From the NCBI GenBank assembly GCA_944990035.1, contig CALYLX010000114.1, positions 186,001 through 250,000 on the forward strand: a stretch of 64,000 nucleotides of DNA, given 5' to 3'. This DNA comes from Clitopilus passeckerianus (Eukaryota; Basidiomycota; Agaricomycetes; Agaricales; Entolomataceae). Position 1 is the first letter of the stretch; every line of letters starts with the position of its first letter. A program made the position numbers and the translations under genes. A model generated the notes under the pieces. That model was not told the DNA's origin, made no database searches, and saw only the letters and a program-made list of their open reading frames with translations. Shown piece by piece: positions 1 through 64,000 of this stretch.

Positions 1-960
1 GATAAGCAATGATGAAAGGCAATGAGTATTAATGCTGTCTCTATTTTCGGCTGTTGATATATATTCCTCCCCTTGGTTGGTGGAGTTCAGTGTCGACCAT
101 GACTTTGATCACGGAATGTATAGAAAACCCTACCGATCTTTCGAGCTTCGTCTGACCTTTTCAATATCGTAGATTGGGCCGCGGCTGGCTCTGATTTACA
201 GTGTATATATTGTATACGACTCGATTAGTGCTCTATAATGTGTCTACGTTAGGTATTTGCAGCTGGATAAGTAATACAATACAACCGAATTCTTGCTGGA
301 CCTCGGAGCTCGTCGGAGTAGGATTGTTCATTGATTAGCCTATCGGCAAAAGTCAGCCGCTCATTCAATAGGCTTACGTTCGGCATCGTCGATCAAGCGG
401 GGGTTCAATCATGCACATTTCGCCGCGTCTTCCGGACTTACTTTAGGATCTGGTTAACTAGTAATAGCACGGATGCGGAGCAAAATGTAGCGTGCTGGGA
501 GCATGTAATAAGGCGTAGGAGAATTCGTGAATTCTGAGTTTTCGGGTAGTAGGACCGGATTGCCGAGTCAATGCCCCCGCCCCCGATGTTACGTATTCAA
601 ATTATAATGTAGCCGCGAAGGGATTAAGTGCAATTATAATGGGGTTCAGCAGGATTTTATTCGGACAAAAATTGCCATTTAAGTCATCTGGGTAGGAATT
701 ATAGTATTTATTCGATGTAGCTACTCATTGGATACACACTATAATTCCCAAAAGTCGCTGGAGATATTGTAATACCTTTTTCCACCAATTGCTGGCTACA
801 TTACAACGTGTCTACACGCACTGTTGAAACGCTTTCGCGCACCATCCTCATCCTCATCAGTCCTTCGTCTTCGAGGGTTTCTAAGGAAAAATTGTATGCG
901 GAAAGGTCTTAATTCCCAGTTCCTGTATTGAACAGAACCTAACGGGCGCTTGAGTGGTGG
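1..960. other. No gene recognised
   Basis: I see no supportable coding region here. The open frames are short, start at non-ATG codons or lack any recognisable motif. The only structured element is the inverted repeat at 695-748. Confidence 0.5.
695..748. repeat. 11-bp perfect inverted repeat
   Basis: GGAATTATAGT at 695-705 is repeated in reverse complement, ACTATAATTCC, at 738-748, leaving a 32-nt loop. It lies in AT-rich non-coding DNA. It could be a terminus-like remnant of a small mobile element or chance; I found no flanking target duplication. Confidence 0.5.
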
Positions 961-1265
961 CATCTGAACTTCATCATTGACACACATCCAAGAGGCAACT
1001 ACTGGTATACATATTCTCCAGCCTGTGAATATGTAAATCCCTACTCTCATTCTCATCGATGCGCCCAAAGAGCCCGCCACTTAGAACCTAGGTCATCTAG
1101 AAGTCAGAGACGAGAAGATTTAATCAAGGCTTACCATACGAATTATCCCGCTGATACCGACGGATCCGTACATTGAAGGAAAAACCAATAGGTAGCTTCC
1201 TTAGCAGGCAGTGAACACCGCTACAATTTAGATCCAAAACATAAACGTTCAGTTTGTGATGAGCA

Positions 1266-1348
1266 GAGCCCCTGAGTCGAACAGGGCAGCTCTCATCAAC
1301 CACCGTCATTGGAGGACGAGAGGTGATAACCACTATGCCACCCGAGCG
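1266..1348 (-). tRNA. tRNA-like pseudogene (M1)
   Basis: Read on the minus strand, there is an A-box-like D arm (TGGCATAGTGGTTATCACC), an anticodon-type stem CTCTC/GAGAG around an enlarged loop, and a perfect T arm CCCTG-TTCGACT-CAGGG. The acceptor stem does not pair well and no normal anticodon loop is present, so it is a relic or a tRNA-derived repeat rather than a working tRNA. Related copies are at 5450-5537, 13462-13545 and 19853-19930, all minus. Confidence 0.6.
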
Positions 1349-2819
1349 TCGACATCGACTGATATCTGATCACTCAGTCACAGGTACGCCATAAATGGAG
1401 TGGGCCCCATGGCACGTGAGGGGAGCTGCTCAGGATAGAACGACGCACCGGACCGAAACGGTGCCAGGGATACGTTCAAATCATGCGCGAAAGCATCACC
1501 TACATCTAAGGTAGGTCACGTTAGCGAAAGTCAAAGCCATAAAGCGGGTAGATCGAGGAACTCACCTTCGCTGAATAACGCCAATCCGAGGAAGAGATAG
1601 TTGAAGTCCGGACTGCCTGTCGTGCGCTCCTAGGTCCTGCGTTACCCTCGTTCTTTGGCGTTGGCTGAGCTATGTGAACGGGTTATGAGCAGGGTCGATC
1701 ATAACGAGACGCAGGAAAAGGGAAGGGGAGATTGCGATGGAAGAAGTGGAAATAAAGGAGGTCGAACGTGGAGAGGGGCTTATTCAAGGGGGCAAAAGAG
1801 AAAATAGAACACGGCAGATAACGATGCTGACAGGGAGAGGGACTACGGATGCAAAAGGGAGCAGGAGCTGGGGGAGATCACGCACGTAGGAAATGCCGAC
1901 CCGCGTCAGGACACTACCGCATGGGCGGACACACTATCCGCCGCGCTTGGAGCGGTGATAGTAGTGTAGATGAGAAACCCACGATCTACAAGGGAGAAGT
2001 GCTTCGTTAGTTGAAATCCTAAGGTGAGAGAAGGAACGTACATGATCGACAGTTAACCGGTCAGATAACCCACATATCCTTCTTATAATACTGAAACCCC
2101 AACGGACGTTCCCAAACATAGGGCATGGGAAAGGAGGGAGTAGAGGGTGGCAGTCTGGAGAGGAGAGTCAGCGAGGAAGCAAGAGCCGAGAAGATATAAG
2201 ACGAACCTGATCCCTTCGGGATCCCCAACCAAGACAACGAAACGCAGGTGGTTCAGTTCCACGTTGTCGTGACCAAGGTCATGTGTGTACATCTCCCTGT
2301 TCTTCTATGGATTTGTATATGCGGCAGTAGTGGTGAGTATGGCGACTCCTTCGACTGGAGGACTCGACATTTGCGAGGTCGAGTCTGCGTTCTTTTGCGT
2401 TCTTTGGCGTAGATCATCGCGAAGGCTGGCATTTCTCCCCCTCTCAGGGAAGAATTACGTAGTTGTTAAAGAAGCCATCGGACGAAAAGAGAGAGAAAAG
2501 CGAGAGTAGGTGAATAGGGTATGATGATGGTCGAAGACGCGCTCGAAATTTCGATCTGCAGCACTGGACCGTTTGTATTCCCACGGCCACACAGCTTCCG
2601 AGAGCCGATGGTCAGACCAGCCATTGGCGGTGTCGTTATTCTTGCTCTCGCAGAGAACGTGTAAGGAGGTTTACACAGGGAGCTAGAAGGGAACCCGAGT
2701 AGAATAGAAGAGTTTCTCGGCCTGGAACTCGTTTGTTGGACTAAAAACTGCATTCTCGGGAGTAGTATAAACGCCCAGACTTGCTTCAAGAACACGTCCG
2801 AGTCGATCATCTAATTGAT

Positions 2820-3760
2820 CGCTCGTTGAGCAAGGTTCCACTGTGTCACCTGGGCGTGAAGGGCGTTGTCCATTCACATGCCATAGGTAGATTCATAGGT
2901 TGACTTGTATCTGTGCACACCTAGAAAGTTATTTGAGCACGAGCATGCTGTTAGTTAGTTACCCTCAGACTCGTTTCCGAATTTCACTCCAGGTGACCGG
3001 AAGTCGAAGGGAGTTAGCTAGTATGTAGGAGAGGAATACAGTGAATTGTATTCTGGGTGCGAAAAGAAAACGTTACGAACTCGGCCTAAGTGCGCCAGAT
3101 GATTATCCACTGCGTCAACCGGTCACGGAAGCCTTTGTAAAGTGATACCTTTCATACAAGCCGACGTCTTCCGGGTCTCAAAAAAGATCCCGGATCCTCG
3201 CTTTAAGTTCCCGCTCTGCGCCCGTGCAGAATCTGACGATATCGATGGTCGGACATGAGGCGCCCCATTAATGCAACGAGGCCCCTGGTGGCTTGACCGT
3301 TACGCCAATCGGGAGTTAATTACTACGTTACACGTAGATTCAAGAGCAATGTGGAGCGGACCGATACTCATAATGGCTCTCACAACTTCGAGCTGGGTGA
3401 TTCGAGGGGCCAGGGGAGCCGGATAGATGGCAGTTCAGGATTTCTCGGGTGGGCTCAATTTATTGAAGAAAAGGTTTTAGAAGCGCCTTAAGCACCCGGA
3501 AGCCGATCATACACTGAGACTCCTAGACCAGGATCCCACTCCGCCATCTGGGCGCGTGGGACCTCGTACTGAAAGATCTTGAAGTTGTACCAAAAAGCCT
3601 AGTACAACTTTCGGATTCCCTGTTTCTACTTCGAATAGAATCAAATCGCGCCTGAGGTATCAGGGCCACGAGGCGTCTCGGGCCTTTACCACCACGCCAA
3701 CTGGGAGTTGTTTGATAGATAGGTTTGGGTATGACATAGATTACGGTAATCGGCCCAACC
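2820..3760 (-). repeat. Array 1 of decayed tRNA-like units
   Basis: Repeated minus-strand blocks alternate between two types. One begins GCCCAGATGGCGCAGTGG (A-box-like). The other begins TCCCAGTTGGCGTAACGGTA and is followed by a CCACGAG...CTCGTGG hairpin. Copies here are degenerate; the best preserved is at 3617-3706. Confidence 0.5.
3617..3706 (-). tRNA. tRNA-like unit, type TCCCAGT
   Basis: On the minus strand, TCCCAGT at the 5' end pairs with ACAGGGA at the 3' end (6 of 7). A D arm has stem GGC/GCC, and an extra stem CCTGA/TCAGG lies in a long variable region. The T arm is TTCTA-TTCGAAG-TAGAA. The architecture is that of a roughly 90-nt class-II-like tRNA, but no standard anticodon loop (T at position 33) is seen. 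It is probably a pseudogene or tRNA-derived repeat. Confidence 0.5.
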
Positions 3761-3809
3761 TCCTCATAGAGTGAGAGGCTTGAAATAGCAAAGGCGACCA
3801 ATGACCGCC

Positions 3810-4555
3810 ATTAATCTGTTCTTTCAAATTGAAATCGGGTACGTTACTACGTATCCTTCTCGCCTTTCCCGAGTTATACAACCCTCTACTTGGTCTCTTC
3901 TACAGAACAAACCCGGTTCGATCCTTTTTCTCATCCATCTCCACGAGCTACGGAATATATCACCCATCATCATCATTTACTCGCTCTTCAATATAAGACA
4001 CTCTCGCCCGATCACGTTTACTCTGTTCGATCCACTTGGCATTTTCGTGTTGGGAGAAATTGAGCTCATCGTGCAGCAGCTCTACTCATCCGTCATGAGT
4101 GTAGCTGCTTCGACCGTCCACGGAAGTAGATTTACGAGGGGTTGTATATGGTTCACCATCATCTCATCGTGAAATGCTGCGTCGTGCCCGGCCAATGACT
4201 GCTGCGTGGCATCCGATTCCTTCGATCCTGGTCAGTGATTCAAATAGGCGTAATTCAAGGGCTTTTGCGGACCATAGAGCTCAGGTAGTCGGAGAAAATA
4301 TATCTGAGCAATGTCACCGCGCTCTTATTTCCTCCTCTTATGAAGGACGGAGCTGTAATCTCTGGCTCTTGGATCTCTACACTATAACCACGCAAATTGG
4401 CCGGCACTCCTTGATATCAAGATTTCACGTATACCGCGTACTCGGCACTGTCGGCCAGATACTCTGGACAAGGAGTGGATAATAGCAATCTCTCTTTCCG
4501 GCCTTCAAGTGCCCGCCTGTGGTATTCTATATACTCTTCGTACACCACCCTACGG
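3810..4555. other. No gene recognised
   Basis: Spacer between module M1 and the small secreted protein gene. Open frames on both strands show no signal peptide, domain or splice structure I can support. Confidence 0.4.
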
Positions 4556-4560
4556 TACAG

Positions 4561-4568
4561 TATAAAAG
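4561..4568 (+). promoter_or_regulatory. TATA box of the small secreted protein gene
   Basis: TATAAAAG lies about 92 bp before the ATG at 4653, a plausible core-promoter distance for a fungal gene. Confidence 0.5.
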
Positions 4569-4652
4569 GCCTCATAGTCGCAGACAAACTACCAACAAAC
4601 AATCCCAGTCCTCACTGGCATAAGCCAAGTTCTTTCGAGTCCATCAGTAATC

Positions 4653-4988
4653 ATGAAGCTGCTCGCCATCACCCTCGCTACTGCCCTTCTTCGCATCGTC
4701 TCTGCTGCTCCGGGACTCAACCCCATCGCAGACTCTACCACAGCCAGCAAAAGGACCATCATCTTTCCGCCCGAGTCCGCTTGCGACTATTTCGCTTGTT
4801 GTCAGCCCGGGCATAGTCGTGGTACATATGATGGCACCACAGATACGTATGTTTCCTATCTCTCTGAGTGCGCATCCGTCATGGCTAACACTATACCCCA
4901 TCAAGTTGTACTTGCGACGATGGGACCGCGTACGAGAATTATTATTACACCACATGATAAACCTTTCAGAATGGAACCCGGTGGGTAG
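4653..4988 (+). CDS. Small secreted protein (hypothetical)
   Basis: A 111-aa reading frame starts at ATG 4653. Residues 1-19 form a classic secretion signal (MKLLAITLATALLRIVSAA, cleavage likely after Ala). The mature part is short and has a CDYFACC cysteine cluster plus a later Cys, as in small secreted or effector-like fungal proteins. A TATA box lies about 92 bp upstream. There is a possible intron with donor GTATGT at about 4849 and a pyrimidine-containing tract to an AG near 4910. If it is spliced, the C-terminus differs from the unspliced frame ending in TAG at 4986-4988. No family was recognised. The secretion call rests only on the N-terminal hydrophobic segment. Confidence 0.5.
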   Translation: MKLLAITLATALLRIVSAAPGLNPIADSTTASKRTIIFPPESACDYFACCQPGHSRGTYDGTTDTYVSYLSECASVMANTIPHQVVLATMGPRTRIIITPHDKPFRMEPGG

Positions 4989-5449
4989 CACAGGCCGGAT
5001 CTGTTATAGACATCTTTCATATCGTCGTCTACGAATGTGCTATCAATTCACTCGCGAGCGATTCTTGTATGACAGCACATCCGTAAAGTGCTGACAGACC
5101 TTACAGGCACCCGGGCGGTGACATACGAGCTTCATCATTGGGGAGGACTCGAGAGGAAACAGTGTCCCAGCGGTTAAAACTCGTATACATATTTCCCGTG
5201 CCATGAATCCCCGCTTGAACTGCTCATCAACTCGTCTGACAGCCTAAGAGCAGCCCACCTGCAATCTGAATCATTCGAAAGTCAGAGAGGAACTAAACAG
5301 GTTTAACGAATGCCCACCAAACGAATCCTCCCATCGACAGCGACGGATCCGGTAGGGTGAAGGACACACCGATGGGTAGGTTCACCAAGAGTAGAGAACA
5401 CAGGTACAACTTGGTTCCAAAAAAGAGAACTCTCGACATTTTATGAGTA

Positions 5450-5537
5450 AGCCCCTGAGTCGAACAGGGTATGTCCCGTCATCCATAACCATCGTTGGTT
5501 ATGGATGACAGGAGGTGATAACCACTATGCCACCCGC
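5450..5537 (-). tRNA. tRNA-like pseudogene (M2) with nested hairpin
   Basis: Same family as 1266-1348. On minus, the D arm is GGGTGGCATAGTGGTTATCACC and the T arm is CCCTG-TTCGACT-CAGGG. The anticodon region is replaced by a perfect 14-bp hairpin (5478-5509) with a 4-nt loop. The acceptor stem is poor. Probably non-functional as a tRNA. Confidence 0.6.
5478..5509. repeat. Perfect 14-bp hairpin, 4-nt loop
   Basis: Left arm gtcatccataacca (5478-5491), loop tcgt, right arm tggttatggatgac (5496-5509). It sits exactly where an anticodon stem or tRNA intron would be in the tRNA-like relic. The sister relics have only imperfect versions. Confidence 0.8.
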
Positions 5538-7569
5538 GTGTCGATATCGACTTAGATCTGACTGATCAGGTACAGGTGTACCACGAGGCAGCTGCAAGTG
5601 ACGAGCTAGAAATGAAAGGATGGCCCGGAAAAGAAAGGGCGTGAGAGACGTGTTCACCCCATGCGTGGAGGCACCTCCTGGATGGAAGATAGATTAGTTA
5701 GCAAAAGCACAAGACGTGAGGAAGAAGAGGTGGTAGAAACTCATGTGTGTTTAATATCATGAATAGAACGGAACGCATGGAGTACGTCCTGCTCCTGATA
5801 TATCGTTCCGAGTCCTGCCTTCGCACAACATGCTTTCGTGAACACTAGAACATGGCGGTGAGTACGTGAGCAATGTACAGATGTATCGTATGAAGGCTGA
5901 GGGACGACGAAAGAGAGAAGGAGGAAAGAGAAAGCATCTCGAGACGCACAACGATCACGACGGAGAGAAGGATTACGAATGCGAACCGGAACCGGAACCG
6001 GACAGGGGGAGACCACGCACGTAGGCAATTCTGGCCTCGTCAGAATACCACCACGCGCACAAGTATGCAGATGCCCGCGTTTGGAGCGACCGAGGCAGGT
6101 TTGGAGAGAACTTCAAGATCTGCGAGAAAAAAGGCGTTTCGTCAGTCGAGAGTCCGAGGTAGATGAGGCAGGATAAGAATGGAGACCAGCCACGAGCTAC
6201 GTCGTGACATAGCCGGGTCCTGTAAACGTAGCCACAGGGGCGTGTCCAAGGAGGAAAGGAGATATGAAAGACAAAGACTACCTGAAACGTGTCCCGGTCA
6301 CCACACCAGGGCGACATGGCTCCGATCGCTGAGCTCGGCGTTGTTGCCGATTTCGTGATAGCTATTGAGTGGGTCAGCCCAGTTCACTACGAGGAGGAAT
6401 GAGAATATGTGTGAAGGAGAGAGAGAAGAGAGGGGATGTATGACGAAGATGAGGCGATGGGTAATGGAGGATACGACTCACAGAGAATGAATATCGGTAG
6501 CAGTCACGAACACTGGAAATGAATCCAGCTCGCTCTAACAGCCGTTGCCGCATTTGGCGCCTCGTTTGACAGTCGCTTCCCGTTTTGGTAGTGACTAATG
6601 GCGAATAGGTTAGCTAAAGAGTAGTGACGCCGAGTACGAACAAAGAAGAGGTAGGGAAAAGTGGGAGAGAGAGAAAGTAGCAGGTAAAGAATAGGAAAGG
6701 GAAGGCCAGGGTGGAGGACGGAAAGGCTGAGGCGCACAGGAAATGGGGAATGCGATATCCGACGTCAAAACAGACAGTAAGAAGCGTGGTTCATCAAGAG
6801 ATAGGCAAACAAGAGAAGGACAAAGGATATGACGAACGAAGATGTAGACAAAGGGAAAGCGAGAAGAAGGAATATGGGGAGAATAGACGTACGTTGTGAA
6901 TCTCTCCCAAATCCGACTGAATCCCAGTACCTACACAGACGACAGGCTGATACACGTGCTTGGGAGCGTAGTGTCGAGGTTGACGCAAATGCCCTGGAGA
7001 AGGTGTCGGCAAGCAAGGAAAAGGCCAGAAAGACCAAAGACGCACCTGATCCCTGGCGCGTTCCCGTACGAAGATGATAGAACGCCTGTGGTTCAACTTC
7101 ACGCTCCTGTTGATCGAGGCCGTGCTTGCATCTTTGCCCTGTCCTTCTAGGTGGATAAATGCCGCCAGTGGTGCCAGTGAATACGCTTATAGCAGCTCCT
7201 GCGAGGAATCGACATCTTGACATTGGGATTTGGTTAAGTTCAGGAAGCTTTTCTCGAGTAAGTCGTTCGCAAGGCCATGGTGCTTCCTGTCTCAGGGGAT
7301 ATCATGACGCAATCGACAGAAAAAGCCTAGAAGAGGGAGAGAGGGAAAGAGAAGTAACATGAAAAGGTACAACTCGGACGATTCAACCGAACTTTGATCA
7401 ACAGGGGCTAGATTCCCACGGGCACTCAACTTTCCGAGAGCCGATAGCCAAACCGGTCTTTTCATTAGCATCAAAGGCGTAAGGAAGGTTTACAGAGAGC
7501 TGAGACGAACTTAAGATGGTTCTCATTCTGGGACCTAATTATACGAAAGGCTAAAAATTGGGTAAAGTA

Positions 7570-9030
7570 GTGCTCGGGCTGTATTGCCCAGCTGACGCGC
7601 ATAGAGGATGTGAATCTCAATCTCAATCATCGGAATGATCAGGAGATGTGGCGAGATTCCGCTGCGTCATCTGGGCATGTGTGCCACTGAGTACGAGGGG
7701 GTTAGATACATGCAGAGCTCAGACACTGTTAAAAATGTCTCAAGAACGTACATTTCTCAGTTTCTGCTTCGAACAGAATCTGACAAGATCAATGATTAAC
7801 ATCACTCCAGAGGCATACCTCGAGGCGTTCTCGTGGCTTTGCCGTTGCGCCAAGTAGACGTTGTTGGCCATGATACATCCGAGGGTACCACTAGTAAGCT
7901 CCTGGTGGGCAGAGTACCCCGGAATCAGTTCTAAATTTATAACTTCCGTTCGCATCTGTTGCAACTCAAAAGACTTCGTAAAAAAAGGGTATCAGCCGAC
8001 AACACAAGATAAGTCGTCCCCAGACCGTCTCACCTTGAGCCAAAAGATTCACGCAAATTATCAGTGGTGTATGCGTCCCAGGTAGCTAATCCACTGAACT
8101 ATCTGGGCGTGTATACCATTGCCAATACACCTTCTTAGGCAAGTTGGCGTTGTTTATCTTGTGATAAAAGCACATGGTGGTCTAGGATAACCCGGTGACT
8201 GCATCGAGCACAATCCGACGAGATCTAACGGATCACGTCTTGAGCGCCTGGGCTTGACCACGAGGCGTTTTCGTGGCTTTACCGTTACGCCAACGGGGAG
8301 TTATTTGATACGAAGAATTGAAGCATGATATGGTATCGATCGATCCAATTAATTTCTAGTCTGCGTCGTCGGTCCTTCAAGCTGATTGATGTGAGTCAAA
8401 AACTTAGGCCAAGAGGGACGCGATATGTGGACAGTAGACAATACGTTGACAAATTTAAGCAAAAGACGACATCAATAGTTTGTCTTCACATCACACGTGG
8501 TGAAAACACCCAGGTGCACCAACCACACTGACTTTCACTGCGTCATCTGGGCGTCTGGGCGTGTAAGAACCTTTGTGTATGTGGGTATCAGATTCAACTT
8601 TGAAGGAAAGCCGTTCGTGACGTGAAAAAACCATTCAAAATGTCAAGCCAGCATCGACCTTAAGTATCCCAAGTTCCTGTATCAAGGAATCGACAAGATC
8701 GATGATCGTGTCGGAGGCATTTAGAGTACAGGGCACGAGGTCTCTCGTGACTTTCCCGCTACGCCATCTGGGAATCGGTTAGCACTGTGGGTGTAGGGCT
8801 AAGTCATGTCAGACGTTAGCCTTGCCCACATGGAAGTAGCCTCATCATCTATTTGATAGTGCTATCGACGGTAGTGTGCGAGAGTTGGTTTCCGGGTGTT
8901 TCTAAGAAAAAGATGACAGCCTTCTGTGTTCCATATCCCAGTTTCCTATCACGAATAGGATCAACGCGTCGGAAACGTAGAGCTACGAGGCGCTTGGTGT
9001 ATTTACCACTTTGCCAACTGGGAATTGAAT
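7570..9030 (-). repeat. Array 2 of decayed tRNA-like units
   Basis: Alternating units in module M2. GCCCAGA-type starts lie near 7676, 8105 and 8550. TCCCAGT-type starts with CCACGAG/CTCGTGG hairpins lie near 7855, 8300, 8773 and 9023. The unit at 7586-7676 keeps 6 of 7 acceptor pairs (GCCCAGA/GCTGGGC). All are minus strand. Confidence 0.5.
8936..9023 (-). tRNA. tRNA-like unit with perfect acceptor stem
   Basis: On minus, TCCCAGT and ACTGGGA (7 of 7) bracket 88 nt. Next come TGGCAAAGTGGTAAAT (A-box-like) and a T arm TCCTA-TTCGTGA-TAGGA directly before the 3' acceptor strand. The anticodon arm is decayed. A cloverleaf fold is plausible but no anticodon can be assigned. Confidence 0.5.
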
Positions 9031-11902
9031 GGCACGAGGAACTTCGGCGACTAACTGAGATCGGTTTATTCATGATATATGTATTATACACGTCGTAAAA
9101 CCTCTCTTTCTTTACAAATTTGAGGTCCCAAAGGAAGCGATCTGGAACCGGGGATAGTAAGAATTCGGAGATCAATGAAACAAGTTCGATTAGGGATCAC
9201 TGCGTTGGTCCCCTACTGATAACGACGGACCCCGCACCTTGAAGGGAACGACAATATATAGTTTGTTCTGCCAGCTTTAGACGCAACCGCCGTTTTTTTC
9301 GGCCATAGACAAGCATCCAAAAGGAACTTTTATGGCGAGAAGAGTAGGGCCCCTGAGTCCAAACGCCGAATGGCACCCGGCTCGTACAGCGCCTGCATCT
9401 CGCCTGAATCGTTGCGTTCCTGGCGTTTCTGGAGATCCGACGTTGACTGTGAACGAGGCAGACTGGAAAGACAGATAAAAGAGGAGGTGGGGAGACCGAA
9501 ATATATTAATTAGGGTGAAGCGGCAACGGAAGCCACAGTAGGGATCTGATATTATAGACGAGTCCAGAGCAGATAGCGTGGTTTCAAATTTCATTGGCGG
9601 GGTAGAGGGTAGTGGGCTGGGGAGTATGAGTATGTCGAAGCTTGTGGCCTAGGATTTCGGGAAGTCATAGTAGCATCTAAGCGCGTAGAGTTAGCGATGC
9701 TTGAACATGAATTAAAGAGAGGACACCAAGAAAAAGATGGGGAAGAGGTAAGATGGGCGAAGGGACGAGAGAAAGAGGGATGATGGATGAAAAGATGGAG
9801 GACATGCAGGTGGGTAATGAGGTGGAGAAGCTGACTCACGTATACCAAATATCTCCAGCAGCCACCAACACCTTTAAGAGATCCCGCTCGTCTGGCTCAT
9901 GGATAGCGCGTTTGACGTCCGGTTTGTGGCTACAATGAGAGAGGGTTAGTTACCAAACTAGAGAGACGAGACCGAACAATAAAGAGGGCCCTAGATAAAA
10001 GGGAGTGGCGTAGGAAGAGTACGAAGGGAAGGTAAGATGGACTTAGATGGTGTGAAAGAAGATATTGACGAGCGACAGCAGGAGTCAGGAAGGTGACGAG
10101 TAAGGGTGCGAAAGACTCGGGAGATAGCAAGGGGACGGAGCTAATGTCAAAACAGGTGGAACGACGGATAGGTCGTTGAGAGAACGGGAGTAGGGGAGAA
10201 CGGAGGTACGAAGGTGGCAGGGATATGATGAGGAACGGCGAAGGAACGAGGAGAAGCAGATGAAAGGATGACGAAGGATAGTGGGAAAAGAGACGTACGT
10301 CGGGAACGTTTGAACCCCAGATGCTCCTTACAACACGACTTCACGGACAGACCACCTCGTACACGAACTCAGAGACGCAGAGTAAACGTTGGCGCAGGCG
10401 ATCTGTTGAAAGGCGTCAGCAAGGAAGGAAAAGTCGTGAGGACCAAAGACGCACCAAAGACCGGCGCGATCCCTACCAACTGCTGTGGATCAGGGTAGCG
10501 ATTCGGTTCCCAAGTCGTTTTCCCATCTTCCTGGTGCCCCTCTATGGCGGGCATTCTGGTAGAGTTGGACATACACGGCAATGGAAGGCAGAGATGAATA
10601 CGAGCTTCGCAGGTCTGAGAGGGTACGACTTTTGCAAGGTTGAGTTTGTCAAGGCTGCTTTCAGATCCCAGGATAAATGACGCAATCGAGCCAAGAAAAA
10701 ACCTCGCAGAGAGAGTAACGAGAAGGAACACGGAAGGAATAACCGAATTTCGTTCGACAGGGCACCATTCCCACGGGCAGCCACATTCCGAGACCCGATC
10801 ACCAGACCGCCGAAGGAGTATAAAAGAGTTGCGGCAGTCGGGGAGCTCCATGATTGATGTTCAATATCTGTAGGAGGGGCGTAGGAGTAAAAGAGATCTT
10901 TGACTGCGTGAAGTACCCAGCTTCCCCAGATCGAGAATCTCAATCCGAACGATCAGAAGATGTGGTGAGAAGCCGCTGCGCCATCTGGGCACGTTTACCA
11001 CTGAGTACGAGTGGGCCAGATACACGCCGAGTGCACGCACTATGAGCGTACGTATTTCTCACTTCCTGATTGAACAGAATGTGAGGAGCCAATTCAATAT
11101 TACGCCAGAGGCTCGCCTCGAGGCATTCTTGTGGGTTTGCCGTTGCGCCAATTGGAAGTTGTTAACCATGATGCATCTGAGGGTATTACTAGTAGACTAC
11201 CTGTAGGCTGTAGGCGGTCTATCTTGGTATCAGTACCAAGTCTCCCATATGTTCCTTTCGTGCATAACGCGGCCGAAATGCTCAGTTAGAGGGCAACTAG
11301 GCGATATCAGACGATACCTTCAATTCTTTAGAGTGCTCCAGGCCAAAAAGGAATTTTCTGTCACCGTGAGCGGAGCGATGCTTCCCAGGCAGTCAATCCA
11401 CTGCACCATCTGGGCACATTGACCATCAGAGATTCATCGCCTTAGGCAAGTCCGAATCATTGACACTGGAAAATCACACCAATGGTATTCGATAACCCGT
11501 GACTGCATCGAGCAGAACCTGACGAGATACATCTAAATTATCACGTCGAGGCCAGGGCTTCACCACGAGGCGTTCTTGTGGCTTTACTGCTACGCCAACT
11601 AGGAGTTGTTTGACATGTCATCGTTAGGATTCAAGAGCGTTTCGTAGATGTGTGGATCATCCTGGCAGCCGCGATGGTTCGCACAACTTTGGGCTGAGGA
11701 GTTGTGAGAGACGCAAGAAAAGCTTATATTACTGCACCAAAGAACAGGCGCTCCAGAAGCACCAAGACCCAGACGTACATTGATACAAGTAGGCCAAGAT
11801 TCCGATGCGCTATTTGGGCATGCAGAGCGTTGGACCAATAGATATGAGAGAGAAACAGACGGCACGTATGGTCCAAAAAAAATCACGATTATTATGAGCC
11901 AT

Positions 11903-11983
11903 TCCCAGTTCACGAGATTGATGATCTCGTCAGAAGCATAGATCATGGGGCCAATTATAGCTTGACCGCTTCGTCAACTGGGA
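11903..11983 (-). tRNA. tRNA-like unit with perfect acceptor stem
   Basis: TCCCAGT and ACTGGGA pair at the two ends of 81 nt on the minus strand, followed by TGACGAAGCGGTCAAGC (D-arm-like). The T arm is degenerate. Relic. Confidence 0.45.
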
Positions 11984-12895
11984 CATTTTTCCAATGCCAA
12001 GTTCAAGACAATAGATCAGAATAAGTCGTGTATGCCTCGCATGAATCGTAGCTCTCAGGCTTGGATCAAAAATTCGTTTCATTTTACCTATTACGCGTTC
12101 CAGGTGAGGATTCCACTCCGCCATCTGGGCGTGTAGAACATCCGATCATTCGGTGTGTAGAGACTAAAGGTCACGCTAGGCACGCTGCGAAAAACATAGT
12201 ATCCACGTCTAAAAGACGGTCACAATGACAGCGATTGCGCCTCAGCCACCTTCCCCACAAGGCATCTCGTGGTTCTACCGTTGTGCCAACTGGGACGTGT
12301 TAACGACACGTTGGGATGATCAAAAAGTTGACCAGTCCGATAGCTGTAGAGTCATTATCGCCTCCCGAAATTTCGCATCAGGAGACGTGTAGATACAACG
12401 AAGCCCGATCAGCTGTGGTAATAACCAAATGATATGAATTTGGATGGAAATATGCGAAAAAAGCGAACATGGGACTTCCACGCAATTTGTAAACATCCAC
12501 ATGCGCCAAGAACCCGGCCCTCCACTCTTGTGCACATTTTCCACTGCGCCATCTGGGTGTATAGAACCCTGTGGATGAAGGGATCAGGGACTGAGAATGA
12601 TCTTTGAACCGTAGAAAAACGACACTTCAAAACCCGTGATAATCCCATATCCCCCATTGAGAGAGCTGCCAAGATCTGTGATCAAGTCAGAGGCGTCTCG
12701 TGGCTTTACCGCTACGCCATCTGGGAATTATTTGGCACGTTGTGAGCAGAGAAGAGAGAAGAGTAAGGCATCAGATGTGTCCGGATATGGTCGAGCTCTG
12801 CTCTGCACCACCATGGACTTAATATTTACACCTGCGACGTAATGATATCGCTTTCTGAGGGCTTCAGAGCAAAAAGAGTTCTGGTCCATATTTAC

Positions 12896-12998
12896 TCCCA
12901 GTTTCTGTGGTGAACAGAATCCTATACCGGGTAGGATTGGCGCCTTGGAGCCACACGCCACGAGGCATCTCGTGGGTTTACCGCTCCGCCAACTGGGA
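12896..12998 (-). tRNA. tRNA-like unit with perfect acceptor stem
   Basis: 103 nt on minus: acceptor TCCCAGT/ACTGGGA (7 of 7), A-box-like TGGCGGAGCGGTAAA, hairpin CCACGAG/CTCGTGG, a long variable region, and a T arm TTCTG-TTCACCA-CAGAA abutting the acceptor strand. No standard anticodon loop. Confidence 0.5.
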
Positions 12999-13461
12999 AC
13001 TTAACGACATGGTGAAGTTGCGAAACAAGAACTGATTCCGATCGCATCAAAACAGCCTGCGTTCTGGGTGGTCTATCCAGCTTTTGTCTTGAGCGAGGCC
13101 CTGCTAAAGCAATCTAACATAGGACTCCGCGCCCAAACATCAACAAATGACATATTTTGAATACAATGCACAAATTTCGGCCTTGAATTTTCGAGATAGT
13201 ATTCCCTACATCACAAAAACCCGTCCTTACTTCTTCACGACACGCCCCGGATCCTAAGAACCGCCCAGTTGCAACTAAAGTCATCCGGAAGTCAGCAATG
13301 AAAGAAACAACTTCGATGGAGGCTTACCATTGATCGATCCACCGAAGCCGTACCCTTCCGTTCATTGATAGAAGCATCCTCAGCTACTTTCCCGCCCAGC
13401 ATCGGACGCAGCTGTAAAGTTTCTACCCGGCAAAACTGCAGGAACGCAAGTATTATGAGTA

Positions 13462-13545
13462 CAGCCCCTGAGTCGAACAGGGCACCTCCAGTCATCCACC
13501 ATCGCTGATGGAGGGCAGGAGATGATACCACTATGCCACCCAAGC
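13462..13545 (-). tRNA. tRNA-like pseudogene (M4)
   Basis: Minus-strand copy of the 1266-1348 family: TGGCATAGTGGTATCATC D arm, CCCTG-TTCGACT-CAGGG T arm, enlarged and imperfectly paired anticodon region, poor acceptor stem. Confidence 0.55.
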
Positions 13546-15609
13546 GTCGATAACGACTGATATCTAAACGATCAGTCATAGGTGTACCATGAGGGGCCAG
13601 CAAGGTGTGGTGGTCTGAAATAGGAAGATGTCAGTAATACATTTGGTCTACGCACCGGGTCAGGATGACCCCGTCTAGCTGCACGAATAGCTTGGTTAGC
13701 CAAAGTCCATGGCAAGGGAAGGACCAAGAGGAAACTCACGCATGCATTTGGAGTAACCAGCGATAGTACCAGATTCCGAAAGGGACCTAGCTTCCACAGC
13801 ATCCGCATCTCGCGTGAATCGTCGCGCTCCTGGCGTTTCTGAAGATAGAAAGTTAGTTCGGGAACGAGACAGACGAGAAGGTCAGATAGAAGAGGAGGTG
13901 GTGAAACCAAAATAGATGAATTGGGGTGAAGAAGCGACGGAAGACGTAGTAGGGATCAGATATTATAGACGAGTCCAGACCAGATAGTGTGGAGCTCAAA
14001 TTTCAAAGGTAAGGGTAAAGGGCCGTGGAGAGGAGAACGCGATGGAGAACGGGGTGGGGAATGCAAACGGAACAGAAACAGAAAGAGACAACGCACGTAG
14101 AAGATACAGGCTTCTTTCAGCAGGGCATCACAACACGATCAGCCATGCAAGTACTCGTGCTTCTCCGGACTCATCCATAAAAACACCACCACTCCGCCAC
14201 CTTGGACCCTTTCGAAGTTCTGCACGAGGGAGGTGGGTAATGGTTTCGAAGTCCAGGAGAGTGACCATGCCGCGCATTGTGGCCGAGAATTTCGGGGCAG
14301 TCGGTGTAGTATCTATGTGAGTAGAGTTAGCGATGCTCGGACGTGGGAGAAGAGAGGAGGGCGAGGAAGAGATGGAGAAGCGACGGGAAAAGGTGAGAGT
14401 ACGAGGGACAATGGATGATAGAGAGAGAGGACATGCAGGTGGTTGACGGGGTGGAAAATCCGACTAACGTTTACCAAATATCTCAAGCAGCCACAAACGG
14501 CTTGAAGAGATCCGGCTCGTTCTGTTCGCAGATGTCGCGTTTCATGTCTCGTTTGTGGCTGGAATGAGAGGGTTAGTTGCTGGGCAATGGCGACAAGAGT
14601 TAACGGAGGAGAAGAGGCTGAGAGAGAAGGAATGGGGGACGGAGAGCACGGGAGGAAAATAGGAAGGACTTGGATGTGTGAGGGAAGAAATAGACGCATG
14701 ACACGAGCAGGCGAGTAGGGATGAAAGACTTGGGAGATAGCAAGGGGATGGGGGAGCTAACGCGCTAACGGCTAACCAGAAAGCAGGGCGGGTCGTCGAG
14801 GAAAAGAAGGTATGAAGGTAGGAGATATATCAATAATATGGCGAAGGAACGAGGAGACGAAGATGAAAGGATGGCGAAGGAAGCAAGGTGGGGAGAAGAG
14901 ACGCACGTCCGCGCGCGTGAACAGTTGAATTCTCGAATCCGAAATCCTTCTCATAACATCGCTGCACGGATGGACATGCTGGTACGCGCACTCAGGGAGC
15001 TAGATGAGAGGTTAGCGCTGGCAATCTGACGAAAGGAGTCAGCGAAGAGGTAGAAGTCGAGAGGACCGAAGACTGACCTCATGCCTGCCCGATCCTCAAC
15101 CAACTCCTGTGTTTTTAAGTTCGGTTGGTCTTGATCAGAGTCTTATTCGCATCCTGATCGTTCTTCTTCTAGGGTTGCTCGACGTTGGTCTTTCAGGATT
15201 GTATGCAGTGGAAGATGGTTGTGGTAGCTCGTTTTGCCCAGACGTCCCCAAGGTCGATGTTGGTAAGGTCTTCTCTTGATTTAATAGTTAATGATACAAG
15301 CGTTCTTCTCGCCTCAGTAGCTATGGGGCAATCGAGGCAAGAAAACTCTTGAGGAAAGAGAAAGAGAGGAGAAAAGAGAGGAGAAGCAGATGAAAAGGTA
15401 CACGACAAACCTGAATTTCGATCAACAGATCGTCATTCCCACGGAGATACTCAGTTCCGAGAGCCGATTGTCGGCCCGGTCCGATTGCCTTTGAACCCTT
15501 TTCGTTGGCATTGAACACAAGCCTTGGAACAAGCAGTAAGAGGGAGCTAGATAATCGGCGTTTAATATTCACTATCTGTAGGAGGGACGTGGAAGTAAAA
15601 AAGACCTGT

Positions 15610-16520
15610 TCGACTATACGAAGCACCCAGCCTCCCTAGATCGAGAATCTCAATCTGAATGACGAGGAGATGTGGCGAGATGCCGCTGCGCCATCTGGGC
15701 ATGTTTACCACTGAGGATGAGAGGGTCAGGTTCTTGCAGATTTCAGGCACCGTTAATCTGACGAGATCAGTTATTAACATCACTCCAGAGGCATTCTCAT
15801 AGCTTTTTCACTGTGCCAATTGGAAGTTGTTAAACATCGTGCGTTCAAGCGTAATACTAGTGGAATGCTTAGAGTCTGTCAATGGTCTGCTACCCAACCA
15901 GTGGAGAACCCTTCCGTTCGCACCTAATGTGGCCGAAACAACCACGCGATTTCGAACGATATCTCGTCTTTCGAGCTCCGAGCCAAAAAAAAATACCAAG
16001 GTTTGAGATGGCATGCTTCCCAGGCAGTCAATCCACTGCACCATCTGGGCGCGTGGACTATCAGCCATTCATCGCTTTAGGCAAGTCCGAATCATTGGCA
16101 CTGTAATAAATCTTCACACACTATTTCATAATAACCCGTGACTGCGTTAAGTAGAATCCGACGAGATCCATCGTCGAGGCCTAGAATTCGCCACGAGGCA
16201 ACTCCTGGCTTTACCGCTACGCCAACCGGGATTGTTTCCCATGTCGTTGTTAAAATTTGAATGTAGTGCTCAAACGCGTGGATCGTCCCGGTAGCCGCAG
16301 TCGTTTACGCAACTTTGGACTGAGAAGTTTGAAGGTTCAGAGGAACAGGATGGATACTGAGAGTACTCGGTTTCGTCTGGAGTGAGAGACGCAAGAAAAG
16401 CTTATGTTCTTGCACCGTCGAATAGGCGCTCCAGAAGCGCCAAGAGCCCAGTCGTACATTGACACGCGTAGACCAAGATTCCGTTGCGCCATCTGGGCGT
16501 GTAGAACTTTAGACTAAAAG
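15610..16520 (-). repeat. Array 4 of decayed tRNA-like units
   Basis: GCCCAGA-type starts near 15700, 16050 and 16498, and TCCCAGT-type starts near 15825 and 16232, on minus. The 15700 unit keeps a D stem GGC/GCC. These are close relatives of the units in array 3. Confidence 0.5.
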
Positions 16521-16902
16521 ACTTTAGAGAGAAACAGACGCCGTGTACGGTCCAAAAGAATCCCTCTTATCGATGATATTCCGGGGTAGATCGGGTAAAT
16601 CCTCCTCTTCTCCACACAGGAAATCACCTCCACCATCTTGCCATTCGGTTAGGTACGGCCAATCCTTATAGCCATTGCTATGAAGTTATCCCGGCGGCTC
16701 GACCTGAAAAACCTTGACCCATCTCGGCCTCGGTGCGGAGTTCCAACCCTCACTAAACAGCTTTCCCACACTGGTTGCCGACATTGGCGTCATCGGGATA
16801 TCATTCACGACCACCACCATCGACGGCAGAAGCACTCAAAAGCATAAATACCACAGCTGACATCCACCATGGTCCATCTTTACTCTTCCTCTATCTCTCA
16901 CC

Positions 16903-19583
<2,681 letters not shown>

Positions 19584-19849
19584 AGGTGGTTCGTGTACAA
19601 GGCGGTAGACAATTACGTGTGAGATATGTATTCGCTATGTCGTAAACCCCGCCATCTCCCCTCATCGACGCCTGCGAAATATCAAGAGCCGAAACGTGGA
19701 TCGTCAGTCTTGTGGAAGTTTAGCGATGGATATGACGGGTTCGCTCACCACATACCACTAATCGAACCATATAAAGCCATCAGAGGGTGCAGCAAGTGCG
19801 TTTCCGGTCGTCGTCGGCTCAAATACCAAAACATCAATACAAACCAATG

Positions 19850-21240
19850 AGTAGAGCCCCTGAGTCGAACAGGGCGCCTCCCGTTGACCAATAGATGACA
19901 GGAGGCGATAACCACTATGCCACCCGAGTGCCGATGCCATTGATATTTGATCGATTACTAGCAGGCATACTTGTGCCCCGAGGTATGATACCAGTGACGA
20001 GTCACGGAAGCGGTGAGAGAGTGAATAGTCGAGAATAAATGAAAACCATGCGTCACGGGTTGAACATGTAACGTTGACCGAAGCATCACCTGTGTCAAAG
20101 ATAGAACAGTTGGCCAGGGGAAGAGATGTCCGGAATGAGGGGTGGACAGACTTCGCGTTGTGATATGCATCCTTCTCGTATGGCGCAGCGTCAAGAACCT
20201 TCGTTCGCGTCATGTATTTGTAGAGGCTGAACTAGGGGGATGGAACGTGAGTATAAACTGATAGTAATGACGGGGAGGAAAGAGGCGATATGGTACCGGG
20301 ACAGAAGGTTGGTAGACAGAAAGTGGAACAACAGAGAACGGTCGGAATAGAAGAGAACGAAAGAAAATCAGATGGATACGCACAATTATGGCGACGGTGA
20401 GAAGGAACGCAAATGCGAATGAGGATACAAAATGGGCCAGAAGAGCAAGACGCGGGCGGAGATGCCGATACCTGAAGTGGTGTCAGCGGTGTGGCGAGGA
20501 TGTATGAGAGGGGGAATGGTGATGGAGAAGAGAAGTACGAGAGCCGGGCCGGGAAGGATAATAGACGCGGATACCAAAGGGGAAAAGAAGGAAAGGTCGT
20601 CAAGGGATAGGGAGTAGGGAAGGAACAAAGTTGGGGGTAAATCTGAAGGCGCAGATAAAGGAGGAAGAGCAAGAGAAAGGACACGTACGTTCTTCTAGCA
20701 AAACCCAACTCCAGCTTCTAACGCCTCAGCCTGGACGGGTATGCTGGTACACGTGTCCGGGAAGGTAGAGCGTCAAGTCAGATAAGCTGGAGAAGAGTAG
20801 GCGAGGAGCCAGAAGGCGCAAAGCGTAGAGCTTTAAAGGGCGAACCCCGTCCATTCCCGATGCCTCAACAAGATAATGAAACCGTGGTGGTGCCGCTTCA
20901 CGTTGCTGTTAACCAATGTGGGGATTTAATGGTTTGGCTGCTTTCGCATCTGCGTCTTCTAGGATTGGTCTTCCCGGATGGCCTGTGTATGCGGTGCGAT
21001 GAGTGAGGTAACACTTTTGAGGATGCTTGACATACGTATTATTACTACATCGCCTTGCTTTTGCTCTTTTGTTAACCCGGGAATCTTGGCCTCTGGGGAG
21101 AGGGAGCCCAGTAACCTGGAGGAGAAGGTTGGCGCAGTCCACACAGAGAAGCGCCTCGATGACCCTAGCGATGACATTGAAAGCAAGAGAGAAAACATGA
21201 ATAAGGTACGGTGATGATGGAATTTGGAAAATTTCCGCTG
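19850..21240 (-). repeat. Diverged module M5 (short)
   Basis: Fifth module copy, downstream of the acetyl-CoA hydrolase gene. It holds the tRNA-like relic (19853-19930), a purine-rich + strand (20240-20680), minus donor-like GTACGT at about 20688, and a block matching M4 around 'tgctggtacacgtg'. It lacks the terminal tRNA-like array. The minus-strand frame at 20232-20708 is a pyrimidine-tract translation and is not a gene call. Confidence 0.5.
19853..19930 (-). tRNA. tRNA-like pseudogene (M5)
   Basis: Minus strand: GGGTGGCATAGTGGTTATCGCC D arm, CTCC/GGAGG-type anticodon stem with an enlarged loop, CCCTG-TTCGACT-CAGGG T arm. The shortest and cleanest member of its family, but the acceptor stem is still poor. 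Confidence 0.6.
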
Positions 21241-21252
21241 GTATTGAGGTAG

Positions 21253-23638
21253 ATGCACCTGGTCGTCTTGTTCTTGTACTTTGCCTGCTCACATCACGTC
21301 AGCCATCAACCACTTCCCCACAATCAAGAGCAAAGTTCTGACCTGGAACCAACGGCTACCCAAGAAGTTCCCTCTACGGATGCGCCCACTAACCCCCAAG
21401 AAGTTTCCCCCGTGGATGAACCCCTGCTCCGGATCAAAGTCACTGGATATCTCCTCCTTACGACTTCAGTTACGCGTGCTTTTGCAATCGCCAAAACCGT
21501 CGAATCCTTGACTAAATACGAAGCTGTCACAGCTACTTGGTTGGATTTTGTTCTAGGGGGCCTTTTTACTATTGCGTAAGTCTCTTGCTAATCTTCCCGA
21601 CAATCTAGCTCAACGCTTCTTCTGAATAATATAAGCATACACCCGACCTCAATTACTTGCTCTAAGTCCGTCCACCCACGTGACGAGAATACATTCCTCC
21701 ATTTGGCACTGCCTGAGCCCCAGGATGTGGGGCGCTGTTCCCAACGTTGTCGATATCGACCACCACCACCATCGCACACCACGAGGCTCATTGACATAAG
21801 TCTCTGGAAACTAGGGTACTGCTCCACGTCGACGATTACTTCATAATTGCCAGTCTGTATCTGAATCTGGCATCAGTAGAATGTTGTGATTGCTCACGCC
21901 GAGACGAATTCCATGGCAGCGGGTGAGTCGTCTGTGCATCTTACTTCGTTGTGACGCTGAAATATCTCAGGGATTCGTCAGGTAGTACACCAATGGTTGC
22001 ATGATTAAAATTAGCTATCAACACCACAGTTCAGAACAATCACACATCCGCGTGAACCGTTGGATCTGTTTTCGGTCAGTCATGGAAGTGACTGCAAGAC
22101 TTCCCCGCACTGGCGCATTCCCACAGACAAAACGACCTACGGCAATCCAGCTATTCAGTGAATATGGTCTACACTCCACCATCGCTATCTGAGAACCCAA
22201 GCAATGAGCAGCGTACTCTGTACATCTGCTGTTCGATCGGGGGTAGAATCAGGACGAACTCAGAAAATAGCGGCTTGGAGACTCGCATAATAGTACGTAC
22301 CAATTATTGCTGGGAATGAACACCTCTAATTGAAGCTCATGGTTTTCCAGCTTAGCCGCGCACAGGAGACGCCTATCAATGAACTCATATTCGAATCATA
22401 CTACACAAGCAATGGGTGTAAGTCTGCATCCTGTCTGTTGAGTTTTTGCATTGACAGTCATCGTTCAAGACCGCCAGCATATCAGCACCGTGATACTGGA
22501 TCGTTCGAGGAGCTACTGCGCCACATACGCCTTAAATGACTGATCACTGGCAAACCCTGCCGAACGCTAAAACCACGCATAGGTCCCATAGCGTCAGCTC
22601 CTCAATTCATCGCCTACTACCGACCACCGTTCACAAGATGTAGAAAGGTTAGTTGACCATTTGGTTTACACTGGAGAACAGCTAATCCAGCTACACTTAA
22701 TGACTAGGCAACACTCTCGAGGGACTAAATTGACGCAGTTGTGGTGGGATGGGGTATTGGGTACCTACTATACATGTAGACCTTTTCATCATCAGTATGA
22801 CCCTTTTCCGTGCCGGGTAGCCTGTTAAATCATGAAACCGGTATTTCTGCTTCATTGGTTGAGCTGTTGCTAATATGAACAATCAACTACACTAATCAGA
22901 AGTTGTGGAATACGGAGACGAGAACATAGAAATGTGTAAGGACCTCGCAAAGAGTAGATGCCTCAAATATGATATTATAATTCATATTGCCCTGAGGCCA
23001 CAAGACGGCGAAGCCGCAGGTCTTGTATGGCCCTATTGTGATAGGTTCATGTGGCTCGGTCAATACTCAGGAACAGAACCTTCGAATCCTTTCCTTCGTT
23101 TGATGTTCCACGTTGACTTTGCTCCAGATGCAGCTATCTTCCTAGGCTCTTACTGTAAGCTTTCCTCACGCTTCTTTCAACGCGAGTATGGGAGGACTCA
23201 GCAAATCCACCACAATCTCCAGGTTGCTTCAGTTTCACAATGGAAGTGTTCCTACGGACTAGCATATACCTTGTCGGGTTACTCGTGGACAGAACCTCAC
23301 CGTCCCTCATTGTGGGATTGATTACCGCGGTGCTCACGGCTTGGGCTACCGTAGTTGCTCAATTTCTAATTCTTTCTTTTCTATACTGGCTGTTCTTCGG
23401 CAAGGACGAGTTATTTTTTACTGGGATGCATCGGGGATTTGCATACCTGGGAAGGAGGGCTACGGTCAGAGTCTGGGTTTCCGTGGGGTTAGGATTTGCC
23501 GTGACATTCGGGCAGGCATGGCTCATAGCCAAGCCAGCGCAGGTTCTTGGTCATTGTAGTCCATGTACTGCTGTTGAGCTGGTCGGGAAGATACTTGTTA
23601 CTTTGATGTTGTCAGCTGCAATTATGCTGCTTCGGTGA
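21253..23638 (+). CDS. Multi-pass membrane protein, unknown (multi-exon model)
   Basis: A spliced plus-strand gene, only partly resolved. The first exon is 21253-21575 (ATG; N-terminal hydrophobic stretch, Pro/Thr/Glu-rich linker, then a membrane-like segment ending ...LDFVLGGLFTIA) and donor GTAAGT. A middle exon near 21812-21925 reads VLLHVDDYFIIASLYLNLASV. A later exon ends at 23154 (...APDAAIFLGSY) and joins the last exon 23223-23638 in phase across a 68-bp intron. The last exon holds at least three hydrophobic spans (SLIVGLITAVLTAW, VVAQFLILSFLYWLFF, ILVTLMLSAAIMLLR). The coordinates given are the outer limits. No family was recognised; exons between 21.9 and 22.9 kb are uncertain, and decay cannot be excluded. 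Confidence 0.45.
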
Positions 23639-23639
23639 A

Positions 23640-24240
23640 GCTGAGACGCTGTACTGGGATCTGATGTTTCTCCCTTCACATTACAGATTATCTCGCTCAT
23701 TATCTCATCTCACCATATGTAACTTATACCATACCATACTCTAGTTACATCAGATTCGTGCTTGGCTGTTTACCGTAATAATTCAATGCTAACACCTGCC
23801 TCACTTTGACTAAAATTGCTATTATGATTTCGAATTCAGTCGGACTAAGCCTTCATAACCTCACTGCCTCCCCACTCAACGGTGGCCCTAGTCCCAGTCC
23901 CTACACGGAACTGAAATCCGATGAGCCGAAGGATCACGTCTCAGACAGTAGCTAGTACTACGAACCATCTCGTACTTTTACAATTGGGCTAACTGGACGT
24001 TGCAGAAAGAGAACGACGGGCGCGATGGCCGCGAGGAGCGATTATCAATTTTGATGAATTCTTGGTGATTCCGTACTTCAACAGAAGGGTGGTCACGACT
24101 CTACGATGGGCAATCCCAAGGGCATTACACTAGGGCATGTACTAGAGTGTCGTCAAATGAAGGACTTTACGTTCGATTCCCAGCGGGTGCAGCTGTAATG
24201 ACTTAGCCAAAATTAGATTTTCTGCTCGTCAGTACGATTC
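23640..24240. other. No gene recognised
   Basis: Spacer downstream of the membrane-protein gene. The direct repeat of TATACCATACCATAC type near 23726 is minor. I see no gene. Confidence 0.4.
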
Positions 24241-24385
24241 CCCAGTCCTTGATTCGAACAAGGCTATCCGTGTAGAGAGCCATATTTTAGTAATGAATAC
24301 CCTTTGCTGGCGTTGCCATCACAAGGCACATTTTTTTATGACATGGCTTCCGGACGGAGGTGATAGCCACTACACTACTGGGGCT
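24241..24385 (-). tRNA. tRNA-like pseudogene with long insertion
   Basis: On minus, CCCCAGT at the 5' end pairs 7 of 7 with ACTGGGG at the 3' end. The D stem is GTG/CAC, the anticodon-type stem TCCGT/ACGGA encloses about 80-90 nt, and the T arm is CCTTG-TTCGAAT-CAAGG. A complete cloverleaf frame with an over-long insertion at the anticodon position. No anticodon can be named. Likely a tRNA-derived relic. Confidence 0.55.
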
Positions 24386-24719
24386 TATCAAATGTGGAGT
24401 TTTGTTTTATAGTGTGTAATACTGACGTCGTGGATCAGGGAGAGTGATGCCTGTCCAGATGGATTAACTCCACGAAACGTGTTGTTACACGAGGCCGGTG
24501 AGGATATGGCGCATCACTACAGCGGCACAGTATTATAGAGAGTCACACCTTGTTCTGGATTGAACTGCGAGTGAGTCGTATCTTGTCCATCACGGCGAGA
24601 ACAGAAATCAACAATTCTTTTTCTATGAGTAAGGTATGGCTTAGGAAATGTTGAAGTCGCTTTTCAGGAGTGAAGGACACCTGGTGTACGATCGAAAGAA
24701 ACCCTTTAAAACGTAGCAA

Positions 24720-25255
24720 CTAGAATATTGAATACGACCAGCATTTATTTCCCATACAGACTTACGCTGGGAGCCCTGACTCTGCCAATGGCATCAATGT
24801 TGGTGTCAAAGAGCATTTTGACGATGGCCCAGAAGAGTGCTCAGAAGCAAGCATCATCTCCGGAATTGATGTCAATATCTCCTCGTTGGAGCATAAGCTT
24901 CACGACGCTGATACAGCCATTTCGGGCACTCTCAACGAGAAACATCTGTCCCAACTCATCGACTACTTTTCATAAGAACGGCTTGTACTCGTATTCGCGA
25001 TTACCATTTGTGGTTGGCGAGGATGCACGGACTTGTGAGATACTGCGGTGGTCGCGGTGGAAGAAGCCTCCTTGAGAAGTCTCCCAGTGACCAAGCTGTA
25101 TAGGCAAACCTGATTCTCGAGAGCATCACCGAGTTCATAATCTTCCTCCATCTAGTCTTGAATGAAGGCTAGCCATTGACCGTCCAACTCGGATTTTGCC
25201 TCCCTAAACTCCTCTGGCGTTATATGGGAGAAGAAGCCAAAGAACGACTTGACCG
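24720..25255 (-). pseudogene. NAP-ankyrin pseudogene F
   Basis: A decayed sixth member of the NAP-ankyrin family. The end of the NAP core reads SFFGFFSHITPEEF and DYELGDALENQ (compare SFFHFFDPVTKEE and DFELGA-type in the intact copies). A TAG (25152-25154) lies in the middle, and the following intron has been lost or made unreadable (ENQVCLYSLVTGRLLKEA). A stop and shift precede the first ankyrin repeat, still legible as SVVKLMLQRGDIDINS near 24870. More 5' NAP sequence may survive around 26600, where CGAGTTGGCAACTCGCGGCGAACGA-type sequence matches pseudogene E. Confidence 0.65.
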
Positions 25256-25369
25256 AATTAATGATTAGCATGGTTCTGGACAAAAACCATCCCCGACATA
25301 TGAAGTCACCCCTTATGAACATAAATTAGGGACACAACAATAAAATTATCGTCAGAGTATTCATGCGAT

Positions 25370-25494
25370 CCCCCGGTCCTCGAGTCGAACGAGGCTAAGC
25401 TCGCCGACCACCATGAATGTCTTTCAATATTAGCATATCAAGAGATATTCATCGTGCTCGACAAAACCCCTGATAACCGCTACACTCCCGGGGC
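25370..25494 (-). tRNA. tRNA-like pseudogene with insertion
   Basis: Minus strand: CCCCGGG...CCGGGGG ends, D arm GAGTGTAGCGGTTATCA, T arm CCTCG-TTCGACT-CGAGG, about 55 nt more than a tRNA in the anticodon region. Relative of 24241-24385. Confidence 0.5.
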
Positions 25495-25499
25495 TTGGA

Positions 25500-26700
25500 A
25501 AGAACCCAAGTTCTACGAATATAGACTGATTCAAATAGCCCCACGAGGCCATCACATCGCCTCCTGTCTCGCCGAGAATCCGAGGTCACTTGACTCCCAA
25601 ATTGCGTCTTATTCGCGCAGAGCGCGGTTCGTGAGGTCATTCGTTTGATTCGAGACCTAACATTACATCTTTCTTGGATGATTGCAAGGGTAGGCGCGCC
25701 CCGAATGGACGTGTTTACTCTAGATCAGTGGCAGACGATGGCCAGCCAACTTTTAGAACTGGTGCCGTGGTAAACACCTCGCAGGCCTCACGAAATTAGC
25801 TAGTCGGGTCCAGGTAGAAAAGACAGTATCTCGCCAAGGGATACCTCGTTCGCCTGCAGAATGGCAGCCTCATCACCTATTGGCCCTTCCTGTTTCCTCC
25901 AGGAGTACACACAAATCCTATCCAGATCCGGAAGGCAGAATCATTCTTCATTTCTTCTACGAAGTACGACAAGTTCCTCGGTTTCCCTCTCAACTCCTCC
26001 TCCTTTTCTCGTCTCAATCCTACCCTCCACCCTCCAATGCCCACCTCTACCTCGAAGCTCGTATCCAGCTTCTACGCATGCCTCGACATCTGGGCCACAT
26101 AGGCAGAATGCTATTTCGATGCTGAGAGGTGGGCACTCGCCCGTGAGAGACTAGGAGGGCGGTGAAGCCTCATCCACGATCATGACGAGGTTGTCTTCTG
26201 GCGGCGAAGTTCTCAGAAGAATGTCTAGCATCACCCGAGGAATGCAACGTACCAGCCTGATCAACATCCGGGGCGAAAGGAAGGAGGAAGAACATTTCGT
26301 GAAAGCCAGGTTACGTGATTGCCTAAAGCATAGCTTTCGACACCATCAGCCTGTGTATTATCGAGAGAAGGGATGAGCTACGTAGAAGGCATTTGCATAA
26401 TTGATGAGTTGGCGTTCCGCAAGGAGCGCCCATCTCCTCCAAAACCATTCAACATCTGCAAACTCAAGGTGCTCGCCGCGTTGGCGTGGCCGTTCTATAC
26501 CTAAATTTGATATATCGTTAGTTCACAGGTATATGGAACGGAGAGGAAGCACGACATACATATCGACCTCCGAAGGCGGCTTCATACAGATGCGCCCTAG
26601 TCTCTTCATAAAAACCAGCGAGTTGGCAACTCGCGGCGAACGAGGGAGCAGTTGATCTCCTGTACAGGTATAACGTCAGCTATCCAAATTCAAGGAGCGA
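25500..26700. other. Decayed spacer upstream of pseudogene F
   Basis: No intact gene. Short open frames on both strands have no recognisable domain. Near 26600 a block matches the truncated NAP exon of pseudogene E (about 29990), suggesting the same 5' truncation in both. Confidence 0.4.
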
Positions 26701-26799
26701 GTAGTGGAAGAAGAACGTACTCAAATGAGGTACTCAAGTTCGCCTGAGAGAACTAAAAAAATCGACCGACAGTATCTATTCAAACAGTCAGTCGGACGT

Positions 26800-28100
26800 C
26801 CTGTCAATCCTTGTCACGAATATGAGCTTACCGATAGCTAATAAGGCTCCAGCCTAGGTATGCGTATCCTCAATCGCCTAAGTCCTCCAAGATCGGATTG
26901 GCGACGTTTCCAGTCCTGGGTTAGAGTCGGGAGCGAGATCCCACCGACGGAGAGAGATAGTCCGCGCAGTGGAGGGGGATTGCGTAGTAGGTAAGTTTCT
27001 GGAACGGAAAAGGTAATGTCAGAGCCAGGTTAGTTGAGGAGGGCGAGGAGGAAACGTACCTCTGGAGCGTTTGCAGCGGCAGCATGTAGTTCTTTATATC
27101 CCACATTCACAGCTCCTCGTTCGGGTGCATGAGGGCAGATGTAGCCTCGCTTGGGTGGATGATGAGCTAGAAACTAGGTTATATCAGCAAATGTTCGGGA
27201 TCAACGAGGAAGAGAGCTGAGCCAAGGTACAGCATACCAACGACAACGAGTTCCAAGAAACAACTCCTCTGTAAATTTGGTGTATTCTCTCCTAATTGTG
27301 GGTGGAGATGTAATTCTTGGACGAGGTCTTGTGAGTTGGGAGATCTTGGGTGCATCGTGGACCAAGGCGATCATGACCACTATTAAGGACGTTGAGAACC
27401 AATTAGGCGAATGTGGATGTAAAACGCACCAGAATATATCCAGAAAGATATCAGTAGAGGCTCAGGCGAGGAGCTTGATGATGTTCCTTTTGTCCTGGAG
27501 GCTCGAGGAGAGTTGGAGGTCGCGTGGTGTGGTGTGGTTGGTGGCTTGTTCAATCTTTAGACAGCCAAAGTTGGTGAGCCCTTCTATAATCACGACTATC
27601 TTGAAGTGGTGCATTTTATTCAAGTCGGGGCCAACATTGTGAAACGCTCCTGTAGGCGAAGGCTTTCCTGAACAGCAAGGTGGACTTGGAACTTGTGGAA
27701 GGGGATGATGATGACCGAAAATGGACGGCTATTATTTGGCCTTGTTGACATAAGAAGCTCTCGGGAATCGGGCCTAACCTTCCGAGGCTACTGCCTTGCT
27801 CTTACTCCCAACCTGCGTTCTGCGTGGACCATCCTGGCGTCTCTCTTGTTCTCAACTTGCAGTTTATTGCCACTCTGCTGACACAATATTTTCCATGTTA
27901 AAAATGGAAGACTCCACCGGCTCGAGCACTCTGTAGGACAGAATCTGACGGCCTCCGTTCGAAGACTTCGGTGCCATGGGAAGAGATTGCGGCACCGTGG
28001 CTCGCAAACAAGGTCTTTTACAAGTATAGGCCTAATTTCTAGCAATTCCTCCTCAGTAATAAACTCCTAGGCTCTGGGTACTCTCTAGGCGTGTTCTTAG
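26800..28100. repeat. Decayed duplicated spacer, copy 1
   Basis: Blocks in this tract match 30230-32320 in the same order. One is around 26905-27175 against 30295-30575 (cagtc-gggttrg, cgtac-tctgg-cgtttgca, gatgtagcc). Others are 27750-27830 against 31310-31380 (aagcyctcgggaatcgggcct) and 27925-28025 against 32190-32310 (aatctgacggcctc/aatccgacgacctc). Minus-strand GTACGT donors suggest an old spliced gene. I cannot name it. Confidence 0.45.
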
Positions 28101-28582
28101 CCAAATACGTGATGTTGACCGTATTATCTCGGTATTGGATGTAGGATTCGATATACTGGGTACATATCCGTAGGGTCGCAGAGGTCAGATTTCAGAATGT
28201 TAGGCTACAGACCTCAATAAGCGAGCGATGCCGTGGACGCGGCTTGATGTCCCTAAGGGTTTTCTCCACTTTTGATGGGAAATGGGTCTGGATAGATTTT
28301 GAGTCTGCAAATGTTGGAGTTTCGAGCATTTCCTTTCCCACGTCCTCTCTTCTCTTCAGTCAACTTCCACTTGGTCATGGATTGGACGTTGCTCGATATT
28401 TCTGACCTTTCAGTCTCCGCCATCACTCGCTTATGGCCTGTATTCTGCATCTATCCTCGGCGACCCTACGGATAAGTATCCACTAAACTGAGAGCCGTGC
28501 AGTAAAAACTATGACAAACCCACTTCAGATATTATCCGAAGAAATTATATAGCTCCAGCCTAGTCTCCGCCCTTCCCCATCC

Positions 28583-30070
28583 TTACTGCCTTGCTATATT
28601 CAAGCAACTTAATCCTCTACAGATCAGTGAGGGCCCTTCTAGTAAGGTTGGAACACCCTGGTGACCTCTTTCTACCGATATAGAATATGGTGTCCAACCT
28701 ACCCATCCAAGGCTGAGGCTTATGCTGTCTACGTTAAGCAGCAACTTGACAACTGCTTTATGACCATTGTAGGCGGCGATGAAGAGCGGTGTGCTACCGT
28801 CCTTCGAGGATGAATTGACGTTGATCTCATTTACGTCCACCAACGGCTTGATGACATCGGCATGACCATTCTGGGCTGCGATGTAGAGCGGGGTTCTGCC
28901 GTCGTCGTCTGGTGAATTGACGTTGACGCTCTCTGCGCCAATGAGCAGCTTGACGACTGTTTCATGGCCATTACTGGCTGCAATATGCAGTGGGGTACGT
29001 CCGCGGTTGTCGCGTGAGTTGACATTGATGTCGTCTACGCCAAGCAACAGCTTGACGGCGGCCTCATGACCACTGTAAGCTGCGATGAAGAGTGGCGTAC
29101 TGCCGTCCTTCGAAGGTGAATCGACATCGATGTCGCACACGCCAATAAGCAGCTTGATGACTTCGGTATGCCCACTCTGGGCTGCAACGTAGAGCGGTGT
29201 TCTACTGTCCTTGGATGGTGAATTGACATCGATGTCGTATACACCAGTTAACGATTTGACGACTTCGGTATGTCCATTTTGGGCTGCAATATAAAGTGGG
29301 GTCTTGCCCTCGTTGTCGGCTGAATTGACGTTGATGCCGTCCGCGGCAATAAACAGTTTGACGACTCCTTCATGACCATTGTGGGCTGCGACATACATTG
29401 GTGTCTTGCCTTCTTCGTTGCGTGAGTTGACATTAATGTCCCAGCGTTGAAGTAGAAACTTCACAACGCTAACATCTCCGTCTTGAGAGCCCGTGAAAAG
29501 TAAGGAATGTGCCTGCTCGGTGCTCGCAGTCCGCAGGATCGACTGTATTTGGGCGCACGTTTGGGGGCTTGAAGAACTTTCGCCGCCTGGGCGCTCACCG
29601 AGGTAGTTATGGACGCAGAAACCTCCCCGAGCGAGCTTCCGGTAAACCAGTCAACTGCGTGCGGAAGAATCTGGTAGGCCAAATCATCAGAGGCGCGATA
29701 TTTTCAAAGAATTCTCGGTGGGACGAAGCTGGTCTTTGAGCACAGCTCCAAGTTGGTAGTCCTCCTCAATCTCGTCTTTGATCGCAGCTGACAATTCCCG
29801 TTCCCCTTCTTCTTCAACTTCTTCCTTTGTCAGAGGATCAAAGAAGTGGAAGAACGAAACTTGAGAATTGGTTAGAGCATTTTGGCATATAGAATACCCC
29901 TAAACTTACAGCGGAGGTTGCCATTGACACGTCGGGTCAAATCCATCCCTTTATTCCACTCGATAACGGAGAGTTCGTGGACATGAGGCCGAGCCTCGTG
30001 ATTATCGCCATGGAGTTGGCAACTCGTGGCGAACAAACGAAGCCATCTGGCCAATCTACACGGAAGCACA
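28583..30070 (-). pseudogene. NAP-ankyrin pseudogene E
   Basis: The ankyrin exon is open from about 29464 to the stop at 28583 with nine repeats of 34 residues. Three lesions are visible. A 7-bp deletion near 29545, relative to the paralogues, shifts the frame between the hinge (ILPHAVDWFTG) and the first repeat. The intron donor after LGAVLKDQ reads CTTCGT instead of GTTCGT. The NAP core exon is truncated, with only VIEWNKGMDLTRR-NGNLRC left at 29880-29960, and the N-terminal NAP helix exon is missing. The 3' end is diverged from the other copies. It may still make an ankyrin-only transcript, but not the fusion. Confidence 0.75.
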
Positions 30071-30229
30071 TACGTCAGCTATCTAATTTTGAGGGGAGAG
30101 TAGAGGAAGAGGAGCGCACCCAAATAAGATTGAATACCACTGAGGGAATTAAAGAAAATGACTGAAGGTACCTATTCAAAGGTCAGGCTAGCTCCTGCCA
30201 ATCACAGAATTAGAGCCTACTGGTATTCT

Positions 30230-32450
30230 GAAGAGACCTAAGCCTAACTATGCACGTCCTCAAACGGCGAAGGCCTCCAAGCTCGAGTTCAAGACGTTCC
30301 CAGTCACGGGTTGGGGTGAAAACACGATTTGGGAAGTTTGCAGTTGGGAACTCAGAAGACGGCGTCGATGTAGCGTAAGATGACTGCGCGGTAGGTGTTG
30401 GTCTGGGAAAGGAAAAACTAGGGTTAGATCAGGAACTTGGAAGGGTAGGGAGGAGACGTACTTCTGGGCCGTTTGCACCATATCGAATTCGTTCTATTCC
30501 ACAGTTTCACATCTTCTGTTGGGGTGAATTGGGACAGATGTAGCCCCCGGGTGAGTGGATGACGAGCTAGACACTACGTTGACGTTAGGATATGTTCGAG
30601 CTATACGAAGAAGCGAGGTGAGGCAAGGTACCGACAGCTACGGTCCCAAAAAACGAAGCCCCTGTTGACTTGGCGTATCCTCCCCGAGTTATGGATAGGG
30701 ATGAACCTTTTGGAAGAGGTGTTGTCCGAGGATTGGGAGATCTCAGGTGTCTCATGAACGAAGGCGCCTGTACCAACCAGTCAGGACATCGAGAAGCAAT
30801 GAGATGAAGGTAGAGAAATGCGTACTGAAAGTCGCCCCTTCATATGCCGCCGGAGTCGCCGACGAAGACGTAGAGAATTTCCCCTTAGTTGAGGAGGCTC
30901 AAGGAGGGTTCGAGGGGATTGATATGGCGCGTTGGCGACAGCCTGTAGGTGGAAGAGTCAGTGTTAGGAGACTGGTCGCAAGATATGAAGTAGGAAATGG
31001 AAAGAGAGAAATGCATTCGTGTTTGTACGCTTTTCGCATCAGTTGGCTGGCACGTAATAGAAATATGGACAAAAGAGTTTTGAGACTGACCTTGGTTCGA
31101 CCATAGTTGCAATTTGCAGATATCCAAGCCCATGAATTCATCCTATAGTCACGAATACCGCGGAGTGAGTAGAGCATCTTCCAATCAAGTCGAGCATTCA
31201 GCCGCGTGGTTGTAGGCGAAGATTTTCCAATACTGCGAGGTGGTCATGGTCCTGGTGGTCCTGGTGTTGATTCAAGTTCGAAGATTGGGTTAAGGTGTTT
31301 GTCTCTGTTGATGTCAGAAGCCACCGGGAATCGGGCCTTCGCTTCCGCGCGTGTCACCTTTTCCTCTCACTCACAACCTTTAGTTTGACGTGATTTCAAG
31401 GAGCATTGTCAGTATGGCTCTCCGAGGATCTTAATAAATATGAACTCTATGGCAGGTCTTCCCGTTACCCCGCGAGGAACGTGAGGAGCAGGTCGCCCAT
31501 CAGCGTTCTACGTGGACCAGCTCCCTTGTTCTCCGTACATCTTCTTGTCATCATCAGGAACGAAGGGCACCATGTGCTAAATAAACATGCTTCTGTCTCC
31601 TGTTTGTGGGACGGCGTGGAAGAGTATCCTACCCTCCTCGCGTATTTCCGAAATCAGGTCATTCAGACCTTCAAGATGGTTTCTCACTTGCTCTCCGTCA
31701 AGATTCCGGAGTACGCTCACAGACGGTCAAGAGATCCCTTCGGGGATCAGTCTACTATTTCCATTCAGAATCCACGCTGTGCACCAGAACCGTCAAGATT
31801 CCGGTTCCCTCGTGTAAGCCACGCACCCTCCCTGGGATGGATTGGGAAGGATTTCGAGGTTCTTTTCCTGTTTATTGTTTCTTTATTACGGTACATCTTA
31901 TTTTACTATTACATTTCTTCTTTCCAGGCTATCTCCGGTGCGGGTATGATCATGAAGATCGGTACTCTGGTGGACACAGGGTTGAGATCCACTCCTAGGA
32001 CGCGTAAAAGGCACTGTTGGGGTCACAGTGCGCCTACGCGAGTGGAATCTCCCCGAGTCATTGCCATCTGAGTCGAGAAGCCTACGGCTTCTCTTGTTAC
32101 GCTACGTTTCCGACTGATCCCTCTTCTCTCCCCACTCCTCTCTTACCCAGGTACCGGACCGCGCCCGGTAGATTCGGCACCCCGCGGCTAGGAGGACCTT
32201 TCTTCCTGAACGGAATCCGACGACCTCTGGTATTGAAGAAGTGCACACCATCGGGAGGAATTGCGACAACGGGGCGTGTAAACTTACCTTCTACCAGAAC
32301 AGGGGCCAACGCAGACATCACCCTATTTGAAACCACTCTGTACGCAGGCCGTAGCTCCTCATTAACCAGGTCTCGGCTTCGCTATGTATCTCAGGCGAGT
32401 CTTCTAGGCCGACTATGCGCTCTTATCTGTTGTATTCAGATATGAAAACT
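30230..32450. repeat. Decayed duplicated spacer, copy 2, with extra insert
   Basis: Counterpart of 26800-28100. Relative to copy 1 it carries about 620 extra bp (about 31550-32180) between matching flanks. On the minus strand near 32310-32110 a frame reads APVLVEGKFTRPVVAIPPDG, protein-like but unidentified. The plus-strand frame 31406-32071 spans the insert and has no recognisable domain; I do not call it. Confidence 0.4.
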
Positions 32451-32517
32451 ATGAGGAAGTACTTGGCTCCATACTGAGTCTATAGGAACACCTCTACGTG
32501 CGACATCTCAAACAAAC

Positions 32518-33382
32518 CTACACACAGTTATCCAAAGCTGGAGGCGGGCCTCGCTTGGGTGTCCCTTCTGACATAATCCGGCTCTTCCGAAGCCTCTTCC
32601 CGCCATGCCAGATCAACGTAGAATCATCGGATTCAGCCCTCGCCAGCCCCTTTCCAGAGTTATTTACATTTGGCTGGCTCCGACCAGATCGTGCAGAAAA
32701 GGTCCACCGACTGATAAGGGTGGGCTCCAGCATCTTTGCGACAGCTGTATGACCTCTCCGTACTGCAATAGAGTGTGGTGTCCAACCTTCCCATCCAAGA
32801 TTGAGGTTTGTACCGTCTACGCCAATCAGCGACTTGATAACTGCTTTATGACCGTTGTAGGCTGCGATGAAAAGGGGTGTACTGCCGTCCTTCGAAGGGA
32901 AATTGACCTTGATTTCGGGTATACCAATCAAGAGACTGGTAACTGCTTCATGGCCAATCTGGGCGGCAATGTAAAGTGGGGTTCTTCCGTCGTTGTCGGG
33001 TAAATTGACGTTAATGCCGTCTGCGCCAATGAGCTGCTTGACGACTGCTTCATGGCCATTATTAGCTGCAATGTGTAAAGGGGTACGGCCATCTTTGTCG
33101 GGCAAGTTGACGTCAATGCCCACTGCGAGAGTCAGCAACTTGACAATCGTCTTGTGCCCACTGTGAGCCGCGATGAAGAGTGGTGTGCTACCGTCCTTCG
33201 CGGCTGAATTGACATCGATATAGTCCACACTAATTAGCGTCTTCACGATTTCGGTATGTCCACTCTGGGCTGCAACGTAGAGCGGTGTTCTGCCATCTTT
33301 GTCGGCTGAATTGACATCCACACCGTCTGCGCCAAGCAGCAGTTCGACGACTGCTTTATGGTCGTTTCGGGCTGCGACGCAC
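32518..33382 (-). pseudogene. NAP-ankyrin gene D, 3' part (split by retrotransposon)
   Basis: Continues the exon interrupted at 46073. It begins at the target duplication (33379-33382) with VAARNDHKAVVELLLG, then gives full ankyrin repeats and a C-terminal tail of about 60 residues not seen in the other copies (stop at 32518). Joined to 46073-47257 with one duplication copy removed, the last exon is 1146 nt and the whole gene 1881 nt (626 aa) in frame. Apart from the insertion I see no lesion. The open frame runs into the LTR but without an ATG, so independent expression is doubtful. Confidence 0.85.
33379..33382. repeat. Target-site duplication, left copy (GCAC)
   Basis: Matches 46073-46076. 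Counting this 4-bp sequence once restores the ankyrin exon frame. Confidence 0.9.
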
Positions 33383-33966
33383 TGAGAGACTGACTGGCGC
33401 GGAATGCGTAAAGGAAGCGAAACCCGGATCAAAGATCCGACAACACAACACAGACACACACACACGGCCGACAGGCGAGTTCTCGGTATGTGCTAGGGAG
33501 CACTTCACTCAGGGCAACGAGGTTTTAGATAGTTGTGGTATTGGGTTGGTTTGTAGGTAGTAGATTTGCTTTAATAGATGAATTGGGCTCGAAAACGATG
33601 TTTATTCACAAATTAAATGTTTATTCGGTGGATGGTAACCCTTTGGTAACCGAGATGATCAATAAAACTATCGACGGTGCCTCCTGTTAACCTTATGGTC
33701 GTCTTCGAGAGCACGTCGTAGGGTATCGAAAATCTGACTCTACGCTGCTGTAAATACTGCGTTTATATACTGTAGCTAAAGGACCTCGGTGTCCTCTCCG
33801 TGTTCGCGTTCTGAGCTCTGTCTACCGGACCTTCGTGTGGATTGATTGACGTTTCCCATCAATTCCTGGTCCGCTTCATCGGGATTCCTCGCGCACCGAC
33901 CTTTCTTCTTGATTTCTTCACTGCGTCTTGTTCTCCTCGATGACATCAATGATTACGGTCATATCA
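33383..33966 (-). repeat. 3' LTR (left copy)
   Basis: 584 bp, TG...CA. It contains a minus-strand TATATAAA (33762-33769), the likely core promoter, and a short CA-rich run at about 33451-33465. Left-side end of the minus-oriented element. Confidence 0.95.
33762..33769 (-). promoter_or_regulatory. LTR TATA box (3' LTR copy)
   Basis: TATATAAA on the minus strand in both LTRs (also 45868-45875), in the transcription direction of the element. In this copy it points into the 3' part of NAP-ankyrin gene D. Confidence 0.5.
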
Positions 33967-33979
33967 TCTCCCCCCAACT
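33967..33979 (-). other. Polypurine tract
   Basis: On minus, GTTGGGGGGAGA immediately precedes the 3' LTR. The position and composition are those of the plus-strand primer of LTR retrotransposons. Confidence 0.75.
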
Positions 33980-34549
33980 TTGAGAAGTAGACTCTCCTGA
34001 GTCCTCTTGTAAAAGTACCGTTTATATTGTCCAATCTCTTTGTCTTTCTCGAGGATAGCCTTTATTTGCTTGCCGATCATTAAGTATCGTCCCTGGTAGT
34101 CTGTGAATATATATCTCGATCACTTGGCCTGTCTGAAATTAAGAGCTTGTTTCTTTCTTGTCACCGTGTCTTTCTTAAGCCATGTGGAGTTTCATGTTCC
34201 CTCGTGGTTCTCTGTCTCTTGTCCTGCCGGGTTATCCGATATGACTCTTCTCCTGGAACTCTATGTCTAAGCCAGATCTCCCTTATGCATATATCTTCCT
34301 TAGTTGGGACCCTGTATGCTTTCCATGTCTTTATATCCAGTCGATCAATGGGATATGGGCCCCTATTTTTCTCCACCCTGGCACCAAACGGTGGATTAAC
34401 CCTTACACGTGTCTACTTCAGCTTCGTAATGTTAAGGTCCCCGTCTGTTTTAGATCTCTCTATTACGTTTGATAGGCAAACTTCTGCGGAATGTTCCTAA
34501 CCGCTCAATTCTCGCTTCCGATTATAGGTTCAACCCTTCCAATCCATCT

Positions 34550-34557
34550 TATATAGG
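34550..34557 (+). promoter_or_regulatory. TATA box of antisense gene 1
   Basis: TATATAGG about 60 bp before the ATG at 34613, on the strand opposite to gag-pol. Confidence 0.5.
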
Positions 34558-34612
34558 CTCAGTCTTCTCTTGTGGTTGGCATTCCGACTTACGGTTCCAG
34601 ACGTTCGCCACC

Positions 34613-35611
34613 ATGTCCATCACTTCATCTGACTCGGACGCTATCATCATCGACCCCATTATTTGGGACACCTTATTATTTGAACACATGTCTTCCACAA
34701 CCCGTGGTCTGCTTTACGAGCTCTCAGAACCCTCCTTCTCCGATTCTGATTCTAGAGACGAACTCGATGAATTCGCCGAAAAACCTCTCCTACTTTTTCA
34801 AACCAATTCCTTCAACTTCTACCCTGCACCAGCGACGACTCCTTCTCCTGACAATTCTAATTCGGGCACTCTTATCTCTCTGGACTCTCCAGTGGATGAC
34901 AGGTTCCTACCAGAATCTTCTTCGCTCGTTCCCTACTTCAGCAACCACACCGTCGTGTTAGGTTTTAGAGGCGACCATAAAGGTGTCTCTCGTTCATTTT
35001 CCAACATCTGCACCGATGAATTCCATGCCCTTGAACCCTTCGACATCCCTTTTAAGGATTATCTTGGTTGCTATCCAGGCCGCGAAATCGTTTTCCACTG
35101 CCCACACTCCTACTGCACTGCCGATTGGTTGCATGACCATATCTATTCCGGCCATTTCACTGCCTTTTCTAAGTGCATTGAGAAGCTCCCTTATATTCCT
35201 TTGGAGTGTCTCGGTCCTTCTGTATACCCAAACACTGGGCGCCGACGTGGTCCTCATACCCCTTCAGCCCTTATCGTTCCATGTCCCGACGCTGCCGACT
35301 TCCTTTGCGACTGGTACCTCCTAGGTCCTATTGCCGTTCAAACCCTAGCTTATGGCGGGGTTGTTCTTGTGCCTTACAGAAACTTCAACACCAACCCTCG
35401 TTATCGCCGCTTTGTGGCTTTCCTTATTCACGACCGGCCCGATGGGAAGAAAGAGTTCCTCTTTTTCTCCATGGTCTATGTTCCCCTTTACGATCATGGT
35501 TCTGCCACACCAGGTGACAGCAATCTATTCTTCCAGTTCCCACGTGAAGTCACTCTCGACTCTACCATTTTCCCGACATTTGAACTTCAAGTTGGTAATT
35601 GCGGCTATTGA
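34613..35611 (+). CDS. Antisense accessory protein 1 of the retrotransposon (unknown)
   Basis: A 332-aa intron-free frame on the strand opposite to gag-pol, between pol and the 3' LTR. I chose the ATG at 34613 because it sits in an ideal context (GCCACCATGTCC) with a TATA box about 60 bp upstream; the same frame is open further 5' only through non-ATG codons. The N-terminus is Ser/Asp-rich and acidic (residues 1-50), followed by a Ser/Pro-rich linker. A folded-looking part near residues 120-300 includes a Cys/His cluster CPHSYCTADWLHDHIYSGH that could bind metal, and YIPLECLGPSVYPNTGRRRG. No family recognised. Not a tRNA, envelope or chromodomain protein as far as I can see. The lack of stops in a young element argues that it is a real gene. 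Confidence 0.65.
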   Translation: MSITSSDSDAIIIDPIIWDTLLFEHMSSTTRGLLYELSEPSFSDSDSRDELDEFAEKPLLLFQTNSFNFYPAPATTPSPDNSNSGTLISLDSPVDDRFLPESSSLVPYFSNHTVVLGFRGDHKGVSRSFSNICTDEFHALEPFDIPFKDYLGCYPGREIVFHCPHSYCTADWLHDHIYSGHFTAFSKCIEKLPYIPLECLGPSVYPNTGRRRGPHTPSALIVPCPDAADFLCDWYLLGPIAVQTLAYGGVVLVPYRNFNTNPRYRRFVAFLIHDRPDGKKEFLFFSMVYVPLYDHGSATPGDSNLFFQFPREVTLDSTIFPTFELQVGNCGY

Positions 35612-36520
35612 CTTCGGGTTCAGCCTGACTTGGATTTCGGTGAGATTTCTTTATCTTTCTTTGTCCTTAGTTTCTCAACTACCTCACTCAGGACGATCGT
35701 CAAAACCTTCTATACCCTTGACTTTTCTCTTATCGTTACTCGCTCTATCTCTCCTTGTTCCGTTATAGTTAGTAAAATCTTGATATACTTTTGATACATC
35801 GTAAAATTTTGTCTTCCCCATGTATCCCATCTTTTCTCTTTAGCGTAATTCGGCTTATGATACCCTTAGTCCTTAGCGTGATCCTCAAAATTTTTATCGG
35901 GCTCTTCCTCCGAAGTTTTCAGCAGGTATCTATTCTTTGCGACGCTCCCACAAATCGCGGGTGGGGCCGTGAGAAATGATTGCTATTCTAGAAGCCACGT
36001 CTGATCCCAAGTTATCTTATCTCCGGGCCGCGTTTGGTCCCTCTATGTCTGAATTTCTTTTCTCAATGTTTTCCGAATTTTCGGCCACGCACTTTCAAGA
36101 GTGACGTAGTTACCGTGTCATTTGACAATCGGTACTTCGGCCTCATGTTCGTCTGTTTCTGACTATTCTCGCGTTTACTCTGATTACCGGTGGCTATTTT
36201 CCTGGGCCGTGTTATCCGATTCTCTCGTATGCCACCACCTCCTTGGTTTCTGCTTTGAATTATTCATCCTGTGTTCGACATGCCTCGTTTTTTGCTTCTT
36301 AGGCAGCTTTGCCGCTGACTTATCTTTGCGCTATACCTTGGTCTTGTCCGAGCTCGCGATTTCCTGTCTGCCTCGCGATGTCTTGCTCCTTACGATGGTT
36401 TCTTTCTTTCTCCGGTCTTGCATTTTCTCTTGACTGTTTTCTACGCATTTTATTTCCTGGTCTCGCACAGCTGACGAATATTATCGTCGCCTCGCGTTTT
36501 TCGCTCTGGTCTCTTAGTTT
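35612..36520. other. Spacer between antisense genes
   Basis: About 0.9 kb, T/C-rich on the plus strand. I see no supportable gene. It probably holds the 3' end of antisense gene 1 and the upstream region of antisense gene 2. Confidence 0.4.
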
Positions 36521-36524
36521 CTAC

Positions 36525-36532
36525 TATAAAAG
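36525..36532 (+). promoter_or_regulatory. TATA box of antisense gene 2
   Basis: TATAAAAG 66 bp before the ATG at 36591, the same layout as antisense gene 1. Confidence 0.55.
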
Positions 36533-36590
36533 CTTCGTCTCTTTGCTCAGTTTACTTTCATTGGTTGAGCTTCCGCTCCCTTCTCTTACT

Positions 36591-38018
36591 ATGAGTGTCC
36601 CAGGTTTCATTCGCGAACTGAATGATTCTATCGCTGCCTTTAATCGTCCTGGACTCACTACCGACGATGGTCGTTACTATCTAAAGAAATTCGACGATTG
36701 GTGGAAGGTATAATTCCTTTCTTTGCATATTTCAACGCGTACTCATTGATTAATTCTAATCCATTAGAATAGCGGCATCGCTACTTTTAGCCCCTCTACT
36801 ATTCGTTCCGAGCCAGCTCTGATGGACGTGTTTTCGCGTATAACTGCTAGTCTCCGGATTCTTTGCGGTCATCCGCACCGTTTACGATCTACTCAATGGG
36901 ACCAAGTCCAGGATCTATTGGTTATGCTTGGTATTCCGACGCCGTTTCGCCGTCCACTTAATCCTTCGGTAAGCTTTTACGATCTTTGGGAACCCGACAA
37001 TTGGCTAACAGAATGGCTCGAACAGCCCCTTGTAAGCTTTCGATGTTAACTTTTCGATCCTTTCCTCCCATTCACTTTTTAATGCGCAGGTCTCCGGCGC
37101 TCCTCGTTCTCGATCCAAGGCTGCAACTCCCCCGCGTACTTTCCGTCCTAAACCGAACTCTTCTAAGACCGCCACCGATTCTTCTGGAGATACAATCATG
37201 TCTGATTCATCCAAGGTGCGTCCTACTTTGTTCTTCTTTATTCTATCTTCGATCTTAAGGCTGATTAGAAGCACTGGTATCCCGTTGATCGTTACGTTCA
37301 AGCTCGTGACCACGTACGATACTGCGCACGAACTAGAGAGTCACCAAATGCCGTCCAACTTTTCCGGCTTGAGGATTTCGGCGAACGCGGATTTCGCCTC
37401 TCCTGCTTATTATGCCGTATGTCCTCCTTTTCACTTCTAGCTTCGTTTTCTTTTCTAAACCTCTTTTCTCCATCTTAGTCGACACATGGCTGGCAGGAGG
37501 CATCGTACCCCCTGGTATCTGCTACGTCGCCAGTGCACCGACCAGTATCCCCAGTTTTCAAGGGCAAGAAGCGGCTGAGGAGTCCGTCCCCGTTGCCGAA
37601 TCACAGGTACTCGAGTCCTCCGGTGGTGGAGAATCCTCTTCAACGACGGAAGGTTCAATTGCCTCCGTTTCCGCTGGCCTTTCCGGACTCGCGGTATCTT
37701 CTGGATAGTACGCTGTCTTTTCTTTTTCAATTTTGCCCGTTCTTTCTTTACCGATGATTTTGCTTCTTAGGTTCTCATCAATCCGTTCACAATCCGGCTA
37801 CTGTTCAACTCGTTCGTCAAGCTCGCCATGTTACTCAAGCTCTTCCGCATGGCGACGAATCTTCCTTACGCGCCTCCGAAGGCTCTCTCCGCGCCCGAAT
37901 CATCACTTTAACTCACGAACTTTATTTCCTTCTTCAAGCTCGCGACATCTGGTGCGACGAACTGAAGAAGTTACAAGTCAGACTCGAGGACCTTTCGGGC
38001 TCTTCTGACAGTAACTGA
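36591..38018 (+). CDS. Antisense accessory protein 2 of the retrotransposon (spliced, unknown)
   Basis: A plus-strand multi-exon gene opposite to pol. Exon 1 is 36591-36707 (MSVPGFIRELNDSIAAFNRP...), donor GTATAA. Exon 2 runs from about 36770 to 37030 (NSGIATFSPSTIRS...WLTEWLEQPL), donor GTAAGC. Exon 3 starts after an AG near 37089 (VSGAPRSRSKAATPP...SDSSK), donor GTGCGT. Exon 4 is about 37269-37416, donor GTATGT. Exon 5 is about 37479-37708, Ser/Pro/Lys/Arg-rich. The last exon, about 37771-38018, ends in a coiled-coil-like helix (ELYFLLQARDIWCDELKKL...) and TGA. Phases from exon 1 to 3 join cleanly; the phase around exons 4-5 is unresolved. The basic, low-complexity middle and helical C-terminus suggest nucleic-acid binding or oligomerisation, but that is inference. 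The 3' end stops about 100 bp short of the pol stop (convergent). Confidence 0.5.
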
Positions 38019-38116
38019 ATTGGTAGTCCGTTTCTTATTCCTATCTCATGTACTTGTGCCCTTTAGTAGGCCGTATTCCAGCGCATGTATGTACTTGTAT
38101 TCCATTAGATTTCGCG

Positions 38117-41100
38117 CTATTCAATGTTATCAATGTCATCTTCGATGTGACGTATTTCTTCTATTACTGCTTCCTGATCTTCGTGAGCTGTCAAAGGTAC
38201 TTTATCGAAAATTAGATCGTGTTCTTGATCTTCCCTGGGTAGCCGTTTCTTTAACGCCTCGAGGCTCTCAGCTGATATGTCGATCCAATCTATGATCTGT
38301 TGCGGTAACTCGACTTCTTCTCTGGGATAGTACGGAATTACTCTTGAAGCAGAGATCTGTTCCTGAAAGACACTTCCATCAAGTTCAGCCACTATGTATG
38401 CTCCACCAGCGCCTCTCGCGATCACTACCATTGGTCCAATGTACCTCGGCTTCATTTTACTGCTTAATGAACTCTCGACCGCTCGGTTCCTGACTAGAAC
38501 TAAACTTCTGGGTTTGAAGTCATAATCTCGAATCTTATGATGATTCTTCTTTTCATACTCTCGGACTCTCGCGATCTTTTCTTCTGTTACCCTTTCTCGA
38601 AGTTGATCTATGTGTATTTTGTGCTTTGCTAATGCACGTGCTCGATATCCGAGTAAATCTCCGGTGCTAAGGGCACCTTCTGGATACTCCACCAGCCACG
38701 TTGCTTCTATTAGATCCAACGGTAATACTGGATGTGCACCTGTGGTTGCGAAAAAGGGTGAGCACCCTAAACCTTTCTTGATTGTCATTCGTTCTGCCCA
38801 TAATACGTGAGGGTAGAACCAAAACCATTTCTTCGCGTTTCCTTCTGTAGCTTTGTATAACGCTTGTCGAGTATCCCAATGCATTCTTTCGACTTTCCCG
38901 TTCGCTTGTGAATTGTAAGGAGAGATTCTTATCCCTCTAATTCCGTATTTATTTTTGAGGTAATTCACCGCGGCTTTGAACACCGGTCCGTTATCTGTTA
39001 CTATGTTCTGAATGCATCCCCATCTGCAAATGATGTCTTCAAACAACCATTCCGCTACGGTCTTCGCCGTTTCATTTCTTAAAGGCCGGCCCTCCGGCCA
39101 TGAAGTAAGTGAATCCCTTCCTTGTACAATATATTTGCATCCGTTGGATTTCTCGCTCATATGCATGGTGTCACAATGTAGCGTTTGAAATAGTGACGGC
39201 GTATGCGTTACGATCGGAGGTATTTTAATTAACATCTTCTGTCGCTCTTGACAGAGGTGACACGTTCTGACGTACCAGCTAATGTCGCCTTCCATTTCAG
39301 GCCACCAGAATCTAGCCGCAATTAATTCTTTCGTTGCCCAGAATCCCTTATGTGCAAGACTGTCATGAGCAGCTCTCATAATGAACATCCTGTGGGCTTT
39401 ATCTATCACTAATTTGTGTTGAGAATTGAGACCTCTTCTGAAGAATCTATCATTCTTGTCGATTCCGAAGTGACTCGCGGCCCGTTTAAACTGATCAAAT
39501 TGCCGGTTATCTAGATCTTCCGGCCTGTATTTCGGGTCTTTATGCCATCTTTTGAATAACGGCAATCTTTCATCCATAATTTTTGCTTGTTTCGATCTAT
39601 GCTCTTCTACATAGTGTTCTCTTCTTTCAGGATCGTATCTCATCTCTAAATCCGGGATTACCGGTAAGTTCATTAATTGCGTCACTATTTCATTTGACGG
39701 GCTTCTCTTGTCAATCAAAGTTCGCATCTTCTGCTTCTCAAGAGACGCCCAATCTCGTGCCTTGTCTAGATCTCCGTGGAATTCTTTCCAAACTTCGTCA
39801 TGCGACATGTAATATCCTCCTCTGGTGTCGATTTCATCTCGGAATTCTTCGAGATCTAACGGAATTCTTTCCTCCGCTCCGTCAACTTCTTCATCTAACT
39901 CTGGATGTTCATAGAACATTGGTTCTACCGTTTCTCCTTCGTCATCCGAGTCTACTGGGTCTATTTCCTCATCATCTGGGTGCGACGGTCTTCTTGATAA
40001 TCCGTCAGGCGCTGCGTGATTCTTTGCTGGAATGTGCCTTAACGTGAAGTGGTACATTCTGACAGCCGCGATCCATCTATTAATGGTCGCGTTCGGTCCT
40101 AAGTCCGGATGTTCTAACATTCCTTTCAGGTATTTCGCGTCCGTTTCAATGACTAACTTCCGGCATCCTATTAACCATAGTTTACAGTCATTTAACGCTC
40201 GATATAGACCAAAAAGTTCGCGTTTCGGTTGAGAGAACCTTGCTTCTCTAGGATTCATCGTGATGGATCCAAATCTCGCTATTCTGCGTTTTATTTCAAG
40301 GTGAGGATGTTCTTGTGAAATGGTATAGCCTACCGCCTTGTAGGACGTATCCACTGCTAAAACAACCTCGGTATCCAGGTCATAATCGATTGGTACTAAT
40401 GCTGGAGCCTTTCTTAAGGTGTCCTTGAGCATCTGCATCGATTCTTTCTGTTCTTGTCCCCATTCAAATGGTATGTCCTTCCTCTTTAATCGATTTATTG
40501 GGTCTGCGATCTTCGCAAAGTCTTTAATAAACACTCTGAAGACTCCGATTGTCCCTAGGAACGCATTTACATCGTGAAGGTTCTCGCATGCCGGCCATCT
40601 GGTGATGATTCCAACTCTATCGACTTCAGGCTTTCTTCCCTCGTAAGTGCAGCGATGTCCTACCACTACTATCTCCTCGGCACACAAAACAGATTTCGTC
40701 CCCGAAAACGTCCCACCGCAATATCTCATTCTTTGCAACACCCTACCGACATTCTGTAAATGTTCCCATACGAATCTTCGAACTCCAGTATTCTCTGGAA
40801 TCATTTCATATGTTCCATCTGGTAGTTCGTATCTTGTTTTAGGACCTTTCACCCCTACGTCATCGATATACGGCTTCGTTATTGCTGGTATTTCATCCTT
40901 TAGAATGCAAGTGACATCATCGTGAAATATAGGTACGGAATTTGTCCATCCCATCGGGAGAGTCACTAATCTTAAAGCCCCGAACGGCGTTTGAAACGTC
41001 GTGTAATCTCTAGATTTCGAATCTAAGATTCTTTCGTCATATCCTACGTACAGATCAAACATTCCCCCGCACGCTCTTCCTGCAAACTCGTTTGCAAGTT

Positions 41101-42064
41101 CCTCGGTTGCTGGTGGAAGTCCCGAATGTGCTATAGTCACCTTATTCAAGGGTTCGAGACTATGTACCAACCTTAAACTTTTTCCATCCTTCTTCAACAC
41201 ACAAAACCATTGTGAGCGGTACGATGAATTCGAAGGTTCGTATACTCCTGCATCAATCTTCTTTTTGATGATATTGCACACTTCATTGTAGATCCCCGGC
41301 GGTATCGGAATATTTCTCAATACCCAAGGTACGTGCTCAATAACTGGGATTTTGACAGGTGGAAAGAAGTCTTCTCTGAACTTTCCCCGTTCAGACTCAT
41401 CCCACGCGAATGCGTCATGATAATCCATCATTATATTGTGAATAAGTTTCCTTTCTTCTGGTAAGAGGAAGTCTCCCTTATGCGCTTTATTAATGATTTC
41501 CATTCTTTCTTTAGTGTATCTCCCCGTCGGTTCGAAGTCCACGGGTTTAGTTTTCATTTTCGGCATACCTTTTAAAGGGTCCCCTTCGATCTTCCTTTCA
41601 ATACGGAATTCTTCTGGTAAGGATCCTAAAACTGGCCTTACTTTCTTCGCTACAGGTTTATACTTTTTCGTAACAAAGTTCGATCTCATCGGTGGTCTCT
41701 TCGACCTTGGTAGGTTCGCATATTTCGTCTCATTGCTCACTGACTTAGGTTTCTTAGGAGATTCACTCTGGGATTCAGGCTGAGATTGTATATTCGAGAA
41801 GGACTCGTTCACTTCTGCTACTTTACATAGGTAAGTGTCTAACGTGAGTTTCTCTTCATCTGTTATCTTCATTTGACTGAGTCCGGCAGCCAGGTACAAG
41901 TCCCTGATCTCCTCCTTCCGTTCCTTTTTAGTATTCCCTTCGGTCATTGGTGAGTATCCTGTGATTAGTATCCTCCCCTGATCATCTTCTACCACAGTGA
42001 CAGCCACCTCTCCTTGATCTTCGATCAACTCCTCGAGGTTCACTGAAAATCCTTCTTTTCCGGA
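38117..42064 (-). CDS. pol: Pol: reverse transcriptase, RNase H, integrase
   Basis: About 1310 residues with no stop. Counted from codon 42043, reverse transcriptase spans about 250-420 with catalytic YIDD in KPYIDDVGVKG. RNase H spans about 570-690 with acidic residues in LAVDTS, KRELFGL and ETDAKYL. The integrase zinc module is HDSLAHKG...CHLC. The integrase catalytic triad has Asp in LHCDTM, Asp in VTDNGP and Glu in GKVERM, and a C-terminal GPY/F module reads KPRYIGPMVVI. No chromodomain is seen. There is no ATG at its start. The frame opens at 42064 and overlaps the protease ORF by 25 nt, so it is probably made by -1 frameshifting at GGATTTT (42046-42052). Catalytic residues all look intact. 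Confidence 0.93.
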   Translation of the reverse strand, partial: SGKEGFSVNLEELIEDQGEVAVTVVEDDQGRILITGYSPMTEGNTKKERKEEIRDLYLAAGLSQMKITDEEKLTLDTYLCKVAEVNESFSNIQSQPESQSESPKKPKSVSNETKYANLPRSKRPPMRSNFVTKKYKPVAKKVRPVLGSLPEEFRIERKIEGDPLKGMPKMKTKPVDFEPTGRYTKERMEIINKAHKGDFLLPEERKLIHNIMMDYHDAFAWDESERGKFREDFFPPVKIPVIEHVPWVLRNIPIPPGIYNEVCNIIKKKIDAGVYEPSNSSYRSQWFCVLKKDGKSLRLVHSLEPLNKVTIAHSGLPPATEELANEFAGRACGGMFDLYVGYDERILDSKSRDYTTFQTPFGALRLVTLPMGWTNSVPIFHDDVTCILKDEIPAITKPYIDDVGVKGPKTRYELPDGTYEMIPENTGVRRFVWEHLQNVGRVLQRMRYCGGTFSGTKSVLCAEEIVVVGHRCTYEGRKPEVDRVGIITRWPACENLHDVNAFLGTIGVFRVFIKDFAKIADPINRLKRKDIPFEWGQEQKESMQMLKDTLRKAPALVPIDYDLDTEVVLAVDTSYKAVGYTISQEHPHLEIKRRIARFGSITMNPREARFSQPKRELFGLYRALNDCKLWLIGCRKLVIETDAKYLKGMLEHPDLGPNATINRWIAAVRMYHFTLRHIPAKNHAAPDGLSRRPSHPDDEEIDPVDSDDEGETVEPMFYEHPELDEEVDGAEERIPLDLEEFRDEIDTRGGYYMSHDEVWKEFHGDLDKARDWASLEKQKMRTLIDKRSPSNEIVTQLMNLPVIPDLEMRYDPERREHYVEEHRSKQAKIMDERLPLFKRWHKDPKYRPEDLDNRQFDQFKRAASHFGIDKNDRFFRRGLNSQHKLVIDKAHRMFIMRAAHDSLAHKGFWATKELIAARFWWPEMEGDISWYVRTCHLCQERQKMLIKIPPIVTHTPSLFQTLHCDTMHMSEKSNGCKYIVQGRDSLTSWPEGRPLRNETAKTVAEWLFEDIICRWGCIQNIVTDNGPVFKAAVNYLKNKYGIRGIRISPYNSQANGKVERMHWDTRQALYKATEGNAKKWFWFYPHVLWAERMTIKKGLGCSPFFATTGAHPVLPLDLIEATWLVEYPEGALSTGDLLGYRARALAKHKIHIDQLRERVTEEKIARVREYEKKNHHKIRDYDFKPRSLVLVRNRAVESSLSSKMKPRYIGPMVVIARGAGGAYIVAELDGSVFQEQISASRVIPYYPREEVELPQQIIDWIDISAESLEALKKRLPREDQEHDLIFDKVPLTAHEDQEAVIEEIRHIEDDIDNIE

Positions 42065-43155
42065 TCACCGCCGGCTTTCGATTGTGGCATTGCTCCTCTT
42101 GGGAACGTGTGGCACATCGCTCTCCTTCCGGTATTCGGGCATTTGATGGTAAGCATCATGTTTCCATTTCCGAAGTTTTGATATCCACTTTCCGTTACCG
42201 CGTCAAACGGTCTTCCTAACAAAACACGGTACGCTGCCGAGTTTATGATGTGGACTTGAAGGTAGATCGTAATGTTTTCAAATTTGAAAGGTACGTTCCT
42301 TGCGAGACCGAGTGTTCTTTCGATCTGCTTGTTTGCTGACTGCATGTGTATACAGACATCTGGATCCCAGTTCAACTCCATTTCTTCGGCAACCTCCCTC
42401 GCCATCGACACAATTTGCGATCCTCCATCAAGAATACACTCCTCTGCTTTTACGTTGTTGATCGTCGGCCATACGGCCCTCAAATTATGTGAATCCGCTG
42501 CCGCTACAATCACTTCCGGTCTCTTTCCGGTCGGAAATATCTCGAGAAACTGGGATACCGGATCTGGAATTATAATCTTCGTTTGTCCCGTCTTCGGTTC
42601 CTGAATTCTCATAGGTTTGTAACTCGACTCAATCTTTTCTAGTTGTACTAATGATTGTACCGGGTTCTCTTGTGCGAAGTTTTGCCAGTACTTGTCTTCT
42701 TCCTCACTGAAGCCTTCTAGATATTCTAACACTATTTTTACTTTTTCCGATACTTTCTTCCTGGTGAGTCTATTCTTTAGTTCATCTCTCGTATTCCTAC
42801 TCATTGCTAACCAATCTCCGATGGTCATCCCTTCTATAGGTGCCTCTAAGATTGCTTCTACCGCTTTAGCGTGACTTCCGAACTTTTCTTCGATATCTGA
42901 CGTATATTTGACAGGTAATTCATCATTAATCTCGGCGAACCGGACTGTCCTGTCAGCTTCCTTCGGCTTCTTCGGAATTGCCGGTTCGATAGGGGACACA
43001 TCCTTGAACGGCAGTTCGTATTTGGTTGGTTCTGCTCTATTTTCGATGCTTCCCCGCACAGCTGACTTCTGTGCTTCTTTTTCTTTCTTCTCGAACGCTC
43101 CGTCCTTCTTTTTCTGTCGATCATTACTTGGGAATTGCTTCTCTGGTAATTTCAT
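42040..43155 (-). CDS. Retropepsin-like protease ORF (PR)
   Basis: 371 aa from its first ATG (43155); the frame is open a further 100 nt upstream and overlaps the end of the gag extension. The protease region is toward the C-terminus: ILDGGSQIVSM carries the active-site position and YRVLLGRPFD is the typical second conserved retropepsin block. The active site reads DGG rather than the usual DS/TG, a noteworthy change seen directly in the sequence. The N-terminal two thirds is Lys/Glu-rich. PR is placed in its own frame between gag and pol, so it is probably expressed by -1 frameshifting at GGATTTC (43248-43254). Confidence 0.8.
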   Translation of the reverse strand: MKLPEKQFPSNDRQKKKDGAFEKKEKEAQKSAVRGSIENRAEPTKYELPFKDVSPIEPAIPKKPKEADRTVRFAEINDELPVKYTSDIEEKFGSHAKAVEAILEAPIEGMTIGDWLAMSRNTRDELKNRLTRKKVSEKVKIVLEYLEGFSEEEDKYWQNFAQENPVQSLVQLEKIESSYKPMRIQEPKTGQTKIIIPDPVSQFLEIFPTGKRPEVIVAAADSHNLRAVWPTINNVKAEECILDGGSQIVSMAREVAEEMELNWDPDVCIHMQSANKQIERTLGLARNVPFKFENITIYLQVHIINSAAYRVLLGRPFDAVTESGYQNFGNGNMMLTIKCPNTGRRAMCHTFPRGAMPQSKAGGDPEKKDFQ

Positions 43156-43241
43156 TGAGTCTTCTTTCTCGGTACGGTCCTCCGGGTTTATACTAACACT
43201 CCTTCCGACTCTTGTAGAAGTGTCAGTTCCCTTCCTCGAAC

Positions 43242-43490
43242 CTAATTGAAATCCTGCCCCTCATTTTCTTTTGTTTTAGATCTCGTCGTCATCGCTGCCA
43301 CTAAGGCTTGCACCGAATTAGTGAGCTGCGACATGTCTTTTGACATGTCCTTTCTCCATTCATCAAAGCTATTCTGATTCGCCGGTTGATTGACGTTTGC
43401 CGATGGTGCCTGTTGCATCATGGGTGCCTGTTGGCTTTGGGAATTCTGGTACGATGGCCCCGGATTGTAATACTGTTGTTGGGGCATATT
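43242..43490 (-). CDS. Gag C-terminal extension after in-frame TAG
   Basis: In the same frame as gag, directly after its TAG (43491-43493), 82 further codons remain open. They are Gln/Asn-rich (MPQQQYYNPGPSYQ...) then helical and basic (MTTRSKTKE), ending at TAG 43242-43244. The conserved composition and frame suggest either stop readthrough or a CAG-to-TAG change within one gag gene. Confidence 0.7.
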   Translation of the reverse strand, partial: NMPQQQYYNPGPSYQNSQSQQAPMMQQAPSANVNQPANQNSFDEWRKDMSKDMSQLTNSVQALVAAMTTRSKTKENEGQDFN

Positions 43491-44897
43491 CTACTGTCCC
43501 TGAGGTACGTATGTCCCTGCTTGTTGGTACACTTGTCCGACTTGGTCTTCGTATCCCCATTGATCATCTCTTAGAACCATTTGATAGACTGCATTATGTT
43601 CGTTTGCGTAATGTGCCGCGTAATTCTGATTCTGAAATCCGATGTGTACATCGAATCTTCTCTTAAGACTTCCGTCAGAGGGGCTTCCAGGAATCCCTCT
43701 ACCATCTGGTAATACAGGGTGTCCTGCTTCGTTGACTTTAATCAGACCTCTCTTAACATAGTCTTCTCGAGCGAAGCAGTGGACTTGGATATGTCCGAAG
43801 GCACCACAGAAATGACATTGTGGACTCATTCCATTGCCCTGATTTCCGTTATTATTACTTGGTCCGGACTGTTGTCCCTGAGTCATTCTGGGTTGACCCT
43901 GATTATTCGTGGTCATAAGTCCTAACCTCCGATTAACGTCTACTATTTGTGATTCGAAAGACGTGAATCTCTGGTCTTGTGTAGCTTTGAGGCTCTGAAT
44001 ATCGCTCTTATTTTCTTTCATAGTATCTCTCAGGCCGTCTAATTTCGACTCCAAACTCGATAGATCAATGTTCTTCGGTTCGCGTTTAACTCCTCCGATC
44101 GATCCACTAGCTCGGTTAACTGGATATCCTCTGTCATTATCTTCTTCTTCTAACGTGATGGTAGACGCGATAGATCTAGCTTCTTCAAGAACTTCATTCA
44201 TTTCTAGGTCTTCTTGCCAATTCTTGCCAGGTCTTCCTCCGTTCCTCACAGCTCTTTGAATCCTTAAATTGTCTAATAATTCTTCTCTGAATGACGTTGT
44301 TAAAGTGGCTAAGATTAATTTCACTATCTCGCGCATAAGGATTTTTCCTTGTTCTTTAAGTTTCTGTGCTTCTGCAGCGAATTTCCTGCTAAAGGCCGCT
44401 AAGATGACTTCGTCATCTCGACTGATTCCCGCGTATTCTTTTCGGATAGCATCGAGTCGTTTCCTCGATCCTTCTTGTTGCATAGCTATTTCTGGATATA
44501 AACCCTTTATTATCTCCTTGAACTTCGGCCAACTAATATTCTTATTCGAAATATACGGTTGCCATTGTTCTTCTGTTTCAACGTCAGTATATTGTCCGGC
44601 CCAGCCTTTTCTTGCGCTAGCCCCCATTATTCCAGCTTTTTCAAACATCTGGTCTAATGTCCGGAAGTATCTCGGTAATTCTTTAGCGTTATCAGGATCG
44701 AATTTTGGAGCTTCCTTGCCACGTGGAGAAGGTACTGGTACTTTCCCTTCATCCGTCTCATCAGGGTCTTCTCCATCTGGAGTAGAAGTACGCGAATTCT
44801 CATGTGAATTGTGGTTCGAAATCACAGGCGGCACTCCTCCTGGAATATTTGTCCCTCCTGGATTCTGTTCCTGCGTGTTATCGCCTGCTTGTGACAT
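43491..44897 (-). CDS. gag: Gag-like nucleocapsid protein
   Basis: 468 aa from ATG 44897. The first about 60 residues are acidic and Pro-rich. Next is a capsid-like helical part (about residues 60-260), a coiled-coil-like segment, and a single zinc knuckle CHFCGAFGHIQVHC (CX2CX4HX4C) near residue 360, the expected RNA-binding site of a Gypsy Gag. The same frame stays open upstream for 178 more codons (to a stop at 45432-45434, about 30 nt from the PBS) with protein-like composition but no ATG. The true N-terminus is therefore unresolved: it starts either at 44897 or further up from a non-ATG or lost ATG codon. Confidence 0.85.
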   Translation of the reverse strand: MSQAGDNTQEQNPGGTNIPGGVPPVISNHNSHENSRTSTPDGEDPDETDEGKVPVPSPRGKEAPKFDPDNAKELPRYFRTLDQMFEKAGIMGASARKGWAGQYTDVETEEQWQPYISNKNISWPKFKEIIKGLYPEIAMQQEGSRKRLDAIRKEYAGISRDDEVILAAFSRKFAAEAQKLKEQGKILMREIVKLILATLTTSFREELLDNLRIQRAVRNGGRPGKNWQEDLEMNEVLEEARSIASTITLEEEDNDRGYPVNRASGSIGGVKREPKNIDLSSLESKLDGLRDTMKENKSDIQSLKATQDQRFTSFESQIVDVNRRLGLMTTNNQGQPRMTQGQQSGPSNNNGNQGNGMSPQCHFCGAFGHIQVHCFAREDYVKRGLIKVNEAGHPVLPDGRGIPGSPSDGSLKRRFDVHIGFQNQNYAAHYANEHNAVYQMVLRDDQWGYEDQVGQVYQQAGTYVPQGQ

Positions 44898-45431
44898 TAG
44901 AAGTTGTCTTAATCCTTCAATTTCTATTCGAGATTCTGCGTCCTGATAAAAAGTCTCGTCTTCTGGTTCTGATGGGTCAGGGACGGATTTATTCGGTTCC
45001 GGTGCTTCTTCCTGATCGGATTCAAGGTGTTCTACCGATCTTTGGGGTTCTTCTGGATCAGACGCGTAGTCTTCTGGAACTCTTTGTGAAGTTCTCTCTG
45101 GAATGATTTTTGGTAGATTTTTCTTTCGAGATTGCTGACTATCGATTATCTGTCTAGCTTCTTCCCAGCCGAGTACTGAAGTCGATTTCAGGCTTCTAGT
45201 GTTCCTAGTTTCAAGTGGTCTTTTCTGAATGCTGCTACTAGCCGTTACTTCAGGTGATCGACTAATTATAGATTTCTTTCTAGAATCTGCTACTGATTCC
45301 GCAGTCTTATTCGGGTTTATGTTCTTGGCACTCGATGAGACTGTGGGTTCAGTTACAGATGCGCGTTTCTTAGCAATGTTTATGGTATTATAACCCTTCT
45401 CGTAGGTTGTTCGAGTACCTTCGAGTCGGAA
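44898..45431 (-). other. ATG-less in-frame extension upstream of gag
   Basis: 178 sense codons in the gag frame without a stop or an ATG. Composition is Lys/Arg/Ser-rich then Glu/Pro/Asp-rich, grading into the gag start. The codon series ACC ATA AAC ATT GCT AAG AAA near 45380 looks like a possible lost start (ATA for ATG). Confidence 0.6.
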
Positions 45432-45465
45432 TTACAAAGTTTAGAAGGTTGCGATGAGATCAGAA

Positions 45466-45485
45466 CCCCCTCGCGGTGGGCTCCA
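45466..45485 (-). other. Primer-binding site
   Basis: Three bases inside the 5' LTR the minus strand reads TGGAGCCCACCGCGAGGGGG, complementary to a tRNA 3' end finishing in CCA. The long GC-rich match is typical. I could not assign the tRNA isoacceptor. Confidence 0.75.
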
Positions 45486-45488
45486 ATA

Positions 45489-46072
45489 TGAGAGACTGAC
45501 TGGCGCGGAATGCGTAAAGGAAGCGAAACCCGGATCAAAGATCCGACAACACAACACAGACACACACACACGGCCGACAGGCGAGTTCTCGGTATGTGCT
45601 AGGGAGCACTTCACTCAGGGCAACGAGGTTTTAGATAGTTGTGGTATTGGGTTGGTTTGTAGGTAGTAGATTTGCTTTAATAGATGAATTGGGCTCGAAA
45701 ACGATGTTTATTCACAAATTAAATGTTTATTCGGTGGATGGTAACCCTTTGGTAACCGAGATGATCAATAAAACTATCGACGGTGCCTCCTGTTAACCTT
45801 ATGGTCGTCTTCGAGAGCACGTCGTAGGGTATCGAAAATCTGACTCTACGCTGCTGTAAATACTGCGTTTATATACTGTAGCTAAAGGACCTCGGTGTCC
45901 TCTCCGTGTTCGCGTTCTGAGCTCTGTCTACCGGACCTTCGTGTGGATTGATTGACGTTTCCCATCAATTCCTGGTCCGCTTCATCGGGATTCCTCGCGC
46001 ACCGACCTTTCTTCTTGATTTCTTCACTGCGTCTCGTTCTCCTCGATGACATCAATGATTACGGTCATATCA
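45489..46072 (-). repeat. 5' LTR (right copy)
   Basis: 584 bp, TG...CA, identical to 33383-33966 except at 46035. TATATAAA at 45868-45875 on minus. Confidence 0.95.
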
Positions 46073-47257
46073 GCACATTGGTGTTTCGCCTGCTTCATTG
46101 TGTGAGTTGACGTCGATATCTCTGCGTTCAAGCGAAAGCTTCACAACGCTGACATTTCCGTGTTGAGAGCCCAGGAAAAGCAAGGATTGTCCCTGCTCGG
46201 TACTCGCAGTCCGCAAAATCGCCCGGTACTCGTATTTAGGTACCTGCTTCAAGGATTGAATGGCCGCCGACTCCTGTGCGTTCACCGTGGAGACTACGGG
46301 GGCAGAAGCCTCTCCGAGAAGCCTTCCAGTAAACCAGTCAACCGCGTGAGGAATAATCTGATAAGGCATCACAATCAGGGGTCTATTCCTTCGCAAAAAG
46401 ATCGACAGCTACGAACCTGATCTTTGATCGCAGCGCCAAGTTGGTAGTCGTCTTCAATCTCGTCTCTGATCTGAGCCAACACGTCCTGTTCTCCTTCCTC
46501 TTCAACTTCGGCAATTTCTTCCTTCGTCAGAGGATCGAAGAAGTGGAAGAACGAAACTTGTAAATTTAACGGTCAGGTCGCTTGGGTATAAGAAAAACCC
46601 CTCAACTTACAGCGGAGGCTTCCATCGACGCGCTCAGTCAAATTCATCCCTTTCTTCCACTTGATTTTCGTTCCTATGGCGGACACGTACACCAATTCCC
46701 CTAAGCATCCGGTGCTCTTTCCGTTGTACTGGTAGGTCTTGGACAGTACATCATTCTCGAAGTAGTTGTTGGGGCCAAACTCGAATAGCAATCTGTAGCC
46801 CGGCCCAGGGATTGGGTCTGAGTCACTGAGATATTCGACGCGTATGTTGGTGAGCTGAGTGAGTACGTCCTGATCGTGATCTTCGATCAGATCGTAGAAA
46901 GCAGGGTGGTTGTTCAGAACGGTGCGCCAGAAGTTCGGAACAGGAGTATCATCTGTTGCTGAGGTAGGATACCGACGCGTCCCGGAGACGAGACTCTCCA
47001 GCCGGGCGAGAATCGGTCTCTGTAGATCATGATACTAGGTGTGGCTCAGACTTGTGTCGCAAAGTTATGAGTTCCACCAAGCTCACCTTCTTTTCAACTT
47101 CCATGCATTCAAGTTTGCACTTGATCTGAAGCTCGTTTAACTCTCTCTGGAGCCTCTTGAGCTCATCTACGACCAATCGGGTGTTTTCAGGTAACTTGTT
47201 GTTATAATCGGTACTTAATTTGATCAAGTTCCGCACCGTATGCTGAGCTTCATCCAT
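46073..47257 (-). pseudogene. NAP-ankyrin gene D, 5' part (split by retrotransposon)
   Basis: Three complete exons plus the start of the fourth, all intact. Exon 1 is 47087-47257 (ATG; MDEAQ..., NAP dimerisation helix LPENTRLVVDELKRLQRELN). Exon 2 is 46611-47034 (YHDLQRPILARLESL, then the NAP core PNFWRTVLNNHPAF, IEDHDQDVLTQL, FGPNNYFENDVLSKTY, IKWKKGMNL). Exon 3 is 46417-46556 (SFFHFFDPLTKEE and an acidic-helical end). Exon 4 starts at 46357 (IIPHAVDWFTG hinge, first ankyrin repeat) and is cut at 46073 by the Ty3/Gypsy element. It continues at 32518-33382. Confidence 0.88.
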
Positions 47258-47699
47258 TAACTGGTGGGTATATAGGTCGTAGTTTCAAGTTGATGGAAGG
47301 AGGCGTCCACGCGGTTGCGGCGAGAGACGTGATGATGTTCGTGGATATTGTGTGGGCATTGCAAAATTTGATATCCATCTCTTGGCATTTTGGACGGACT
47401 GTCGATCGGGCGGGAAATGTAAAGGAAGGCCGGCGTTCTGGTGGTTGTCAAGAAGTTGTGATGTAACGCCATACATGGGATGATCGATGACCTTGGACAG
47501 CATGTTGATCCATCGTCAGAATTCGCGTCATCCGCCACCGAGCTGATGCTTTATGTTTGCACATATGAGATGGTGCTTCGTGGACCGACGGCGACGAGCA
47601 TTCTAGGCAATTACATGTCTTTCAACGTTCCCATTTGGAAAGGGGTTCGTTCTACAGATAAGAAAAATAACGGGTATAATTAATAAGGAAAATTGAACC

Positions 47700-49751
47700 A
47701 TCACATCAACGAGAACATGAAAACTGTCAACAAAATGACCAGAATGTTGGCTAGAGCGTTTCTCCACATTCTGGCAACCAATCGAATGTCCGAATTTGAG
47801 CCTGGGACAACCGTAGGCTGGGTGCTCCCACTGGCCGTCGACGAAGTCTTCGGAATGTCTCCCCCTTTGAACGTCCACTCGACCTTCGTCGTGTTGTTCG
47901 GTACCACTAGGACCATACCAACGCCCATTAGCCCTCCAGTCGCGTTGATACTGAAGCCCATAAATTTCGATTGGCCCGTAGAGGTGCCCCCCTCATCAGG
48001 GCTGAAAAGATCACAACATCAGCGAGCCTACCCATTTGAATAAGTCACCATTAAAAACTTACATGGCGATGTCGTCACCGAGATTATCGACCACGTAGGA
48101 ACTCAAGACCGAGCCTGCAACAACGTTGAAAGTCGCGTTATATCTGCACCTTGTTAATAACATGGGAGTATTAGGAAGTTGAAACGACGCACTGTCCAGG
48201 GCCTAAATCGCCGAAAGGGAGAACGAACAGATTATCGGGTGCTTCAGGCGTCAAGGAACCTTCGAAGTAGTCGTCTAAACGCAAGAGATAGTAAGTCAAT
48301 GTGATGACTGCTATGCCGAGTCGACCGACCTTCGGTCGTAACGTTCGAGATCTCAATGACATCCCTGCGCTCGAGAGTCTCGTATGGATACTGGTCGCAT
48401 GGGGAGGTATTCGGACCAAGGATCTCATCGCAATCGATACTGATTACCCATTTATCTCCGGTCTGGATATTCGTCCATCGACTCAAACGACTAAATTTAC
48501 CACCCTGCCAGCTATTCTGCCTTCCGGGTATACAGTTAATAGCTCGGTGAAGTTCCGTTGTTGCATTTCCTCCCTCGAGTGAGGAAGCGGGAGGAAACTG
48601 AATAGTAAGAGGTGTTAGCTTTTCCTCCGAAGTTCCTTGCGCACTTCCTACCTCGTCGCAGCAATTGAGACCTAGATCCGCCAGAGGCGTATTATTTTTT
48701 CCTACTTTCAGGTTTGCGCAGTAGCCGTCTTTGCAACCGGCAGCTCTTCGCTTTGCATTCTTTGCATTCTCGTCTAGGTGTTCGTAGGTCAGCTCGATGG
48801 TGTTCTTCCCTCTCATGCCTAAGTAAACAAGAGAATCGTGAGACGGCAACCATATACATACTGGGGTAATAGTTACCGTTGCACATATTGACGAGGACCT
48901 GGGCTTCGTTAGGTTAGTATCTCAGAGAAAGATGAAGAACAGCTCACGCATCCATTCTTTTTCTTGTCGTACTCCAGTCGGATGACCCTCTTGGCTTTAA
49001 CAACAGCTACGGGATATATCATGAGCGATCTATATCATTGTCCGGATAAGTACTCACAATCGTCGATGCATTCTCCTCGTTCACATATAGATCCTGGAGG
49101 GCAACCTGAGCGAATGGTCAGAATTTGGGTCGTACACCTTGAATCAGTTACGGACATGTGCTCCCACAGCAAACGGACCCAGGTACACAACAGCCAGTTG
49201 GTGTGGGCGGGCAGCAAACCGTTCTGGGTCCAAATATTAGGATGTTTCCATCGTCTAAGCTCTAAAATCCTACGATGGGGCGCAGCACGTTTGACCACCC
49301 TGAGACCCTCATATGTTAGAGTGGTTTTTGAAAGTCGAGGAGCAGGGCGTACGCATGTACTTGCAGACACCGGGCAGCATCTGACATATAGGAAGTTAGA
49401 CATGTGAGATTATCCATTACCTAGATTGAATCGAGTTACATACCCAGGTATTCCTTTCACAGTAGCGCAGTTTTCCCCAGCGCCGCAACATGTAGTCGGC
49501 GAGCAAACAGCTATTAAATGTGGTTAGTTGATGCAAGTTTGGAAAAGTAGATGATTCGGCCTACGTCCACCTGGGCCCCTCGAGCACTGAGAAGTCTGTC
49601 GAGTCAGCAGTAAAGAGCTGTTGAGGTAGCCCGATAATGATCCTGTGGTGTGTAAGTCTGAGAGTGATTCGGTAGATCCATTTAAAGTTGTAGACAAGGA
49701 AGCAGCGGTTACCCCCAGCCAGAAGGTAATCGATAGCGTCAATGAAATCAT
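47700..49751 (-). CDS. Secreted NucA/NucB-type nuclease, Cys-rich N-terminus
   Basis: A multi-exon minus-strand gene. Exon 1 is 49571-49751: ATG with signal peptide MISLTLSITFWLGVTAA. Exon 2 is 49444-49510 (VCSPTTCCGAGENCATV), joining in phase. Exon 3 starts at 49380 (GCCPVSASTC). Further short exons carry CCPP...CCVPGSVCCG and GCPPGSICERGECID cysteine motifs, then AKRVIRLEYDKKKNG and VLVNMCNGNYYP. Next come GMRGKNTIELTYEHLDENA, LGLNCCDE, a 56-bp intron, and FPPASSLEGGN...RAINCIPGRQNSWQGG. The CDE-F/YP-x-AS-x-x-GG and CIP-x-x-N-x-x-QGG pattern is that of the NucA/NucB deoxyribonuclease domain. The 3' exons end in a hydrophobic tail (ALANILVILLTVFMFSLM), suggesting a membrane or GPI anchor. 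Some internal splice sites are unresolved. Confidence 0.65.
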
Positions 49752-49799
49752 CCTGGATCGAATTTGAGGAGCCAAATTCGGTCTCATCGTTTTTTATAT

Positions 49800-51030
49800 T
49801 CTTGGACCATCGTGCACAGCACAGACCCATAGCATGCGCAACCCGAATATGACAGATGATGCCAAGTCAAGTCGACTATTGACTCGAATCCACAGCACAC
49901 AGTTGGCCACAGCGCCGCTGCCTGACGTGAGATCCTCGTAGCTGAGAGTACAAAGCGAAGATCTTCCTTTTGATGCTTCTCGAGTGGCTGTATCCAGACG
50001 ATCCTCTTTTGTACGATCAGGTGGCTACAAAGGAGTGATGCAGCTGTACACCAGATCCGTTCCTCCCGCAGTTGGCTCATGGTACATCGCAGATAAGATA
50101 GAAGAAACCGAGAAGCAGCTGTGGTTACGCCCAAGTACAGAAGTTCTCCTAGATGGAGATCCTTCAAAATGGAACCCAATTGAAACGGGTCCCAGCAGAA
50201 TGCCCAGGGTCCCGTGGCCAGCGAGGATCTGCTGCAATAGGCAGATATACATGAGGCGTCGCTTTTGAACCGTTCCGTCCTTGTGACGGAATTGAACTCC
50301 AGCAGGTTGGCCCAGGTCGTGGCGAGGACGAAAGTGTCTTCAGAACTTTGCTGTGAACAGAGCCTGCTTAGTCATCCACCAATCCTTGTTCAAATCCACC
50401 ATAATGGCGATTCCTTCGCCTTCCACAGCAGGAATCTGTACTCGAGCCAAACGCTGGAACCGTCAAATGATGTGGGACGGGAGGAAACTAACATGCACCC
50501 TGGGGGAGAGGGAACTTTAGTTTGGATCAACGCGCCTACCGTAACTGCAAACCTGCGATTTTCAGTCAAGGAGTCGGCGTTGAAAGGAGCGTTGGACGAG
50601 TTCAGAGGCCGGGTACTGCTAAGTGCATCCTCGTCCGGATCTAGTTATGTTGATTCTGCGTTTGCTCTTCTTTCTCTCTCTGACCGGTTTTTTTCACAGG
50701 TCAAGCATCCCGTACCTCGCGACCCTACGCATCATGCATCATCTCCCAAAGCCTCAAGATGGTGAAACCACACCGTCATTGCCACTTGCAAATGTTCCAA
50801 CATCCCGGGACCCTTTCACCCCAGTCGACATCCAGGGAGAGGGAGAGTTGTCACTCATGGCTCAGGCTACAGCTCTTGGCCGCCTTTTCTCCAATACGAC
50901 ATCGACGTTTGCTCCTACGATCTCCACGGTCGTGGTAGCTAACCTGTCATCACACCCGGCGAAAGCCCTCTGGGATGGGTTTTCAACGCTGAACCTCCCA
51001 GCGAGAAACCCAGCAAACGACAAAAACACG
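49800..51030. other. No confident gene
   Basis: Upstream of the nuclease gene. Long plus-strand frames (50265-50765, 50623-51183) lack a recognisable domain and cross the start of the duplicated tract. They could be remnants of a plus-strand gene, but I cannot support one. Confidence 0.35.
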
Positions 51031-51034
51031 CCGT

Positions 51035-52090
51035 TAGTCCTGGGTCGGGTTCCTGCTGCTCTTCAAGCAGATCACGGACATTCACATGGTGCTGGAGTTA
51101 CGTCCTCGGTTCTCCCAGCCATCAACGGCACCCAATGTCAACGTCGACGAGATTTGGCACCTCTTGGCCAAGTCCAAGCCTGAGCAGCACCTGCTGCGCA
51201 CCAGCGGGCTGAAGAATACGCGAGGAAGGCTGCCATTCCAGATGCACCCTCCGACTATGCCGACAGCGCCGACTTCGCTATAGAGACTACGGGATCTGGT
51301 CTCCATCTCATCGCCGTTGCTGGCGGAATCCTCACTCTCGTCGCGCCAACCACCATCCCCACCACGCAGCTGACGAAATCTTACACCAACAACGCATACA
51401 ACGGTACCACTGGCTCGCCTACTGCGCATAGGGTACCTGAAGACCTTCCTTCGTGCCAAGCTGCTGTGCTTGCCCCTGACGCTACACCCTCAACCTCAAC
51501 CCTCGTCGCTGTGGCTCAAACCTCCACCTCCACGCCTGGCCCAACAACATTTACAGCGGAAGCGGCTAAGCTACCATCTCATCTGGTGGCCTCTTGGATA
51601 GCATACCCCCCACGTTGAACGACTCCACAAACACCGAAATCGCGCCAATAATGCCGAAACGACGTTCCGCTGCTCTTCGAGTAGATCATGGCGGCTCTTA
51701 AATGATAGAGTTCCGCCTTCGCTTCCCCAAAACCCATTTATCCTCGACACCTAGGTCAACATCGACAAGATCTCGTAGCTTGTGATCAAGCTCAAGCATG
51801 GGCAGGACCTACAGAGCGAGGGTGGGGTGAAGAATATGCGGGGAAGACTGCGATTTCAGATACATACGACAGCGTCAACGCCTGTATGGAGAATACGAGA
51901 GCTGGTTTTCACCACGGCGTCGTTAATGGTGGCGGAATCTTCGCCATTGTTGTGGCCACTCGCCAACCTCCAGAAGCCCAGTTACCAACCATTCACCCTC
52001 CCCACCATTTCTGACGAAATCATGCGCCGGCAACGCATACAAAGGTACCAGCTCACGTACCGTTTATCGGACACCGGAAGACGCGTGTTC
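51035..52090 (+). repeat. Tandem duplication of about 0.6 kb
   Basis: 51040-51470 and 51660-52090 share blocks in order: gctgctcttc-agatca, gttctc/cttcgc-ccca, caacgtcgac-gagat / caacatcgac-aagat, gaagaatacgcg / gaagaatatgcg, ggcggaatc-ctc/ttc. Both copies are diverged and contain stops in different places. A decayed gene with an internal duplication is likely. Confidence 0.55.
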
Positions 52091-52980
52091 GTACCAGGCT
52101 GTTGTGCTTGCCATACAAACTCTCGTTGCAGTGGCTCTTGCCCGATCCACTACCCGTACCCTCTCCATCAACATCATCCAAACAACCTGCCCCACAATCG
52201 ACATTCCTCACCGCTTTTGGTCGTGGACCGCTCTCCCCTGCTCCGCCTCTTCATCCCGCCCTTCCTTGGCACCAAAATCGACCATGTCACGGTCGCTCCA
52301 GAACGGGAGTATAGCACTCAGCTCGTGGACAGTCCAGTTTACGACTCGCCTCCTGAATCCTCGGTCAACGCCTTGAATGACAGCTCTCGTGACGGTCGTG
52401 ATGATCAACATCTGTCATTCGGGCCTCCCCTCGCAGACGCCCGAACTAGCCCAAGGCAGCTGCTGCAGCTGATGAGGGAGAATGAGCACAACGCCCAGCA
52501 TTTGGATGCGACCCAAGGCCAGAAGTCGTTGGCGGAGAGAAGGAGGATGAGCGTTCCCACTGGATTTGGTGCACACGGACTGGGACTGTTTCTTCAATAG
52601 AGTATTACTCCTTACACATTCGGTACGGCCCTCTTGCACGGACTTATACGTATCTTCCTTCATCCTCGCCCCACGTATTCATCTTTACGATACGAACCGT
52701 CGTCTGGGCTGCCTCCTCGTTACTCAAGCGTATACACATAACTACATCTCTACGCTCGCAGTAGAGACCTTCCGACTCAAGATGCCTGTGCCTTCGTACC
52801 TACATTGTCTCTCTTTTCGTAACATATCTTTCTACGTCGCTCTATCCTCGCCCCTGTACACCAACCTAAAATAGTGATTCAAGTCACAACATAAATAGCA
52901 CTACGACGAAGAGCCAACCTTGTCCCGGTTCAATTGTCTTTGTATACGATATGAGCCCGGCCAGCGTAATGGTGACCATA
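52090..52980. other. No gene recognised
   Basis: The plus frame 51782-52600 is open but without a family, an ATG context or intron pattern I can support. The remainder to 52980 shows no gene. Confidence 0.35.
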
Positions 52981-53299
52981 ACTCCTCTTACTTCGACGAG
53001 ATCAGCTGACTCGCTGGCGTGGCGGTAGCATTGGGGGCATCTTGACCTTGAGGTCCCCCGTCCGACTCGAGAATCAGCAGTGATAGCAACATGGAGGGTA
53101 ATATTTTACCCCCGAGTTTTGCAGCGACAAGGCTTGCTGGGGTACTGGCAAAACACGTCTTGAAAATGTAAACTACCACTAGGATTTTCGGGTCGCCCTC
53201 ACTCTGTTTCAAGAGCACTGCATCGAGGTGTCTCCTTTAACGAGAGGTGAGGTGGATGTTCTTGACGTACCTTCACTTGAAAGCGTCGTCTCGGTCATC

Positions 53300-53497
53300 T
53301 ACGGCAGGGGTTGGTTGCCTATTGCTTATTGCATTTTTTTTTCAGCGTCATCAATAGTATGTCAGTGTCGTATTTAGGATCCAATACTCTAGCTCCGCAT
53401 TAAATTGATAGTTACGCGGTCCTAACTATGTTAAACCTGCTAAAAATGTTCTACGAAAGAAAATGTAGTCCACCATAACCACATCCCTGACCCATGC
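53300..53497 (-). repeat. Conserved 3' flank of NAP-ankyrin units
   Basis: The about 200 bp beyond the stop of gene C matches the flank beyond gene B (57860-58041) and gene A (63260-63422): tcaatagtat...caatactc-gctc...ctatgttaaaccygc...accaatgcctaccgc. The match marks the boundary of the tandem unit. Confidence 0.6.
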
Positions 53498-55220
53498 CTA
53501 CCGCTGTGCCATGCTTCGGTCATTTGATCTCCTAGAGACTATTGCGGCTTCTAGCAATGCTGCGATCACTTGATGACCCTGTTGTACTGCAACAGAGTAT
53601 GGTGTTGAACCTCGCCGTCCAAGATTGAGGTCGACCCCATCTACGCCAATTAGCACCTTGACGACTTCGGAATGTCCATTCTGGGCTGCAATGTAGAGTG
53701 GGGTAGCGCCGTCCTTCCGGCGTGAATTGACGTCGATGCCAGCCGCACCAACCAGTAGCTTGGCGACTTCAGCATGTCCACTCCAGGCTGCGATGTATAA
53801 TGGGGTGGCGCCGGTGTTTGAGGGTGAATTGAGGTCGACGCTAGGTGTGCCTATCAACAGCTTGACGACTTCGACGTTTCCATTAGAGGCTGCGGTGTAG
53901 AGCGGGGTTCTACCATCGCTCGAGGGAGAGTTGACATTAATGCCCGCTGCGCCAATCAGTAGCTTGACGACGTTGGCGTGACCATTCCGGGCAGCGGACA
54001 AGAGGGGTGTCCTGCCTTTACCATCCTGGGAGTTGATATCAATGTCTCCACGTTCAAGTAGGAGCTTTATGACGCCAATATGTCCGTGCTCAGCCCCTAG
54101 GGAAAGTAAGGAACGTCCCAGCTCAGGGTTCGCATCCTTCAAGATCGCACTGTATTCGTATTTAGGCCCGCGTTTCGGGGCTCGAAAGCCTGTTGCCTTC
54201 TGTGGGTTCACCGTCGAAGTTACGGCTGAACAAGCCTCCTCGAGAAGTCTTCCGGTAAACCAGTCAACTGCACGAGGAAGAATCTAACAGGCCAAATCGT
54301 GGGTATAATTTTTGCAAAGCATCTTCGGCACCGACGAACCTGGTCTTTGAGAACAGCACCAAATTCGAAGTCGTCTTCAATCTCGTCTTTAAGAGCAACC
54401 AACCACTCCTTGTCCTCTTCCTCTTCCAGTTCGATCATTTCTTCCTTCGTCACAGGGTCAAAAAAGTGGAAGAACGAAACTAGTACACTTGACGGTTAAA
54501 GGATTTCGGTATACAAAAGCCCCTCAACTTACAGCGAAGATTGTCATCGTCACGCTGAGTCAAGCACATCCCTTTCTTCCATTCTATCTTCGTTCCGATG
54601 GCGGACCGATAAACGAAGTCTCCCGAGCTCCCCGATCTTTCGCTGTCGAACTGGTAGGTTTTGGAGAGTAGCTGATTCTCGAAGTAGTCGTTGGGAAGAA
54701 ATTCGAATATTAATCTGTATCCTGGGCCCGATATCAGATCCAAACTGCTGAGATATTCGACGCGTATGTTGGTGAGTCGCTTGAGAACGTCCCGATCGTG
54801 TTCTTCAATTAGGTCGCGAAAAGCGGGATGATTGTTCAGAACCCTGAACCAAAAGTTGGGGACGCCAGTAGGAGTGTCTCCTCCAGCGTTTTCTCCAGAT
54901 TTCTCTGCACTGGGTTCCCCACCCGATTCCTGCAGCTTCCCAAAGGCGAGATCTTGCAGCCTTTCACGGAGCGGTCTTTGGAGGTCATGGTACTATAAAC
55001 GGATCGGGTCAGATCGCCGCACCGATATTCCGATCATGCGATGTCTCACCTTCTTTTCAATTTCCAAGCATTCCAGTTTACACTGAACTTGGAGATCATT
55101 CAACGCTTTCTGAACCTCCTTCATATCTTGCACGATCAAACGGGTGGTTTCGGGCAACTTGGTGATATAATCCGTGCTGGATTTGACCAAGCCCAGCACC
55201 GCGTCCTGCGCCTCTTCCAT
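53498..55220 (-). CDS. NAP domain-ankyrin repeat fusion protein C (intact)
   Basis: Four exons: 55050-55220, 54533-54992, 54340-54479, 53498-54283. The joined frame is 1557 nt, 518 aa, with GT-AG introns in the same places as copies B and D. Residues 1-57 are the NAP-type dimerisation helix (LPETTRLIVQDMKEVQKALN...LEIEKK), running on into YHDLQRPLRERLQDL, which corresponds to the ERKYAALYQPL region of NAP1. Residues about 95-255 are the NAP core: VPNFWFRVLNNHPAF, IEEHDRDVLKRL, FLPNDYFENQLLSKTY, IEWKKGMCL, SFFHFFDPVTKEE and DDFEFGAVL. The acidic NAP tail is absent; instead ILPRAVDWFTGRLLEEA leads into six ankyrin repeats (GRTPL..AA.NGH.EVVKLLIGA). The likely role combines histone or basic-protein binding with ankyrin recognition; the target is unknown. 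Confidence 0.88.
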
Positions 55221-55239
55221 TAACTGGTAAGTATGAGTT

Positions 55240-55660
55240 CCTGGTTCAAATGGGAGGAGATGTCTATATCGTTGTGACGAGAGACGTGGTGTTCATTTGG
55301 CATGTCTACATCAAAGCCGTTGACCTCTACCCCTTGTTCTTCGGAATCTTCGGTCTCTAAAAGTACACGCCGAAAGGAGAATAAATATCGGGGGCGGCGG
55401 TTGATCGCCAAGAAATCAATCTACGGGATGTTGATCATGCACTGATCAAATCTCCTCTACCTTCTTCCAAACAAAGCAGCACCTGTAGTGGGAAATTATT
55501 TTCTCTTGAACTCTCGGGGCTACGACCCGCCCGTATAGTTGAAAATACCTCATGAAATGGATTCGCCTCGAATATCAGCTATACGACCTTTCATGAATCT
55601 TTTCCCCGTATTTTAAGGCCGCGGTTCGACGATCACATTAGGGCGGCATGTTGTTGAACT
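55240..55660. other. Upstream region of gene C
   Basis: Holds a decayed open stretch matching the 5' leader of copies B and D (NEHHVSRHNDIDIS-like, compare HEHHHVSRRNRVDAS near 47330). This is conserved leader or 5' UTR sequence; I see no separate gene. Confidence 0.4.
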
Positions 55661-55672
55661 GCGAACATGACC

Positions 55673-55751
55673 TGCTGGTGTAATGGTAAACACCTCCCGA
55701 GGGTGTGGGGTCTGTTATCAGGAGGCGCCTCGTACGACTCGAGGACCAGCA
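55673..55751 (+). tRNA. tRNA-like gene, complete cloverleaf, odd anticodon loop
   Basis: TGCTGGT at the 5' end pairs 7 of 7 with ACCAGCA at the 3' end. The D arm is GTG TAATGGTAAA CAC, and the anticodon stem CCTCC/GGAGG encloses 23 nt instead of 7. The T arm is CCTCG-TACGACT-CGAGG, with TAC for the usual TTC. A functional anticodon cannot be assigned. Either an intron-containing tRNA gone bad or a tRNA-derived element. Relatives: 60543-60635, 25370-25494. Confidence 0.6.
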
Positions 55752-56089
55752 ATGGTTTAGATTGAACAGTCATACATTTTACGATTGCTCCCCTAGAGTT
55801 CTAAGCTTCGACATCCACCCACGAATGGCCACGTAAACCTCACTTCCAACGCAAGTAAAACGATAGAATTCAAATTGTCATTAAGCCGCCTCGAACTAGT
55901 ACAGGGGTCTCCTCTACACCCCATATCTCCTCAACTCGTCTCCAGCATCCAAGTCAAGTCGCCCTACACCAACGCCAACCCCCTCTCAATCATACCCCCT
56001 AACCTCCATACTCCCATCTCCGAGTCAACCATCATATGAAACCTCAATGCATATGCGGGACAGGCACCATCCTCTTCTACAAGCATTCA

Positions 56090-57400
56090 AATGGCGCCGT
56101 ATCGGAGTACACCCTAAGCGATTTTCTTGAAGATGAACTGGGCACGTTTGCGTGGGGAGAAACCGCATAAGTCGGCGAGGCCTTGTTTGGTTATTATTAT
56201 GTCGAACGAGTGTTCTGGAGGGGTGAGTCCGAGTTAGGATTGGGTACGATAGGGAAAGAGAAAGGGATGGGAGTAACGAACATACCAGTCTAATCTACAT
56301 ACGCAGGGAAAGGAGAAGGGATTATGCGCTGATTGCAATGGGTCCTAGGATCGGAATTAGTCAGTCGTCTATGAGACAAAATGTTCGTCAGCACCTCATC
56401 CACTGCCGACGAGGAAAGTAACGTACTCGAATAAAGATTTTCGAGCCTCATCGGAGAGACTTTGTACTGATCACAGTCCTGAAACTGGGTTTCCCCGAAT
56501 CGAGGCAGCGGAGGAACTTATCTATACAAAACCCAAGACAAAGCCGCAGATGATCAGCCCAACCGATCTCAAGGAGAAGTCAAGGAAGACCTAACCTGAA
56601 CCTTAGGATAAACCTCCGCATCCTCAAACGGGCGCTCCGCAAGGAATCCAAGAATGGAGTGCAAAGGATTTGGGTGGACAGCCGTTTAAGACCTCGGATG
56701 AGAGGAAGTCAATAAGGTGCGAGGCTATAGCGCAAGAGGTATCAGTCTGGAGGGGAAGGGTTAGAGATGGATTATTTTCGAGGCGAGCGACGCGGAAGGA
56801 CAACGGGAGGGGAAGAAACGGAGAGAGAAGGCAACAAATGCGAGATCCGAAATGAGAAGACGAACCTCGGGAGCATCCGTACTCGTGTGATCAGGTCTAT
56901 TGGATCCTGTACTAATCGCCACCGCCTTCGTTGGATTGACGGGACTTGACGGGATACAAATTCAGTGGCGAGGATAACGAGCTAAACACAGTGTTCGGAT
57001 TAGCACGTGTTTACTGTACGGAAGAGGAAAAAGGAAGGCGTACCTCAGGCAAGCGATTCAGAGAACGGAGCTCTGATACTTAGGATGTAGGTGTTGACTT
57101 TAGTGATGATTTTTTCGGCGGATTGTTGGCTCTCAGGTGCAGCTCCAACGGGGTCACCTGCGCAGCTCTGCAGTCAGAATTTGATCATGGATGCAGCACG
57201 ATGAGAAGAAGGGAACTCACCGAGACCACTCCCCTGTATCAGTAGCCACAATGATAGCTTAAGCAAGCAAATGGCAGGAAACTTGAGAACAGGATTATTG
57301 GTGACGTTTACGATCCGAACGTGGATTCGGCGCCTTGATTATCAGGTTGGTCAGCAATGGTCCCAAGTAGGCAAATACTTTGGCGTATAGCAAAGTGGTG
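56090..57400 (-). pseudogene. Acetyl-CoA hydrolase pseudogene, copy 1
   Basis: A decayed minus-strand copy of the gene at 16903-19583. The clearest match is 56150-56215 against the last exon (the part encoding [18 protein letters not shown]), with one base change making a stop. 57050-57165 matches the fourth exon ([22 protein letters not shown]), and 57230-57260 the third exon. Intron-type purine-rich tracts with minus GTACG donors lie between them, so the copy arose from genomic DNA, not mRNA. Frames are broken throughout. Confidence 0.85.
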
Positions 57401-58041
57401 TTGTGCGAAAGCGAGGAAGAAAAGCTAACATCGATCAGCTGCAACAGCTGTCGATGAACAGATACAGAAACTCGAATGGTTGAAGGATCGGTGATATAAA
57501 ATCAGAGGCAGTTTCATATTTCCATCGGTTATATAGAGTACCAGTGCCCACACGGAACAATGAGGCAATTTCTAGAGAACAACACGCGTCGTAGTGGAAG
57601 CAGTGTGGAAGCAGCGTCACGGTAGAAGTCGTTGCGACCAAAGCCAAGAAAGGCAATGCACTCTTTGGCTCTGTTAAGCCTCGAAGCTGCCATTCAGGTC
57701 AACTCACGTGATCAGCTTGATTCAGCCCTTACTTAGTTACTAATACTGGACAGTGGAGTCTGGACACTGTCCAAGGCAGTTATGGATAGAAGTGAGGCCT
57801 CGGGTTCTGGTTCGGGGAGTATTGCTAGAAGCCCGATCTCGGTCGACTACGACAGTCCCTCGTTGCGTATTACATTTTTTATGGCGTCCCTAGTATTCCA
57901 GTATCATACTTATGGTCCAATACTGTACTCTTGTTCCCAAGCTTGTTCCATACCAAATCGATTTTTATGGTATCCAAGCTATGTTAAACCCGCCCGGATG
58001 CTATATATAGAGAACATCTAGTGCAACCATTACATCATCCC

Positions 58042-60150
58042 CTACCGCCTTGCCATGGCGGATTCTAGCAACCTTGCAACAGTCTTATGACCTCGCTTTA
58101 CTGCGGCAGAGTATGGCGTCTGACCCGACAGTCCAAGGTTGAGGTCGATGCCATCTACACCAATCAGCAGCCTGACGACTCCGGTATGGCCAACATAGGC
58201 TGCAACATATAGTGGGGTGCTGCCGTCCTTGCACGGATAATTGACGTTAATGCCAGCTGCGCCAATCAGCAGCTTGACGACTTCGGCATGACCATGCTGG
58301 GCTGGACCGAAGAGCGGGGTTCTCCCATCCTTGAGTGGAATATTGACGTCGATGCCAGCTGCACCAATCAGCAGCTTGACGACTTCGGCATGTCCCTGCT
58401 GGGCTGCAATGAGGAGTGGGGTCCCGCCATATTGGTCGCGTAAATTAACATCAATACCAGCTACGCCAATCAGCAGCTTCACGACTTCGGCATGGCCACC
58501 AAAGGCTGCAACGAATAGTGGGGTTCTGTCGTCCTCTGACGGAGAATTGACATCGATGCTAGCTGCGCCAATCAGCTGCTTGATGACTGCTTGGTGACCT
58601 CTCTCGGCTGCAACGTAGAGCGGAGTTCTGCCGTCCTTCAACGGGGAATTGACATCGATGCCAGCTGCTCCAGTCAGCAACTTGATAACTTCAGGGTGAC
58701 CAACCTGGGCTGCGATGAAAAGCGGGGTAGCACCGTTGCTCTTGGGTGAGTTGACGTCGATGCCAGCTGCGCCGATCAGCGCCTTGACGACTTCGGCATG
58801 ACCATTTTTGGCTGTAATGTACAATGGGGTTCTGCTATAGTTGTCTGTTGAATTGACATTGATGCCAGCTGCGCGAATCAGCAGCTTGGCGACTTCGGCA
58901 TGACCGTTCTGAGCTGCCCAACAGAGGGGTGTTCTGCCTTCAGCATCTTGTGAGTCGAGATCGATATCTCCTCGTCCGAGTAAGAGCTTTACGACGCTAA
59001 TATGACCATGTTTAGCACCCACAAAAAGCAAGGAATGTGCCAGCTCAGTGCTCGCATCCCGCAAGATCGCTCTGTATCCGTATTTAGGCCCGCGTTTCGG
59101 GGCTCGAGAGCCTGTTGCTTTCTGTGTGTTCCTTGTGGCAGTTACGGGCGAACAAGCCTCTTCAAGAAGTCTTCCGGTGAACCAGTCAACTGCATGAGGC
59201 AGAATCTGATGGCCAAATCAATGCATCAGGGCTCCGATTCTTGCAAAGCATCATCTGGACGGACTAACCTGATCTTTGAGAATAGCGCCAAGTTGATAAT
59301 CATCCTCAAGCTCGTCTTGGGCAGCAACCAGCCATTCCTCATCCTCCTCCTCTTCAATTTCGGCGATTTCTTCTTTCGTCACAGGGTCAAAAAAGTGGAA
59401 GAACGAAACTAGTACACTTGATAATTAGGGGATTTAGGTACATAAAAAGCCCCGCGACTTACAGCGAAGGTTTTCATTGTCACGTTGAGTCAAACTCATT
59501 CCCTTCTTCCATTCTATTTTCGTTCCATTGGTGGATGCATAAACAAAGTCTCCCGAGCTCCCCATCCTTTTACTGGTGAACTGGTAGGTCTTGGAGAGTA
59601 CCTGGTTCTCGAAGTAGTCGTTGGGGAGAAACTCGAATAGTAATCTGTATCCTGGCCCTGGAGTCGGATCCGAACTGTTGAGATATTCGACGCGTACGTT
59701 GGCGAGTTGCTTGAGTACGTCCTCATCGTGTTCTTCAATCAGGTCACGAAAAGCAGGATGATTGTTCAGGACTGTGAACCAGAAGTTGGGAACGCCGGCA
59801 ATAGTATTCCCTTCAGCATTTCCTCGATATTCCCCAGCGCTGGCCACTCCACCCGATTGCTGAAGCTTCTCAGAGGTGAGATCTTGCAGCCTTTCGAAGA
59901 GCGGTCTTTGGAGTTCATGGTACTAGGAACAGATCGGATCAGATTCGCATCCCGATTTCACGATTGGCGCCTAGCTCACCTTCTTTTCGATTTCCAAGCA
60001 TTCAAGTTTACACTTGACCTGGAGATCATTCAACGCTTTCTGAATCTCCTGCAGATCCTGCACGATCAAACGGGTAGTTTCGGGCAACTTGGTGATATTA
60101 TCCGTGCTGGATTTGACCAAGCCCAGCACCATATGCTGTGCCTCTTCCAT
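58042..60150 (-). CDS. NAP domain-ankyrin repeat fusion protein B (intact)
   Basis: Four exons: 59980-60150 (ATG, MEEAQHMVLG...), 59463-59922, 59269-59408, 58042-59205. The joined frame is 1935 nt, 644 aa, all phases matching. The same NAP layout as copy C: helix LPETTRLIVQDLQEIQKALN, YHELQRPLFERLQDL, core VPNFWFTVLNNHPAF, EEHDEDVLKQL, FLPNDYFENQVLSKTY, IEWKKGMSL, FSFFHFFDPVTKEE. Then comes the hinge ILPHAVDWFTGRLLEEA and ten ankyrin repeats of 34 residues, the most in the array. Repeats 2-9 are very alike (GHAEVVKLLIGAAGIDVNSP), implying recent internal duplication or conversion. An in-frame stretch upstream (YHDLYTHRL) makes a slightly earlier start possible. Likely nuclear or cytosolic; no signal or membrane segment. 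Confidence 0.9.
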
Positions 60151-60296
60151 CAGCCGGTGTGTATATAGGTCGTGGTACAAAGGAAGGAGGGGTCTATATG
60201 ACTGCGATGAGAGCTCGATTCTCCAACTATCGTGGCCACGAGGTTGATCATATCTCCTCTTACCTCGGTGAGATCAGATGACTTCTCAACGAAGCC

Positions 60297-60356
60297 TTGC
60301 TGGCGTAGTGGTAACAGCCTCTTGAACTTAAGGTCACTCGTTCGACTCGAGAGCCA
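60297..60356 (+). tRNA. tRNA-like fragment
   Basis: TGGCGTAGTGGTAACAGCC D arm (stem GGC/GCC) and T arm CTCG-TTCGACT-CGAG, about 60 nt apart end to end. The acceptor stem does not pair. Relic. Confidence 0.45.
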
Positions 60357-60542
60357 AAAAGCAATTATGCTTGTGTAACCGTTTTCTCCTGACCCTACGT
60401 CAACAAGAGTAGCTGGCAAGGTGGTAAATCCAGCACGAACTAGATTCACCTCGAATATCAACTGTAACTCGATCCAAATTTTGACCGCATTCTAAGGGCT
60501 GTCATGTTAATGATCGATTATTATGGGGCGGTACGATCAAGA

Positions 60543-60635
60543 CCTGGTGGTGTGGGGGTAAACACCTCCTGAAAATCGATTGCCAGAATATGGCGGCTGT
60601 TATCAGGAGGCACCCCGTTCGATTCGAGGACAGCA
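60543..60635 (+). tRNA. tRNA-like pseudogene
   Basis: Sister of 55673-55751 in the neighbouring unit: CCTGGTGGTGTGGGGGTAAACACC, CCTCC/GGAGG stem with an enlarged loop, CCCCG-TTCGATT-CGAGG T arm, damaged acceptor (CCTGGTG against GACAGCAGG). Confidence 0.5.
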
Positions 60636-60879
60636 GGCTTTGATTAGGTGTTCATACTTTTTGAAATCGCCGCCCCGGAGTTCTAAGCTTCGACATCCAC
60701 CCACAAAAGGCCACCCAAATCTCACTTCAAGCGCAAGGAAAATGATAGAATCCAAATTCTCGTTGACGCCTCGATTTGGTATCATAATCACATCTACGCG
60801 ACACGCATATCTCTCTAACTCGTCGCCGAGTCAATGCATCCAAACCCACACCCTCCCTCCCTCCCTTCCATACCACGCC

Positions 60880-62580
60880 TTTTCTTGACGATGAGCGGGC
60901 GATGAACAAGGCACGTTCGCGTTGGGTGCGACCCCGGAGGTCGGCGAGGCCTGGTTCGGTTACTGTTATGTCGAGATGGGGTTCTGGAAGGACGAGTCAA
61001 AGTCAGAATTATGTACAATGGGGGAAAAAGAAGGAGGAGAGAGTAAAGAATGTACCAGTGTGGCCAATACGCGAAGGGAAAGAGACCATGTGCTGATTGC
61101 GAAAGGATCAGAATGAGTCGGTCGTCTATGAGATGGAACGTTCATCAGTACCCCACCCACCAGCGTCCGGAAGGGAGTGATAGGACTTACGTAGAAAGTG
61201 TGTTCATACTCGACACCATCGCGTTCCTCAAGAATGCTCCACCTTCCCTGAGATCATTTAAGACCTGAACCCCAGAGCGGTCGTCGAGTCCGCATGGCTA
61301 TACTATATCAGACTATAATGAACATCATCGTCAGGAAGGGCGATTTCATATAGGGAAGAGAGCGGAAGGCGGACGTACGATATCAGCCGATAATAACAGA
61401 TTCACGGCCAACAAAAGCCTCCTCGAGAGTCTCCAGATTATCTCGTATGCGTTGGAGACTTGTTGCGAGACGAAAAAGCGGTCTTTATGGTTTACGCAAG
61501 CTAAATACGGCGACACATATCAGTTTTCAGATGTCTCACATGCAAGGTAGGAGACCGAAAGGGAGCAAAGGAACATACCCGAATAAAGATTCTCGAGCCT
61601 CTTGGTACTAGTCGCCGTCGCTAGCCTACGTTCCCGGAATCGAGGAGCCAGATGAACGGATCTTCATACCCGCATTTCATGAGTCAAGTGATTTCACGAA
61701 GAATTATATGTATAGCTACCATGTCACACCTCGGTTGGCTGGAAGGACTTGGGTAGACGGGCGTCTGACACCCGGGAAGGGAGGAAGTCAAAGAGGTGTC
61801 ATGATAAGACGTGCCAGTGGGAGGTATCGTCCTGAGATGAATGAGTTAGCTTTGTTGTTGGGACGTGGAGGGAACGAGGACGGTTGGGAGGACGGGAAAT
61901 GGGGAAGAGAAAACGAACCTTGGTAGCATTCGTACCCATTCTATCACAGGTTTTGTGGATACTAAGATCGCAAATACCCCTCGCTAGGTAGATGGGAGTG
62001 GACTTGGGACTAATTCAGTTGCATGTGAATGATGAGCTGAACACAGCGTTGAGATTAGCACACTTTCGCCGTAAAGATGAAGGGAAAGGGAGAACGTACA
62101 TCACGCAAGAAGTTTGAGGAATGAAGGACTGAGATTTAGGATGCGGGTGTTGCCTCCGATGGTGATTTTGTCGGCGGATGATGAGCTAAACACTGCGTTC
62201 AGACTAGCACGGAGGAAGGGAAAAGAAAAACATACATCAGGCGAGCGCTTTGGGGAACGGATCTCCGAGATTTAGGACGCAGGTGTCGATTTCAGCGATG
62301 ATTTTGTCGGCAGATTGCAGGATCTCGGGTGCAGCTCCAACGGCGACACCTACACAGGTCGGAAGTTAGGATTTGGCGAGGGAAGGAACGAGGCGGGGGA
62401 AAGAGAACGAACCAGCAGCAATATGTTACTCCTTCAAGGGTAATAGCCTCGACGGTAACTCAAGCACCGGGTTGGGAGGAAACTTGGTAACAGATCTGTC
62501 GGTCAACGTTGACGATTCGGAACGGGCTGAAGTCGACGCCTACATGGCCAAGTTGGTCGGCGATGGTCTAAGGCAGATAG
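60880..62580 (-). pseudogene. Acetyl-CoA hydrolase pseudogene, copy 2
   Basis: A second decayed minus-strand copy, upstream of NAP-ankyrin gene B. 60920-60990 matches the last exon (GTCGGCGAGGC-TTCGGTTACT-TTATGTCGAG shared with the complement of 19330-19390). 61055-61260 matches further exons, and 62235-62350 matches the fourth exon (GTC-GATTTCAGCGATGATTTTGTCGGC...). 62410-62450 and 62540-62575 match the third and second exons. Introns are retained. Same position relative to NAP-ankyrin B as copy 1 has to C. Confidence 0.82.
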
Positions 62581-62639
62581 ATATATTCGCATATGGCAAA
62601 GTGAAGGCTGGGGAGAGGATATGAGACGAAAGCAAGAAC

Positions 62640-63260
62640 GAAAGGCCTACATTGACAAGGTGTAGCAGTCGTCGATGAAGAGACGGAGAAAACCTTGAAT
62701 GGTTTAAGAATCGATGACATACAATCAGAGGTGGTTCATTAATTCCATCCGGTATTCAGAGCATTGGTTCCTCTACGGAAAGGTGGGCAATTTCTGGAGC
62801 GTAACACACATCGTGGTTGGGAAGCAGGGCGGAAGAAGTCCTGATTCAAGAAAGGCGCATGTGCTACAGTATTTGGCCCTGTTAAGCCTCGAAGCTGCCA
62901 CCCCGCTTCCGCTCGTCACGGTGATCAGCTTGGATTCGACTTGATTCTGTACGGTCAACTTGACGTCAAATTCAAACCAAATATTTCGAGGAATGCACCA
63001 GGCTTTCGTTATAAACCGCACGCAATATCACTATGGTATCGCTAAAATTGACATAACTTTGTTCATCAGTCGCCAAATCGAAGTCACTAGCATTTTCGGT
63101 TCGTCCTCAATTTCTTTCCGGCCCCGACGTAGGAGCGACTAAATATGGTCTCATCTTCAACGGCAATTAGAGGTATAAGTGACACTTTGGGTTCAGGCTC
63201 AGGACGTGCCTCTAGAAGCACCTTCTCGGTCAATTATAGGAGGGCCTTGTCGCATATTGC
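62640..63260. other. No gene recognised
   Basis: Spacer upstream of the second acetyl-CoA hydrolase pseudogene. A block at 62870-62940 (gttaagcctcgaagctgcc...gtgatcagctt) matches 57670-57720, confirming the tandem unit. No gene. Confidence 0.4.
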
Positions 63261-63422
63261 ATTTTGTTGGTGTTATCCGTAGTATTTCGGTATCATATTT
63301 ATGATTCAATACTCCGGCTCCATACTGAATTGATAGTTGTGCGGTCTGAACTATTTTAACCCAGCTAGTCATGTTATGCGGAGCGAATATAGCCCGAGCA
63401 TCGCCTCATCCCTTACCAATGC

Positions 63423-64000
63423 CTACCGCCTTGCCTTATACTGGGGATTTACTCTCCTAGAGATCATGGCGGACTCTAGCAACGTTGCGACATCTTTATG
63501 ACCTTGCTGTACTGCAATAGAGTGTGGAGTTGAACCTCGCCATCCAAGATTGAGGGCGATCCCGGCTACGCAAATCAGCAGCTTGACGACTTCGGAATGT
63601 CCATGAGCAGCTGCGATGCATAGTGGGGTTCCGCCGTTCCTGTCGGGTGAATTGACGTCGATGCCAGCTGCGCCAATCAGCAGCTTGACGACTTCAGAAT
63701 GTCCAATCTGGGCCGCAATGTGGAGTGGGGTTGCGCCGTGCTCCTCGGGTGAATTGACGTCGATGCCAGCTGCGCTAATTAGCAGCTTGACGACTTCGGG
63801 ATGACCATTAGCGGCTGCAATGAAGAGTGGGGTTCTGCCGTCCTTCAATGGAGAATTGACGTCGATGCCAGCTACGCCCATCAGCAGCTTGACGACTTCA
63901 GAATGTCCATTGGCGGCTGCGATGCATAGTGGGGTAGCATCGTCCATCTGGGATGGATTGACGTCGATGCCAGCTGCGCCAATCAGCAGCTTGACGACTT
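63423..64000 (-). CDS. NAP-ankyrin family member A, 3' part (runs off window)
   Basis: The ankyrin exon of a further paralogue, open from the window edge to the stop at 63423-63425. It shows about five and a half repeats (GRTPLFIAAANGHPEVVKLLISAAGIDVNSP and alike; the final one is STPHSIAVQQGHKDVATLLESA), then a short tail of about 11 residues. The upstream frame continues past the edge (VKLLIGAAGIDVN before DDATPL), so the apparent Met is internal. No lesion is seen in the visible part. The NAP portion should lie beyond 64000. Confidence 0.85.
   Translation of the reverse strand, partial: VVKLLIGAAGIDVNPSQMDDATPLCIAAANGHSEVVKLLMGVAGIDVNSPLKDGRTPLFIAAANGHPEVVKLLISAAGIDVNSPEEHGATPLHIAAQIGHSEVVKLLIGAAGIDVNSPDRNGGTPLCIAAAHGHSEVVKLLICVAGIALNLGWRGSTPHSIAVQQGHKDVATLLESAMISRRVNPQYKARR

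What the first reader, a model, noticed from the sequence alone, without database searches (positions are those of the whole stretch)
53498..60150. A gene family fusing a complete NAP (nucleosome assembly protein) domain to ankyrin repeats
Seen: in copies B and C (and D before insertion) four in-phase exons encode a NAP dimerisation helix, the full NAP core (PNFW..VLNNHPAF, EHD.DVLK.L, FE/FLPN.YFEN..LSKTY, IEWKKGM, SFFHFFDP) and then 6-10 ankyrin repeats. Known: NAP1/SET proteins are histone chaperones that end in an acidic tail. Here that tail is replaced by a hinge (ILPHAVDWFTGRLLEEA) and ankyrins. Inference: a histone-chaperone-like fold given a variable recognition array. I know of no described NAP-ankyrin system.
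Basis: partly seen in the sequence, partly recalled or inferred. Interest (0 to 1): 0.92.

Follow-up and report, generated by a model that had tools for sequence, protein, structure and literature searches.

The report
Histone-chaperone genes fused to ankyrin repeats
In a mushroom-type fungus, copies of an ordinary histone-carrier gene have had their tail replaced by a string of protein-binding repeats and have multiplied into a gene cluster, a combination that our database searches did not find elsewhere.

Summary
Copies B (518 aa) and C (644 aa) splice into a full NAP domain (Pfam E 6.7e-55, 2.8e-56) plus 6 and 10 ankyrin repeats. The last conserved NAP segment and the ankyrins share one open exon, so they are not separate genes. 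Sixteen such loci lie in this Agaricomycete's two-haplotype assembly: 9 intact, 1 doubtful, 6 broken. Intron positions and a tree show origin by duplication of NAP1.

Corrections: 'ILPHAVDWFTG' is conserved NAP core, not a new hinge; a disordered linker of about 25 residues follows. The importin-contacting beta-hairpin of Nap1 is gone in 10 of 10 copies aligned, while two of three acidic histone-contact positions are acidic in 10 of 10. The NAP part is under purifying selection. Repeat number varies (6 to 19), also between alleles, but I found no positive selection on the repeats.

Two searches of 5.8 billion proteins with these NAP domains found only plain NAP proteins (61) or nothing.

Function is inferred: a histone-binding NAP dimer aimed by its ankyrin array at a partner protein. 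A NACHT-less, receptor-like role is a live rival. I rate it a new variant of a known kind.

The parts
53498..55220 (-). Copy B, intact NAP-ankyrin gene, 4 exons (55220-55050, 54992-54533, 54479-54340, 54283-53498), 518 aa, 6 ankyrin repeats
   Evidence: splicing; Pfam; allele C13:118616 onward intact too
58042..60150 (-). Copy C, intact NAP-ankyrin gene, 4 exons (60150-59980, 59922-59463, 59408-59269, 59205-58042), 644 aa, 10 ankyrin repeats
   Evidence: splicing; Pfam; models of exon 4 and exon 2
59463..59922 (-). Exon 2 of C: end of the dimerisation helix and the NAP alpha/beta core
58042..59205 (-). Exon 4 of C: last NAP helix (ILPHAVDWFTGRLLEEA), disordered linker of about 25 aa, 10 ankyrin repeats in one open frame
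   Evidence: model pLDDT 86.3, pTM 0.81; residues 20-42 below 50; best PDB matches DARPins and ankyrins
63423..64000 (-). 3' part of copy E (intact, 585 aa; its other exons lie beyond the window up to C113:251349): ankyrin repeats
   Evidence: gene model; end computed from exon lengths
46073..47257 (-). Copy D, 5' part: NAP exons and the start of its ankyrin exon, up to the LTR element
   Evidence: NAP exon 2 Pfam E 1.3e-32
32518..33382 (-). Copy D, 3' part: rest of its ankyrin exon beyond the LTR element
   Evidence: C113:218713-219384, 58% identical to the ankyrins of C
33383..46072 (.). LTR retrotransposon (Gypsy-like RNase H and integrase zinc-finger matches) inserted in copy D; LTRs 33383-33966 and 45489-46072 differ at 1 of 584 positions, 4-base flanking repeat GCAC
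28583..29964 (-). Copy A, broken: remnant of NAP exon 2 (29964-29911), exon 3 (29857-29729), exon 4 with a frameshift after the linker, then ankyrins
25011..25250 (-). Remnant of NAP exons 3-4 (43% identical to C, 1 stop)
   Evidence: C113:211011-211250

Best explanation
These genes are duplicates of the fungus's NAP1 histone-chaperone gene in which the last exon was exchanged: after the conserved end of the NAP core it now encodes a flexible linker and an ankyrin array in place of the acidic tail. SHOWN by sequence: the fusion, one origin from NAP1, tandem spread, loss of the importin-contact hairpin, retention of two acidic histone-contact positions, purifying selection on the NAP part, repeat-number change. 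INFERRED: the NAP part still dimerises (full dimerisation helix) and still binds H2A-H2B; the two ankyrin arrays of a dimer bind one partner protein per copy; lacking the Kap114-type hairpin, the protein stays in the cytoplasm or enters the nucleus with its ankyrin-bound partner, so that histone binding is tied to, or sequestered away from, that partner. Different copies with different arrays serve different partners.
For: NAP domain complete. Introns 1 and 3 at the same position and phase as in the genome's NAP1, intron 2 with the same phase in the hairpin region. 11 NAP-ankyrin rows one clade, 98/95, inside the Agaricomycete NAP1 clade, 100/100. NAP dN/dS 0.10-0.44 in 45 of 45 pairs. Positions of yeast D201 and D205 acidic in 10 of 10; positions of E288, R290, Q292 absent in 9, 10, 10 of 10 (roles of these residues from passages of PMC11602657). 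Net charge of the NAP part -12 to -23 against -21 for the own NAP1 core. Ankyrin solenoid modelled with high confidence.
Against: Of 15 D/E columns conserved in 62 plain NAP1 rows, the 10 copies keep on average 0.45, against 0.70 for 43 hydrophobic columns (this includes tail and hairpin columns), so the fold is kept better than the acidic surface. The position of yeast E194 is acidic in only 2 of 10 (but it is R in the own NAP1 as well). Both acidic tails are gone. No histone-binding, expression or partner data exist. Six of 16 loci are broken, so part of the family is dispensable.
Confidence: 0.5

Rival explanations
1. Receptor-like rival: the family is a NACHT-less relative of the fungal NLR-type receptors. 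The ankyrin array senses a foreign or non-self protein and the NAP part is the dimerising output, or a bait copy of a histone chaperone that an intruder targets.
For: The nearest ankyrin arrays outside the family (42-46% identical) include C100, C152 and C40; in the 3 that I fetched an NPHP3_N (NACHT-like) match lies upstream (E 4.4e-13, 1.5e-4 below the cut-off, 3e-17). The genome is rich in NPHP3_N (150 matches among 150 scored of 585 candidates). Repeat number differs in 2 of 4 allele pairs (E/c13_88: 8 and 19; 168/c13_149: 7 and 10), copy C is missing from the other haplotype, many copies are broken. Repeat number change and positive selection are described for NLR ankyrins (passages of PMC4986451).
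Against: No NACHT or NB-ARC domain in B or C. Internal repeat identity 0.44-0.69, below the 85% that marks concerted NLR repeats (PMC4986451). pN/pS of the variable repeat positions 0.77, not above 1 (a crude test). In the 2 collinear allele pairs the ankyrin exon is at least as constrained as the NAP part (pN/pS 0.24 and 0.19 against 0.30 and 0.45). Haplotype divergence of the cluster is close to that of its surroundings.
Confidence: 0.27
2. The NAP part no longer binds histones and serves only as a dimerising, acidic scaffold that makes the ankyrin array bivalent.
For: Hydrophobic core kept better than the acidic columns (0.70 against 0.45); both acidic tails and the hairpin lost.
Against: Positions of D201 and D205 acidic in 10 of 10 and a neighbouring Thr has become Glu or Asp in 10 of 10; purifying selection over the whole NAP part; PMC11602657 reports that yeast Nap1 mutated at E194/D201/D205 still binds H2A-H2B at low nM, so these positions alone decide little either way.
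Confidence: 0.18
3. Gene-model error: NAP exons and ankyrin exon belong to two neighbouring genes.
For: No transcripts are available.
Against: Exon 4 begins with the conserved end of the NAP core and runs open into the ankyrins in 9 of 9 intact copies and in the doubtful one; the intron before it lies where NAP1 has its own intron; the NAP part is under purifying selection.
Confidence: 0.03

Closest known systems
NAP1 (nucleosome assembly protein 1) of yeast and fungi, PF00956
   Same: Whole NAP domain including the dimerisation helix, alpha/beta core and DWFTG end; introns 1 and 3 shared with the genome's own NAP1; two of three acidic H2A-H2B contact positions
   Different: No N-terminal or C-terminal acidic tail, no importin-contact beta-hairpin, ankyrin array instead of the tail, tandem family of 16 loci over two haplotypes; best plain relatives 38% identical
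SET / Vps75 / NRP branch of the NAP superfamily
   Different: Sequence matches NAP1 chains far better (phmmer E 5.4e-33 against 4.8e-18 for the best SET chain); no ankyrins
Fungal NLR-type proteins with ankyrin repeats (NACHT/NPHP3_N-ANK)
   Same: C-terminal ankyrin array with 34-residue period, repeat-number differences between alleles; nearest other arrays in the genome sit behind NPHP3_N matches in the 3 fetched
   Different: No NACHT/NB-ARC; NAP domain in its place; low internal repeat identity; no positive selection found
Plain ankyrin-array proteins and DARPins
   Same: Fold of exon 4
   Different: Joined to a NAP domain

Membership tests
NAP domain superfamily (PF00956) | Profile match above the curated cut-off over the whole domain | tested here: met
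   186.6 and 191.1 bits against 28.6, profile 3-265 of 266
NAP domain superfamily (PF00956) | NAP alpha/beta core fold | tested here: met
NAP1 histone chaperone (orthologue) | Closest relation to NAP1 within the superfamily | tested here: met
   PDB ranking, tree inside Agaricomycete NAP1, shared introns
NAP1 histone chaperone (orthologue) | Acidic C-terminal tail | tested here: not met
   Exon 4 continues into linker and ankyrins; tail columns empty in 10 of 10
NAP1 histone chaperone (orthologue) | Beta-hairpin that contacts importin (yeast E288, R290, Q292) | tested here: not met
   Absent in 9, 10 and 10 of 10 copies. Hence filed as a NAP1-derived variant, not as NAP1
NAP1 histone chaperone (orthologue) | Acidic histone-contact positions (yeast E194, D201, D205) | tested here: inconclusive
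   D201 and D205 positions acidic 10 of 10; E194 position acidic 2 of 10, R in the own NAP1
NAP1 histone chaperone (orthologue) | Binds H2A-H2B, forms dimers | not testable with these tools
   No assay; dimer was not modelled
Fungal NLR-type receptor | NACHT or NB-ARC nucleotide-binding domain | tested here: not met
   None in B or C at E 0.01 in Pfam-A
Fungal NLR-type receptor | C-terminal repeat array (ANK, TPR or WD) | tested here: met
   6 and 10 ankyrin repeats
Fungal NLR-type receptor | Highly alike internal repeats (over 85%) | tested here: not met
   Mean 0.44-0.69 in 10 copies; only some 10% of NLR ANK arrays meet it (PMC4986451), so it is no strict criterion
Fungal NLR-type receptor | Positive selection at repeat contact positions | tested here: inconclusive
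   pN/pS 0.77 in the variable group, 0.47 elsewhere; saturated pairs, no population data

The most novel reading that the evidence does not exclude
A new class of modular fungal recognition protein without a nucleotide-binding domain: a duplicated histone chaperone turned into the dimerising, histone-binding output of a set of ankyrin sensors, with copies gained, lost and re-sized in repeat number between the two nuclei of one dikaryon, acting in non-self or parasite recognition at the level of chromatin or histone supply.
Probability: 0.2. Interest if true: 0.87.

Novelty: new variant of a known kind. Interest (0 to 1): 0.6.

Why it matters
NAP1 proteins end in acidic tails and carry a hairpin that takes them into the nucleus with their importin. 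Here a lineage has swapped the tail for an ankyrin array, lost the hairpin and multiplied. If the NAP part still holds histones, this is a histone chaperone whose target can be changed by exchanging repeats, a natural counterpart of fusing a DARPin to a chaperone. If it is receptor-like, it is a way to build recognition proteins in fungi without the NACHT module. Both readings can be tested with one purified protein and one set of strain sequences. The cluster also shows how such a fusion arose: a new last exon behind an old NAP1 intron.

Tried and rejected
Mating-type locus: the cluster differs between haplotypes, so I looked for STE3 receptors and homeodomain genes in the own genome; matches lie on C66, C69, C106, C154, C155 and C111, C19, C139, none on C113 or C13. 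Rejected.

Unusually high haplotype divergence at the cluster: an early note of mine said so. Three flanking spots of C13 are 88-91% identical to C113 and the NAP1 locus is 90%, so 80-92% in the cluster is near the background; a neighbouring stretch is 95-97%. Withdrawn as an argument; gene content and repeat number do differ.

New nuclear-import signal in the linker (PKRGPK in B and C): not kept in the other copies. Rejected as a family feature.

Co-duplicated partner gene between B, C and E: a block at 56972-57723 recurs at 62176-62937 (66%), but no one reading frame is favoured and no Pfam match was found in 4 small frames.

Positive selection on repeats: not seen. The test left out repeats: 65 of about 88 matched my pattern (first, last and irregular repeats dropped), and 10 of these 65 from near-identical alleles were left out of the pool of 55.

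Rfam: 0 matches in the window at gathering scores. Literature: searches (4 papers; 0; 0; 1) gave no paper whose title or listed abstract describes a NAP-ankyrin protein; I saw listings only. This library lacks most subscription journals.

Limits of the protein searches: candidates must share 5-residue words and lie in a length range (about 354-1127 aa, 528-1680 aa). One search returned no hit at all, not even plain NAP1, most of which are too short for its range; it is therefore evidence only against long relatives. One search (own NAP1) listed 120 of 2590 hits.
Full report
WHAT WAS CHECKED. The window is G000:C113:186001-250000 of a 64.8 Mb assembly in 160 contigs. The genome's own NAP1 protein is 76% identical at best to NAP1 of Agaricales such as Tricholomella and Lyophyllum, so it is an Agaricomycete, probably Agaricales, whose proteins are not in the database. 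Contig C13 is the other haplotype of C113 in reverse orientation.

WHY IT IS ONE GENE. It sits at the start of exon 4, and that exon runs open through the ankyrins to the stop in 9 of 9 intact copies and in the doubtful one. A separate ankyrin gene would therefore truncate the NAP domain.

THE FAMILY. NAP and protein searches of the own genome (both lower bounds) give 16 NAP-ankyrin loci: 8 on C113, 6 on C13, 1 each on C40 and C97, plus 2 remnants. Intact by my models: C113 112, 168, B, C, E; C13 88, 118, 149, 215. In 4 of these 9 the start codon lies a few codons upstream of the MEEA position. Doubtful: C113 120, which needs a GC donor at intron 1. Broken: A, D, c13_127, c13_203, c40_134, c97_50. 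D is split by a 12.7 kb Gypsy-like LTR element whose LTRs differ at 1 of 584 positions. Copy C has no counterpart on C13: flanks that lie 5.5 kb apart on C113 lie under 0.8 kb apart on C13, and no further C13 copy was listed genome-wide; C13:94001-115000 was not seen apart from that.

ORIGIN. The own NAP1 lies at C98 and, as an allele 90% identical in DNA, at C99. A further, distant NAP-family match lies at C111:1306221. NAP1 introns 1 and 3 are at the same positions and phases as in the fusion genes; intron 2 has the same phase, in the hairpin region where the alignment is open because the fusion genes lost that stretch. In a tree of 41 rows the 11 fusion rows form one clade (98/95) inside the Agaricomycete NAP1 clade (100/100), nearest to the own NAP1 with weak support (83/76). 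The tool warned of long branches, C97 above all. The C97 copy, about 40% identical, has the same exon order with ankyrins, so the fusion predates its split from the cluster.

WHAT CHANGED IN THE NAP PART. PMC11602657 (passages) names yeast Nap1 E288, R290 and Q292 in the beta-hairpin as contacts to the importin Kap114, needed for binding, and E194, D201, D205 as contacts to H2A-H2B. I placed these by the alignments (motif E-x-R-x-Q; TALEN...D...D). In the 10 copies the hairpin is shrunk to a short turn: the three positions are absent in 9, 10 and 10 of 10. D201 is D in 10, D205 is E in 10, E194 is acidic in 2 of 10 but R in the own NAP1 too, and the Thr before the D205 position is E or D in 10. 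Against this, over 100 columns conserved in 62 plain NAP1 rows the copies keep 0.70 of hydrophobic but 0.45 of D/E columns, tails and hairpin included. Net charge of the NAP part is -12 to -23, own NAP1 core -21. The same paper reports that the triple histone-site mutant still binds H2A-H2B at low nM, so these positions do not prove binding.

SELECTION. NAP dN/dS is 0.10-0.44 in 45 pairs of 10 copies; many pairs have dS above 1. Repeats per copy by register: B 6, c13_118 6, c113_120 6, c113_168 7, E 8, c113_112 8, c13_215 8, C 10, c13_149 10, c13_88 19. Allele pairs: B/118 6 and 6, 112/215 8 and 8, 168/149 7 and 10, E/88 8 and 19. Repeat positions 1, 2, 4, 8, 9, 12, 13, 16, 25, 33, 34 vary most; their like in ankyrins faces ligands (recalled; PMC4986451 passages place variable NLR-ANK sites on the concave face). 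Yet pN/pS is 0.77 for positions 1, 2, 4, 8, 9, 12, 13 and 0.47 for the rest, nowhere near a clear excess. In B/118 the differences are NAP 8 N and 7 S, ankyrin exon 10 N and 15 S; in 112/215 NAP 25.5 N and 15.5 S, ankyrin exon 4 N and 7 S. So the array changes by repeat number, not by fast amino-acid change between these alleles.

ANKYRIN SOURCE. Outside the family the nearest arrays are 42-46% identical. In the three fetched, an NPHP3_N match lies upstream on the same strand, one of them below the Pfam cut-off; I did not splice those genes. Ankyrins resemble each other generally, so this is a hint at an NLR-type donor, no more.

ELSEWHERE. (NAP part of C, proteins of about 354-1127 aa): 61 hits among 1890 candidates, all with PF00956 only, best 38% identical. 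(NAP part of c13_88, about 528-1680 aa): 1670 candidates, no hit at E 0.001; 120 listed of 2590, all with PF00956 only. No NAP-ankyrin protein appeared. Paper searches listed none (listings seen only).

MECHANISM. Shown: fusion, single origin, loss of hairpin and tails, kept core, purifying selection, spread and decay of copies. Inferred: dimer, histone binding, one partner per array, location set by the partner. I put 0.5 on the aimed histone-binding reading, 0.27 on a receptor-like reading, 0.18 on a pure scaffold.

VERDICT. Real, well defined and not found elsewhere; both modules are known, so a new variant of a known kind. Interest 0.6, higher if histone binding or recognition is shown.

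Noticed in passing
window 48247-48921 (-): Open frame with a NucA/NucB-type DNase match (PF14040, E 8.5e-16) just upstream of copy D.
   Followed up: no
window 33383-46072: Young Gypsy-like LTR retrotransposon, about 12.7 kb, LTRs 583 of 584 identical, inserted in the ankyrin exon of copy D.
   Followed up: partly
window 7629-7732, 10943-11046, 15653-15756 and neighbouring repeats: Three diverged tandem copies of a few kb without a Pfam match in the frames tried; nature unknown.
   Followed up: partly
window 16861-18012 (+): Exons of an acetyl-CoA hydrolase/transferase (PF02550, E 2.3e-7 and 1.6e-5).
   Followed up: no
window 56972-57723 and 62176-62937: Block of about 750 nt shared at 66% between the spaces beside the tandem genes; no favoured reading frame.
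   Followed up: partly
own genome, C100, C126 and others: Very large sets of ankyrin arrays (1642 first-look candidates for Ank_2) and NPHP3_N domains (585 candidates): a genome rich in NLR-type genes.
   Followed up: partly
L013 (C13:88501 onward): Copy c13_88 carries 19 ankyrin repeats where its allele E carries 8.
   Followed up: yes
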